Shown here piece after piece: positions 1 through 64,000 of a stretch of 64,000 bases of DNA. A program made the position numbers and the translations under genes. Origin of the DNA: Raphanus sativus (taxonomy: Eukaryota; Streptophyta; Magnoliopsida; Brassicales; Brassicaceae). A model generated the notes under the pieces. The model made no database searches, was not told the origin of the DNA, and saw only the letters and a program-made list of their open reading frames with translations. The stretch's first letter is position 1; every line of letters begins with the position of its first letter. The stretch spans positions 5,828,001 to 5,892,000 of the forward strand of contig NC_079516.1 of assembly GCF_000801105.2 (NCBI RefSeq), in the 5' to 3' direction.

Positions 1-173
1 GATATTCTTTGGATAAATTGTAACTAGAAAATAATAATTAAAACAAAATATTGTCCTACGACACCGTTGAAATTACACATTGGGATTCGGTTCATAATGA
101 AAGCATTATTCAACTTTAAATACATGAAAGCAAAGTAATTAAGTAAGAAGGGCGAGATCTATGATTCTTGTTC

Positions 174-182
174 TATAAATAG
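174..182 (+). promoter_or_regulatory. TATA box of the phylloplanin-like gene
   Basis: TATAAATAG lies about 120 bases upstream of the start codon at 300, which leaves room for a short leader of roughly 90 bases. It is the best TATA match upstream of the gene. The assignment is inference from motif and spacing. Confidence 0.6.
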
Positions 183-299
183 AGCTGCAAGGGAAAGACC
201 TCACTTCATCACATCCAGTACCAGTTACAACAAAGAAAATAAATTACTCATCTCTGCTCTATAGTTTGAAATACATTTGTCTTTTGTAATCCTAAAAAC

Positions 300-1315
300 A
301 TGGCAATCCTCAGGAACAAAAACATAACTTTCTCATTGATCTTGATGTGTCTCATTGTGGTGTCTCCAATTGCTAATGCTCAGCTTGGTGGTCTTGGTGG
401 TCTTGGCGGACTTCTTGGCGGGCTTCTTGGCAGTATTACTAGTATCTTTAATATCCAAGGTCTTCTTAGGTGCTCTGTCACTGGCACCGTCTCTACCAAT
501 AACGTCACTTCCGTTCCTCCTCCTTTCCCTAGTAAATTCTCTGTTCTCATACTTTTTCTTTCGATCAAAGCGGGATTTGATGTTGACTATGTAACACTTA
601 TATATCACACACACACTCAACAGTTTTTTCTTTTATTCATAATTCATGAGTTAAATAATATTCACGAATAAGTTACCATCATTTTAATTTTTTTTTTTTA
701 AAGTTTACCATCATTTAAACGTATATTAGAAAATATGGCATTACATGTTTGTAAATTGTAAAACTAGACTTATATATGTAAAACCATGAATATTAAATGT
801 ATAAGGAGAATTCTATTGAATCTAGTAACTGTTCATATATCTTCCGTACTAAATCTTTGTACACTCAAATGTATAGCTGACAAAAAAAAGACTCGAAAAC
901 ATCTACATGTACGGACACAAGGACAAGGATACATGTTCATGAGATAATATTTAACTGTAAATTTGGTTCTATACACATTTGCTAATTATCTAATGCTGCA
1001 AATAAACAAACAGATGCGGGAATTGTGCTCCAGTGCGCTGGGCAAAATGTTTCAAGTACGACTACGAACGCTAATGGAGTATTCTCGCTTCCTACTATGG
1101 GCACTATCTTTTCTCCTTCAACACTCCTCAACTCCGGTTGTAGGATCATCGTCACGACCCCTCTCACCAGCTGCAACGCCAGCCTTCCTGCCGGTGGATT
1201 ACTCATGGCACCTTTAGCTCTACTCGGAGCCACTTCCAGCAACGGTCTCAGCATCCTCGACCTCGTCCCAGGTCTCTTTAGCGTCGTCCCAAATCCCTTT
1301 GGCCTCGTCGGTTAA
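300..1315 (+). CDS. Phylloplanin-like secreted protein (Pollen Ole e 1/extensin-like family), two exons
   Basis: Coding exons are 300..531 and 1014..1315, giving 177 residues. The intron begins GTAAAT and ends ACAG, and joining them gives PPPFPNAGIVLQCAGQ without a frame break. The protein opens with a hydrophobic signal peptide (cleavage likely after SPIANA, about residue 28). A Gly/Leu-rich stretch of repeated LGGL follows, then a Cys-containing beta-type domain (LLRCSVTGTV, VLQCAGQNVS, NSGCRIIVTTPL, SCNASLPAG). This layout fits phylloplanins, small secreted leaf-surface or apoplastic proteins, first described in tobacco as antimicrobial. The exact ligand or role here is unknown. TATA-proximal promoter at 174. 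Family call is confident; no gene symbol is justified. Confidence 0.85.
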
Positions 1316-2494
1316 GTATGCTTTATGTTTGATCACGTACGGTGTGTTTCCCTTCTGTTTGTTTTACGTTTTGTGTCATGACCAATAATGTTTGCTTGCC
1401 TATGCGCATGAATAAGGTCTACATAATAATTAAGGCGTATGTCTTTATCTTTCAAAGTATTGTTGTTGTAACTTCCTTTTACCCACGTTTAATTTGCATT
1501 TGTAATGCTGTAACGACATGTGATAAAATAATATGAAAAAACTTCCTTGCCAATCAGACACTCCATGCCGTATGATTTTCCTAAATTATTGATTTCTTTG
1601 GAGTGAAAGTCGAAACTGAAGTTCATTCACTTATTGGTTACTGAACCTCAGTAACTGTGATTTTGTAACATTACTGTTTCATACTTGGTATGAACAGTAA
1701 GAAAATAAAAGCATCGCGTAAATTACAGAGGATGATATCAAGACCCTTATTCAACATATAGCATAATGTGAAAATGTTGACCAAGAAACTATAATGTTGG
1801 GGGATTTGATTAGACTGAATTTTATATGAGAAAGAATGCTAAACGATAGCTTCAGAAAAAAAAAGAATGCTAAACGAGGTTGTTGCCAACTTTACGCGTT
1901 GCGACCAAAAAACGTTGACGAACTTTCTCTTTAAGCACGAGGTTTAGGTTCATTATAATCAGATACTTATGAGTTAAAATCCGAATTTTTTATTAGTCAG
2001 GGGACATATGCCCTATATTTCACTGCGTTGCGAGAGCGTTTTCTCGTTGAGATAGTTAGTTTTAGATATTTGTAAACTGGGCCCGATAGATTTGTACTGA
2101 TAAAACTGGGTCCAAATCTCTTCAGTGTACGAGTCTGTGACAATACATGTCGCTATATTTGTCTTTGTCTACATGATTCTGACCTGGTCTTGATTTTTCT
2201 TGTCACTATACAAAAAAATACATTTTTTTTTTGTTGCTCAAAAAAAAAAATACAATTTTTTTTGTTCAAACTCTGATTTCGTTCAAAATATTTAAATGGG
2301 CTCATGGTTCAAAAGACCTATTTTGCTATAGAATCAGCCCTAATATTTTCTGATCTAAGGATAAAGTTAAACGAAATAGACTTAAATGAGGTTAAAAGAC
2401 GGTAAATATCAGCAATACTCCAAAGATCTCAAGTTTCATCTCCTTCTTGATTGAATTGATGAAAATTTAAGAGTAAGAGAGAATTGATATCGAA
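1316..2494. other. Intergenic spacer, no gene seen
   Basis: AT-rich downstream region of the phylloplanin-like gene. It contains A/T homopolymer runs and a small local duplication near 1835-1880 (GAATGCTAAACGA twice). No coding potential, tRNA or clear transposon end was recognised. Confidence 0.5.
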
Positions 2495-2695
2495 TCAATA
2501 CCATGAAAGATGGCAAAGTTCATGACTGTGAGCAAAGTCAAAGTTTTTGCGGGACGAGGAGACAGAAGTCGAAGTCGCTGCATATTGAGATGTCGATGTC
2601 CGATCATCGATGATCCATCTGAATCCTACTTCGATGGTTGAGGGATTCCACGCTGCGTCCGTAAACACATAACATATAGTCCGTAAAAAGTACAA
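2495..2695 (-). pseudogene. LINE-type RNase H (RVT_3) fragment
   Basis: The minus-strand reading contains FTDAAWNPSTIEVGFRWIID, closely resembling the start of the RNase H-like domain found downstream of reverse transcriptase in plant LINEs (TDAAW...GLGWI pattern, with the first catalytic Asp in TDAAW). The similarity runs only about 45 residues. No reverse transcriptase adjoins it. It is most likely a decayed piece of a non-LTR retrotransposon. Confidence 0.55.
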
Positions 2696-2845
2696 ATTTT
2701 AACTTTTAATATATTAGAAGAAAGAAAAAATATCTATAGAAAGAAAACTATTATACGAACAATTTTAGAAGCATCAGTTATAAACTTATAGACAAATAGT
2801 TTGTTTCCAAATTTTAAAGACTTACATGTTTTAAAATAATAGAAA

Positions 2846-2875
2846 CTAGATTTTGACCCGCGCTTCGAAAGCGCG
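2846..2875 (-). mobile_element. Helitron 3' terminus (CTAG end plus hairpin)
   Basis: Read on the minus strand the sequence ends in a GC-rich hairpin (7-base stem CGCGCTT/AAGCGCG at 2859-2875) followed by GGGTCAAAAT and CTAG, with T as the next base. This is the canonical 3' end of Arabidopsis/Brassica non-autonomous Helitrons. A matching 5' TC end to the right was not found with certainty; the AT-rich tandem repeat that follows is probably internal sequence. Confidence 0.7.
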
Positions 2876-3215
2876 AGTATTATTTTTTACTTTTATGAAA
2901 TATATTATTTGTTTGTAATTATTGAATATATTTATTTTAGTAAAACTTTCTTTATAATAAATTTGACACACATAGTGTCTCTGGTAAACTATGTGTTTCT
3001 CTGACTTTGTTTTATTCCCTCTCCAATCAACATATCGAAGCGCGGATATTATTTTTTACTTTTATGAAATATATTATTTGTTTATAATTATTGAATGTAT
3101 TTATCTTAGTAAAAAATTCTTTATAATAAATTTGACATATAGAGTGTCTCTGGTAAACTATGTATTTCTCTCGCTTTATTTTATTCCCTCTCCAATCAAC
3201 ATATTTATTTGGCTT
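2876..3215. repeat. Tandem duplication, about 167-base unit, two copies
   Basis: Two head-to-tail copies, about 2876-3042 and 3043-3212, share the runs ATTATTTTTTACTTTTATGA, TAGTAAAA..TTCTTTATAATAA and GTCTCTGGTAAACTATGT. The first copy ends with CGAAGCGCGG, which repeats part of the Helitron hairpin, so the duplication arose inside the Helitron terminal region. Confidence 0.75.
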
Positions 3216-4480
3216 GTTGTTAAAATAAATGATTTTAGAACGCAACTGCTTACTTTGATATTTTGTTTAAACAATGTGACATATTTCTGTATTAATTGTG
3301 TTCAATTAAATATTTACATTGTAATTTAAATTTGTATACAAATCAACATATTTGTGTAGTTTGTTATTAAAAAAATGATTTGAATCCAAATGTAAGTACT
3401 CTTATAGTGATTTTTTCAGTTCATATAATTTTTTAAAATATATTTATTTCAACTGAACCAATTAATATTTTGTTAAATTGGCCTGTGAAATATATTTTTA
3501 TACATCGATATTCAAAAGATCTGGTAACTAACGATACTCAAAAGATCTGGACTGAATCAGGTTATATGGTTATTTTTGTTACAAATATCCGAACCCGTTT
3601 TAGATACATTGGTTATTTAGATATTTTTAGGTTCCTATACATCAGAACCGAATTCATCCAGATCTAGAATGATCCAACTCAAAATCCACACATAAATTTA
3701 TAATATTCAAGCGGGACTTTGTTACCAAAAAAAAGGATACCCGAAAAGAACAACATGTACCTAAATAGACAGATAATGTTCATGTCTAAATGATTATATA
3801 AATTAATAAAAAACTGTTTTATGTGTTTTGCTAAATTAAGTGAAATAGAAAGAGTTTTTTTATCAAGTAAAATAATTATATGGAGTGGAAAATTAAGTGA
3901 CAATAAATGTAGGACATTTTAAGTATTTTGATTTAAGTTATTATTTTATTCACAAAACATATTTTTGAACTATGTTTTTGGGTACGTAATTTTCCACCGA
4001 TTGTAACTAAAATAAAAATATTTTAGTAAAATAAAATAAACCAAATGTTTAATCATATGTAAAACCTAATTATTTAGCATTTTTGATTTTATAATTGGCA
4101 CAAAGTTAATATTGATTAACTAATAAATAAAAATATGCACTATTATTATTATGGTAATATAATTAATGATGTAATTTATTATTAAGGTAATATAATTAAT
4201 TAAATTGTTAAACTAAGTGAAATATGGAAACACAATTAATAGATACTACTATTCAAGTTTCCAAACACTCCATTTTTTATAGCTATAACCAAACACACCA
4301 AATTTTTTTATTAATCTTATCCAAGTATCCAAACGCACCGAATTTGTACTTCACCTTTAATAAGATAGATGCACTTTTGTTTAATATTAATTTCAAATGT
4401 TTGTGACCTTCTATATCTTGTGATCAATAGTAAATGCCGCATTCATATTTTACGGGTGGTGCCAAAGCGTGAGAAAATGA
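3216..4480. other. AT-rich intergenic spacer, nothing recognised
   Basis: Very AT-rich. A stretch at about 3480-3670 carries short direct repeats (CAAAAGATCTGG twice) and looks like old repeat sequence. No gene, RNA or clear transposon boundary was seen. Confidence 0.45.
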
Positions 4481-4583
4481 AAAAGAGGATCTAAATGGAA
4501 TAAAAGAATATTTGGCCCGCTTCTCTCTGCGTCGGTGACGTGAAGCTTCCCTGCTGGAGAAAAGCTCACATGCGTAATCTCCG

Positions 4584-5503
4584 TTATATATTTAGGACAG
4601 CAACACATGTCCGAACACAACACACTTCTATATCTGTTTCGAAATCAACTCTGCTGTCTTTTCTCATCAAATAATTTAATTTATTTCGTTGTCAATATCT
4701 CAGAATAAAACCATCTATATTTCGACGAATGTGTGTATAAAAGTCCTTCTTTTTCTTTGTCCTGATTTAGTTTTCTTTTTTGAATCGGTCTGAACTCGGA
4801 CAACTAATCCGGCATTTTCTCCTCGGTCTCTCTACTCTTCTCTTCAGTATCGGATCTGTGTCTCCTTCTCTTTCTTTTCAAGGTACAACAACAAGTTTCA
4901 AATACTTTTCTAATTTTATTCACAACATTTCCGTTCAGTTTTTTTTTCTTTTCGTATTTGATACGTTGAAAAATAATTAATTTATATGTTTTCCCCTAAG
5001 TCACGGCACCGAAAAAAGCAATAACACAGCTGTTCCTTGCTTCATGTCCGAGATTAGTTACCTACTTTTGACAGTATCTTGAATAAAAGCAACAACTAAA
5101 CTTCAATTCAAACTCTCTACTTTTATTTTTATCTATGTATACACCCACCACGTGATTTTCGATTCGATAATTATCCATATTCTGCACTAAAGTATTTTCT
5201 TTTATTGATTGATAAAAAATTTAAAGTTTGTGATTTTATTTTTTTGCTGATTATTAGTTTTTTTTTCCTGGAGACGACGCGTTAGCTGTAATTCAATAAT
5301 TTACTGGCTATTAAACGCGTCACAAGCGTCAATATAAGACAAACTCACACAGAGAGACATCTAGTTTGCACATGCGTATCATTTCATCTCTATCGGTGAT
5401 AGATCTTGATTAGAGATTCAAGACCTAAAAGAACTTCGATTCTTGTCTGAAGTGTGAGGGCTGTGTTCTTTTTCGGTTTTGGTATCTTTGTCTTGAGTGG
5501 ATA
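4584..5503 (+). promoter_or_regulatory. Promoter and probable intron-bearing 5' leader of the 5504 gene
   Basis: A TATA-like TTATATATTTAGG lies at about 4584-4596. CT-rich leader sequence runs from about 4620, and a good donor AAG|GTACAA sits near 4881. The coding ATG is 900 bases further on, so a 5' UTR intron is plausible. Its acceptor could not be fixed. Inference only. Confidence 0.35.
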
Positions 5504-6330
5504 ATGGGAATGAGTCTCGATTTTGATGTCGATCTTGAGAAAGGAATCGTCGATGCACAATCTTCGGAGGAGCCAATGATACCGATGTCTACAGATAACA
5601 AACCGGTTACCGGAGAAGAAACCGTTGGTTCGTTAGAAAACAGTGCGGCTCCGGTTCAGTCTGCGAAACCGGGATGGGGAAGGAGCGATAGGAAGGAGAA
5701 CCGCAAGAAATCGGCGTCGAAGCCTCCCCGGCCGCCGCGTGGACCGTCGCTAGACGCAGCTGATCGGAAACTGATAAGAGAGATCGCTGAGTTGGCGATA
5801 CTGAAACGCGCGAGGGTCGAACGTATGAGAGCTCTGAAGAAATCGAGAGCGGCTAAAGCTGCGTCTGCGGCTTCATCTCTCGGCAATGTATTGGCCACGC
5901 TTCTCACCGTTATATTCTTCTTCGTCCTCGTTTTGCAAGGTTTGATTTGATTATTTGCGATTGAGTTTGCGTTTGCGTTTTGCTATTTTCAATTTTGATT
6001 AATCTAAATTGTCTCTTTTCTGAAAATTTCAGGATTTCCACCGAGAGCAGCCGCTAGCTCCGGGAGATCTCCGTTAGTAGACACCGGAAAAGCTAATGGT
6101 GGTTTTGTTTCGGTTCAATACGCGGGAAATCCGTCTGCGAGTGAACCGGATGGTGGTTATACCGGTTCGGGTTTAGCACAGAGATTGCCGAAGTAAGTAC
6201 AGCAGTTATCTTTTCACTGTCTGAATAACTTCTTTCTTATCCGTTGACCAAAGAAAAGGATAACTTCTAATCCTGTTATTTATGTACGCGCAGTTTACCA
6301 AAACCAGTTTCCGGTTTGAAAAGAAGATGA
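5504..6330 (+). CDS. Single-pass membrane protein of unknown function, three exons
   Basis: Coding exons are 5504..5939, 6033..6192 and 6294..6330, giving 210 residues; all introns are GT-AG and the frame is continuous. The N-terminal half is acidic then strongly basic (GRSDRKENRKK, PPRPPRGP). A charged helix follows (LIREIAELAILKRARVERMR, then KKSRAAKAA), and then one hydrophobic span (LATLLTVIFFFVLVLQG, about residues 130-146). The tail is Gly/Ser-rich and ends LPKPVSGLKRR. No catalytic motif is visible. By position it is probably the counterpart of the unnamed Arabidopsis membrane protein next to the PMEI cluster (At3g17120, from memory). ATG at 5504 is used; MGM could also start two codons later. 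Confidence 0.8.
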
Positions 6331-7581
6331 ATAGAGTTTCACAATGAAGCGTAAACCAAAGAGCTGGAATTGGACAATTTCATCACTGGTTATCGAACCA
6401 TTTGTCGGTTTAGATTGTCGGTGCTTCGGTGGATCATGTACTCTACTCGTACACAGATAAATTTTTGGGGGCAAAAACAATAAACTATCCGATGTGGGTA
6501 AGAATTGTTTTGTAATGTTTTTTTCCTAGAAATAATATGAGAGAAGTTACAAAAATAAAATAAAATAAAATTAGTGTTATACATCTTTTTTTATATGTAC
6601 TACTATAATAGAATTGGGGTTATATTAGTAGATGATTGTGGTGCTTTTGACAAAATGCAAAGAAACATCCAGATTTTGACGAAACCAAAACGTAAAAAGA
6701 TATATGAAACCAGCATTATTGGTATACTTTTTTTATATTTGAAATCACATGCTAACGATGTTTGCAGTTGAAATTTAAATTTTTTTTCCTTATTTACATA
6801 GCATTGTATATTTGGAAACAGAATCCATGTGGATGTATCTAAAACACTCCCACTGAGTTTAACGACCGCTTTTAATGCTGCGCAAAACTAAATGAACATG
6901 TGATTCCACGTGTGTGTATTTTCAAAGGTCCATTATGTCTGTTTCATTGCTGTCTCCGGATGTTTCGTGGGGCCATTATAAGGCCCATTAAGTTTTCATA
7001 TGCTCTTTTTTTTTGTCAACTTTTTCATATGCTCTTAAGTTTTGAATTGTCATATCTCAACTCAACAACACAAATAATAGCAAAAATGCAGGAAATATAA
7101 ACATACTACTGTATTATACTAATGGAATTAACAACAATATAATTTTTTTTTCCTACGATTTTGCGGTGAAGCTCGTTCTGCATGCGAAACAATCTACCAC
7201 GAAATACTCAAAAGACTTCATCAGAAAAGATATTCGACTGTCTTACAAGTCTTGTTTATTTTGTTTATGTTGTATGTTGTTAAAAATCAAACAAATGGAA
7301 CAAAAATTTAACTGGATTTATCAAAAAAAAAAATAACTGGATTGAAAACCATATTCAGACTAATTAAACACATTGGACTAAATTGGTTGCTATCAATCCA
7401 TGTACTGTATGTATCCTTTTGCAGATGATTACTTCTCTTATTTTTTCTTTCAAGAAGTTAATTACTAGATTATCAATTTTCCAGCAAGATTTCTTCCGGG
7501 TTTATTAATTTATTAGTTCGTGTCAATGATTACAAATATATGAACATATATGATTATTATTTTAAACCCACACAAAGATTC
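6331..7581. other. Spacer between convergent genes
   Basis: Lies between the 3' ends of the membrane-protein gene (+) and the intronless PMEI gene (-). AT-rich, with several AATAAA-like polyadenylation candidates. No gene or repeat boundary recognised. Confidence 0.45.
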
Positions 7582-8133
7582 TCAACGACCATTCACTAGA
7601 GACTTAATCACAGATATGGCCACGTCACAAAGATTCTTAACCGTTGTTATTCTAGCCGTAAGAGGCACCAAGCTTTCATCGTCGGCGCCGGCACTGTTGA
7701 TCCATTTCTGGCAAGAATCAGTCTGTTTCTCAGCGTCTCCGAGCACATACGTCGCGAATCCGAACTCTCCTCGCCGCATTGCCTCGATAGCCTGAGGAAT
7801 GTTGAACCGAACCACCGGCCGGTACACTTCGGCGCACTGAGCCAGCGCTCGCTCCGCCGCCGGATCGTGAGACTGTCTGATGAGTGATTGGATATATCCT
7901 AAGGTATCGGTCATGTTTCCGAGCACGACGTTGGCCATTGCGGAGGCTATAGACTTGGTATCAGAAGGTGAGGGAGAGAGCGGGCGGAGAGAAGCTTCAC
8001 AGAGGTCAAAGAACGGTGTCGCTTTGCAGATTGTGTCGATCAGGTCATCGGAGGATCGAGCTAGAAACGGTAGGAGCAAGAGGAGGAAGAAGGAGAGAGA
8101 CAGTGTTGATGTGACGGCGGAGGATTTCTTCAT
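7582..8133 (-). CDS. Plant invertase/pectin methylesterase inhibitor (PMEI) domain protein, intronless
   Basis: Single exon, 183 residues from the ATG at 8133 (MKKSSAVTS). An upstream in-frame ATG at 8184 would add 17 residues in front of the signal peptide and is less likely. A signal peptide (LSLSFFLLLLLPFLARSS) precedes the PMEI four-helix domain: DTICKATPFFDLCEASL is the paired-Cys N-terminal hairpin, ALAQCAEVY is the conserved Cys of helix 2, and a later DSCQKWI supplies the second-bridge Cys. Such proteins are secreted and inhibit pectin methylesterase or acid invertase; sequence alone does not say which. It differs clearly from the other PMEI genes here and is the cluster's probable oldest member. 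Confidence 0.9.
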   Translation of the reverse strand: MKKSSAVTSTLSLSFFLLLLLPFLARSSDDLIDTICKATPFFDLCEASLRPLSPSPSDTKSIASAMANVVLGNMTDTLGYIQSLIRQSHDPAAERALAQCAEVYRPVVRFNIPQAIEAMRRGEFGFATYVLGDAEKQTDSCQKWINSAGADDESLVPLTARITTVKNLCDVAISVIKSLVNGR

Positions 8134-8240
8134 CGTCTGAGATAGTTGAAACTCGAAGAAAGCAAGAATAAGGCTGATGTGCAAATAGGTTAAGACGTGT
8201 GTTGCTTGTTGTGAGTGCTACTAACTAGCTATGTTTGTGG

Positions 8241-8250
8241 ACTTATATAC
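8241..8250 (-). promoter_or_regulatory. TATA box of the intronless PMEI gene
   Basis: On the minus strand GTATATAAGT lies about 110 bases before the start codon at 8133, the usual plant distance given a leader of about 80 bases. Confidence 0.55.
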
Positions 8251-8514
8251 TTGCTATCTAATTTTGTTACATGTTACTAAACTTGTGTTCTCTTATTCAC
8301 CAAGAAATGTTTTAACTTAGATAGATTAATGATTTTCTTATATAAAGACTAATGATTATTAGGTATACATAGTTATAATTGTACCTGTGACGAAGCTTCG
8401 TAGATTAACAACTATTTCTTATAGAAATATCATATACTATAAACGTAAGCAGCTCCGGCTATTTTAGAGTATTTCATATTGAGTTTTAGTGTGTATGTGT
8501 ATTGATTGATGATC

Positions 8515-10008
8515 ACTACCTAATTACCTAATTGTCTAATCTGTAGACATGGATATGTTTCTGCTCTTTACTTTTTGTTTGTAACACTTTATCCTTTTTG
8601 GCTATTTATGTGGTTGTTGGCACAAAAACAAGGGAAAGATGCTATGTGTGGTATTGGTGAATAGCTCGTATGTGAGTCGGTTCAGATGGGAAAAAATTGC
8701 CATTATACATAATTTACTTTATCCCGACGTCGACCATATAACTTCAAAATACATTTGTCACCATATAAGAGAGAGAGAAAATATATTATGGGGCTTTATC
8801 TCGTCAGTCGTTATCTGGCTCGTGAATATTGATTGGTATATCCCGTGATTAAGTTCCAGAAACTTCGTGCCCAATTTTGCCCGAGTTTGATAACCGGTTC
8901 AATCATTTACCAAAGGCAATACCGGCTTACTAGAATGTAAAATTAACTCTACTCATCCGGTTTAAATAGGTATGAATCGATAGTTATATCAGCTCAATCA
9001 TCATTTTTATAAGATGATTAATTTCAATAAGGTCACAGTTACAAGAACTATTATTATTCAGAGCAACATTCGGACAATGGCTTTGGTTACGTCGCAGATC
9101 TTGTTCATTTTCTGGGTCAAACCGGTTAACGGAGATTGGCCTTTGGGAAAGCCTTCTTCGCAGAAGGAGGCTTCATTGCCGGCGTCGACAATTGCATTCT
9201 CGGCGAACTCAGGGTTTCCTTTGATAGCTGTAATGGCTGTGTGGATGTCAACGTCTGCTATCGTTTTGTATCTCAGTCTACATACATCTAGTTGACGTTT
9301 CAGCATCGGTTTTGTTTTGTACGCCACGTTGATCTGCCCGACAGTCTGAGTTCCTAGCGCCTACATTGAACGGATGAAGTCTTTACATTGTATGAACCCC
9401 AAAGTTTACCTATTTGTAATAGTCACCTTTAACTTTAAATTGTTACAAAATCAACCCCATGTTTCGAAAAAGCGATCTGATATCACAAATAAGTTAATGT
9501 GGAGAGAGAGAGAGAGAGACCTTGATCTTGTCGATGAGGATGAGACCAAGGCCAACGGTGTCGGCGGAGGCACTACTTGGATTGGAGCGGAGGAGAGAGA
9601 GACAAAGAGTGTAGTCAGGTGTCTGTTTGCATGTCTTATCTACAATATCACACATCGCAACTCCCATCATCGTAGCCATCATTACCATCATCATCATCGT
9701 CTTCATCATTTTCTTCTCTTAAAACGTTGAAAACAAGATCTATACCTAGGATATATTCCTAGGCGTGTCCATATTTATATGTTTTTAGGTGTGACAAGTT
9801 ATGATTATGCCAAAACGTTTCTAATTTTGGGGGACTTCGATACATTTAATCTATTAGTTTAGTGTACATTCATGATGTTAATTTATTTTTTAGTTTTCAG
9901 TATGAGGAAAAAAATCCCTCATTTTAATGATCAATTTTACGAGATTGCTGTGGACATCTGGCCATATGTGCATGTAACAACATGTATGAACATTTATGTC
10001 AAATTTAG
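8515..10008. repeat. Segmental duplication, copy 1 (contains a PMEI gene)
   Basis: Closely matches 11087-13230: same flanking text (CTACCTAATTGTCTAAT at the left, AACAACATGTATGAA near the right), the whole two-exon PMEI gene, and its promoter. Copies differ by scattered substitutions and small indels. Copy 2 has gained a 652-base Helitron at 12505. The duplication made the tandem PMEI pair. Confidence 0.85.
9058..9709 (-). CDS. PMEI-domain inhibitor, two exons, tandem copy 1
   Basis: Coding exons on the minus strand are 9521..9709 and 9058..9360, giving 163 residues. The donor is AAG|GTCTCT and the acceptor TGTAG; the join reads DKIK then ALGTQTVGQINVAYKTK. The N terminus is a Met-rich signal peptide (MMKTMMMMVMMATMMGVAMC). 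The PMEI signature follows: DKTCKQTPDYTLCLSLL, then QLDVCRLRYKT, then a Cys near EASFCEEGF and the C-terminal helix KICDVTKAIVRMLL. Predicted secreted inhibitor of pectin methylesterase or invertase. TATAAATA lies at 9771-9780, about 65 bases upstream. About 90% alike to the copy at 11616-12259. Confidence 0.88.
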
Positions 10009-10190
10009 TACTCCCTCTGTATCACAATAAAAGATTTTAAGATTTTTGTAGGAATTACAGATTTATTTCAAATGTAGTGCTCCCTCTCCCTATGTATCAC
10101 AATAAAAGATTTTAAGACTTTTGTAGGAATTACAGATTTTTAATTAAATCTTTCTAGTTTGTCTAAAAACATCAATAATTACAACTAATT
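10009..10190. repeat. MITE-like sequence with internal 65-base tandem duplication
   Basis: CTCCCTCTGTATCACAATAA followed by AAGATTTTAAGA..TTTTGTAGGAATTACAGATT occurs at about 10012-10068 and again at about 10079-10140. The CTCCCT..GTATCACAATAA terminus is common to small Brassica MITEs. It interrupts the end of duplication copy 1 relative to copy 2. Confidence 0.5.
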
Positions 10191-10760
10191 CACTACAAGA
10201 AAATAGATAGATAAAGACGCCCGTAAATGTCGCTAATTCCTTGTTAATCATGTTTAACGATGTATTTACGACTCTCACAGAAAACATTGGCTTGAATTGG
10301 TGACACTTTTATTGAACAGAAAATGAAAAAAATAATGAACAAAAATTCAATTAATGAAATGAATAAACAGAAATATATGAATTATTGTTCAATCCGTTCC
10401 TCATCTAAATTGGAGAAGGAATTTTTTCTTCATAAATTTTTTCATTCATAAGAAAATTAGAGGAATGGAGTGGGACTCATATGTCTATAATTTGACCAAA
10501 AATTCAACATAAATGGTATAAAATTTGAGGAATAAGAATTTCACCATTATTTTTTTCCTAAAGTGTAGTCACCAATTGAAGCCATTGTTAATCGCGTGTC
10601 GCTATTAAAAATTTTCGTTTTAATGTAGCTAAATAGCGACGTTTTCTTAAATGTCTATAAGTCGATGGCAATTAACAACGTCTATTTTGCCGCCTTTTAA
10701 CGATGTATTTTAAAGTCGCTAGTTAGCAACGTACATGGTATGTCCCTAATTCATGAAAAT
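10191..10760 (+). mobile_element. CACTA-type DNA transposon terminus with nested insertion
   Basis: CACTACAAGAAAA at 10191 is the diagnostic En/Spm (CACTA) terminal inverted repeat. Sub-terminal motifs like GTCGCTAATT and TAACGATGTATTT repeat inside. The opposite end (TTTTCTTGTAGTG) is not present nearby, so the element is truncated. A piece at about 10284-10310 recurs inverted at 10556-10583, bracketing a further AT-rich insertion of about 245 bases. Confidence 0.6.
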
Positions 10761-10995
10761 ACATTAAATTCTATTTAATTTTATGTTTTCTAATTAATAT
10801 AATATACAATACAAAAACTAATACGTTAATTTCTATTTATAGTTAATGTATTTTGGATTAATACAAAATATTAATTATATTACCCCCAAAATTAATTAAT
10901 CATCAAATACAATACAATCAACTCAGAATACAATAAATAGAAACATAACAAAATGAGTTTTAACAAAAAAAAAATATAATAAATATAATAAAAAG

Positions 10996-11097
10996 GTCGA
11001 GCTTTTGATGAGACCGGCGGCGCTTTTCAATCCGGTGATGAACGAACTTGAGTCCGGTGACGAGTTGACCATCAACGACCTTGAAACCACTACCTAA
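10996..11097 (+). other. Short coding-like fragment of unknown origin
   Basis: A GC-richer patch in AT-rich surroundings reads VELLMRPAALFNPVMNELES then GDELTINDLETTT and stops exactly where duplication copy 2 begins. It looks like a gene fragment carried with the transposon, but 33 residues are too few to name it. Confidence 0.25.
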
Positions 11098-11615
11098 TTG
11101 TCTAATCCGTAGACATGGATTTGTGTCTGCTCTTTACTTTTTGTTTGTAACACTTTATCCTTTTTGGCTATTTAGGTGGTTGTTGGCACAAAAACAAGGG
11201 AAAGATGCTATGTGTGGTATTGGTGAATAGCTCGTATGTGAGTCGGTTCAGATGGGAAAAAATTGCCATTATACATAATTTACTTTATCCCGACGTCGAC
11301 CATATAACTTCAAAATACATTTGTCACCATATAAGAGAGAAAAATATATATTGTGGGGCTTTATCTCGTCAGTCGTTATCTGGCTCGTGAATATTGGTAT
11401 ATCCCGTGATTAAGTTCCAGAAACTTCGTGCCCAATTTTGTCCGATTTTGAGAACCGGTTCAATCATTACCAAAGGCAATATCGGCTTACTAGAACGTAA
11501 AATTAACTCTACTCATCCGGTTTAAATAGGTATATCGATAGTTATATCAGTTTAATCATCATTTTTATAACATGATTAATTTCAATAAGGTCACAGTTAC
11601 AAGAACTATTATTAC

Positions 11616-12259
11616 TCAGAGCAACATCCGGACGATGGCTCTTGTTACATCGCAGATCTTGTTCATTTTCTGGGTCAAACCGGTTAACGGAGATTGGCCT
11701 TTGGGAAAGCCTCCTTCGCAGACGGAAGCTTCAACGCCGGCGTCGACAACTGCACTCTCGGCGAACTTAGGGTTTCCTTTGATAGCTATAATGGCTGTAT
11801 GGACGTCAGCGTCTACGATCGTTTTGTATCTCAATTTGCATTCATCCAGTTGACGTTTCAGCATCGGTTTTGTTTTGTACGCCACGTTGATCTGCCCGAG
11901 AGTCTGAGTTCCTAGCGCCTACATTGAACAGATGAAGTCTTTACATTATGAACCCCAAACTTTACCCTTTTTGTAATAGTCACCTTTAACTTTAAATTGT
12001 TACAAAATCAACCCCATGTTTCGAAAAAGAGATCTGATATCACAAATAAGTTAATTTTAGAGAGAGACACCTTGATCTTGTTGACGAGGATGAGACCAAG
12101 GCCAACGGTGTCGGCGGAGGCACTACTTGGATCGGAGCGAAGGAGAGAGAGACAAAGAGTGTAGTCAGGTGTCTGTTTGCACGTCTTATCTACAATATCG
12201 CACATCGCAACTCCCATCAATGTAGCCATCATTACCATCATCATCATTGTCTTCGTCAT
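11616..12259 (-). CDS. PMEI-domain inhibitor, two exons, tandem copy 2
   Basis: Coding exons on the minus strand are 12071..12259 and 11616..11918, giving 163 residues with the same exon boundaries as copy 1 (donor AAG|GTGTCT, acceptor TGTAG). The signal peptide begins MTKTMMMMVMMATLMGVAMC. Conserved Cys occur in DKTCKQTPDYTLCLSLL, QLDECKLRYKT and EASVCEGGF. Relative to copy 1 this copy keeps the more family-like residues (DEC, VCEGGF), so copy 1 has drifted slightly. Predicted secreted PMEI or invertase inhibitor. TATA at 12321-12330. No disabling change is visible. Confidence 0.88.
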
Positions 12260-12504
12260 TTTCTTCTCTTAAAACGTTGAAAACAAGATGTATTACTCAG
12301 GATATATTCCTAGGCGTGTCCATATTTATATGTTTCTAGGCGTGACAAGTTATGATTATGCCAAAACAGTTTTTTTTTTTTAATTTTGATGGACTTAGAT
12401 ACACTTAATCTATTAATTTAATGTACATTCATGACGTTTCAACCTGCAATTAATTATTATTTTTAGTTTTCATTATGCGGAAAAATCCTTCATTTTATGA
12501 TCAA

Positions 12505-13156
12505 CTAGATTTGATCCGAATTTGGTTTTGAGTAAAAATATTAATTGGTATTAAATACTATTTTTAAATGTTGATTTAGAGATTTATGTTAAAAATAGAT
12601 ATTCAGTGTTTTCATATCTGATCCGGATCTATGGTTGAACCGGTAAACTCAATGATCGATATATAATCCGGTTTAAAATAATTGAAATTTTGTTAATTTT
12701 TTTTTTTTAAAAATCCGATAAAATCAAAAATATTGTCATTAACCTGTGATCTAACAATGGCTTGCAATTTTTATATACTTTTAGATTGTACATAATATTG
12801 AAAAAGCTATTAGATCTGTAACTTTTGTAATTTTATGAATTTTTATTATTTGAAAAATGATATTAGAAGAACCAAATTTTATTTATATGAAAATATTAGT
12901 TTATTTTTGTTATTTATATTTTTCAGGAATAAATTTAAAGATGTCAGAAATATTTCAATTATAATTATTATAGAAGATCTTAACTAATACATAATTGACC
13001 GAGATATTTATTTAGATTTTTTCTTCTTTAAATTTTATCTTATTTAAGCTATATTTAAGGGTATATAGTTAATAATATTATATGTTAGGTAAAATTGTAT
13101 AAGATTTAGTTTTGAAAAATATTCTACCTATATTAAGTTGGTCCATATTATATTGA
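12505..13156 (-). mobile_element. Small non-autonomous Helitron, ends fixed by the duplicate empty site
   Basis: Duplication copy 1 reads GATCAATTTTACGAG. Here the same site is split between A and T by 652 bases. On the minus strand the insert begins TCAATATAATATGG and ends CTAG, flanked by A and T, with no target duplication: the Helitron rule. The usual 3' hairpin is weak or decayed. No coding capacity. Confidence 0.8.
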
Positions 13157-13229
13157 TTTTACGAGATTGCTATGGACATCTGGTCATATGTGCATGTAAC
13201 AACATGTATGAATATTTATGTGAAATGTA

Positions 13230-13460
13230 GTATATGTTTTTTTTGCTTGAGGGACATCTAGTCATATGTTTTTTTTTTTGTTTAAGGGACAGCTAGTCAT
13301 GTTTATCAAGTCAAACATAATCAAGTACATAAATGAAGACAATAAAAGCTGATCATGGGATCAATATATGGAGTTATGGTGACATGAAAGGCTGGTCATG
13401 GTCTCTTTTCGTCCACGAAGAGGTTATATTGCCTTATACGGGTCTTTGACCGAAAAGGTT
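13230..13460 (+). promoter_or_regulatory. Distal promoter module of the plus-strand PMEI array
   Basis: The run with GACAGCTAGTCATG, TTATCAAGTCAAACATAATC and GACAATAAAAGCTG, followed by the GGTCTTTGACCGAAAAGGTT motif, recurs with changes near 17281, 21622 and 26062, each time upstream of a plus-strand PMEI copy. It is therefore part of the duplicated unit. Regulatory content is inferred from position only. Confidence 0.4.
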
Positions 13461-14272
13461 TTTTTTGTTTTTCACAAATTGAAATATATTAAAGGTCCAA
13501 GGCCCAAAATATACAAGGTCGAAGCCCAAATCCCATACAAACCAACTAAACCAAAACCCAAACGAGAATTGGGCAGCCTAAACCGAAGGAAAGTGGGCCA
13601 AGGCCCAAACCCACACAAAAACCAACCTCCACCGACACCTCGGTGAACACACTCACGTGTCACGATCCACGACCAGACGGGCACACGTGTTACACGATCA
13701 TCTTCAACCACCGAGCTTCGCCGTTGCTTGTCTACTCCGGAGACCACGACCGAGACCCACTCGTCGTCGCGAATCTTCGGATCCGATACCAACTTAAGAC
13801 CACCGGAGAGCTTCACCGGACTTAACCCGAGATCTCCACCCAAAACAACACCGCTCGCCTCTACTTCATCACCACATCAAAACGCCAGAGAGCCTCACTC
13901 GACGACTCGAGAGCTCCACCAGATCCGACGTCGAAAGCCACAAATACGCTATCAAACCAAGAGAAACCGGAGCATAGAAAGCCTCCCACTGAACACACAA
14001 ACTGAAGCCGCATGTTCTCCTTTGACGGAAAGGAGCAACATCGGTGTGCCAAAGCCGACCGTCCACCGAGAGGGCGATGCGACGATGGGAGCAAAATATC
14101 CAACCGAAAAAACAGAAAAGGACGGAGCTTTAAAAGCGGAAGATGGAATCAGGCAAGAAATCCGGACCGACGGTGGCTGTGGAAACCCACGCCGTCGGCC
14201 GGAAGCAGTAATGACGACGGAGTTCTCTCTTCTCTCTCTTCACTCTCTTTTAGTCTCCTCAAAAAGACATGA
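13461..14272 (-). mobile_element. Retroposon (LINE-tail type) with poly(A) and 16-base TSD
   Basis: Flanked by a perfect 16-base direct repeat TTTGACCGAAAAGGTT at 13445-13460 and 14273-14288. The left edge is a T run, that is, a poly(A) tail on the minus strand. The minus strand carries an open stretch (13472-13843) ending RLGFGLVGLYGIWASTLYIL then GLGPLIYF, a pattern I associate with the 3' part of Brassica LINE-like repeats. The long plus-strand frame across it is antisense noise. About 812 bases, probably inactive. Confidence 0.75.
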
Positions 14273-14309
14273 TTTGACCGAAAAGGTTAGTGAATTGTAT
14301 TTGAAACTT

Positions 14310-15323
14310 TCTTTTTTCTTTTTGACAAAGGGCTTTCAAATTTAAAATAAAACGATTACATGATAAGACCCGAAAGGCTTATAGTCGGGAAAAGTTTTCA
14401 TGAAACAAACTTCACGAGAGAATTTAATCCCAAACCAGTGAAAACAAAGATATGGAAAAGATAAGATAGACCATCGATGGTATGAATACAATTTCTAATG
14501 AGAGGCGCCTCGGCCGTGACGACCACGCTTGCCTCTCCCACGAACCGTTTTCCATTCCATACTGTGGTATTTGATAGGAGGCTTTGTTTCTCTTCCACCT
14601 CTTATGAAGTTAAACGAGCTTGAAGGCTCAATTCCAACTTCATCCACATCTCCTAGAATTGCAAACTGAGAAGGACTCTCAAATGCACAATTGGTAGGTG
14701 TTGTGTTTAAAGGACCAACCTCCAAAGTTATTGTAACCTCGTTGTTGATAATAGTTGATGGAAATGATTCCATAATTTATGTATCACTGGGAGTAGATTG
14801 TGAATCTACTAATATGGAGAAAGTGATTACCGAAATAGGCGGAGGAGAGGGCTTCTCATGTTGAGAGTGAGATGGAGTAGCATGTTTCACTTGTTGAGAG
14901 TGAGAAGTAGAAGGTGATAAAATCCCTGATGATGTCTTTTCTGTTAAATGATCTGAGAGAACAAAAGTATTGTCTTGAAAAGTCCGTCACACTTGGTTGG
15001 ACAAGTGACGATTGGTTCTCCAAGTCGATGCTTAGATTCTGCGCCACAAGAATATCAGTTTCTGTATTAGAGATTTCGAGATTAGCATTGACCTGCGGGT
15101 GTACAGGTGGTGATGGCGTTGTCGATGCATTTCCATTTAGGATAACATCAATATTCACAACAGGAATATCACCGCCGTCTTCTGTTGTTTCTGTATGTTG
15201 TGTGGTATCTTTAGCCGGCTTAGAAGTCAAAAGGCACCGCTTGGCTTTGTGGCCAAAATTTCCACATCTTTCACACATAGAAGGAGTCCATGTGTATTCA
15301 ACATTGACAAGAAATATGTTACC
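14310..15323 (-). mobile_element. 5'-truncated, internally deleted LINE with ORF1 remnant and 15-base TSD
   Basis: A perfect 15-base duplication TTGTATTTGAAACTT at 14295-14309 and 15324-15338 brackets it, with a T-rich (poly-A on minus) left edge. On the minus strand it starts inside LINE ORF1 at the CCHC zinc knuckle (MCERCGNFGHKAKRC). It continues, with a frameshift, into the basic ORF1 C terminus (GGRETKPPIKYHSMEWKTV, then RGRGKRGRHGRG), then passes straight to a 3' tail. No reverse transcriptase ORF2 is present. So this is an ORF1-only deletion derivative. Confidence 0.85.
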
Positions 15324-15549
15324 TTGTATTTGAAACTTAATCACGGCAAATCAGTAAATTAAACAACGATAATCTGTGGTTTGTTTATTAACTCTTATTA
15401 ACTTGATGTTCATATCTATTTTACACGCAGTTTGAAAACTTGAGAAATTTTTTAACCTGGTCAACAACCCAAAGAACTATTGACTATAAGAGCAAACCTT
15501 CAAATCAGAAACGATTCACTAACCCTATACCCCAGTACCAAATAACAAA

Positions 15550-16240
15550 ATGAATAACTTAATGAAATTATTCGTTACTTTGTTTATCCAAATCCAGATA
15601 GCCTTGTCTCAACCAAATCTGTCTCCTCCGGGGCCTAATCTTATACAGCAACTCTGCAAAAGAAACCATTATCAACCCCTATGCGTCTCTACTCTCAATC
15701 TTGATCCTAGAAGCAAAACCTCCAATCTCCAAGGTGAGATAATAGATAATTGTGAAAGAACGATTTGATAAACATTTTCTGTTTAAATGACCATATGATT
15801 ATTATATGTGACATAATTCACTAAACTTTGTCATCGTCTGCTATTCCCTCATACATATTGCAAGTTATGTAGCTAACAATATACTTATATGTTTTAATTT
15901 TGGATTTACTTTTCATGAAAATATGTTGGGTCGATCTCTATCGATGCGACGACAAAGAAAACGAACCAGATGTTAAATTACCTCATCTCCGTTTATAAGA
16001 ACCTTGGAGGAGTACGGCGCGGCTATTGAATATTGATAGTTTTTTACCGGCCGGCAGCTTTGGGTGATCTAAAGGCTAAGAAGTATTCTCTGGTGATCTC
16101 TCACATGAAATAAGTTGTGTCTGTGCCAGGTAACTGTAAGGACCTGTTCGCCGGATATTGTCCGTTGCCCCGGACGTAACAAGGCTATTCATGATATCGC
16201 CGATATGACTGTTGACATCCTCAAAACTGTTCTCAATTAG
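15550..16240 (+). pseudogene. PMEI pseudogene, first copy of the plus-strand array
   Basis: Exon 1 (15550..15733) is intact and nearly identical to the paralogues (LCKRNHYQPLCVSTLNLDPR), with a six-codon insertion (SPPGPN) before LIQQLC. Exon 2 remains (about 15929-16240) are ruined. The acceptor CATTAGGG is lost. The segment that encodes EKYGTCIDQDYG in sister genes is deleted, and in-frame stops and several indels follow, although the end (GATATGACTGTTGACATC) is still readable. No functional inhibitor can be made. Sister genes at 17782, 24466, 27442 and 28991 are intact. Confidence 0.88.
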
Positions 16241-17280
16241 ATGGTAAATTTAGATATATTTTTTTGCGAGCAATGGTGCAAAATCCAAAAGAAAACGAAT
16301 AATCTATACAATAAAAATGATTGAGATATGTTTTCCATTTTCATAACCGGTAAAAAATAATAGAAACGAAGAGGAAAATAATTCGAAGCGCGAAAATATT
16401 TTTTAATAAAATCTAATTATGAATCAAAATATTTAACCATTTTTATTTAGTGTATTTGAAAAATATATAACTACATTTTGTATTTATATTAATATGAAAA
16501 TTATTAAATATTTTATTTTATTTTTAATTAACCCTTTTGTTATCAATTTTTAATAAATCTTTGTAATTTATTTGAGTAATCTTGTGAGATTTGTTTTGAT
16601 AATTTTTATAAAACTTATTTGATGTCAGTTAATTGACTCTTAACATTTTATTTATATAAAATATTTACTTGAATATGAAATATTTTTTAAGTTTAAATGA
16701 ATGTCAACTGTGTTTATGTAAAACAAAATCATTAGTTTAATTGATATTATACTAAATGAAACTACATTATTTTGTAATACTAAACCTGAAAAAAATAGAT
16801 TACTTATTTTCTAGTTTTCATAAATCATTTAAGTGTTTTAATCAATTATTTGATTTATTAGTAATTTGAAAGAAGAGAAATACAAAGTTATTAAAAGATG
16901 AGATCTAATATTTTGGACACAAGATTAATTATTGTATTGTTTGGAAACATATATAGTAGCATAATATTGTTTTCCATAATTTTTTTAGTGAAATTATAGT
17001 ATTTTCATTAATTACTAATGATATCTTATGTAATATAACATATGACTAAATTTTAGATCCAAATTGTGTTCCTATTTTAATAAGATATATATAAAATTTA
17101 TTACTTATTGTACTTTTAAAATTTCATAAATAATATCTTTTTCTATAATTCATTAAACATAAAGGAATCACATTTTACGTTAGCTATATAAAAATTTCTT
17201 TAGTTTATTACTTATATTACTTTTTAAATTTGATAAGCAGTAATTTTTTCCATAATTCATTAAGCTTAAATTGTTTGTTG
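16241..17280. other. AT-rich spacer with degraded Helitron-like sequence
   Basis: Near 16380 the text TTCGAAGCGCGAAAATATTTTTTAA resembles the Helitron terminal hairpin at 2859 but lacks the CTAG end. The rest is extremely AT-rich without coding potential. Confidence 0.4.
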
Positions 17281-17378
17281 AAGGGACATATCATATGCTT
17301 ATCTAGTCAAACACATTCAAGAACAGTAAGAAAGACAATAAAGGGTGTAGCTAGTATATGAAAACGGTCGTCGTCTTC

Positions 17379-17614
17379 TTCGGTCAAGTGAGAAGTAAAG
17401 AGGTAAATTAAGCTAATTTAACGTCTGGTTCGTTTTCTATAGGGTATTGCCTAATTCATTTGAAACAAAATCACAACAAATCAGTAAACTAAGCAAGGAG
17501 AATCTGTTGGTCTTTGTCTTAGTAACCCTGATTATATTTTTTACGCATTTTACGCACTTCGGTCAAGTGAGAAGTAAAGAGGTAAATTAAGCTAATTTAA
17601 CGTCTGGTTCGTTT
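17379..17614. repeat. 56-base exact direct repeat in a PMEI promoter
   Basis: A block running from CTTCGGTCAAGTGAGAAG to AACGTCTGGTTCGTTTT occurs at about 17379-17437 and again at about 17557-17614, 178 bases apart, between the distal promoter module and the proximal promoter of the 17782 gene. The sister genes do not carry the doubled arrangement. Confidence 0.8.
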
Positions 17615-17781
17615 TTTACGCACTTTATGTCCATATCTATTTTTTACGCATTTTGAAAACTAAGGAAACGTTTTTTATTTGTTCAACAACCAAAGAACTT
17701 TTTACTCAATAAAAGGGCAATCTCACAAATCAGAAACAATTCACTAGCTTTCTTTTCTTTCCTAGCTCTCTGTATAACAAA

Positions 17782-18492
17782 ATGAACAAGTTTATGAAAT
17801 TATTCGCGATTTTCTTGTTCATCCAAATCCAAATAGCCTTGTCTCAACCAAATATTATACAACAACTCTGCAAAAGAAACCGTTATCAACCCCTATGCGT
17901 CTCTACTCTCAATCTTGATCCTAGAAGCAAAACCTCAAATCCCCAAGGTAAGATTATAAATCATTGTAACATAACAACTTGATTAATAATAATATTTTCT
18001 GTAAACATATATGACTAGATGGTTATAATACTTGACAATGATTCATGTAATCATTGTCATCATCTTCTATTCCCTCATGCATATTGCAAAGTTATATAGC
18101 AAACAAATATACTTATATGTTTTACTTTTCATGCATTAGGGCTTGCGTCGATCTCTATAGATGCGACGACAAAGAAAACGAACGAAACGTTAACTTATCT
18201 TATCTCCGTTTACCGGGGCATTGGAGGAGGTCGCGAAGATTATGAGAAGTACGGAACTTGCATTGATCAGGATTATGGCGCGTCTGTTGATAGGTATTTG
18301 CCGGCGGCTTTGGCTAATCTAAAGGCTAAGAAGTACTCTGCTGCGATAGCTAACTTGCAAAGCGTTGTGGGGGCGACGGGTGATTGTCAGAACCAGTTCC
18401 CCGGACGTGGTCCATTACTAGTGAGCCAACGTAACAAAGCCGTTCATGATATTGCCGATATGACTACTGACATCATCAAAACTTTTGTCTAG
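17782..18492 (+). CDS. PMEI-domain inhibitor, two exons (array copy 2)
   Basis: Coding exons are 17782..17947 and 18140..18492, giving 172 residues; donor CAAG|GTAAGA, acceptor CATTAG. Signal peptide about 1-22 (FAIFLFIQIQIALSQ). PMEI features are the paired-Cys hairpin LCKRNRYQPLC, a Cys in EKYGTCIDQDYGASVDRY, a Cys in GDCQNQF, and a C-terminal helix ADMTTDIIKTFV. Unlike its sisters it reads FPGRGPLL where they have FAGSCPLP, so one Cys is missing; the four canonical ones remain. A CAATAAAAG element about 75 bases upstream is the likely TATA substitute. Predicted secreted; target enzyme (pectin methylesterase or invertase) not determinable. Confidence 0.87.
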
Positions 18493-18868
18493 ATAATAAA
18501 TTTATATTGTATCTATTTTTTGCAAAAAAATGTTGCAAAAAATAAAAATAAAAATTAATAAGGTGTTAAATAAAAACGAATAATATATGTAGTTTCCCTT
18601 TTTTATTCACCAGAGTTTTTGATTTGATTAAACGTTTGGTGAATATAAATGCTATATTGCTGGGCCTGTGTCCAAGAGGGAGAGGGTTGTTAAGGACCAT
18701 AGTGAGCAAAGATCTGTTACCGCCAATGACGATAGGCGTTCTAGTGGATTGTTATTTCTTTCTTGTATGTTCCTTGAGACAAACAAGTTTAAGTGTTTAG
18801 TTTCTCATTCTTGATTTTGTACTTTTAGATGATGTGATATTGTTGTCAAAAAAAAAGAGAGAAGATGA
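18493..18868. other. 3' flank of array copy 2, left piece of an interrupted RFC3 downstream duplicate
   Basis: Near 18821-18850 TGTACTTTTAGATGATGTGATATTG matches 31180-31200, just beyond the RFC3 stop codon side. The match then breaks at an A-run and resumes at about 20510. So the PMEI-to-RFC3 junction was duplicated and later split by the repeat block at 18869-20270. Nothing else recognised. Confidence 0.5.
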
Positions 18869-20270
18869 TCTATCTTATTAAATTAGAAACAATACGTTGG
18901 ACATAACTTTTATTTTGTAAATTTCTAAATTAAACACATTTCTACTTTATAGTTAAACCTACATTAAATTATTAAGATTCATTTCTTTATTTTACTATTC
19001 AATATTCATCTTTCTAAACAATATACTTCTTTATTTATACTACTATCTATGTTTCTAAAAAATATTATACTTAGGGCAAGGTTATCGCAAGGTCTTTCAT
19101 GCGTCATTCGTCAGGAGAGGGACCACAAATCACAGGGACCGAGAGAGACCAAGGGGAAAAAGTTTTTAAATAAGGGACATCCTTCGTCGTCTTTGCTGTG
19201 TCGTCCTTCTTGTCCTTCTTGTCCTTCCTGCGTCCTTTGCTTTTCTGATTTTAAGGACCCAAAATCGTCTTTGCGATAATCTTGCCCTTAGTTATTTTCA
19301 ATCTACCATTATTTCTATCAAAATTTTGTAAAAACATCATAATTTCATAAATTGCAAAAAATAAACTTTAAAATTTAGATTAAAAAGTCACAAATTATGA
19401 AATCATAACAATTTAAATTAAATTAGATTACAGATTTTTGATTTTAAAAAGTTAATCTAATTAAATGAATATCTATCTTATTAAAACAGAAACATTGTGT
19501 TGGACGTAACTTTTATTTAGTAAGTTTTTTAAATTAAATACACATTTTTACTTTATAGTTAAACCTACATTAAATTATTAAGATTCATTTCTTTATTTTA
19601 CTATTCAGTATTCATGTTTATAGTTAAACCTACATTAAATTATTAAGATTCATTTCATTATTTTACTATTCGGTATTCATGTTTCCAAACAATATACTTC
19701 TTTATTTATACTACTATCCATGTTTCCAAAAAACATTATACTTAATTATTTTCTATCTACCATTTTCTCTATCAAAATTTTGTAAAAACATTATAATTTC
19801 ATAAATGGCAAAACAATGAACTTGAAAACTTGGATTAAAAGGTGACAAATTATGAAATCATCACAATTTAAAACAAATTAGATTAAAGATTTTTGATTTA
19901 AAAAGATAATCTAATTAAATGAATATCTATCTTATTAAAACAGAAACATTGTATTGGACATAACTTTTATTTTGTAAGTTTTTTAAATTAAATACACATT
20001 TATACTTTATAGTTAAACCTACATTAAATTATTAAGATTCATTTTTTATTTTACTATTCATGTTTCCAATAAATATATTTCTTTATTTATACTACTATCC
20101 ATGTTTCCAAACAACATTATACTTATTTATTTTCTATCTACCATTTTTCTATCAAAATTTTGTAAAAACATCATAATTTCATAAATTATAAAATAAAGAA
20201 TTTTAAAATTTGGATTAAAAGGTGACAAATTATGAAATCACAACAATTTAAACAAATTAGATTATATATC
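18869..20270 (+). repeat. Tandem array of three Helitron-5'-end-like units
   Basis: Units begin with TCTATCTTATTAAA at 18869, 19472 and 19926. Each continues with GAAACA..TTGGACATAACTTTTATTT, the AGTTAAACCTACATTAAAT stretch, ATTTTGTAAAAACAT, and ends near TAATCTAATTAAATGAATA. The TCTATCTTATTAAA start resembles Helitron 5' termini. No 3' hairpin was found. Unit 1 contains a MITE, and unit 2 an internal duplication of about 60 bases (19557-19675). Confidence 0.65.
19074..19287 (+). mobile_element. 214-base MITE, PIF/Harbinger-like, TSD TTA
   Basis: Terminal inverted repeats GGGCAAGGTTATCGCAAG and, inverted at the right end, GGGCAAGATTATCGCAAA differ at two positions. TTA flanks both sides (19071-19073, 19288-19290), and units 2 and 3 of the surrounding tandem repeat show the empty site (TATACTTAATTATTTT). 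The 3-base TTA target fits PIF/Harbinger elements. The interior has a TCCTTCTTG repeat and no ORF of note. Confidence 0.8.
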
Positions 20271-20512
20271 GGTCATCTATCGGTTCAATCAGTTAGTCTC
20301 GGGTTTTTAGTGATTTTTAAAATATGAATATTTTTATATTGGATCAACGGATAAACTAGTATAATAACGGATTTGGGTTGAATTAAAAAGCACTGATTTA
20401 AATGCAAAAATATTCTAAATACATAAACTCTTTCAAATTAACGAAATATTTGTTAAGTTAATCGTGAAATTTTTACTGTAAAATATTTCGTGTTTACAAA
20501 ACAATACTAATT

Positions 20513-20712
20513 GTCATACAACTTCCTTGTCGCAAAACACTGAGGATCTACAAACAGCTCGCTAACCTTATCAAACGTTAACTGCTGTTCAATTTCTTAT
20601 GGCTTTATTTGACTGGTCAGGTCTTTGTTCCGGTTCATCATCCCCATCTTCTTCTTCTTCTTCTTCATATACCGTCATAACAACATTACTATCATCATCT
20701 CATATTCTACAT
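20513..20712 (-). pseudogene. Duplicated 3' fragment of the plastid S6-like gene RFC3
   Basis: Matches the RFC3 3' end and downstream flank at about 31205-31385: CAAAACACTGA.GATCT, CATCAAACGTTAACTG, TTTATTTGACTGGTC and the acidic-tail coding repeats (CTTCTTC..ATA.ACC.TCATAACAACATTA). Only the last codons are present and the upstream exons are absent, so it is a truncated copy created with the PMEI array. Confidence 0.8.
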
Positions 20713-20759
20713 TTTTATCGTAGATGTAAATTTATTGATATAGTTTTGCGGATATTTTT

Positions 20760-21315
20760 GCTGAAGTTATTTGATTGTATCGGTTAGTTTTTATGTATGT
20801 TTTAAAATAAAATATCTGGAATATATATATAATAATTATTTTACATAAATAATAATTTTATATCAAATTAAAATACTATACTAATAAAAAAAATATCAAA
20901 TATCAAAATTTTATTATTATTTAGTGTAATATATAAATGTATGTTATTTAATAAAATTAATAGTTTACAAAATTATTTAAAAGTGAATAAAAACTATCTA
21001 TAAGTTATTAAAATTGTAGTAAAATTTAATATCTAAACAGTAGTAATTCTTTTTAGAATTATCTAATTTATTTGATATAAAAATTATTTTTCATTTTACA
21101 GATTTTTTCATATAAATAATAAAGACATAACTTTTTTTGTTTAATACCTATAAGAAAAGATGTTTCGTTATTGTTTGCTGTAGTTTTAGAAATAAATTAT
21201 TAAACCATGATTGATAAATATTAGTATAATTTTGATGTAAGTTTTAATTTTATAATAAATATACATTATGATTGAAAAGATTTATCGATTTAAAAATATA
21301 TAAAATTAAATAAAT
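20760..21315. other. AT-rich segment shared with 25260-25530
   Basis: From about 21045 (AATTATCTAATTTATTTGAT) to 21315 it is colinear with the sequence after array copy 3. It is therefore part of the duplicated unit. No gene seen. Confidence 0.45.
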
Positions 21316-21333
21316 AAGATAGAGTTTAATCAA

Positions 21334-21596
21334 TGGAAGTCTCCTTAGTCCAATGGTTTAACCAATGATTCATTAAAATTTCTACACCAAGAAGTCTAAG
21401 TTTTCAATTATTAGAAAAGACGAATCATCTAAAATATTAAAGATAAGAGTACTGCCAGGAATGAAACTTATAGAATGGATGACCATGATGATGCAGTGAA
21501 ACATGAATCTTCATAAGAAGACAAAATTACCGGTTGTAATATCGTTTTTATAATGTTTTTCATAATTTGTTATAGCATAATTAACCAATGAAAAGA
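21334..21596 (+). mobile_element. tRNA-derived SINE with 18-base TSD
   Basis: The body starts TGGAAGTCTCCTTAGTCCAA, a degraded box A region. A perfect 18-base duplication AAGATAGAGTTTAATCAA occurs at 21316-21333 and 21597-21614. The same SINE with the same flank occurs at about 25545, so it inserted before the PMEI unit was duplicated. Confidence 0.75.
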
Positions 21597-21614
21597 AAGA
21601 TAGAGTTTAATCAA

Positions 21615-21942
21615 TCACCATATAATCATATGTTTATCTAGTCAAACACATCCAACAACACTAAGAAAGAGTCAAAGACAATAAAGGCTAGCTAGCATAC
21701 GAAAAAATCTTTTTCATCGCCGTGGTAATATCTTTGATACGGATCAAGGACATCTACCTACTGGGGGTGATCAGGCTTTACCCCTGTTGGAACCCATATG
21801 AGGGGGAGCACTTCCTTCTGTGGGCCCTAACAAGGCGTCGTTGTCTTTTTCTACGTCAAGTAAGAGGATTGCCTTATACGGGTCTTTTTCCGAAAGAGGT
21901 TAGTTGCCTTCTACTGATATTTGACCGAAAGAAGTATCGTAC
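21615..21942 (+). promoter_or_regulatory. Distal promoter module of array copy 3
   Basis: AATCATATGTTTATCTAGTC, GACAATAAAGGCTAG and the GACCGAAAGAAGTAT end match 26062-26380 upstream of array copy 4. In copy 3 the module is separated from the gene by an insertion of about 2.3 kb. Confidence 0.4.
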
Positions 21943-24213
21943 TATATATTAAATGATTTTTTTTATGTGTCGATCATAGATGAACTCTTAAAAAATTGTT
22001 ATAATTTGATTGGTCGATGATTTTTAATTTTTATTTATTTTAATTAGATCTCAAAAGAAAAAATAAATCTATAACCAATTAATATTACTTGCCAAATAAT
22101 CTACATAATATTACAAATAATTATTTATGGTAATTAATTTTTGAAATTGTAGAAAGAGTATTAATGTTGATCAATTTTTATATTTATAAAATACATAAAA
22201 TAATAAATGAAAAATAATTTATATAAATCGATATAATGATTTTATATTCTTATTTAAAACATTATATTTGTATATAAATTATTATAATAACTATTAATGT
22301 CTTTTAATTTCATATATTCTTTACAAATCATTTATAAAAATTATAAATACATTTATAAAATTGTTTATCTTGGCTTATCATATATTTAAAATTATTATAA
22401 GAAGTTGTGAGTCATTTATATAAGCTTATAAATTATTTTATAAAATATATTTTGAAACATCATCCTACTATCCAACTATATATTAATTGAGAAGTTATTT
22501 AATTTATTTTTGCTTATATGTTGATCGGAGGTGAACTCTTAAAAATTGATATAAGATTGGGATTTTTAATTTTTATTTATTTTAATTAGCTCTAAAAAAA
22601 TTAAGTCTATAACCAATTAATATCATTTGTCAAATAATCTACATAATATTACTATTAATGTTTTATGGTAACTAAGTTTTCAAATTATAGAAAGAGTATT
22701 AATGTTGATCAATTATTATATTTATAAATACATAAAATAACAAACGACAGACAATTTTATATAAATCGATATAATGATTTTATATTCTTATTTAAAACAC
22801 TATATTTGTATATTAATTATTATAATAAATATTACCATCTTATAAGTTCATATATGCTTTACAAATCATTTATAAATTGTTTATCTTGGCTTATCATATA
22901 TTTTAAATTATTATAAGAGGTTGTAAGTCATTTATATAAGCTTATAAATTAATTTATAAAATCTATTTTGAAACCTCATCCTACTATACCACTATCCACT
23001 ATCCACTATATATTAATTGAAAAGTCATTTAAGTGATTTTTGTTTGCGTGTCGATCATAAGTGAATTCTTAAAAATTGTTATATTTTTATTGGTCGATGA
23101 TTTTTAATTTTTATTTATTTTTATTAGATCTAAAAATAAAAGATAGGTCAATAATCAATAAATATCACTTGCAAAATAATATTCATAACATTACAAATAA
23201 TTATTGTTATGGTAGCTAATTACTGAAACTATAGAAATAGTAATAGTGTGATCAATTTTTTATATCCCCTATATACTACATAAAATAATAAACAAAAAAT
23301 GTTTATTAGAATTTATATTATGCTTTTATTTTCATATATAAAGCCTTATATTTGTATATAAAGTATTACAAAAACTATTAATGTATAATATAGTTCATAC
23401 ATGTTTTATAAATCATTTATAAAATTATAAATACATTTTAAAAATTATTTATCTTGGCTTATCATTTGTTTTAAATTATTATAAGAGGTTATAAGTCACT
23501 TATACAAGCTTATATATTAATTTATAAAATCTATTTTGAAATTGAATTATATTAAATGAGAACTCACTTAATTTTGCTTAGGTGTCTTTGAGTTTAAGAA
23601 AAATTATTATAATTTGATTTGTTAATGGATTTTCTATTTTTATTTATTTTATGAGTAAGAAAATCAGTTCTAGAATCAATTTTATCAATATCCAAACGAT
23701 CTAAATATATATCATAAAATAATTTATAGCAATTAAATATGAGATTTATATTAAAATGCTCAAAAATCACTTTTAGTAATAAAGTATTTATAAACTATAT
23801 AATATATTTCATAAGTAATTTATAGAATTTATATAGTAGTTTTATATTTTTATGTAATTGGATATGAATATGTAGAGAATGTGTAACAATTATATTGTTT
23901 TAACTTTTAATCTTATTAGAGACATAAAAAATTTAGCTGCAAACTATATATTTTCAAAACTTAAGTAATTTTATTAAAAACTGAATTATGAATATTATAT
24001 ATAATTAATTTTACAAAATTTTAAATACAAATATCAACAGATATTTAAAATAGTCAGATTCATTTTTTTCAAAAAAAAATTTTCTTAGAAAAGTATTTAA
24101 CAAAAACACATATTCAATTTTTTTGATGATAAAAACCTATTTAATTTTCCAAATTATAATAAATATATTGTTACAAAATATTCAAACTCGGAAAATTGCG
24201 GGCATCCACCTTG
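21943..24213 (+). repeat. Tandem array of four ~535-base units inserted in a PMEI promoter
   Basis: Units start with CTATATATTAA(A/T)TGA.AA near 21943, 22476, 23006 and 23547. They share GGTCGATGATTTTTAATTTT, TATCTTGGCTTATCATATAT and TATAAGCTTATA; the fourth is partial and diverged. Against the array copy 4 promoter, where GAAGTAT runs on to ATTTATTGGAAAT, the block is an insertion of about 2.27 kb. It ends near TTGCGGGCATCCACCTTGTAG, which resembles a worn Helitron 3' end. Not coding. Confidence 0.7.
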
Positions 24214-24465
24214 TAGAGGTTAATTGACTTATTTATTGGAAATTAAATTACAATAAATCAGTAAATTAAACAAGATAATCTGTTAGTCTTTGTCTTAGTA
24301 ACTCTTATTAAATTGATGTCCATATCTATTTTATACGCATTTTGAAAACTAAGGAAACCTTTTAATTTGTTCAACAACCTAAAAACTTTTCACTCAATAA
24401 AAGGGCAACCTTGAAATCATAAACGATTCACTAACTTTTCTCTTTGTAGCTCTCAGTAAGACAAA

Positions 24466-25192
24466 ATGAATAACTTTATGAAATTATTCGCAATTTTCTT
24501 GTTCATCCAAATCCAAATAGCCTTGTCTCAACCAAATCTTATACAACAACTCTGCAAAAGAAACCGTTATCAACCCCTATGCGTCTCTACTCTCAATCTT
24601 GATCCTAGAAGCAAAACCTCAAATCTCCAAGGTAAGATCATGAATCATTGTGACATAACAACTTGATTAACAATAATATTTTCTGTAAACATATGACTAG
24701 ATGGTTATGATATTTGACATATATGATTCACGTAAACTTTGTCATCATCTGCTATTCCCTCGTACACATTGCAAATTTATGTTGCTAACAAATATACTTT
24801 AATGATTTAATTTTGATTTACTTTTCATGCATTAATTAGGGCTTGCGTCGATCTCTATCGAGGCGACGACAAAGAAAACGAACGATGCGTTAACTTATCT
24901 CATCTCCGTTTTACGGCGAACTGGAGGAGATCGCGCAGCTTTTGAGAAGTACGGAACTTGCGTTGATCAGGATTACGGCGCATCTGTTAAGAGGTATTTG
25001 CCGGGGGCGATGGCTAATCTAAAGGCTAAGAAGTACTCTGCTGCAATAGCTAACTTGCAAGACGTTATGACGGCGTCGGGTGATTGTGAGAACCAGTTCG
25101 CCGGAAGTTGTCCATTACCGGTGAGCCAACGTAACAAAGCTGTTCATGATATTACCGATATGACTACTGACATCATCAAAACTTTTGTCTAG
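24466..25192 (+). CDS. PMEI-domain inhibitor, two exons (array copy 3)
   Basis: Coding exons are 24466..24631 and 24840..25192, giving 172 residues; donor CAAG|GTAAGA, acceptor AATTAG. Signal peptide 1-22. The hairpin LCKRNRYQPLC, then EKYGTCVDQDYGASVKRY, SGDCENQFAGSCPLPVSQ and DMTTDIIKTFV are all present, so the PMEI Cys set is complete. Substitutions RRTGGDRAAFEKYG and DVMTASGD distinguish it from its sisters. Proximal promoter (24215-24465) is like the other copies, but the distal module lies 2.3 kb further off because of a tandem-repeat insertion, which could alter expression. Predicted apoplastic inhibitor. Confidence 0.88.
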
Positions 25193-25529
25193 TAGATAAT
25201 AAATTTATATTGTATCTTTTTCTTTTTTGCTCTAAATGTTGCAAAAATTAAAGAGAAAATGAATATGGTAATAAATTTTATTTAGAAATATCTAATTTAT
25301 TTGATATTATAAATGATTTTTTTCATTTTACAGATTATATCTTATAAATAATAAAGACATAAATTTTTTGTCTAATACACAGAAGAAAAAAAGTTTCTTT
25401 ATTTTTAATGTACTTTTAGAAATAGAATTAAATCATGATTGATAAATATTAGAATAATTTTGATGTAAGTTTTAATTTTGAAATAAATATACATCAATTT
25501 AAAAATAAATAAAATTAAATAAATAAGAT

Positions 25530-25770
25530 AAAGTTTAATCATTGGAAGTTTTTTTGGTGCAGTGGTTTAACGAATTATTCATTAATATTTTTACACCAAA
25601 AGATCTGAGTTTTTAATTCTTGGAAATGGCAAATTATCTAGAATATTAAGAAAAAAAACTTATAAAAAATATTAGAGAAAATGTTTACGATAGATTACCG
25701 GTATAGTGCAAGGAGTATTGTCATAGTATTTTTCATAGTTTATTATAGCATAATTAACCAATAACAAAAG
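25530..25770 (+). mobile_element. Older SINE copy (duplicate of the one at 21334)
   Basis: TTGGAAGTTTTTTTGGTGCAG, box-A-like AGTGGTTTAACG and downstream text are colinear with 21334-21596. Its left duplication AAGATAAAGTTTAATCA has drifted by one base. The right duplication became the target of the SINE at 25783. Confidence 0.65.
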
Positions 25771-25782
25771 GAAAAGATAGAG

Positions 25783-26040
25783 TGGAAGCCCCTTTGGTCC
25801 AGTAGTTTGATTAAGGGTTCAATTGCTTTTACACTCGGAGGTCTGGGGTTCAAACCCCAGAAAATACCAAATTATGCAGATTATGAAGAAACAGGTTACA
25901 TGAGATCTTCAGCTTAGTGCATAGCGTACCATCGAATATGAATCTTATAGGACGACTCAGAGTGGTACAATCAGACGTGTATTCTCACATGGTGGTAGAA
26001 TTATCGGCTGTAAAATCGTCTCTGTAATATTCTCATTATT
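25783..26040 (+). mobile_element. tRNA-derived SINE with intact box B and 12-base TSD
   Basis: Box A-like TTTGGTCCAGTAGTTTGA and box B GGGGTTCAAACCCCAG identify a tRNA-derived head; the body ends ATATTCTCATTATT. The duplication GAAAAGATAGAG lies at 25771-25782 and 26041-26052. The paralogous site near 21597 lacks this insertion, confirming the boundaries. Confidence 0.85.
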
Positions 26041-26052
26041 GAAAAGATAGAG

Positions 26053-26400
26053 TTAACCAATTACCATAAATCATATGTTTATCTAGTCAAACACATCCAA
26101 AAACCACAAGAAAGAGTCAAAGACGATATAAAGGCTGGCTGGTATACGAAAAAATCTTTTTCATCACCGTATCTTTGATACGGATCAAATTAAAGACATC
26201 CACCTTGGTGGTCATGGGCTTTGTCTCCGTTGGAACCCATCATATGGGCTGCAGTAGGAGGGGGAGCACTTCCTTCTACGGGGTCATCATCTTTTTCGGT
26301 CAAATAAGAGGTCAATTGCCTTATTCTGGTATTGATCGAAAGAGGGTAATTGTCTTCTACTGATATTTGACCGAAAGAAGTATAGAAATTAATTGATGAT
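26053..26400 (+). promoter_or_regulatory. Distal promoter module of array copy 4
   Basis: Colinear with 21615-21942, including ACGGATCAA, GTTGGAACCCAT and the ATTTGACCGAAAGAAGTATA end, then continuous with ATTTATTGGAAAT and the proximal promoter. It supplies the uninterrupted reference arrangement. Confidence 0.4.
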
Positions 26401-26845
26401 TTATTGGAAATGAAATCACAATAAATCAGAAAATTAAACATATATGTTAGCACTTAGCCGTTTGACGTTAAAAAAAAAATTATATGTTAGTCTTTGTCTT
26501 AGTAACTCTTATTAACGTGATGTTCATGTCTATTTTATAAGCATTTTGAAAATGATGATTCTCTCAAATAATTTTTTTAAGTTTTTGTCACAAAAAAGTA
26601 TTCAAAAATAAAATAATAAAAATAACTTTTTTTATTTTGAAATTTTTAATATTTATTTTTTATTTTTTAAAATTTGAAACTCCACCCCAAACTTACTTTT
26701 TAACTATAAACTCAAAGTCTTAGATTAGTTGTTATAAATACATTTTTACTTTTAAATAAAATTATTTTTAGTCATTTTCCTTCTTGTTTTATGAAAATAA
26801 ACTAAAAATATTATCTAAAAGAATTTCTCTTTTAAAAATTTAAGG

Positions 26846-27106
26846 TCAACTCTAACTGTTGGGTTTTTTGATAGGTTTTTAACCATTTAAAAAAATCAAT
26901 ATAATGAAAAGTTAAATATGTGTCAGAAGAAGTTCTTGCATGAGTCAATTGAAGAACCGTTTTTATACTTTTTATTACATATGTCTATCCTCAATCGAAC
27001 CATCTTTTTATAAAATACAAAAGTTAAATAAAAAATAAATTATTGTTAAATTTTCATTACTAAAAAAATAGATAGAGATATTTACGGCATTGGAGATGTT
27101 CTTCTA
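26846..27106 (+). mobile_element. MITE with AAGGTCAACTC-type ends
   Basis: The left end AAGGTCAACTCTAACTGTTGGG and the inverted right end (AAGAACATCTCCAATG on the minus strand) form imperfect terminal inverted repeats, a common plant MITE terminus. Interior AT-rich, no ORF. It lies in the copy 4 promoter. Confidence 0.5.
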
Positions 27107-27109
27107 AGA

Positions 27110-27338
27110 GCATTATCAACTTCATTCTATTTTTCACTCTAAAATAGAATTTAGAAAAAAAAATGCTCTAATAGTACTCTATTTCTCACTCTATAACAGA
27201 GTAAAAATAGGTTTACTCCAAATATATAGTAAGTTGTTTTTTTTTGTTAATCATTCTATTTTTACTTTAAAATAGAGTACTATTGGAATAAACTCCAACT
27301 CTATTATGCAATCACTGGAGATGGTCTAAATAAACTTT
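27110..27338 (+). mobile_element. MITE rich in CTCTATTTT inverted repeats
   Basis: The left end GAGCATTATCAACTTCATTC and right end ACTCTATTATGCAATCACTGGAGATGG are inverted relatives. Internally ACTCTAAAATAGAAT and TTTAAAATAGAGTACTATTGG pair in hairpin fashion. Typical small foldback MITE of Brassicaceae. Boundaries approximate. Confidence 0.55.
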
Positions 27339-27441
27339 TTATTTGTTCGACAACCTAAAAACTTTTCACTCAATAAAAAAGAAACCTTGAAATCATAAAC
27401 GATTCACTAACTTCTTTCTTTGTAGCTTTCAGTAAAACAAA

Positions 27442-28089
27442 ATGAATAACTTTATGAAATTATTCTCAATTTTCTTGTTCATCCAAATCCAAGTAGCCAT
27501 GTCTCAACGAAATCTTATACATCAGCTCTGCAAAAGAAATCGTTATCAACCCCTATGCGTCTCTACTCTCAATCTTGATCCTAGAAGCAAAACCTCAAAT
27601 CTCCGAGGTAAGATCATAAATCATTGTGACATAACAAATTGATTAACAATAATATCTTCAGTAAACATATGACTAGATGGTTCTGATATTTGACATATAC
27701 TTTTATGTTTTAATTTTTGATTTACTTTTCATGCATTAGGGCTTGCGTTGATCTCTCTCCATGCGACAACAAAGAAAACGAACGATACGTTAACTTATCT
27801 CATCTTTGTTATGCCGGATGGAGGAGGTCGCGCTGATTTTGAGAAGTATGGAACTTGCATTGATCAGGATTACGGCTCATCTGTTGATAGGTATTTGCCG
27901 GGGGCTATGGCTAATCTAAAGGCTAAGAACTACTCTGCTGCGATAGCTAACTTGCAAGACGTTGTGGGGGCGTCGAGTGATTGTGAAAACCAGTTCGCCG
28001 GAAGTTGTCCATTACCGGTGAGCCAATGTAACAAAGCCGTTCATGATATTGCCGATATGACTACTGACATCATCAAAACTTTTGTCTAG
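27442..28089 (+). CDS. PMEI-domain inhibitor, two exons (array copy 4)
   Basis: Coding exons are 27442..27607 and 27740..28089, giving 171 residues; donor CGAG|GTAAGA, acceptor CATTAG. Signal peptide 1-22 (IFLFIQIQVAMSQ). It has LCKRNRYQPLC, EKYGTCIDQDYGSSVDRY, SDCENQFAGSCPLPVSQCNK and the terminal helix. The Arg-to-Cys change in VSQCNK adds an extra Cys not found in sisters, and LALISLHATT replaces LASISIDATT. Its intron is the shortest of the array (132 bases). Promoter carries two adjacent MITEs. Predicted secreted pectin methylesterase or invertase inhibitor. Confidence 0.87.
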
Positions 28090-28165
28090 TAGATAATAAA
28101 TTTATAATTTATCTTTTTTTTTTGCTATAAATGTTGCAAAAAATTAAAGGGAAAATGAAAATGGT

Positions 28166-28915
28166 ATGGTATTAAATAAGACATTGTCAAGATATCGACG
28201 GAACAAAACTGAGTATAGAGCCATGTCCGACACAGTGCAAGAGTTGCTCTGGTTGAGGAATCTACACTTTACATCCGATCTGATGCACCAATACCGGTTC
28301 ATTATGATAGTATCAGCGGTTTATGTGGTGGCTAATCCGGTATTTTATGAGAAGACTAAAGATATTGAAGTCAACTATATATAATTTCAACCGGTGGTGG
28401 TGGCGTAGTGGCGCTTGAGGGATTTAAAAAACCTAATAAGGCGAACCCGGGTTCAAACCCCACCGGCCACACGGATATGAGCTATTGCTTTAGGCTCGTT
28501 TGAATGCCCAGGAGAGGGTCTATCCGTGGATTATACTTCCACCCGGGGGTTAGGTTTGTGTCATCATTGACTCGGATTTAACCCTTTTTAAGTTCGAAAA
28601 AAAAAACTATATATCATTTCATAGGACTTTCCACAAAAATGCAACTAGCTAATATACTGACAAAAACATTTAGAAAAAAAGAGTGGAGCTTTTCTTGTCA
28701 GCTTGAGAGTTCGAAATCTACTCTCCAACTTGAGGGAGGGTATTCAAATATGGACATATGTAGTCATATCTATTAGAATATATTCTCACCAATACTTTGA
28801 TCTTTGCATATTTCTTGTATATCTAGTTTAGGAATGAAATCTTTGTATAAAGAGAAAGTCTTGGAACTAAAGATAAATACAGAAAAACTTTATGATACTC
28901 TTGTTTTCTGACATC
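28166..28915 (+). mobile_element. Ty1/copia remnant: RNase H end, polypurine tract and LTR
   Basis: The reading TEYRAMSDTVQELLWLRNL followed by SAVYVVANPVFYEKTKDIEV is the copia RNase H C terminus, with damage. After an inserted SINE come further remains, then the polypurine tract CTTGAGGGAGGG at about 28731-28740. An LTR starts TATTCAAATATGGACATATG and ends TTTTCTGACA at about 28914. The LTR end abuts the proximal promoter of the next PMEI gene, replacing its upstream half. Solo 3' part only. Confidence 0.8.
28390..28604 (+). mobile_element. SINE inserted in the copia remnant, 17-base TSD
   Basis: tRNA-like head with box A GGTGGCGTAGTGGCGCTTGA and box B GGGTTCAAACCCCACC; the tail ends in an A run. 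The flanking repeat AACTATATA(T)AATTTCA at 28373-28389 and 28605-28621 differs at one base. It splits the copia RNase H remains, so it is younger than the copia decay. A different SINE family from that at 25783. Confidence 0.85.
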
Positions 28916-28990
28916 AATAAAAGGACAACTTCGAAATCATAAACGATTCACTAACTTTCGTTTCTTTCTGTAGCTCTCAGTATAAACAAA

Positions 28991-31127
28991 ATGAGTAACT
29001 TAACGAAGTTATTCGCAGTTTTCTTGTTCATCCAAATCCAAATAGCCTTGTCTCAATCAAATCTTATACAGCAGCTCTGCAAAAGAAACCGTTATCAACC
29101 CCTATGCGTCTCTACTCTCAATCTTGATCCTAGAAGCAAAACCGCAAATCTCCAAGGTAAGATTATAAATAATATTTTCTGAAAACATATGACTAGATGG
29201 TTATAATCTAAACTATTAAAACTGAAGTACAAAAAGTACTTAACCCTTAGTTTTGCACAATAATTACAATAGAATGCCATTGATCTTAAACTCTGAGTTT
29301 TGATCATTATAACTAACCGAGATTCACGTTTATTTTCTCTACCTTAAACCGAAATTAGACCTATTAATAAATATGTCCTCACATTCAACCACTTGCCTTA
29401 ATTTCTTTCTATCCATTTAATAATACATGTTTTTGGGTACAGAAATTTAGAAAACCTTCATTACAATAATGGACCTTTCTATCAATATTTCAATACCTGC
29501 ATAACAATAGAAAACAAAAACATCGAATTATCAAAAACCATATAATCAAAACATAATTGATCCTGAGGAATGCAAATAATGTCTCGATATCAAATAAGAT
29601 CATAGTTTATATCATTGCATTATATAGACAAATTTTTATGTCATAAAATAAGATCGTACTTTATATTAATACTATTATTATCATATGCAGAATTAAAATC
29701 ATTACTAAACCAACACAATTGAAAATCATGACTACGCAGTTATTAGTTTCCAAAAAAAAAAATTATATTACAATATATATTCTTATATTTAAGCAAATAC
29801 AATATCAATAACTAACAAAATAATTTTTTTGATTTCTATTCTTCCAAATCACGTTACACATTTATTGCTAATCTCAAAATAATTACCTTCCATCATATAT
29901 TCCTATATTTAAGCAATACAATATTTTTTGATATCAGTCAACAACCACAAGATTCCTTATTTGTTCTCATTGCTTGCAAATCACGTAAAAAATCTTATAC
30001 TAATTAACCTTTTTCGATTAACAACTAACAAACAGATGAACAACAAACATCACAGATGAAGAGATCGGTTTCTCCAACCGATGATATACGGGAAACTGAA
30101 AAGTCAGTAAAATGGGCTTATATATTAACAAAATGGGCTTATATATTAACAAAATGGTAGATCGGTTTCAATTTGACACTTTAAGGTCCACAAATGGCCC
30201 AAATATATTTATATAATTACGATTTCTTAATCTAATTACTACAAATATGTATTTGAAATATATATTTGGAGTGACTTTGTAAATTGGTTTTAGAGATGAC
30301 TTTTTTCCTTTTTAACACAATATAAAAGAAATTAAATAATATATAAATCACAAAATTATATGTTTTCTTATTTAAACATAAACAACAAGTTCGTATATTA
30401 TACACTCTATGTTTAGTTTACCAAGCAAAAAACAAAAAAAAAACATTGTAAGAAGAATAAAACCTATTTGTTTAAAAAGGTACACTAAACTAAATAAACA
30501 AGAGACACAATTTTCTAAAAAATCAATAACATATAAAATAATAACATGAATGTTTTTAAAACTATGAAAAACATATAATTACTTCGAATATACATCCGCG
30601 CGGGCGCGCGGGTCAAAAGCTAGTAATTGACTTATAATTCACGTAAACTTTGTCATCATTTAACATCTTACCCCCCAAAAAAAAAGACTGTCATCATCTG
30701 CTATTCCCTCGCGCATATTGCAAGAGTGTACTTATTACTTATATGTTTTAATTTTTTATTTACTTTTCATGCATTAGGGCTGGCGTCGATCTCTATCGAT
30801 GCGACCACAAAGAAAACGAACGATACGTTAACTTATCTCATCTCCGTTATGCCGAGCGGAGGAGTTCGCGCTGATTTTGAGAAGTACGGAACTTGCATTG
30901 ATCAAGACTACGGCTCGTCTGTTGATAGGTATTTGCCGGGGGCTATGGCTAATCTAAAGGCTAAGAACTACTCTGCTGCCATAGCTAATTTGCAAGACGT
31001 TGTGGGGGCATCGACTGATTGTGAGAACCAGTTCGCCGGAAGTTGTCCATTACCGGTGACCCAACATAACAAAGCTGTTCATGATATTGCCGATATGACT
31101 ACTGACATCATCAAAACTTTTGTCTAG
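28991..31127 (+). CDS. PMEI-domain inhibitor, two exons with a Helitron in the intron (array copy 5)
   Basis: Coding exons are 28991..29156 and 30778..31127, giving 171 residues; donor CAAG|GTAAGA, acceptor CATTAG. Coding capacity is intact: signal peptide, LCKRNRYQPLC, EKYGTCIDQDYGSSVDRY, TDCENQFAGSCPLPVTQ, DMTTDIIKTFV. The intron is 1621 bases against 132-208 in its sisters, because a 1417-base Helitron sits inside. The promoter beyond about 75 bases upstream is copia LTR rather than the family module, so expression may follow the LTR. It directly precedes RFC3 tail to tail. Predicted apoplastic inhibitor. Confidence 0.87.
29207..30623 (+). mobile_element. Non-autonomous Helitron in a PMEI intron
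   Basis: It starts TCTAAACTATTAAAACTGAA and ends with hairpin CCGCGCG-GG-CGCGCGG (30596-30611), GGTCAAAAG and CTAG, flanked by A (29206) and T (30624). Removing it restores TTATAATAATTGAC, colinear with introns of the sister genes. No target duplication. The interior is AT-rich with no rolling-circle helicase, so it is an ATREP-like passenger. Confidence 0.93.
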
Positions 31128-31264
31128 TAGATAATAAAAGGGAAAATGAATATGATATGATAATTAAATAAAAAGAAAAGTACTTTTGATGATGTGATAT
31201 TTGTTATACAAATTCCATGTCCCAAAACACTGAAGATCTCTACAAAACAGCTCTCTAAACCTCA

Positions 31265-32565
31265 TCAAACGTTAACTGTTGTTCGTTTTTTTTCTCTTAT
31301 GCCTTTATTTGACTGGTCCTGTCCTTGTTCTTCTTCATCTTCTTCATACACCACCATAACAACATTACCATCATCATCTACTTCATACTCTACATCATCA
31401 CCTTCTTCCTCTTCATCAAACTCTTCTTCCTCCTCCTCATCATCATCATAAAAGTCATCATCCCCGTCCATACTTGCACGAACAGAGTGAAACTCGGGAG
31501 GGGGAGGGCAGTCTTCCGTAATGGCCTCATCACGTTTCATCACGAGATGCCTAATCACCCTCTCATCACTATCCAACATTCCTTTGAACTCGTTCAAGTG
31601 TTTCGCTTCCATCTCAAAGTTCATCAGTATATAGTGTGCGTTCTCTGCCTTCTGTATCTTATACGCCAGTCTACGCATCCCCCAGTCACTAAACCTCCAC
31701 ACTTTCCCCTTCTTCTCCTTCAAGAACTCTGAATACCATCATCAAACAGTCAAACACACAAATCACCGCTGTAACTCAAAGGAGAAAACTTTTTGTTCAC
31801 CTTGAACTTTCTCATTGACGCTTTCAACCTCCTCTGCATGTTTCTCATGAATCAAGTAAACCACCTCATAGTGCCTCACTACAAGAACATTAGGTTACAC
31901 ATCATCAAACCGGTTGAAACAATTAAAAAGTCAGATTAAACCGGGTTTCAAAGAAGAAGAACTTACTCCTTTCTTCATTCAAGTCACTCTGAAGCTGAAG
32001 ATCAAGAAACTCGTATAGCTCCTCTGTTTCAAACAAACAAGTAAGAAACAGAGCTCATGTAGGTATGTTAACAGAGTCCAAGAAAGTCACTTACTTTCTT
32101 CATCATCAGCGAACTCAGGAAGAAGATCACCTTCCTCATCAATCTTCTTCTGAAAAACCCAATTCATATAAACACAAAAAGTACAAAACTTTCAGCATCA
32201 ATGGTCGGACCAGAAACAGAGCACAACAGTAACCAGAAACAGAGCACATCAGTAACCAAAAACAGAGCACAACAGTAACCGTTATTCTCGTGAGCTAAGT
32301 AAGAGAGAAAGGGAACCTCTTTGAGAAGAATGGATTCAGGAAACGGGCCGGTGGCTTCGTCAGGTCTAGCGGAGAAGCTGTGGCTGTCATCTTTCTTGCT
32401 TTTCTTCTTCTTAGCGGCGGCGACGAGCAAAGGAAGAGACTTTGATCCTCTGCGGGCGAGACTAGGTATGAGGTACACGCGGGGAGAGTTGATGAACGAA
32501 TCTCGGCCGTCTATTCTGGGCCTGAGAGATAGTAGAGAGGAAGACGCGTGCAGGAGTGACTCCAT
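31265..32565 (-). CDS. RFC3: Plastid ribosomal protein S6-like protein, five coding exons
   Basis: Minus-strand coding exons are 32317..32565, 32095..32149, 31967..32023, 31801..31878 and 31265..31728, giving 300 residues, all GT-AG. N terminus is a Ser/Arg-rich, acid-poor plastid transit peptide followed by a KKKKSKK cluster. The bS6 domain starts about residue 121 (MRHYEVVYLIHEKHAEEVE) and includes WRFSDWGMRRLAYKIQKAEN and NAHYILMNFE. The C terminus adds a long acidic tail (DDDFYDDDEEEEEEFDEEEE). Family knowledge: S6 binds the small-subunit rRNA with S18. The Arabidopsis relative REGULATOR OF FATTY-ACID COMPOSITION 3 lies between the PMEI cluster and SCPL33, as here. Could be confused with the second plastid S6 paralogue; synteny favours RFC3. 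Confidence 0.9.
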
Positions 32566-33258
32566 TGGAGGAAAGCACGAGGAGTGAGATGGAGAAGACG
32601 AAGAAGGGCTTTAGCCGAAGAAGAGTTGGGGTTTGGTTTTGGATAAGAAATGTTCTCAGTTGAGTTTTACACTTTGACCCCTTATGTTATCCATAATTTT
32701 GAAATTCGACCCATTATTTTTTACTAAACTCAATTCGCCCCTTTTCTTTCTTTTTTTTTGAAAAAGGCTAAATTCGCCCTATTTAGTTTCATATAGTTAC
32801 TGTGACAAAAAAAAGTTTCATATAGTTAAAATTTTGGCTTCGATTAATCTGCTTCCAAATTTTGGCCATAACGCACAACTACTTTCTTCTCTTGGTAGAC
32901 GATGAAACTAAGAGAAGGCGTAACAAGAACATGTCTGAGAGGGTGAATCCAATGTAAATGATTTGCTCCACGACTTGGCAAAGACAAATTACTCACAGAA
33001 GAAAGAAATAACTTAGTGTGATGATAAAAAAAAAAACTTAGTGTGATGAATTTAATTAGATGGGTATATATTTATGTTTTCACCAAGTTCGTACATTCAT
33101 GTGATACTTCTTGTGTCCAAACTCATTATTATTATCATAAGATGGTTGGATAGTGGAAACAAAACAGTAATATGTTACATGTGGTTCGATTTATTATTTA
33201 TCGATCCATGTTTTATTTTATATCATTATCATTACTAAATGATAATGTGATGATGTAT
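32566..33258. other. Promoter of RFC3 and 3' flank of SCPL33
   Basis: Both neighbours read leftward, so this spacer holds the RFC3 upstream region. It contains T/A runs and two TTCATATAGTTA repeats near 32790-32826. No gene or transposon end seen. Confidence 0.45.
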
Positions 33259-36335
<3,077 letters not shown>

Positions 36336-37848
36336 CTCAGATTTTTGTTGTCTAGCTGTTTTTTTTCCCTTTGTCTAACATGGTGTGTACATAAGTGGTG
36401 AATGGTGATTTATTGGGAATGTTGGTTGATTGTGGAAAGTAGAGTATGTGGCCACAAATGTAGGATAAGTCTTCACAATTGTTATTTTAATTTTTGTCAG
36501 GATTGTAATGGATGGAAGTTGAATGTGTGCTTCTGAGTTGTGAACAATCCATTTGATAACACACTGGTATCACAAGAAGAGATAACAGAAATGTCATCAA
36601 AATCTTCGGTTATATTTATTTCTACTTTGTCTGATTACATATTAAACTAACAATTTCCAAGTTCATCCATATTTTTAAACATTATAGAAATAAATCTACT
36701 GATTTAAAGACATATATGAAATAAATCGTATCCATATGTGCGATTTATGCTATTAAAAATCTTTATATTTGTGTACTTCATTACAGCTATTAGTGTCAAA
36801 TTCACTTTTAACTAATTATTTCACAAAATAATTAGTTTATAATTTTAACCAAATTTTAAATAATTGAATTAATTGGAAAATACTATGCAGTGCATGTAAA
36901 TTTGTAGTGTAATATTAATGTTTAATTAATCTTTATTTTGAAATCGGTTCTCTAGAAGGTTTGAGATGGTTGTTATGTGCTGAGTGTTTAGCTCCACTAA
37001 TTATCATGTGATTAGCATTAGCTCACTAACTAAGAACCAAAGTCAATAATGAGATTCCACATTTTACAACTTGCAACGAGGCTTAGCCCCATGTTTAAGT
37101 GAACTATTATATACAACTTGAAGTGGACACTTTAATCCTGCATAAACAAGGTTTATGTTGAATGTTGGTGTCATTGAACGGGGCCGAAAAAGGCCGGATT
37201 CGCTAACATAAACAGAAAGTTTAATATACCAACACGTTTACTTTAAAATGGGCTGATAACGTATGTCTTATTCCGTAGATCTTCTAAATGGTTGTTATAC
37301 ATTATGTACTATTCAAAAGCCTATGCGTATTTTTAAAACTAAGTTTAGTACTATTGTTTGTGTTTTCATAACAAAACTAAAAGATATCAAATCCATAAGT
37401 ATTGTTATTATTATTATTTTCTTTTTGATATCTGTAGGGATCCCCAAACCGTGGTTCGAAGATTAATTCCCCAAAACCTTGGATCCGAGTACACGCCAAG
37501 TGTAATGGAGCATGGTGTGCCTAGAAACTCACGGATTAGAGTAACAACGGATTCGAATTGTGTTCCTAAGGAACACAAAGACATCCCGGTCACTAACGCG
37601 TGGTTAAGTATAGTTATTTTATGTGGAGAAAACTAGAATTAACAAAAATGTTGGTCATGAAACGAATGATCTCTGAAACATAGTACAAAGAGAAAGGACA
37701 GAAGAGGAACGGACCGATTGATATTTGATATGGACAAACTATCGTTCTTACTAGTCATAAATTTAGGGGGACCCCTTTTGAGCCTTGTCATAGTTTTGCA
37801 TTTGCCACAAAATGGTTTGAGGAGTGAAGACTATAAAGTATAAACCAA
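36336..37848. other. Upstream region of SCPL33 with an unassigned coding-like patch
   Basis: AT-rich spacer. At 37437-37634 (+) a GC-richer patch after an acceptor-like CTGTAG reads DPQTVVRRLIPQNLGSEYTP, then SVMEHGVPRNSRIRV and CVPKEHKDIPVTNAWLSI. It looks like an exon of a real gene but I do not recognise it, and no adjoining exons were found. The remainder shows nothing. Confidence 0.35.
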
Positions 37849-38699
37849 CTAGGATAGGCCCGCCCTACAGGCAGGATTTAATGGATCGATATTTGTAAAA
37901 GATATATTTTTGTGTAAAATTTTTTGTATGTTAAATTGGGGGTAAATATAATTATGTTGTTTACACCAAATTTCAATTATATAACTAAAAATGACCGGAT
38001 TCTAAATATATTGGCTATTTTAATCCTAAATTGTAAACTTTTATAATCTTTTTAGTTTTAAAACACTATAAACACACATAAATCAATCGGATTCAATCAA
38101 AAGCGAGAAAAATATTTCAATAAAATTAAAATGGTCAGATAATTGATAATTGTTTTCAATTGTGATGAATTTTTAAGAGAGAAAAAAAAATTTGTATCTT
38201 AATATTTTAAAAAGCTTCAAATGGTTATAGGTTATGAAATTATATAATCCAATAATAAAAAATACGCATTGAGCTATTTTGGTATTTACAACATCTCTTG
38301 AAATTTAAAATAACTGCCACAAAATTACATGAAATGTAGAAAATAATAATCTTGAAACAAACTAATGCAAAATATAATGTAGAAAATAATAATCTTGAAA
38401 CAAACTAGTGCAAAACATTATGGAAAATATTATGGGATGAGGACCAAATAAATATTTAATAAAAAGGAGAAAAACAATGCAGACAATTAGCCATCCACAC
38501 GTGATTCTCGTGTGTTATATTAGTCTATCAGATTGGATTCATCGAAAAATATGCTGACATTAGCCATCCACTCGTATCTTTCATGTCTTTGCTTCCAAAC
38601 CTTTTTTAATGTTTTGGTTCTTTTTCTGGTTGGTTTTTTTCATTTTGTATATGTTCTTTTTTCTGGTTCCTTTTTTGTGGTTCGTTTTTCATTTTTTAT

Positions 38700-38918
38700 A
38701 TGTGCGTAGTTTTGGAGATGTATGCGGGTGAGCCATGGTAAGAGGTTGAGTCACGTGATCTTGTGTCTGTTTTGTTGAGTGGAGAAGCGCCTGAGATTCC
38801 AGAGTGTGTGCCGTCAGATGCAAGGGATTTTCTAGAAACGTGTTTTGCAAGTGATCCTGAGAGTAGAGGAAGTGCTTTGGGTTTGCTATTGCATCGATTG
38901 TTTGTTAATGCATAAACG
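38700..38918 (+). pseudogene. MAPKKK-like protein kinase fragment (subdomains IX-XI)
   Basis: Plus-strand reading CVVLEMYAGEPW, stop, EVESRDLVSVLLSGEAPEIP then ECVPSDARDFLETCFASDPE and SRGSALGLLLHRLFV. This is the C-terminal lobe pattern of plant MEKK-type kinases (VVEM.TG..PW, then P..LS..A.DFL..C...DP..R..A..LL.H.FV). It has an internal stop and no ATP or activation loop, so it is only a captured piece inside the Helitron. Confidence 0.75.
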
Positions 38919-39229
38919 AAACCACAAAGGCTATACTTTTGTTGATCTTTAGCGTCTACTATTTTCAAACCAATTTTAATGTTTTATAACATATAAATTC
39001 TGTTTAGGTATTTATTTGGAGTACATATCAATTTATACATAAAAACAAACGTATAGAAACTTATCCATACCTGACTACTGAATCCTTTCACGGTTGTGTA
39101 TATTGTATTCTTGAGATGTTTTTCTTATGTTTAGAGTCACATGGGTATCTAAAACGTTATTTCAGTCAAGAATAAAGCGACAACAATTCAAAGGTAACTA
39201 CAGAAATAGACTGTTATTCAGTAACCTAT

Positions 39230-39995
39230 ACATTGATGATAGGACAAAAGAGACTTCAAGAGAAAAGAGCAGAGTAAAAGAGTACATTCCAGGAATCAGG
39301 TAGACCAGGAAGATACCAGTGGCTACAATCATAACCAGGATGGTTCCAATGTAAGCACAAGGATGAGTATCTTTACGGCGCTGAGATAGACCGGTTTCTT
39401 CAATCTCCTCATCACTTTGTTTAAAATCACCCAAGCAACAGGTGACCCTCCTGAATATTTTCTCCCGTAGAATGGCTGTGTGCGACTCTTACATGACTTC
39501 ATTGGCTCTCCCCAATCCCTTCCACTGCCAACAAAAGATCGTCTAGATAATGTTAGAGAATGAGATAACCATAATCACCTAGACAATAACGTACAGTATC
39601 AAAATAATAGTCATGGCAGGTTTTGAGCACACCAGGATAAAATATTCGTCTCAGTGCATAAATTTTAAAGAGCTATTATACATAGATCAAATGGTCTTTA
39701 AATTATCAATTTCTTGTATAAAGATTAAAATTAAAATGTTTATGATTCCCTAATAGCTATGATATGCCTAGAAAATGCTTAACCAGTAACATCAACTACC
39801 CATTGAAACAGATTTCTTTGTTTGTTTACTTACTCGGTGAACAGGAGAAACGCCATTGAAAAAAACCTTGGTCTTAGATGGATTGACAAATGCATTAACC
39901 CATCGAGCCAAGTGGTCATCCCTTTGTAATAAGCGACCAGTCTGTTCATGTCTTTGTACAATCTGTCCCATCTTCCATGTATCTGGGCCACACAA
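39230..39995 (-). pseudogene. Trichome birefringence-like (TBL) acetyltransferase fragment
   Basis: Minus-strand pieces read LYKDMNRLVAYYKGMTTW and ARWVNAFVNPSKTKVFFNGV (about 39830-39995, shifted frames). After an intron-like gap come GRDWGEPMKSCKSRTQPFYG, RKYSGGSPVAWVILNKVMRR and, after a frameshift, [15 protein letters not shown] with the DxxH esterase motif (39230-39530). This is the C-terminal half of a TBL/PMR5-type PC-esterase. The N-terminal GDS half is absent and the frames are broken. Confidence 0.8.
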
Positions 39996-40029
39996 ACACA
40001 TGTAGACGTCATCAAATGAGTCAAAACTT

Positions 40030-40325
40030 AAAAACAAAGAAAACAAAAAGCCAAAGAAAATGTACGTCTGGATGTGATCGATATGGGTCCACTAATGCCA
40101 ACAGTTGAAAATCAAGACGTCCATGCCTCTCCACAATTTTGCCTTGCTTAACTACCTCAATGATTCCGTTGTAGAAGACGCTCTGGTATGGTTTCCCTTC
40201 CCCGGCGGAGATGACATAACCCACCAGATCAAATACTCCAGGCTGTGCAACAGGGAGGAGTTTGATCGAATGCTCTGGTATGGCTACACTTTCCATTTTC
40301 CTTTTTCTGTATATCACTGTCTCTT
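40030..40325 (-). pseudogene. Unidentified captured coding segment in the Helitron
   Basis: A clean minus-strand reading of about 85 residues: IPEHSIKLLPVAQPGVFDLV, GYVISAGEGKPYQSVFYNGI, VVKQGKIVERHGRLDFQLLA, DPYRSHPDVHFLW. Amino-acid composition is that of a folded protein and GC is above the surroundings. I do not recognise the family. Its position beside TBL and kinase scraps suggests it was captured. Confidence 0.4.
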
Positions 40326-41327
40326 GCCATGAACCACAAAAAATGTCACTCAACCTGAAAAACATTAAAAAGCTGAAATTTTAAAACACATCGAAAGATC
40401 ACTGCTTCTCTACACAGCCTAAGTCAGAAACATTAGATAAAACAGGAAACTTTACAATCTAAAGTGAAGTTTGTCTCCGAAAGAAAACTATTAAGTAAAC
40501 AGAATAAGATTCAACTTTCATGGCAAATCCTTTCCATCAACTTCCTGTAACAAAAACAGAGACAAAATCAGAATCAGAATTCAAGGCAAATCCTTACCAT
40601 CGTCTTTTTCCAGCATAAACTATATATAACCCATCATCCTCAAATCACAAACCTGCAAAAATGGTAATTTCAAATAAGAGCAAAATCTAGTAAAACTCAA
40701 ACAAAACCCAGATTAATTAGTCTGGCTCAGCGGTGGTAATCCTCTGTACAGCCTCTTCTCTCTTCCTCCGCACTCCTCTCTGCTCCTCCACACCGCATCG
40801 TTTTTCTGGTTCGTCTTCACCCTTTGATTATTCAAACTGCACCCAAATCAAAGCCACACAGTACACAGATGATAAGAAAGTAAATAATTTGTAGATCTAA
40901 AAAGCAGGAGGGGATTCGTTACAATTGATAGAGACGGCAGTGGGGCGGAGATCTCGTGAGGTTACAACGCAGAGTAGCGGAGATGCAGTGGCGGAGACGC
41001 CGGCGCAGTGGCGGAGTCAGAGACGCAGTGGCATCGAAAGAGGTCAGACAGCGTGAGAAGCATAACTCAAGATGGAGAAACCCCTGAGACTTCAACGGAG
41101 AAACTCGTTTATGAGAGAAGATGAAAAGCTCATCGAAGAAAACGATTTAGAATTTTCTTTAATGAAACGCAGAGTTTAAAGAAGAAGGGACAGATGTCGC
41201 GCCAAAAAGACTTCATTTAGTGAAACGGAGTGTTTCTGACGTGTCACGCTCTAAAAGACTGAATTTCTGACGTGGACGTCGACGTAGACACCCAAGAGAG
41301 ATGAAAAGCTTCTTTTATATATAAAGA

Positions 41328-43500
41328 TACGAATAGGATACTGGTATAAATAAACACTCGCTGACTCGCATATTAATAAACGTATTGATGTTACTAATTT
41401 ATTGCAATATTTTGACCATTTTATGGCTGAGAAGACTGTGATTCTTCCGCACGCCCACAAAGTTTCAATTCCCCACAATCAGACTTTTGATTCCTTAACT
41501 CTGAAAGAACTTTTTGATTTTTTCTGTTTGTTTCATTAACCATTTTACCCATTTTGAAATAATTATTTCAAAACGAAATCCAGATGGAAAATCTTTTGCA
41601 ATAATAAATATATTCAAAACACAACATATACGAATTTTTATAAAATAATTTGTTTAGTAGCATGTTAACTTGAGAAGAAAAATCAAAGCACATGGGTACG
41701 TCACATTTTACAACTTGCAACTAGTGTTGTAGTACTTTTGTGTGTAAGCATGATTCATTTTGGAATTTGAACTAATGTGTTTTCCCATAGAATTGAGGAA
41801 TTCCATTTACCAAGATTCTCTTAATTTGCTCAAATGTTTAGCTAGGAAGCCTAGTTCAGCTGTGCTAAATTACAAAATTAATCAATTATGTAATTTTGTT
41901 TATGTCCGCGTGTTTGGGTCCCGTCGATTTCGGTTCAATTGATTCGCATTTTCGGATTTTTGATGTTATGTTCATGTATTTTACTAATTATCGAGTCAGA
42001 TTCAGTTTGGTTCATTCTGTGTTTTGGTTCGGATCGAATTATAACCAATCTTTGAAATCGTCCAAAATATATTTTAAGGCACAAAATTGACAATTTTTCA
42101 AATTATATAAATTATTTACAAATCTAAATAAAATATTTAGTAAAACTATCTAAATTAACTAAAAGTATTCAAAACAACAAATAAAACAAACTACAAAAAT
42201 AATTTGAATACTCTAAAATATCTAAGTCACTTTAACATATATAAAAACATTAACACATTTAACTAATTTCTGATATCTTTGGATCATAGTTCGGATTCGG
42301 TTCGGTTATAACTAAACTCTAAAGTAGTAAGCTCTTAAGTCTCGTCCGGATATTTTTGTATAACTGTTCGGATCTAGATTATTTTTTTATGTTCGGATTT
42401 AGGTAGGTACTTCGGGTTTAGGATAAAATATCTAGATCTAATTTAATCTATGAAAAACTGATAACGCCGATTAAAAGAAAAAGTAGAAACTGTTAAAAAA
42501 TAAATGACATGTAAAATGAATAGAGTTTGGAGTTTTTATTTGATCTATTGAGTTTTGCTTTTTTTTTTGGTATTAACATTAGTAATATCTTCATAAGTTT
42601 TCCATGATTAAAAAATACTAGAAAAGGGAAGAAAAGAAAAGAGATGCTATAGAAAATCAAAATCAACTTTTGAAGATTTAATTTTAAATATAAACTAGAT
42701 CTCGATCCGTTCAACCGCACACATATTTGTTTTCATTTATTTTTATATAACCATTTTGTTTTCAATTTTATACTGGTATATATTATTATATATATGAGGT
42801 GTGTCTATCAATTTTAAAACATAATAATTTTACGGTATATTTGTTTTTCATTGTATATTCTACCTTTCACATGTATTTGTATATTTTCTATATATATTTT
42901 GGTTTATTATTTTATTTTTGAAATCATAAATATATATAAAGATTGGTAAAATATTGTTGAAGATATTGTAACATTTCACAAAATTAGAAAGTTTTTTAAA
43001 AAATAAACTTTTAGCTAATATCGAGAAAATAATTAAACATTTAGTTTTTGTTTAATTTTTAAAACAAACTATATAGTTGTAAATTTGTTTTCATTGGTTA
43101 AAAGTAGTATAGATTAATCATTGTTAGATAGTGTTGATTTTTTTTTAAATTAAAAAGTTAACATCGAAAATATGTAACTAACTAACATATGGAGATATAC
43201 TATTACAACATTAAATTATTGATATATATTCAATCCAAATCTGCTATCAAGTATATTAATTAGATGATATTATTTATGATATTATGGAAAATAATAGTAT
43301 TTAAGGCGATATCAATTTCGAAAATATAAAAAACCATTTGAGAAGGTTAAAGCAACAATAAATATGTGAGTTTGATTTATATATTTAATAATGTGTTTTA
43401 TTTAATATCAAATGTAATGTGACCAATTTTAGTAGATAGGTCATCTTTTAAAAGAATCACACATAAATAAAAAGTCATGATTTTTCTTTTTAATATATAA
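41328..43500. other. AT-rich spacer with old repeats
   Basis: Contains repeat-like text with GGTTCGGATTCGG..TTCGGATCTAG near 42290-42380. An ACTAGATCTCGATCCG at about 42695 resembles a worn minus-strand Helitron 3' end, but no clear hairpin was found. No gene recognised. Confidence 0.4.
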
Positions 43501-43529
43501 GATTCCCTAAATTAGTATCATTTTTCCTA

Positions 43530-43748
43530 TTAAAAAGGATTAATTGTTTTGAAACAAAAATATGTTACTAATTTAATCGATATTGATGGTTTTAAAACCA
43601 AAGAAACTGGTAGCTCAGAGTCAAAGAGAAGAGGACCAGCTCCGGGCATAACGGTCAGGTATTCGGGCATGCTTATCTCCCGAATACTGCAACAAATGAC
43701 GTTATCAAGTTCACTAAAATAGCTCATTCCGGGCAATGACAACGCCAC
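43530..43748 (-). other. Coding-like patch of unknown identity upstream of TAS3
   Basis: A minus-strand frame reads MALSLPGMSYFSELDNVICC, REISMPEYLTVMPGAGPLLF, DSELPVSLVLKP. It is GC-richer than its neighbourhood, but neither family nor adjoining exons are visible. It lies about 180 bases before the TAS3 leader, so it may instead be promoter sequence that happens to be open. Confidence 0.25.
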
Positions 43749-43762
43749 GATCCCTCACAAAG

Positions 43763-43928
43763 GTCCAGTTGGGCCCGGCCCACGAACGTTACTATTTATT
43801 TATTTATCTTCCTCTCTTTTGCTAAACTCCTTCCCTACCTTCTCCTCCAAATACCTCACCGTTTCTCAAGTCTCTATATCTCTCTGTTTCTACTTCTCTC
43901 TCTGAAAAGAACAGAGAGAATATCTATT
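43763..43928 (+). promoter_or_regulatory. TAS3 promoter and leader
   Basis: TTGGGCCCGGCCCACG at about 43768 combines TGGGCC/GGCCCA site II elements, the kind bound by TCP factors. A CT-rich stretch (43810-43915) typical of plant leaders follows. No clear TATA box. The position of the transcription start is inferred. Confidence 0.5.
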
Positions 43929-44531
43929 ATGGATGAAAAAATGAGGCAGGAGTTTCTTCAAGGTGATATGCATATCATATAACTATATATGTATATATGT
44001 GTGATATATGTCATCATGTGAAGAATTAGGTTTTTTTTTTAGCAAAAAAAAGGAATTAGGGTTTCGTCAGTTCGATGTCCTGTTTGGCCATTGTTTACAT
44101 CTTAAAGATCTTGTACGAACTAAATTATATAATACATAGATGTATATATATGTAGTGTATTATATACATAGACATTATCTATGTATAGATGTATATCAGA
44201 CATATGTATTTATCCATACACACTTTCGCTACCTTCGTTTTTTTTTTCTTTTTGCTAAGTGCTACCTTCGGTTTGTGAAGATAAGTTCTTAGTTATTTGA
44301 TTGCACATATGTTTCAGAGGTAAAAGACATGCTATACATACTCGCTTTCTTATATATATGTGTGTATGTAATTGGATAAACAGATATACATGGTTTGGAC
44401 TTTTACAGCTAATATTGTAAAACGTAATAAGTTCTGTTTTTGTGTGTGTGTCTGCAGGCAACATCAAAAACATTAACATTACCATCTATTGTGAGGAGAC
44501 TACCAGTTTCTCTTCAAAACTCCTTTATTGA
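43929..44531 (+). CDS. Small 35-codon ORF in the TAS3 leader, predicted spliced
   Basis: Exon 43929..43962 (MDEKMRQEFLQ) joined to 44458..44531 gives 35 residues ending CEETTSFSSKLLY and a TGA at 44529-44531. The donor CAAG|GTGATA and acceptor TCTGCAG|GC are good. The stop lies 8 bases before the non-cleaved miR390 site. In Arabidopsis a TAS3 ORF likewise ends just upstream of this site, and ribosome stalling there is reported to promote siRNA production. The peptide itself shows no recognisable domain. Splicing and translation here are inference. Confidence 0.6.
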
Positions 44532-44539
44532 TATACCCC

Positions 44540-44561
44540 GGTGTTATCCCTACCTGAGCTT
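44540..44561 (+). promoter_or_regulatory. 5' miR390 target site, non-cleavable
   Basis: GGTGTTATCCCT-A-CCTGAGCTT pairs with miR390 almost throughout. One unpaired A at 44552 falls between miRNA positions 9 and 10, plus two G-U pairs near the 3' end of the miRNA. A central bulge blocks slicing, the hallmark of the TAS3 upstream site that AGO7 binds without cutting. Confidence 0.93.
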
Positions 44562-44614
44562 TTTTTTTCTTTTTTTTTTTTTTCAACTCTTTTGTTCTAT
44601 TGAATTATTCTATT

Positions 44615-44635
44615 TTCTTGACCTTGTAAGACCTT
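44615..44635 (+). ncRNA. tasiR-ARF, register 5'D8(+)
   Basis: TTCTTGACCTTGTAAGACC plus TT. The conserved tasiR-ARF sequence in perfect phase, eighth 21-mer upstream of the miR390 cut. Directed against ARF2, ARF3 and ARF4 transcripts. Confidence 0.95.
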
Positions 44636-44656
44636 TTCTTGACCTTGTAAGACCCC
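44636..44656 (+). ncRNA. tasiR-ARF, register 5'D7(+)
   Basis: TTCTTGACCTTGTAAGACC plus CC, abutting the D8 unit without a gap. This is the canonical most active tasiR-ARF; it differs from D8 only in the last two bases. Confidence 0.96.
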
Positions 44657-44771
44657 ACCCCCTTTTAAGTATCTCAACCTTCTATCCTTTTAAAGTCTCT
44701 CTACTATCTCTTTTTGGTGTAGAATGTGTATGTATCTCTACTCCTAGTTCATTTGAGTCAGTTTTTCTACC

Positions 44772-44792
44772 TTGTCTATCCCTTCTGAGCTA
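44772..44792 (+). promoter_or_regulatory. 3' miR390 target site, cleaved, sets the 21-nt phase
   Basis: TCTATCCCTTCTGAGCT pairs with miR390 positions 2-17 with one G-U pair at position 9; positions 18-21 are unpaired, as is common at this site. The expected cut lies between 44782 and 44783. Confidence 0.94.
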
Positions 44793-44799
44793 AAGTTTA

Positions 44800-46070
44800 C
44801 ATATTCTTGTTGGTCATTGATGTAAGGTTGATATAAATTCCAAATGAACAACTTAACCTTTTCTTATTTAACTTTTGTTGGTGTTGGTTACATTGTTGTA
44901 ATAAAATTACAGGAGGTGAAAAATGTCTCGCTATCATGGATACTGGCAAAAAGTAATGAATAAGGAAACTGGCAAAAGGAATTATGCCTTTACTCTCTAT
45001 CTTTAAGGCTTTGGACAGGAATTTACTTTTGTTTTATATGTTGTGTTTGTTTGGGTCTGACTGACCCCAAAGGCCAAAGCCGAACCAAAGATCCCTCTTA
45101 TTAAATAATTCATCAGAATCATTTATTGCCTGTTTCTCTCTCACTCGTGACTATGTTGGGCTCTCACTTTCTGTACTAATATCTCTTTTAGAAAAATCCT
45201 ACCTAGCTAAACTTAGTATCTACTTGTGTTTTGACAAATAATCTTTCCTAGTGGTGGTTAAACCGGTTGACGGATGGGTATGTATAGGTTAATAAGTTTT
45301 TTCATAATCCATGGAGATGATCAAGATATGATAACAAATGTTTGTAGCAACGAGTACGCGTTGCTAAATATGAGTACACCTTAAATTTAAGGTTTGACAG
45401 ATGTTTAATGCTATGCTCCATTGCTCCATTTACCGGTTTACCTAGTTGTTAGATTATGCTATTACTTCCTCTCCAATTAAGTAGTCATCATATGAATATA
45501 AATAACGCCAAGTTAATACTTCTTTTAACCAATAGAACGGCCACAAAAATCCATAAAACCTTTTTGATATGTAAAGATCTGATTCTGTATGAAAAAGACT
45601 ACACTTTAATTGGCAAAAAAAACCACCCATAATGATTAGTTTGATGATCTTTAGAAGAGTCAAATAGATAGAAAGGGGCAGGTTTAACTGAGAATAGAGG
45701 AAAAGCTGAATCACCTTTGTGCGTTGTATAAGAGTATAAATGTTGCTTTTTTCTCTTATCTTTTTGCCATTCCTCATAAATACATATCATGTGAAGACTT
45801 ATGATCAGTCTCATATCATAATTGTACATATTTATATCTCGTTTTCAAGAAACAAGATACAAAATATAGAGTTGGTTTGTTGATAGCTTTCATTTCAAAT
45901 CAACTATCCATATATATGTACTTATAATCGATTTTGAGACAATTTGAGATACTAGTCTTAGATTTTGTATATGAATTATAAAAACTCCGATGTAATACTT
46001 ATAACATAACTTTCAAAGAATGTATCTAAGATGAATTATAAACAATTGATATTTGACTATTATCATTATC
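44800..46070. other. TAS3 3' flank and spacer, no gene seen
   Basis: TAS3 transcripts probably end within the first few hundred bases; AATAAA at about 44901 is a candidate polyadenylation signal. The rest is AT-rich spacer without recognised features. Confidence 0.4.
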
Positions 46071-46084
46071 ACACACACACACAC

Positions 46085-46116
<32 letters not shown>
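46070..46116. repeat. Compound (AC)n(TA)n microsatellite
   Basis: About seven AC units followed, after a short break, by a run of about a dozen TA units. Confidence 0.95.
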
Positions 46117-48069
46117 ACTTATTAAGCTATGTAGGACAACAACAACATAATATTCTTCTTGTAGATTTCTTTAAAAAAATTGGGGGTTTAATGATAGAGA
46201 GGTATAACAACAAGGACATTAGGTAAGGGTCACATGATGGCTGCATTTGCCCAACCTATTCACCGTGTTTTTATTTACCACGATCATTAGAATTTTACGG
46301 TTAGGGTTATCTAAATTTGCTGGAAGTTGGGCATGAGCAGACATCACATTAGAAAAATGTCAAAATCATCATTGTTTTTATTCAATAAACACTATAATGA
46401 CATCAGCGAATATAATTAGTGTGTAATGTTGGTAGCACAAAAGGAAAATGGTAGTAGCACATGCATGATATTGATATAACTAAAACAGGTCAGTTAACAT
46501 GTAATTTTTACGGAAATTTGATAAGCTTGATTGAATATGTATTAAGGAAATCGAAAGCTTACAAATCATTAATGCTCTACTATTTGATTATTGAGTAACT
46601 GTACGTAGACAGTAAACCAATTATTCTTCATCTAAATAAATTGGTTTCACTTTGTCAGCGGCCCCTTTAGTTATTATGGTAGTGGGACGGTGGAGAGATT
46701 AATTATACCAAAAGTCTGGTCAAAATCAGTTTCCACACATCAATGCCAATTTTTGTTTTTAACATTGCCATATTCGACTTTAAGAAAATTTCGATACAAC
46801 TTTCTTTATTATTATGTTCAATAATTAAGGTTCCGAATGGTAATATCGGATTGAGCGGTACGGGACAAACAGATTAGATAGCATGGTACAGTTTAACTGG
46901 CAGTTTGTATAAGAAAGATGCATGGTGCGAAAACAACCGTGGTTCATGTTAAAAAGCGGTTCAAGACAAGTATGAATGATAACATCTATAATAATAGCCC
47001 AAGGATAAATAGTATAACTGCGGGATACATATAATATAATATATATATTATATTTTACAAACTAAAAAATCAGTGATACTAATATAATTTTTAAAATATA
47101 AATTTTACTTTAAAAATATTTTATAAAGTTTCAAATATAAAACTTCATATGCTGTTACTAAGATTAATAATATAGTTTATATATTTATAAATATAACTAT
47201 ATTTAGTTTTAAAATAATAAAAAATTAAAAATTTTTATAAGTCGAAATACTAAAATTTTGAATTAGTAGAATACTTTTTATCCAAAATATTAAAAATATT
47301 TGAATTATTATCAACCCCAAAAAACTGTCCGTTTACTCTTTAATATAAATTAACCAAAAAACTAGAATTGAATGGGAACAAAAGGAATTTGTATGCTTGG
47401 ATATAAGCCGGTTTCCTCTTTATTACATGAACTGAATTGAAACATAAATAATCGAAGCGAACCAAACAGAAACCAAACTGAGAAGCTAATTAGCTAAATA
47501 ATACATGTTTGAAATAATATTTTTGAATATTATATAAATATTAATGGTTGAATATGTGTTTTAACTCATAGCAATTAAAAATAATAAAGAACAAATTTAT
47601 ATAATAATGTACCTTAACTACATTTTTATTTTGTTAACTAGACAATACAGATCTAAAATATATTTTTGCATATTATATATACAAATACTAATGGTTGAAT
47701 ATAGGTTTTTTTTATCTTTTTACACCAAAAAATGAAATAAAAATAAAATGCATTTTTTTATAATGGCCTTGAATATATGGTGTAGGATGCAATTGTAAAG
47801 TACAAAAAAACAGAAAATACATTAATTTTAAAAAAATTAAGTGAACAAAAAATTAGTAGTGTAACATAAAATATTGTAGGTAGCAATTATTTGAAATAAA
47901 AAAACAATAGTATAATTATGCATGTGCGTTCCAATATATTCTTTACCATTTATGGTTATGTAATTAATATAATATTTAATTACTAGATAAAACAGATAAA
48001 GAATTATGCGTGAATGGTAACACTATCCCGCACCGCAATGCCACCCGCCTTCTCGCGGTTAAACATTCA
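46117..48069. other. AT-rich spacer, nothing recognised
   Basis: Long A/T stretches from 46980 to 47990. No ORF, RNA gene or transposon terminus was identified. Confidence 0.45.
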
Positions 48070-50061
48070 CTAGATTTTTGACCCGCCCTTAAAAGGGCGG
48101 AAAATATTTTTGTTGGAAAAATTATTTTACGTAATAAAAATATGATTTTTGATAAATATATATTTAACTTTTTTATGATTTATCTTAAATTACTTATATG
48201 ACTTATTTTGTTATTTTGAATATGACTAAATTTTAGAAGACTCTAAATAATTCTAACCCGTAATATGATTTATTTATTTAAACCGAATTTAAACTTATTT
48301 TACACTGATTTTTTAATTTAAATAAAATATTTATATTTTCAACACTCTTGTATTGAAAAATTCATTTGTGCATTTCAAAACATTTTCTATATATTTTATT
48401 AAATTAATTTATGTGATTTAGTTTTTATTTTAAATGAAATTATTTTAAGGAGTTGAGATAATTGAGAACCATATTATGATTTTGTTGATTTAATCATTTG
48501 TTATTTCAACTTGATTTTATTTTGAGGTTTTATTTAAAAATGTAATTAATAATGTGAAAGATTTTTTGGAAAGATATGGAGTAAACATTTAGGAAACAAA
48601 ATTTTCAAAAAGACTAAAAACTGAATTATATTAAATATTCTTTAATATAATTACAAAATAATGACTTTTGATTTGTTGCAAATAATGTTGGGAAAAAAAT
48701 ACAGACAATTTCTATAATTACTTAAAAAAATTTCAAAGACATATTCATAAACAGTCATCTATTTGCTTTAATAGTATGATATGACCAGCTGAAACAAAGA
48801 TATATGTTTCATTTATTTTGTTTTATTTTAAAATAAACAAAATAAAAATATATGATTCATCGAATCTACTAAATAAAATGTTAGGTTATTCGAATTTATG
48901 CTGTAATATTATATGCTTTGTTGAAAACAAATTTGACTTATGGAATTTAACGTTAGTGTTTTTATTTGTTTATTTATAAAACATTTTTAACTTTAATTAT
49001 TAGATAGTTTATAATATTTTTGAATTATGTTGTAAATACTTGACTATTTATAATTAATTAACATAACATTATTTGAACTATGTTTGTAAGTACTTATATT
49101 TCTTAAAGTTAACATTGGTTTTAATTGCTACAATTTTATTTCTTAAAATATATGATCGGAAATATAAATAATTTTTTTGGGAGAGTTTTACTCCTATATA
49201 GGAATATCTATGATTTAATATTTAGGAAATTTAACTAAGAAGAATATCTTACTTTAGTATTAGTTCCACAAACCTAGCTTATTAGTTATTTTGCAGATGT
49301 TATAGAATCTTTCAAATTTAAATGTGATATATGATTAGGAATAGATTTTATTATTCCAGATTTATTTTAGTATCTTTCAAATATAGTTTTGTTTCCATCA
49401 CTGTCGATTAAACTTTGTTTTACCATTAGTCAATCAATTATAAATACAAACAGAGGAAAGTAAAAATACATCGATCTAGCTAAACAAAATGAAAACAAAC
49501 ATGTACAAAAATGTACAATAAACCAAAACCCAAAAGAGCTTACTTTTTGTTAGTTGTGGGGTCAAACTTATCATATACCCAGAAATAGCTTTGGTTAATC
49601 GACAGTAGAGCATCAACCTAAAACACTTCTAAGAACAACCATTATCACCAGTTTTCATATTTAGATCGACATGCACTCATTGCAAACCAGCACCCATAAT
49701 CTCAATAAAAATAATTGGTAAACCTAACTTAGAATCACAAAAACACAAATCACGTGCATATTCATCTCTATTTGAATCGTTAACAATCTTTAGATCAATC
49801 TATACAAAAAAAAAATCTTATTTTAACAACAAATCATGAGAACAACACCAAAAATGAGAAAGAGAGGAAGAAGATGGGGAAGGTGAGAACACAACGATGA
49901 TGAGAATAAAAGATAAGAAAGAAAACGTAAATGATGGATTAACTTATATTATTAGATTTGTATATCAAGGGCATTTATTTAGCCACAACATGTTTTAATA
50001 GGTCCAAATTTAAATGATGCCATGGTAAGTTTTAAATAGGACTCTATTTTAATAGGTTAGA
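48070..50061 (-). mobile_element. Non-autonomous Helitron, 1.99 kb
   Basis: On the minus strand it starts TCTAACCTATTAAAATAGAG at 50061 and ends with the perfect hairpin CCGCCCTT-TT-AAGGGCGG (48083-48100), GGTCAAAAAT and CTAG at 48070. It is flanked by A and T, no target duplication. The interior is AT-rich and has no helicase. Both ends are textbook. Confidence 0.92.
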
Positions 50062-50376
50062 TACCCTAAAGAGACTTTACAGAACAGAATTTGGGGAGTT
50101 TTTATTTTGATTTTATAAAAGGTTGATAATATTCAAATAATTGAATGTTATGGTGGAGGTACGTTCTATCACGAAATGATTGTGTCTGCAAGTGGACAAT
50201 GAAATGTAAATAAGGGTTTGCATCATGTTTACCTCCTTTATTCGCAACGGTACAAACATAGCATTGAAAGTTTTGGAAAAAAAGTTTAGATGATATTTTT
50301 CTTAGAATTTTTATTTGGGTGCAAGCTTGTTATGTGCCCTCTATGTTTCAAGATTGACTTTTCACAAAATAACAAA

Positions 50377-51730
50377 GGGAAATCGGCCAAAAAAAACATT
50401 GAACTTTGTAGGAATTGCCAAAAAAAACTTGTATTCGAGCTTAGCTAATATAACCCTCATCTTTTATTGACTTTTTTAGAAAAATAAAAAACTTACCATT
50501 GATTGATCGGATTAACACACCGTTAATCGACAGTTAAAACAATGTTAAATCACCGTTAAATTCTGCCGTTTATTGAAACGACGTCGTTTCATTTAGTTGT
50601 TTGTTAAGACAAAATTCCAAAACGACGTCGTTTTGTTGAATTAAAATTGTTTTTAGTTGGACTCAAACTCGAGGTCTATAGGGACATCATGCCACTGAGC
50701 TAGTCGTTTTGGAATTAAAATTGTTTTTAGTTGGACTCAAACTCGAGATCTATAGGGACATCATGCCACTGAGCTAGTGGACTTTTCAGAAGATTACCAT
50801 ATATATTTATTTTTATTGATCAAAAAGATGTTGTGTGAGGAGATGGTAAAGACAAACCACGACCGTCCTTTTCCCTCTTCTTCGTCTCTCTCTCTCTCCT
50901 CTTCCTCTTCTTCCTCTCCGTAATGTCAACAATCAAAAACTCTCTCCCAGATTGTTCTTATTCCCTTTTCAATCATGTTTTCCCTCAGATCTTAGTTTTG
51001 GTTTGGTTTAGGTTTTGGGATTTTCATTTTTTCGTTGGGGACCATTAGATAGGCCGTTCAGAGGAAGACGATTGGCGTCGGGATACCTCGAGATCCTCGA
51101 GACTGTGGATGAAGACGGCTTGTTTGAATCTGGAGAGACGATTCCGAAGGAGAATCGTCGTTTCTTCTTCGAAGATTGGGATGGAGATTGTTGGTTGAAG
51201 TTCAAGGAATCTTCTGTGCGCTTTCGATTGGTGGCGACGGCACCCATTTAGAGGGAGGGAGGAATCTGGGGTCAACCACTATGACCACGACGGAGAACAA
51301 TCCCACTCCTCCTCCTCCAAGAAACAATTCAAGCAACAGATTTCCCAACCCCGTGATCATTTTTTTTTCATTTAACTTGGATTTGAAGACATTAAATGTA
51401 GTTATGTTAGTCAATTCATTGAAAAGCTCACTAGCTCAGTGGCAAAACCCCTACATTTAATCACAAGTGCCACGTGTTCAAATCGCGGAGATCACAAATT
51501 TTTTACGACAAAAGCATCGTGAAACGACGTCGTATATTTTAACGTCGACTTAATGCCGTTTTAATTATCTGTTAACTCTGTTAACGGTGTATTATTTTGG
51601 TTAATCAATGCTAAGTTTTTTAATAAACTAAAAAAGTCAATGAATATTCAGTATTTTATTGACCAGCTAATATGTCCAAATTTTTTTTGGCAATTCGTAA
51701 AAAGTTCAGGTTTTTTTTGGCCGAATTTCC
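50377..51730 (+). mobile_element. Mutator-like element (MULE) with long inverted ends and possible captured sequence
   Basis: AAATAACAAA flanks both sides (50367-50376, 51731-51740), fitting the 9-10 base target duplication of MULEs. The ends GGGAAATCGGCCAAAAAAAA and, inverted, GGAAATTCGGCCAAAAAAAA continue as a long inverted repeat: AATTGCCAAAAAAAA, TTAGCTAATAT/ATATTAGCTGGTC, CACCGTTAA/TTAACGGTG and AACGACGTCGT on both arms. The middle (about 50880-51350) is GC-richer with open frames on both strands (51015-51251 +, 51008-51247 -), none recognised. No transposase. Confidence 0.8.
50650..50785. repeat. 75-base tandem repeat with tRNA-like boxes inside the MULE
   Basis: TTTTTAGTTGGACTCAAACT..GAGCTAGT occurs twice in tandem. 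On the minus strand each unit has TAGCTCAGTGGCATGATG (box A-like) and GAGTTTGAGTCC (box B-like). A similar unit in the opposite sense lies at 51428-51485 in the other arm. Confidence 0.65.
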
Positions 51731-51740
51731 AAATAACAAA

Positions 51741-53230
51741 ATACTATATGTTTCCTATTAGAATGATTTTTTTTTAATAAATAAACTTATATAGTTTTCC
51801 TACAAACATCAGTTGAAGTAGAAATCATTAAACGTAAAATTGTAATAAATTTGTAGAAAAATAGTAGCATGTTATTGATTTCCATACTTCCCACTCTCAA
51901 CTAGTTAACCATACCCTAATCTTACATATATACAATCCATTATCGTTGATTTAACTAATAAATTATTTTTGAACGACTAAAAACATTTGGAGCCGAAAAT
52001 TTGTAACTTAATTAATTATTTTTTGAACGACTAGAAAATTTTTGAGCCGAAATTTGTACATGTCCCTAAAACGAAATATGTACCATATTAAATTAATTTT
52101 CTTTAGATGATAGACTCTTTCTTAACCAAAATCAAGTATATGCCTTATTATATCCCTATTAGGTGATCGATTTTTTTTTTTTTGCCAAAATGCAAACTCT
52201 TCATTAGTAAGTTAACTAGTTAACTATGACCCAACTAATCATCTCTTCGAGTTTAATGTGAATCCACACGATACCTAATAATCCAATAATCATAATGATT
52301 TCATATACTATACTGCATGTGTTTCTTTTTTGGGTTTATTTGTTCTCATGAATCATGATGATCATTGTACCACCATTATAGATATGCACAAACATACATA
52401 TACATAAACGTGTATATAAATGGAACGGACACGAAGAGGAAGGATGGGGCAAGATGGTCAAACTTTTATACAAGAATGGATTACCTACCATCTTAACATG
52501 GCTCACTCATCCATTCTTTCTTGTCATTATTTATTTTCTCCACTTTTTTTTGCTTTAGTGTTTTTTCTCCAAATCCTTTGCATGTGATGTACTGATATTC
52601 CCACTTTTGTTTGTTAATACGCTAACTAATTGAAACTAGCAATAATGATGCCTACTAACATTTAGTTACTACTCATCTCGTATATATATTTACACTAAAT
52701 ATTTGTTTGGGAGAGTGTCTATGCTTAACCACCAGAGGCAGAAAGGTATAAATGAAATCATTTTCTGTGTTATTTGTTTGTACTTCCATCTTTCTGATGA
52801 AGCATGCATCTCGGCTCGTTTTATCAAAAGTTTCAACGACCCAAATTTGGTATAGCCCAAGCATGACCAGTGACAACCCGAGTTACCTTCTACTGCTTTT
52901 AGTTGTTATAAGTCTTATTACGGAAAAACTGAAGATCATAAACAAGTTAAAATATGTAATGTATACAGAATGAAATTGAATCAACTATTACAGGCTCCGT
53001 AACATATATCCTCAAAAGCCAATATCTGAATGCACGCACATCTCTCTATCTAAAACTACTGTGGAGACTGAAAAACCTTGTGTATGACACCTTTTATGGT
53101 ATAATCAAAGTTGATGTTGAGAAAAAAAAAAAACTACTTCTGTGAACTCTCTGGTCCTTAAATTCATAGCCATTTAAATCTTTCAATTCAATTTCAATAG
53201 AAAGCAATCTAAATTTTTCTATCAAAAAGG
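51741..53230. other. Spacer between the MULE and UPL6, nothing recognised
   Basis: AT-rich. AAGATGGT at about 52450 and ACCATCTT at about 52488 could form a small hairpin, but no known miRNA or other RNA was recognised. Short frames at 52673-52876 (-) and 52752-52973 (+) overlap each other and show no domain. Confidence 0.4.
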
Positions 53231-53234
53231 CTTT

Positions 53235-53279
53235 TCCCAACCCAACCCAACCCAACCCAACCCAACCCAGCCCAGCCCA
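53235..53279. repeat. (CCCAA)n microsatellite upstream of UPL6
   Basis: About eight CCCAA/CCCAG units, roughly 340 bases before the UPL6 start codon and near its probable transcription start. Confidence 0.95.
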
Positions 53280-53617
53280 AATTTTATACATCCTCTCAAG
53301 AGATAAGAACGCCGTCGTATCAATCAAGAAGCTTCCGTCTTCTTCACAGAGTTTTTTTTTTTCTTTTTTTGTTCAGCAAAAGCGGATTGCTTCGTCCAGT
53401 CAATTTCTCTGCTAGATTCCTATTTGCACGCAATCATCCAAATTCGAGATTACCTGCAAAGAATCCATCTCATCTCATCTCATCTATCTCTCTCTGTTGT
53501 AACTCCACCGATCACATCCCTCGGCTCAATCAAAGCTTACACTTGAAAAATTTAGGTTATCGGAGCTTGAATCCCGTAACTGTTAGTTAATCCTAGGGTT
53601 TAGCTCCAAAACATACC

Positions 53618-56600
53618 ATGTTCTTCTCGGGCGATCATTCGACTCGAAAGCGAGTCGATTTAGGTGGCCGTAGCACCAAGGAGGGAGATGCTCGCAAGGT
53701 TCTTGAGCAGACCAAGGTTGAGCGCAGCCGTCGTCTCCTACAGAAGCAGCACAACTCCGCCGCCCTCAAAATTCAGGTCCAAAATTCTTCAATTGAGCCT
53801 CTGTATGAGCAATGTAGAACCAAACCAAGCATATGCCTTTAGGATGAATGTCTGAGCTTAAATTTTAACTACTTTTTAATTAGCTTTGAAGTGACTTGTT
53901 CTTTTATGTAGACACACACACACATAGAGACATGTGTGTGTGTCTAAAGATTAAAGCTTTTTCAACGTTTCATGCTAAAGATCAAAGCTTTTTTTTGGGG
54001 CTATAGAGATTCTTTAGAGGTAGAAGAACAATGGCCATTGAGCGGTCCAAGGTGAGGCGTGACTTCTGTGAGACCTATGGGGATATTTGCCCGAATGTTG
54101 TTGATAGGTATTTTTGATACTTTTTTTATCTTTTTTTTTTTGGTCTTAAAATTGTTTACTTATTGTCTTTTGACTCTTTCTACTACTTTTTTTTTTTCTT
54201 TCTCGGCATTCAGGCATTGCTTTGAGCCGGGTTCAAGTTTCCTCCGTCAGTTTCTGTTTTTCTTCAAGGCACAAAACTCGGGGGATTTTGTGATACTTGT
54301 GGAGACGTGTCGTCTACTGCGGAGTTTTGCACACAGCACTGGTATTTTTCAGTATCTATGCAATATGCATGTTTCTTTTGTTCATACATGTTCGGTCAGT
54401 TCGTTGATCAGTGTGCTTTAACGCTCTAGGCAACTCTTTATGTAAGAGGAAGCATGGCCTGAGTCTTCATTTTCCCTAATTAGTTATTAATGGCTTTTGT
54501 ACTCTTGTTGAATATGTTTTATGAGCTGTAAAATTAGAACCTTGTGTGATGAATGTCCCCTTTACCTTAACTTAAATTATCCCGTTTGCTGTTCCCTTAA
54601 GAACAATCTTTCCTCTAGTTTCTTCCTAATAATGTCTGGTTCTTGCTTAATGGTATAAGAACTTCTCATCGTATTACAGGTGACATTCTAAGCCTTTTCT
54701 CTGGCTTGGACTACTCTACTGAGCATAATATGGTGGATTTTAGAGTAAAGAAACTTGCATTTACCTGCATCGATGCTATACATCAAAATAGGTAATAATT
54801 TATTTTGGCCATCTCTCATTTTTACAGCATATCCACGCAAGGGCCCTTCTGGTGTCAAACTATGATCATCTGTTGTTATCTCATGGCATTTCAGTTCTGT
54901 TATTGAATTTTTAGTTTTGCATCCTTATGATTTGGGCAGGGACCTTTTAAGGGATCAGCTCTTAGTTACTCCCGAAGAAGCTAACATTTCAACAGCTATC
55001 TTGATGGATGCAATGTCGTTGTTGCTAGATCCTAAGCTGCCTTGGGTCTGCAAAATAGTTAGTCATCTACAGAAAAGAAACATATTCAAACTGGTCCGAG
55101 AAATTGTGACTACGGCTAAGGTAATCTCCAATGGCTCCCCACGATTATCCACCACCACCTTGTTCTTCTTATTTACCGCACATTTTCGGATTGGTGTTAC
55201 TTAGTTTGCAACCTCTCCTTTTGAAGCAATAATTGTTTGTTGCAGGAAGGCGGAAGAGGTCTGACTATTAACGGCAGCATCCTTTCACTAGAAAGAGTAT
55301 TGGTTCTGGTAGTACCACATGTTGGCCGTGAGCCATGTTGCTGCCCTGTTGTTGATCCACGTTGGAGTTTCTCATCTATGATCCTTACCATACCCTTTAT
55401 ATGGAAGCTCTTCCCAAACTTGAAAGTGGTTAGTTCCTGAACTCATGTTTTTAGTCAGGGATAAACACTAAACGTAACATATTCACTATCATCTTAGGCT
55501 AAAATGATAGCTTGTCTTTTTTTACCTAGTTTATGTTTAACACTGAGCTAAATATCATCTTGCCTGTCAGCATCTATTATTCAAACTTTGGTAAACTCAT
55601 AGTTTCATGGTCCAGGTCTTTGCCAACCCAAGTCTAAGTCAATACTACATTCACCAGATGGCTTTCTGTATCCAAAAGGATACCCATGTTCTCCCAATAG
55701 ATACAAACACAGAATTCCCTGGTTATGCTTGTCTTCTTGGTAATACATTGGAAATTGCAAACGTGGTCTTGTCAAAGCCTGAATGTTCATTGGACATGGT
55801 AGGTATAAATGCAGTTTATTTCTTTATAAAAACATTGTACTCCCACGTCTGTTTGAGTCTAACGCAAGCTTTGTCTTCGTTCTTTATTTTGATCAGGCAA
55901 TTGACATTGCATCAGTTGCAACTTTCTTATTGGAGACACTTCCTGCTGTTAAGTCATCAGAAAGAGAAAGCAGACAGAGTATGGCATTTTTATTCTTTTG
56001 CATGGCAGTGTTTTCTTATTCTTAAGTTCCTTTTCCAATCTGCTCGTAGTATTTCTTCATGAATTTGATCTTATTCTGAAATGGACATGCACTTTTTCTT
56101 GGTTCAGGCTCTTCTGAAGTGGATGATATGTTGATTGACGATGTACAAGAATTAGTCTTGAATAGGACTCTGGAGCAGCAGATAACCACCAATGCTCTAG
56201 ACTCACGTTTTCTTCTTCAGTTAGTATGTACCCATTCCCTGTCATATGAAACCAAATAGAATGTTATTCTTCCTTTGGATCAAGTGATAGCTTTAATTAT
56301 AACCTAATTTATTTTTTTGCCAACTATGCAGACAAATGTTTTGTTCCATCAGGGTTCGGTTGGTACGCAGTCATATGACGAAGATAAAGAAGCACTAGCT
56401 ATTGGCACAGGCAGTTCTTTTCTGTATGCAGCATTCAACACTCTCCCTCTTGAGCGAATAATGACAGTTTTGGCTTATAGAACCGAGCTTGTAGCTGTGT
56501 TGTGGAATTATATGAAACGATGCCATGAAAACCAGAAGTGGTCATCCATGCCTAGTGTCTTAGCTTATCTTCCAACGGATTCTCCGGGTTGGCTATTACC

Positions 56601-59600
56601 TCTGGTCGTCTTTTGTCCTGTTTATAAGTAAGGTTTGCTTGATTTAATATCAAATTTTCTGTAGTATTTACTTGAAGGTCACTCGCTCGTACGAATATTA
56701 AATAAATGAGGGTGGTTAAATACTTAAATTTGTTTTAACATTGTTGTCACTGATCAGGCATATGCTTACGATAGTCGACAATGAGGAGTTTTACGAACGA
56801 GGAAAGCCACTATCGCTACAAGATATCAGGTTGCTCATCATCATTCTCAAGCAAGTAAGTTTTCCTTAGACGGATCCATTAAGTAGTCGTGTAACTTTGA
56901 TGCTATGAGTTTTAGGAGATACGAAGACACTTGCATAAAATTTAAACACGCTATAAAAGTTTAAGACGCAATTACATATGGCCTTAGGTGGCGGTGGTTG
57001 TTCGTTTTTTCTGCCAATCTTTTAATAATAGTTTCTACTGATCTCACCAGAAAAATAGCATCTGATATGCTATGCATTTAATTTTTCCAATTGTTTTTGT
57101 GTATGCTCGTTTATTCCAGGCTTTATGGCAGTTACTATGGGTGAATCCACTTACGCAACATAACTCTGGGAAATCTGTCTCCAACGACCTCTTAAAGAAG
57201 AACTCTGTTGGCTTGATTCAGAACAGGGTTGGGGTTGTAGTTGCTGAGTTACTTTCACAGGTCAGTGTTCACTTTATAGATATTTTTCTCAGTCAGTATA
57301 ACTTGGGGAAGGTAATTGCTCATCTCTTTGTTGATGAAATCTTTCCGCAGTTTCAAGATTGGAACAACCGGCAACAATTCACTTCCTCGAGCGACTTTCA
57401 AGCTGATACTGTGAATGAATATTTTATCACTCAGGTGACGACTACTTCACTTCGACTTTGTTAATTGTGTGGTCTTACTTATCTTGAATGGTTTGGTCTT
57501 AATTTTTCCCTACCATTCTGATATTGTTTTCCTTTCTCCAGGCCATAACGGAAGGTTCAAGAGCCAACTACATACTGATGCAAGCTCCTTTCCTGATTCC
57601 GTTTACAAGCAGAGTCAAAATATTCACAGTGAGTGGTTGTTAGGGCGTGTATATCTGGTGATGGATTGTCATTTGTTGGATTGAGGAACCTAGGTGTGCT
57701 AATTAACGTATACTTGCGTGCGTAATCTCGTTTAATGGGAGAAAATATTTTTTACTTGTCGCTGATTGCTTTGCTGCGGCTGCATTTATTTGCTGAATAT
57801 TATTTGTAGACACAATTAGCAACGGCGAGGCAGACTCATGGACCTGAAGAAATTTTTACTCGAAATCGGTTCAGAATACGAAGAGATCACATCTTGGATG
57901 ATGCTTACAATCAAATGAGTGCATTGTCAGAGGATGAGCTCCGAGGACCAGTAAGTTCTCTCTCTTGCCAGATATTTGTCTTCAAGCAATTGCCTATTCA
58001 CAATGCAAAATGCACATTTTCTTTCCTGTGTCGCTTTAGATTCGTGTGACATTTGTCAATGAACTCGGAGTTGAGGAAGCCGGTATTGATGGTGGTGGCA
58101 TTTTCAAAGACTTTATGGAGAAAATTACCCGAGCAGCCTTTGATGTGCAATATGGGTTGTTTAAGGTCGTATTTCTAGCTCTGCTCACTCAAGTTTTTGT
58201 GGATTTCATAATTTACCACACTTCATCATGTTTGCATGTAATCTATCTGTAATTCTTTATAAAAATCTCCAACATACTTTCTTTCAGGAAACCGCTGATC
58301 ACATGCTTTATCCTAATCCTGGATCAGGAATGATACATAAGCAGCATCTCCAGTTCTTTCATTTTCTCGGCAGTCTTCTCGCAAAAGTATGGTATTTGAT
58401 TGCTGGCCTTAATGTGAAAGTCGTATAAGTCACCAATCTTTCTTTTACTAGTTCTTCTCGCCTAAGTATTCATCATGTAAATAGAATAGTTGGGGTATAA
58501 CTGTTTTGATGCTTTCATATAGATTTTATTTAGTTTGTGATATGCCCTGGAGAGCTTATTATAGGAGAAACAAGAAAGAAGGAAGGAAAGACTCTGAGTG
58601 AAAAAGAAGTTTAGCAGTTACGTTTAATAAAGAGTATAAATACATTGTATTGGGATAGGGGAGAAGTATCACGTAATTGATCATTGTAAAAGTGAGAGAG
58701 AGAGACTCGGAGGTTTACGGTTAGCTCGTGAGAGGCTGTAACCTTCAGATACGTTTACGAGTAATACAAGGAGGAATTGGTTTGGTATCTTAACAAATTG
58801 GTGCGTGTTGACGTTGGGATCGGAGTTTCATCGCGATGTCATCAAGCTTGGAGGAGAAGTTACAGCGAGTCGACGAGCTCAACGACGCCGTCGCCGATTC
58901 GTCGGAACGCGTTGACAAGCTAACGAGGGCGGTGGAGATGATGGTGGAACGACAATCGAAATCAGAGATGCAGCTTCAAACGAATGATCGGACGATGCAA
59001 ACGCTTCAATCAACGATAACAGCGTTGATGTCCATTGTTCGCGATCGTCTTCCGTCGTTCGACGATATCATGACGCCGATCCGAAATCCGGAGAAACAAC
59101 CGGTTCAGGTAAACGCTTCGACCTCGGAACCTGGCCTTACTATTCCGTTGCGCGATTCGTCTGGTTTGGATGCGTTGATGCCAACAGAGAACAGTCAATT
59201 CAAAAAGTTGGAGATGCCGATCTTTGATGGGAAGAATCCGCACGGGTGGATCGCACGAGTCGAACGTTTCTTCCGTCATGGTCAGTATACAGAGACGCAA
59301 AAGATGCAGTTGATATCGATGAGTCTTGATGGAGTGGTTCTGAGTTGGTTCTTGTGGGAGGAGCAGCATACGCCGATGCTCAACTGGACTAATTTCAAGA
59401 AACGTATATTGACGCGATTCGGTAATCCACGCATGCGTTCTCCAAAAGAGAACCTAGCAGCACTGACTCAGACTGGTCCGGTGATCGAGTATGTTCAACA
59501 ATTTGAAGAACTGGCTTCTCAAGTGACGGGAGTTGATGATGAGATGTTGGAAGCAATCTTTAAGGGAGGTCTTAAACCAGAGCTTCAGGAGATCCTTCGA

Positions 59601-62600
59601 ATGAAAGAACCTCGTGATCTTTCTCACATGATCGCGACAGTTCTTGAGATGGAAGATGGACTGTTGTGTCAAGCGATGGTGCCAATTCGGGGTGCAGAGC
59701 AGAAAAATCAAAAGTCTACGCCGTATAATTCGTCTCGTTCTGTTACACACTCGACAGGTAACAGTACTTGGCGAACTAGACCGGTCTCTTTGCCTTCGGA
59801 GAAGACACCGAGTTCCACTGAGAAGACACAATCGGTAACCAACACGTCTACTGTGGGAACCTTGAGACGCCAATTATCACCAGCAGAGTATGAGTATAGG
59901 AGGAAGAATAGACTTTGTTATAAATGTGATGAGCGCCATACATTTGGACAGACGTGTCCCAATAAACATTTACAAGTCTTAACAGTAGTGGATGGTTGTG
60001 ATGTGGAGTTAGTAGAAGAGGAGCTGGTTGATACGTTTCAAGATGAGAATGGTCGTGTGACGGAGCTGATGGCATTATCTCTTAATGCGTTTTTGGGTAT
60101 GCCTTCACTCACTACCACTAAGCTGCGAGGTGAATTGGGAAGAACAACAGTGATAGTGATGTTGGATAGTGGAGCTACTCATAACTTTATTTCTCCTGAT
60201 GTGGTGAAACGTGCTCGCTTGAGGAGGATAGAACATCAGAATTTGGAGATTCGTTTGGGCACCGGAGTAAGAGTTGCTGGTCTTGGTGTGTGTCCTCAAG
60301 TCTCTTTCGCTGTGGCTGGTGTGGAGTTCACGACAGACTTCATAGAGTTGGAGTTGGGAAATGCAGATGTGATCCTAGGAGTGCACTGGTTGCGCACTTT
60401 GGGTACATGTGCAATGAACTGGGAGACTCATGAACTGTCATTCAACTATCAAGGACGCCGAATTACGTTCTGTGGAGATTCTTCGTTGCAATCCACGAAG
60501 TTGTCTCTGGAAACTCTAACTCCAACGCCAGTGTCCTCTCCAGTTATCGAAGAAGCTAAACAGCCTGTTCCTGAGATCATTACTTCAGTTTTGGATCAGT
60601 TTCAGGATGTTTTTGCTATACCAACGCAACTACCTCCGATTAGGAACAGAGAACACTCAATCACGCTCATGCCGGGTACTGGTCCTATCAATGTTCGACC
60701 TTACCGGTATCCTCATGCGCAGAAAGAAGAGATGGAGAGACAAGTGCAGAAGATGTTAACCGATGGGATCATTAGGCCAAGTAAAAGTCCTTACTCGAGC
60801 CCGGTTCTATTGGTTAAAAAGAAAGATGGCGCATGGAGATTTTGCGTAGATTACAGAGCCGTAAACAGAGCAACAGTTGCTGATCGTTTTCCGATACCTG
60901 TCATTGACCAGCTACTGGATGAGCTCCATGGCGCTGTGGTATTTTCAAAGCTGGATCTCCGTTCGGGTTATCATCAGATTCGAATGGTTGACAAAGATAT
61001 TGAGAAGACCGCCTTTAGGACGCATGATGGGCATTATGAGTTCCTTGTAATGCCATTTGGTCTCTCCAATGCTCCTGCCACATTTCAGGCGTTGATGAAC
61101 GAGCTTTTCAGACCATATCTTCGGAAATTTGTACTCATCTTCTTTGATGATCTGTTGATTTACAGTCCTACGGTGGAGTTACATGCGCAGCATTTGAAGA
61201 TTGTCTTGGAGATTTTCAGGCAACATGTACTCTATGCAAATGAGAAGAAGTGTTCTTTTGGACTAAAGAGGATTGAGTATCTCGGCCATGTCATTTCTCA
61301 GGAAGGCGTCGCAACTGATACGGCAAAGACAGCTGCGATGACTAGTTGGCCAGTACCGAAGAACGTTAAGGGGTTGCGAGGATTTCTGGGACTCACGGGC
61401 TATTACCGTAACTTTGTTAAAGACTATGGTACCATTGCTCGTCCGTTGACGTCCCTCTTGAAGAAGGATCAATTCGCTTGGTCTCATTCAGCTCAGCTTG
61501 CATTTGATAAATTGGTTCAAGCTATGGTTCATGCACCGGTTCTTTCTTTGCCAGACTTTAATGAGACGTTCATCATTGAGTCAGATGCTTCTGGAACAGG
61601 CTTGGGGGCAGTATTGATGCAGAAGAAGAACCCCATAGCCTACTTCAGTCACGGGCTAACAGAGAAAGAGCAGCTCAAACCAATCTATGAGCGAGAGTTA
61701 ATGGCTATCGTGCTAGCTATACGACGTTGGAGACATTATCTTTTGGGGAAGAAATTCATTGTTCGAACTGATCAAAAGAGCTTGAAATTTCTGTTGGAGC
61801 AGAGAGAAGTTAACTTGGAGTATCAGAAATGGCTACATAAGCTTCTTGGTTACGAATTCGACATTGTCTATAAACCAGGAGTTGAAAACAAGGCGGCTGA
61901 TGGGTTGTCTCGGATTTCTCATGCGACTTTTGATTCTTTGATGCGTCTTACAGTTCCTAAACCACTACAGATGGAAGATATCTTGAAGGAAGTGGACAAC
62001 TGTGAGTTTATTCAGCGATTGTTGCAGAACTTGCATGAGGAGAAGCCTGTGAAAGTGGGCTATTCTGTGGTTGATGGTCGGCTGTTGTACAAGCAGCGTT
62101 TGGTGATACCGGCAGATTCGAAGCACATATCATTAATACTGGAGGAGTTCCATGGCAGTAAATGGGGAGGTCACACAGGCATGTTAAAGACGATCAAGCG
62201 CATTCAAGCTTACTTTTATTGGCCAGGGATGAAACAGGTCATTCAACAGTATGTTGCGGAATGTCAGACATGTCAGACCTGCAAATATTCGACTCTATCT
62301 CCTGCTGGCTTACTCCAACCCTTACCTATACCAGAGAATGTGTGGGATGATATCTCCATGGATTTCATCGAAGGACTCCCTACTTCTCATGGTGTGAACG
62401 TTATTTTGGTAGTGGTGGACCGTTTATCGAAGTATGGGCATTTTCTGGCACTGAAACACCCTTTTTCTGCAGTTGATGTAGCTTCGAAATTCATGGCAGA
62501 AGTAGTCAAATTGCATGGCTTTCCGAGAAGCATCGTTTCAGACCGAGATAAAGTTTTTCAGAGTTCTTTTTGGAAGGAGTTGTTCAAACTTTCGGGTACT

Positions 62601-64000
62601 AAGCTTAAGTTCAGCACTGCCTATCACCCTCAAACAGATGGGCAGACTGAAGTGCTCAACCGATGTTTGGAAACCTACCTTCGCTGCTTCACCTCTACTC
62701 ATCCGCGTCGCTGGTTCAGCTTCTTGAGTTGGGCAGAGCTGTCCTACAACACCTCTTATCACACTGCTATCAAGACAACACCGTTTGAGTTAGTGTATGG
62801 GCGTTCTCCTCCTTCACTGTTGAAGTTTGAAAAGGGAACAACAGTGAATGCTGATCTTGAAGCGCTGTTGAAGGAAAGGGATTCGATGTTATTATCTGCT
62901 AAGTATCATTTGTTGAGGGCGAAGGATAGTATGAAGATTGTTGCTGATAAGAGTCGTCGTGATCTGTCGTTTGAAGTGGGTCAGATGGTTTTTCTCAAGC
63001 TCAGGCCTTATCGTCAATCATCAGTGTCGAAGCGCCTTTGTCAGAAGTTATCAGCTCGTTTCTATGGTCCGTTTGAAGTTCTGGAGCGGATAGGCGCGGT
63101 GGCTTATCGCCTTAAGCTTCCAGAGGGTTCTCGTATTCATCCGGTATTCCACATTTCTCAGTTGAAGCAGGTGCGAGGCAGCTCGGTGGAGGTTCAAGAA
63201 CTTCCTTCGGCTCTATCGAGAGATGATGAGTTTGTTGTGGAACCAGACGAGATTGTGGATACTCGCTATACTGAAGATGGCCATTTGGAGGTGTTGATCA
63301 CGTGGAAGGGTTTACCGACACATGAGAGTTCGTGGTTGCTGGTACGAGAAGTGAAGCATCAGTTTCCCTCTTTCCAGCTTGAGGGCAAGCTGAATCTTGG
63401 GAAAGGGGGTATTGATATGCCCTGGAGAGCTTATTATAGGAGAAACAAGAAAGAAGGAAGGAAAGACTCTGAGTGAAAAAGAAGTTTAGCAGTTACGTTT
63501 AATAAAGAGTATAAATACATTGTATTGGGATAGGGGAGAAGTATCACGTAATTGATCATTGTAAAAGTGAGAGAGAGAGACTCGGAGGTTTACGGTTAGC
63601 TCGTGAGAGGCTGTAACCTTCAGATACGTTTACGAGTAATACAAGGAGGAATTGGTTTGGTATCTTAACAGTTTGGCCTTTTCTTTTCTCTCTATTGAAG
63701 TTGAATTGCAACTGTTCTATAGGACTCATGAAATGTTTTTACCTCTATCTTGTTGCAGGCTATGTTTGAAGGGATTCTAGTTGATATACCATTTGCAACG
63801 TTTTTCCTCAGTAAATTGAAGCAAAAGTACTATAAATTTGATTTCTACCTTCAACTTCCTGTCAATTCATTTGTTTGTTATCCCGTGTAGACCTTGTGAA
63901 TATGTCGTAAACCTTCTATTTTTCTGTGGCTAGGTACAACTATTTGAACGATTTGCCCTCTCTGGATCCTGAGTTGTATAGGCATCTTATATTTCTGAAG
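53618..64000 (+). CDS. UPL6: HECT-type E3 ubiquitin ligase, 19 coding exons, 3' end outside the window
   Basis: Coding exons: 53618..53776, 54007..54107, 54214..54341, 54680..54791, 54940..55120, 55246..55428, 55616..55798, 55897..55978, 56108..56223, 56332..56627, 56758..56854, 57120..57260, 57351..57434, 57542..57628, 57810..57950, 58040..58165, 58288..58386, 63759..63826, 63934..64000+. All are GT-AG and in frame: 817 residues of a family about 1030 long. Near residue 50 is an IQ motif (ALKIQRFFRGRRTM). The HECT domain begins about exon 14 and includes VTFVNELGVEEAGIDGGGIF with its conserved D-GG and KDFMEKIT; the catalytic Cys lies beyond the window. Role: thioester transfer of ubiquitin, UBE3B/UBE3C-like. 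Intron 17 is 5.4 kb because of a gypsy insertion in the same orientation. Confidence 0.95.
58538..58795 (+). repeat. 5' LTR of the gypsy element
   Basis: 258 bases, TG...CA ends. Contains GAGTATAAATACATTG near 58632, a probable TATA box for element transcription. Confidence 0.95.
58836..63476 (+). CDS. Gypsy gag-pol polyprotein with chromodomain, intact
   Basis: 1546 codons without a stop. Order: coiled-coil N terminus; Gag (from about residue 123, LEMPIFDGKNPHGWIARVER); CCHC knuckle at about 359 (CYKCDERHTFGQTC); aspartic protease at about 442 (MLDSGATHNFI); reverse transcriptase about 610-800 with LIFFDDLLIYS; RNase H at about 913 (ESDASGTGLGAVLMQ); integrase with HHCC zinc finger (H..H, then CQTCQTCK, about 1105-1150) and catalytic core beginning DDISMDFIEGLP at about 1170; chromodomain about 1466-1520 (DTRYTEDGHLEVLITWKGLP). 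The protease-to-integrase order is gypsy type. The last 21 codons lie within the 3' LTR. All catalytic motifs look undamaged, so it may be autonomous. Confidence 0.95.
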   Translation: MSSSLEEKLQRVDELNDAVADSSERVDKLTRAVEMMVERQSKSEMQLQTNDRTMQTLQSTITALMSIVRDRLPSFDDIMTPIRNPEKQPVQVNASTSEPGLTIPLRDSSGLDALMPTENSQFKKLEMPIFDGKNPHGWIARVERFFRHGQYTETQKMQLISMSLDGVVLSWFLWEEQHTPMLNWTNFKKRILTRFGNPRMRSPKENLAALTQTGPVIEYVQQFEELASQVTGVDDEMLEAIFKGGLKPELQEILRMKEPRDLSHMIATVLEMEDGLLCQAMVPIRGAEQKNQKSTPYNSSRSVTHSTGNSTWRTRPVSLPSEKTPSSTEKTQSVTNTSTVGTLRRQLSPAEYEYRRKNRLCYKCDERHTFGQTCPNKHLQVLTVVDGCDVELVEEELVDTFQDENGRVTELMALSLNAFLGMPSLTTTKLRGELGRTTVIVMLDSGATHNFISPDVVKRARLRRIEHQNLEIRLGTGVRVAGLGVCPQVSFAVAGVEFTTDFIELELGNADVILGVHWLRTLGTCAMNWETHELSFNYQGRRITFCGDSSLQSTKLSLETLTPTPVSSPVIEEAKQPVPEIITSVLDQFQDVFAIPTQLPPIRNREHSITLMPGTGPINVRPYRYPHAQKEEMERQVQKMLTDGIIRPSKSPYSSPVLLVKKKDGAWRFCVDYRAVNRATVADRFPIPVIDQLLDELHGAVVFSKLDLRSGYHQIRMVDKDIEKTAFRTHDGHYEFLVMPFGLSNAPATFQALMNELFRPYLRKFVLIFFDDLLIYSPTVELHAQHLKIVLEIFRQHVLYANEKKCSFGLKRIEYLGHVISQEGVATDTAKTAAMTSWPVPKNVKGLRGFLGLTGYYRNFVKDYGTIARPLTSLLKKDQFAWSHSAQLAFDKLVQAMVHAPVLSLPDFNETFIIESDASGTGLGAVLMQKKNPIAYFSHGLTEKEQLKPIYERELMAIVLAIRRWRHYLLGKKFIVRTDQKSLKFLLEQREVNLEYQKWLHKLLGYEFDIVYKPGVENKAADGLSRISHATFDSLMRLTVPKPLQMEDILKEVDNCEFIQRLLQNLHEEKPVKVGYSVVDGRLLYKQRLVIPADSKHISLILEEFHGSKWGGHTGMLKTIKRIQAYFYWPGMKQVIQQYVAECQTCQTCKYSTLSPAGLLQPLPIPENVWDDISMDFIEGLPTSHGVNVILVVVDRLSKYGHFLALKHPFSAVDVASKFMAEVVKLHGFPRSIVSDRDKVFQSSFWKELFKLSGTKLKFSTAYHPQTDGQTEVLNRCLETYLRCFTSTHPRRWFSFLSWAELSYNTSYHTAIKTTPFELVYGRSPPSLLKFEKGTTVNADLEALLKERDSMLLSAKYHLLRAKDSMKIVADKSRRDLSFEVGQMVFLKLRPYRQSSVSKRLCQKLSARFYGPFEVLERIGAVAYRLKLPEGSRIHPVFHISQLKQVRGSSVEVQELPSALSRDDEFVVEPDEIVDTRYTEDGHLEVLITWKGLPTHESSWLLVREVKHQFPSFQLEGKLNLGKGGIDMPWRAYYRRNKKEGRKDSE
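63413..63670 (+). repeat. 3' LTR of the gypsy element
   Basis: Reads identical to the 5' LTR. Its first 64 bases also encode the end of gag-pol, stop at 63474-63476. Confidence 0.95.

Follow-up and report, generated by a model that had tools for sequence, protein, structure and literature searches.

A probable TAS3a locus of radish with two miR390 sites flanking tandem tasiR-ARF units

Positions 44540..44792 of the 64,000-nt stretch of DNA analysed here (the window), taken together with the genes around them, very probably represent the TAS3a gene of radish or of a very close relative, on which the standard miR390/tasiR-ARF pathway would act. Two miR390-complementary sites lie on one strand (+) and flank both tasiR-ARF units, which are in 21-nt phase with the cut predicted at the 3' site. 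These elements, their register and the neighbouring genes are read directly from the DNA. The TAS3 identity, the assignment of the units to phases D7 and D8 and a two-hit layout are supported as predictions from sequence.

44540..44561, + strand: 5' miR390 site, bulged at its centre (A44552), predicted to be uncut (script scan, duplex energy, simulation)
44615..44635, + strand: tasiR-ARF unit, phase 5'D8(+) (script scan, phase count, published D8)
44636..44656, + strand: tasiR-ARF unit, phase 5'D7(+) (script scan, phase count, published D7)
44772..44792, + strand: 3' miR390 site, with cleavage predicted at 44782/44783 (script scan, duplex energy, simulation)

miR390 sites and phased tasiR-ARF units

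For pairing and scoring we used the known miR390 sequence. At the 5' site, every one of its 21 positions finds a partner, 19 through standard pairs and two through G:U. An additional A at 44552, inserted where the partners of positions 9 and 10 would otherwise adjoin, disrupts the centre of the site. The duplex energy is -36.6 kcal/mol, compared with -44.3 for a perfect miR390 partner, and the plant target score is 3.0. A hypothetical cut opposite positions 10/11 would fall 232 nt from the 3' cut, which is, by arithmetic, eleven 21-nt cycles plus one base. The Arabidopsis 5' sites are described in PMC12127299 as mismatched to miR390 at positions 9-11 and uncut; the non-cleavage predicted for the radish site fits this description, since its bulge at 9/10 lies within those positions.

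At the 3' site, pairing extends from position 2 to position 17 and includes a G:U at position 9; position 1 is mismatched and positions 18-21 pair poorly; the duplex contains no bulge and has an energy of -30.2 kcal/mol. By score this is a middling match, unconvincing in isolation: its 6.0 is barely better than the 6.5 (at 32131) and 7.0 (at 31510) of unrelated sites on the - strand. The site counts because of its position and register rather than its score, positions 10 and 11 being predicted to pair and the resulting cut fitting the phase of the tasiR-ARFs.

In a duplex energy scan with 26-nt windows taken every 2 nt, the two sites are the top two places on the + strand, and the best value on the - strand is -24.6 kcal/mol. 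Among 200 simulated windows (first-order Markov, scanned on the + strand only), an ungapped miR390 site with a score of at worst 6 occurred in 2, a bulged one with a score of at worst 3 in none, and a correctly arranged pair likewise in none. The last result argues against a chance likeness, which, together with the possibility of a coding sequence that resembles TAS3, we regard as extremely improbable. On the coding side, the + strand frame at 44431-44793 is free of stops and open for 120 codons, and an acceptor AG ending at 44431 would let an ATG at 43929 read into it; against this, the frame has no ATG of its own and is rich in F, S and L runs.

The two tasiR-ARF units abut, and the first 19 letters are common to both 21-mers. 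Across the 64,000 nt, the script found the 12-mer tasiR-ARF core twice on the + strand, both times within these units, and nowhere on the - strand. Relative to the predicted cut at 44782/44783 their ends fall precisely on the 21-nt grid: since 44656 and 44635 sit 6 and 7 steps back from 44782, we assign 44636-44656 to D7 and 44615-44635 to D8. As the units are in tandem, 21 nt apart, the agreement in register weighs as a single coincidence (1 in 21).

The initial annotation had claimed each of these elements, and all were recovered. Direct reading and the script placed the abutting units exactly at the claimed positions, and the step count returned the claimed 5'D8/5'D7 register without deviation. 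The upstream site with its central bulge was borne out by pairing and duplex energy, and the unbulged downstream site and its predicted cut lie where they had been placed.

The D7 unit is identical to atTAS3a-5-D7 of Arabidopsis as printed in Table 2 of PMC5614533. The D7 and D8 of cotton are printed in PMC3338460, where they are called identical to those of Arabidopsis, and the D8 unit of the window equals that D8 in 20 of 21 letters, differing only at position 17 (A here, G there). In rapeseed, bnTAS3a/b-5-D7 shares the tasiR-ARF core with the window and is printed with a start one base earlier than the Arabidopsis-register D7, which would correspond to 44635-44655 here; the same Table 2 of PMC5614533 includes the Arabidopsis-register D7 as well. 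Because of this one-base shift in print for B. napus, the exact register of the radish small RNAs is a prediction.

From the known TAS3 pathway, we infer how the radish gene would be transcribed, loaded, cut and diced, and what it would target. Its transcript would be capped and polyadenylated, and miR390-loaded AGO7 would bind both sites, the bulged 5' site being bound and left uncut and the 3' site being cut at 44782/44783. The 5' fragment would then be made double-stranded by RDR6 and SGS3, and DCL4 would dice the duplex in 21-nt steps, starting at the cut end. The products of phases 7 and 8 would be the tasiR-ARFs, expected to cut ARF2/3/4-type messages.

Neighbouring genes and relation to known TAS3 loci

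Protein comparison identified three genes around the locus.

31265..32565, - strand: RFC3 (plastid S6-like protein)
33262..36335, - strand: SCPL33 (serine carboxypeptidase-like)
53618..64000, + strand: UPL6 (HECT ubiquitin ligase), continuing beyond the window

The five - strand exons of RFC3 encode a 300-aa protein with 100% identity to one from Raphanus sativus (P0001), with a second radish match at 99% (P0002). A rough join of UPL6 exons, with parts left out, has radish UPL6 as its best match (P0241, 92%; single stretches reach 100%) and a second radish match at 88% (P0242); three UPL6 fragments scanned singly hit no Pfam family. By these protein identities, radish is almost certainly the source of the window. 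For SCPL33, the best among the matches listed is from B. rapa (90%). No radish SCPL33 is named among those matches; each of them stands for a cluster formed at 90% identity, and one of the clusters may contain a radish copy. The Arabidopsis thaliana relatives are at 79% for RFC3 (P0015), 81% for SCPL33 (P0124) and 68% for UPL6 (P0261, an unnamed product in the source), and the alignments of these Arabidopsis proteins give, along the window, the succession RFC3 (-), SCPL33 (-), TAS3a locus (+), UPL6 (+).

The order around At3g17185 in Arabidopsis is likewise RFC3, SCPL33, UPL6; these neighbours are common to both species, and they fit a TAS3a locus. The TAS3 identity put forward by the initial annotation is upheld by the sequence, and the neighbouring genes narrow it to TAS3a, as opposed to TAS3b or TAS3c. 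A tandem arrangement of tasiR-ARFs is also a mark of TAS3a. An orthologue of TAS3b or TAS3c is a very unlikely reading: it can draw on the miR390 sites, which are common to all three TAS3 genes according to PMC12127299 and PMC5207768, but RFC3, SCPL33 and UPL6 speak for TAS3a.

The TAS3a assignment leaves room for a copy that is silent or works weakly, one of several, having lost expression or efficient cutting. Radish descends from a whole-genome triplication, and the 3' site, with its G:U at miR390 position 9, its mismatch at position 1 and its score of 6.0, could be taken as a sign of such decay. However, both 21-mers, both miR390 sites and their exact spacing are retained, all of which drift would break in time, and the neighbouring genes are retained too. 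We therefore consider a decayed copy unlikely, and a working TAS3a gene the better reading. The overlap between these two readings, along with the 6.5 scored by the - strand control site, slightly reduces our confidence in the latter.

Radish TAS3a is an ordinary, conserved gene, a further case of a well-known class of plant RNA genes. It resembles TAS3a of Arabidopsis thaliana (At3g17185) in its two miR390 sites, in a 5' site of the uncut type and in tasiR-ARFs at D7 and D8. PMC3840582 describes a Brassica oleracea homologue for which D7(+) reads exist and whose contig has 77% similarity to At3g17185; compared by that description, it is a Brassicaceae TAS3a with D7(+), like the radish locus. 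Given the wide conservation of TAS3, and with TAS3a small RNAs already in print for Brassica oleracea and B. napus, the locus is less surprising than the initial annotation implied. Among the titles turned up by an open-licence literature search, none named a radish TAS3 locus, which is a weak negative.

A search of the whole 64,000-nt window against Rfam at gathering scores gave no matches, a result that would bear on TAS3 only if Rfam includes such a family. At a relaxed threshold, the region 42000-47000 returned a pair of hits within 44138-44215; their E values of about 3 and scores well under the cut-off lead us to dismiss them as chance. A plant RNA gene such as TAS3a could nonetheless be read from the raw sequence. 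A search of viral contigs for the tandem tasiR-ARF unit found none, a result that is uninformative for a plant gene. TAS3 tasiRNAs affect leaf form, phase change, flowers and roots via ARF genes, according to PMC6572396. With a mapped radish copy of TAS3a, root-crop researchers could test tasiRNA effects on leaf form, phase, flowers and roots directly.

A possible short ORF and possible introns

Upstream of the 5' miR390 site, the following candidate features were noted.

43793..43807, + strand: TATTTAT runs, a possible TATA region some 120 nt upstream of the first ATG, weakly suggested by motif positions
43929..43962, + strand: possible first-exon portion of a short ORF, from the ATG at 43929 up to the GT donor at 43963 (prediction; one of four combinations tried)
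43963..44457, + strand: possible 495-nt intron, GTGATATG...TGTCTGCAG (prediction)
44458..44531, + strand: possible second-exon portion of that ORF, which would total 35 aa, with TGA at 44529-44531 (prediction)

The TGA at 44529-44531 is the only stop, in any frame, within the 40 nt upstream of the 5' miR390 site, from which it is separated by 8 nt, and no ATG opens its frame in the unspliced strand. We joined the ATG at 43929 across GT donors and AG acceptors in four combinations. GT 43963 with AG 44457 yields 35 aa ending at 44531, and GT 43952 with AG 44431 yields 40 aa ending at the same stop. Another combination meets a stop already at 44476, and the fourth, with the acceptor at 44431, reads on past both tasiR-ARFs; it was translated as far as 44700, and its frame stays open to 44793. 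The acceptor at 44457 was preferred for its pyrimidine-rich lead, judged by eye.

PMC6572396 and PMC5207768 describe the two-hit model, the presence of short ORFs ahead of the siRNA region, and the stalling of ribosomes by AGO7 at the miR390 site. The 35-aa radish ORF, if spliced, would match this layout as known from Arabidopsis, where ribosomes stall at that site. It is tempting to speculate, though we consider it rather unlikely, that a short ORF upstream of the 5' site comes into being only through the splicing out of about 495 nt. Since the ORF would be present only after removal of the intron, splicing would decide whether ribosomes stall beside AGO7-miR390, and could thereby tune the output of tasiR-ARFs.

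Several points argue against such a spliced ORF. Short frames occur by chance, and ours was picked from four combinations. According to PMC12127299, ribosomes bind nucleotides 78-581 of Arabidopsis TAS3a; counted from the Arabidopsis transcript start, the bound region would be largely intron if both genes shared one layout. Among the literature titles found, none directly addressed whether TAS3a has an intron or a short ORF. On the far side of the 3' miR390 site, downstream of it, GTAAGG ... TTACAG at 44821-44911, seen by eye, could mark a second transcript intron of 91 nt.

Other features of the window

Within an intron of UPL6, at 58538-63670, lies what appears to be a very young LTR retrotransposon, beyond which the UPL6 exons resume. 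Its terminal repeats of 258 nt show 0 differences (264 nt at 99% when untrimmed), it is bordered by a 5-bp target duplication, GTTTG, and it contains one open frame, 1554 codons long. Judged by the appearance of its protein, the element would be of the Ty3/gypsy type.

A cluster of pectin methylesterase/invertase inhibitor (PMEI)-like frames, several of them alike by eye, occupies both strands of 7582-31127. In a Pfam scan of two of these frames, 7582-8217 matched PMEI above the cut-off and 30627-31127 below it. The frames that are alike by eye are the following.

18100, 24836, 27721 and 30627, + strand: PMEI-like frames
9058 and 11616, - strand: PMEI-like frames

The block at 20001-24000 has a G+C content of only 21%, the lowest among the 16 blocks of the window.
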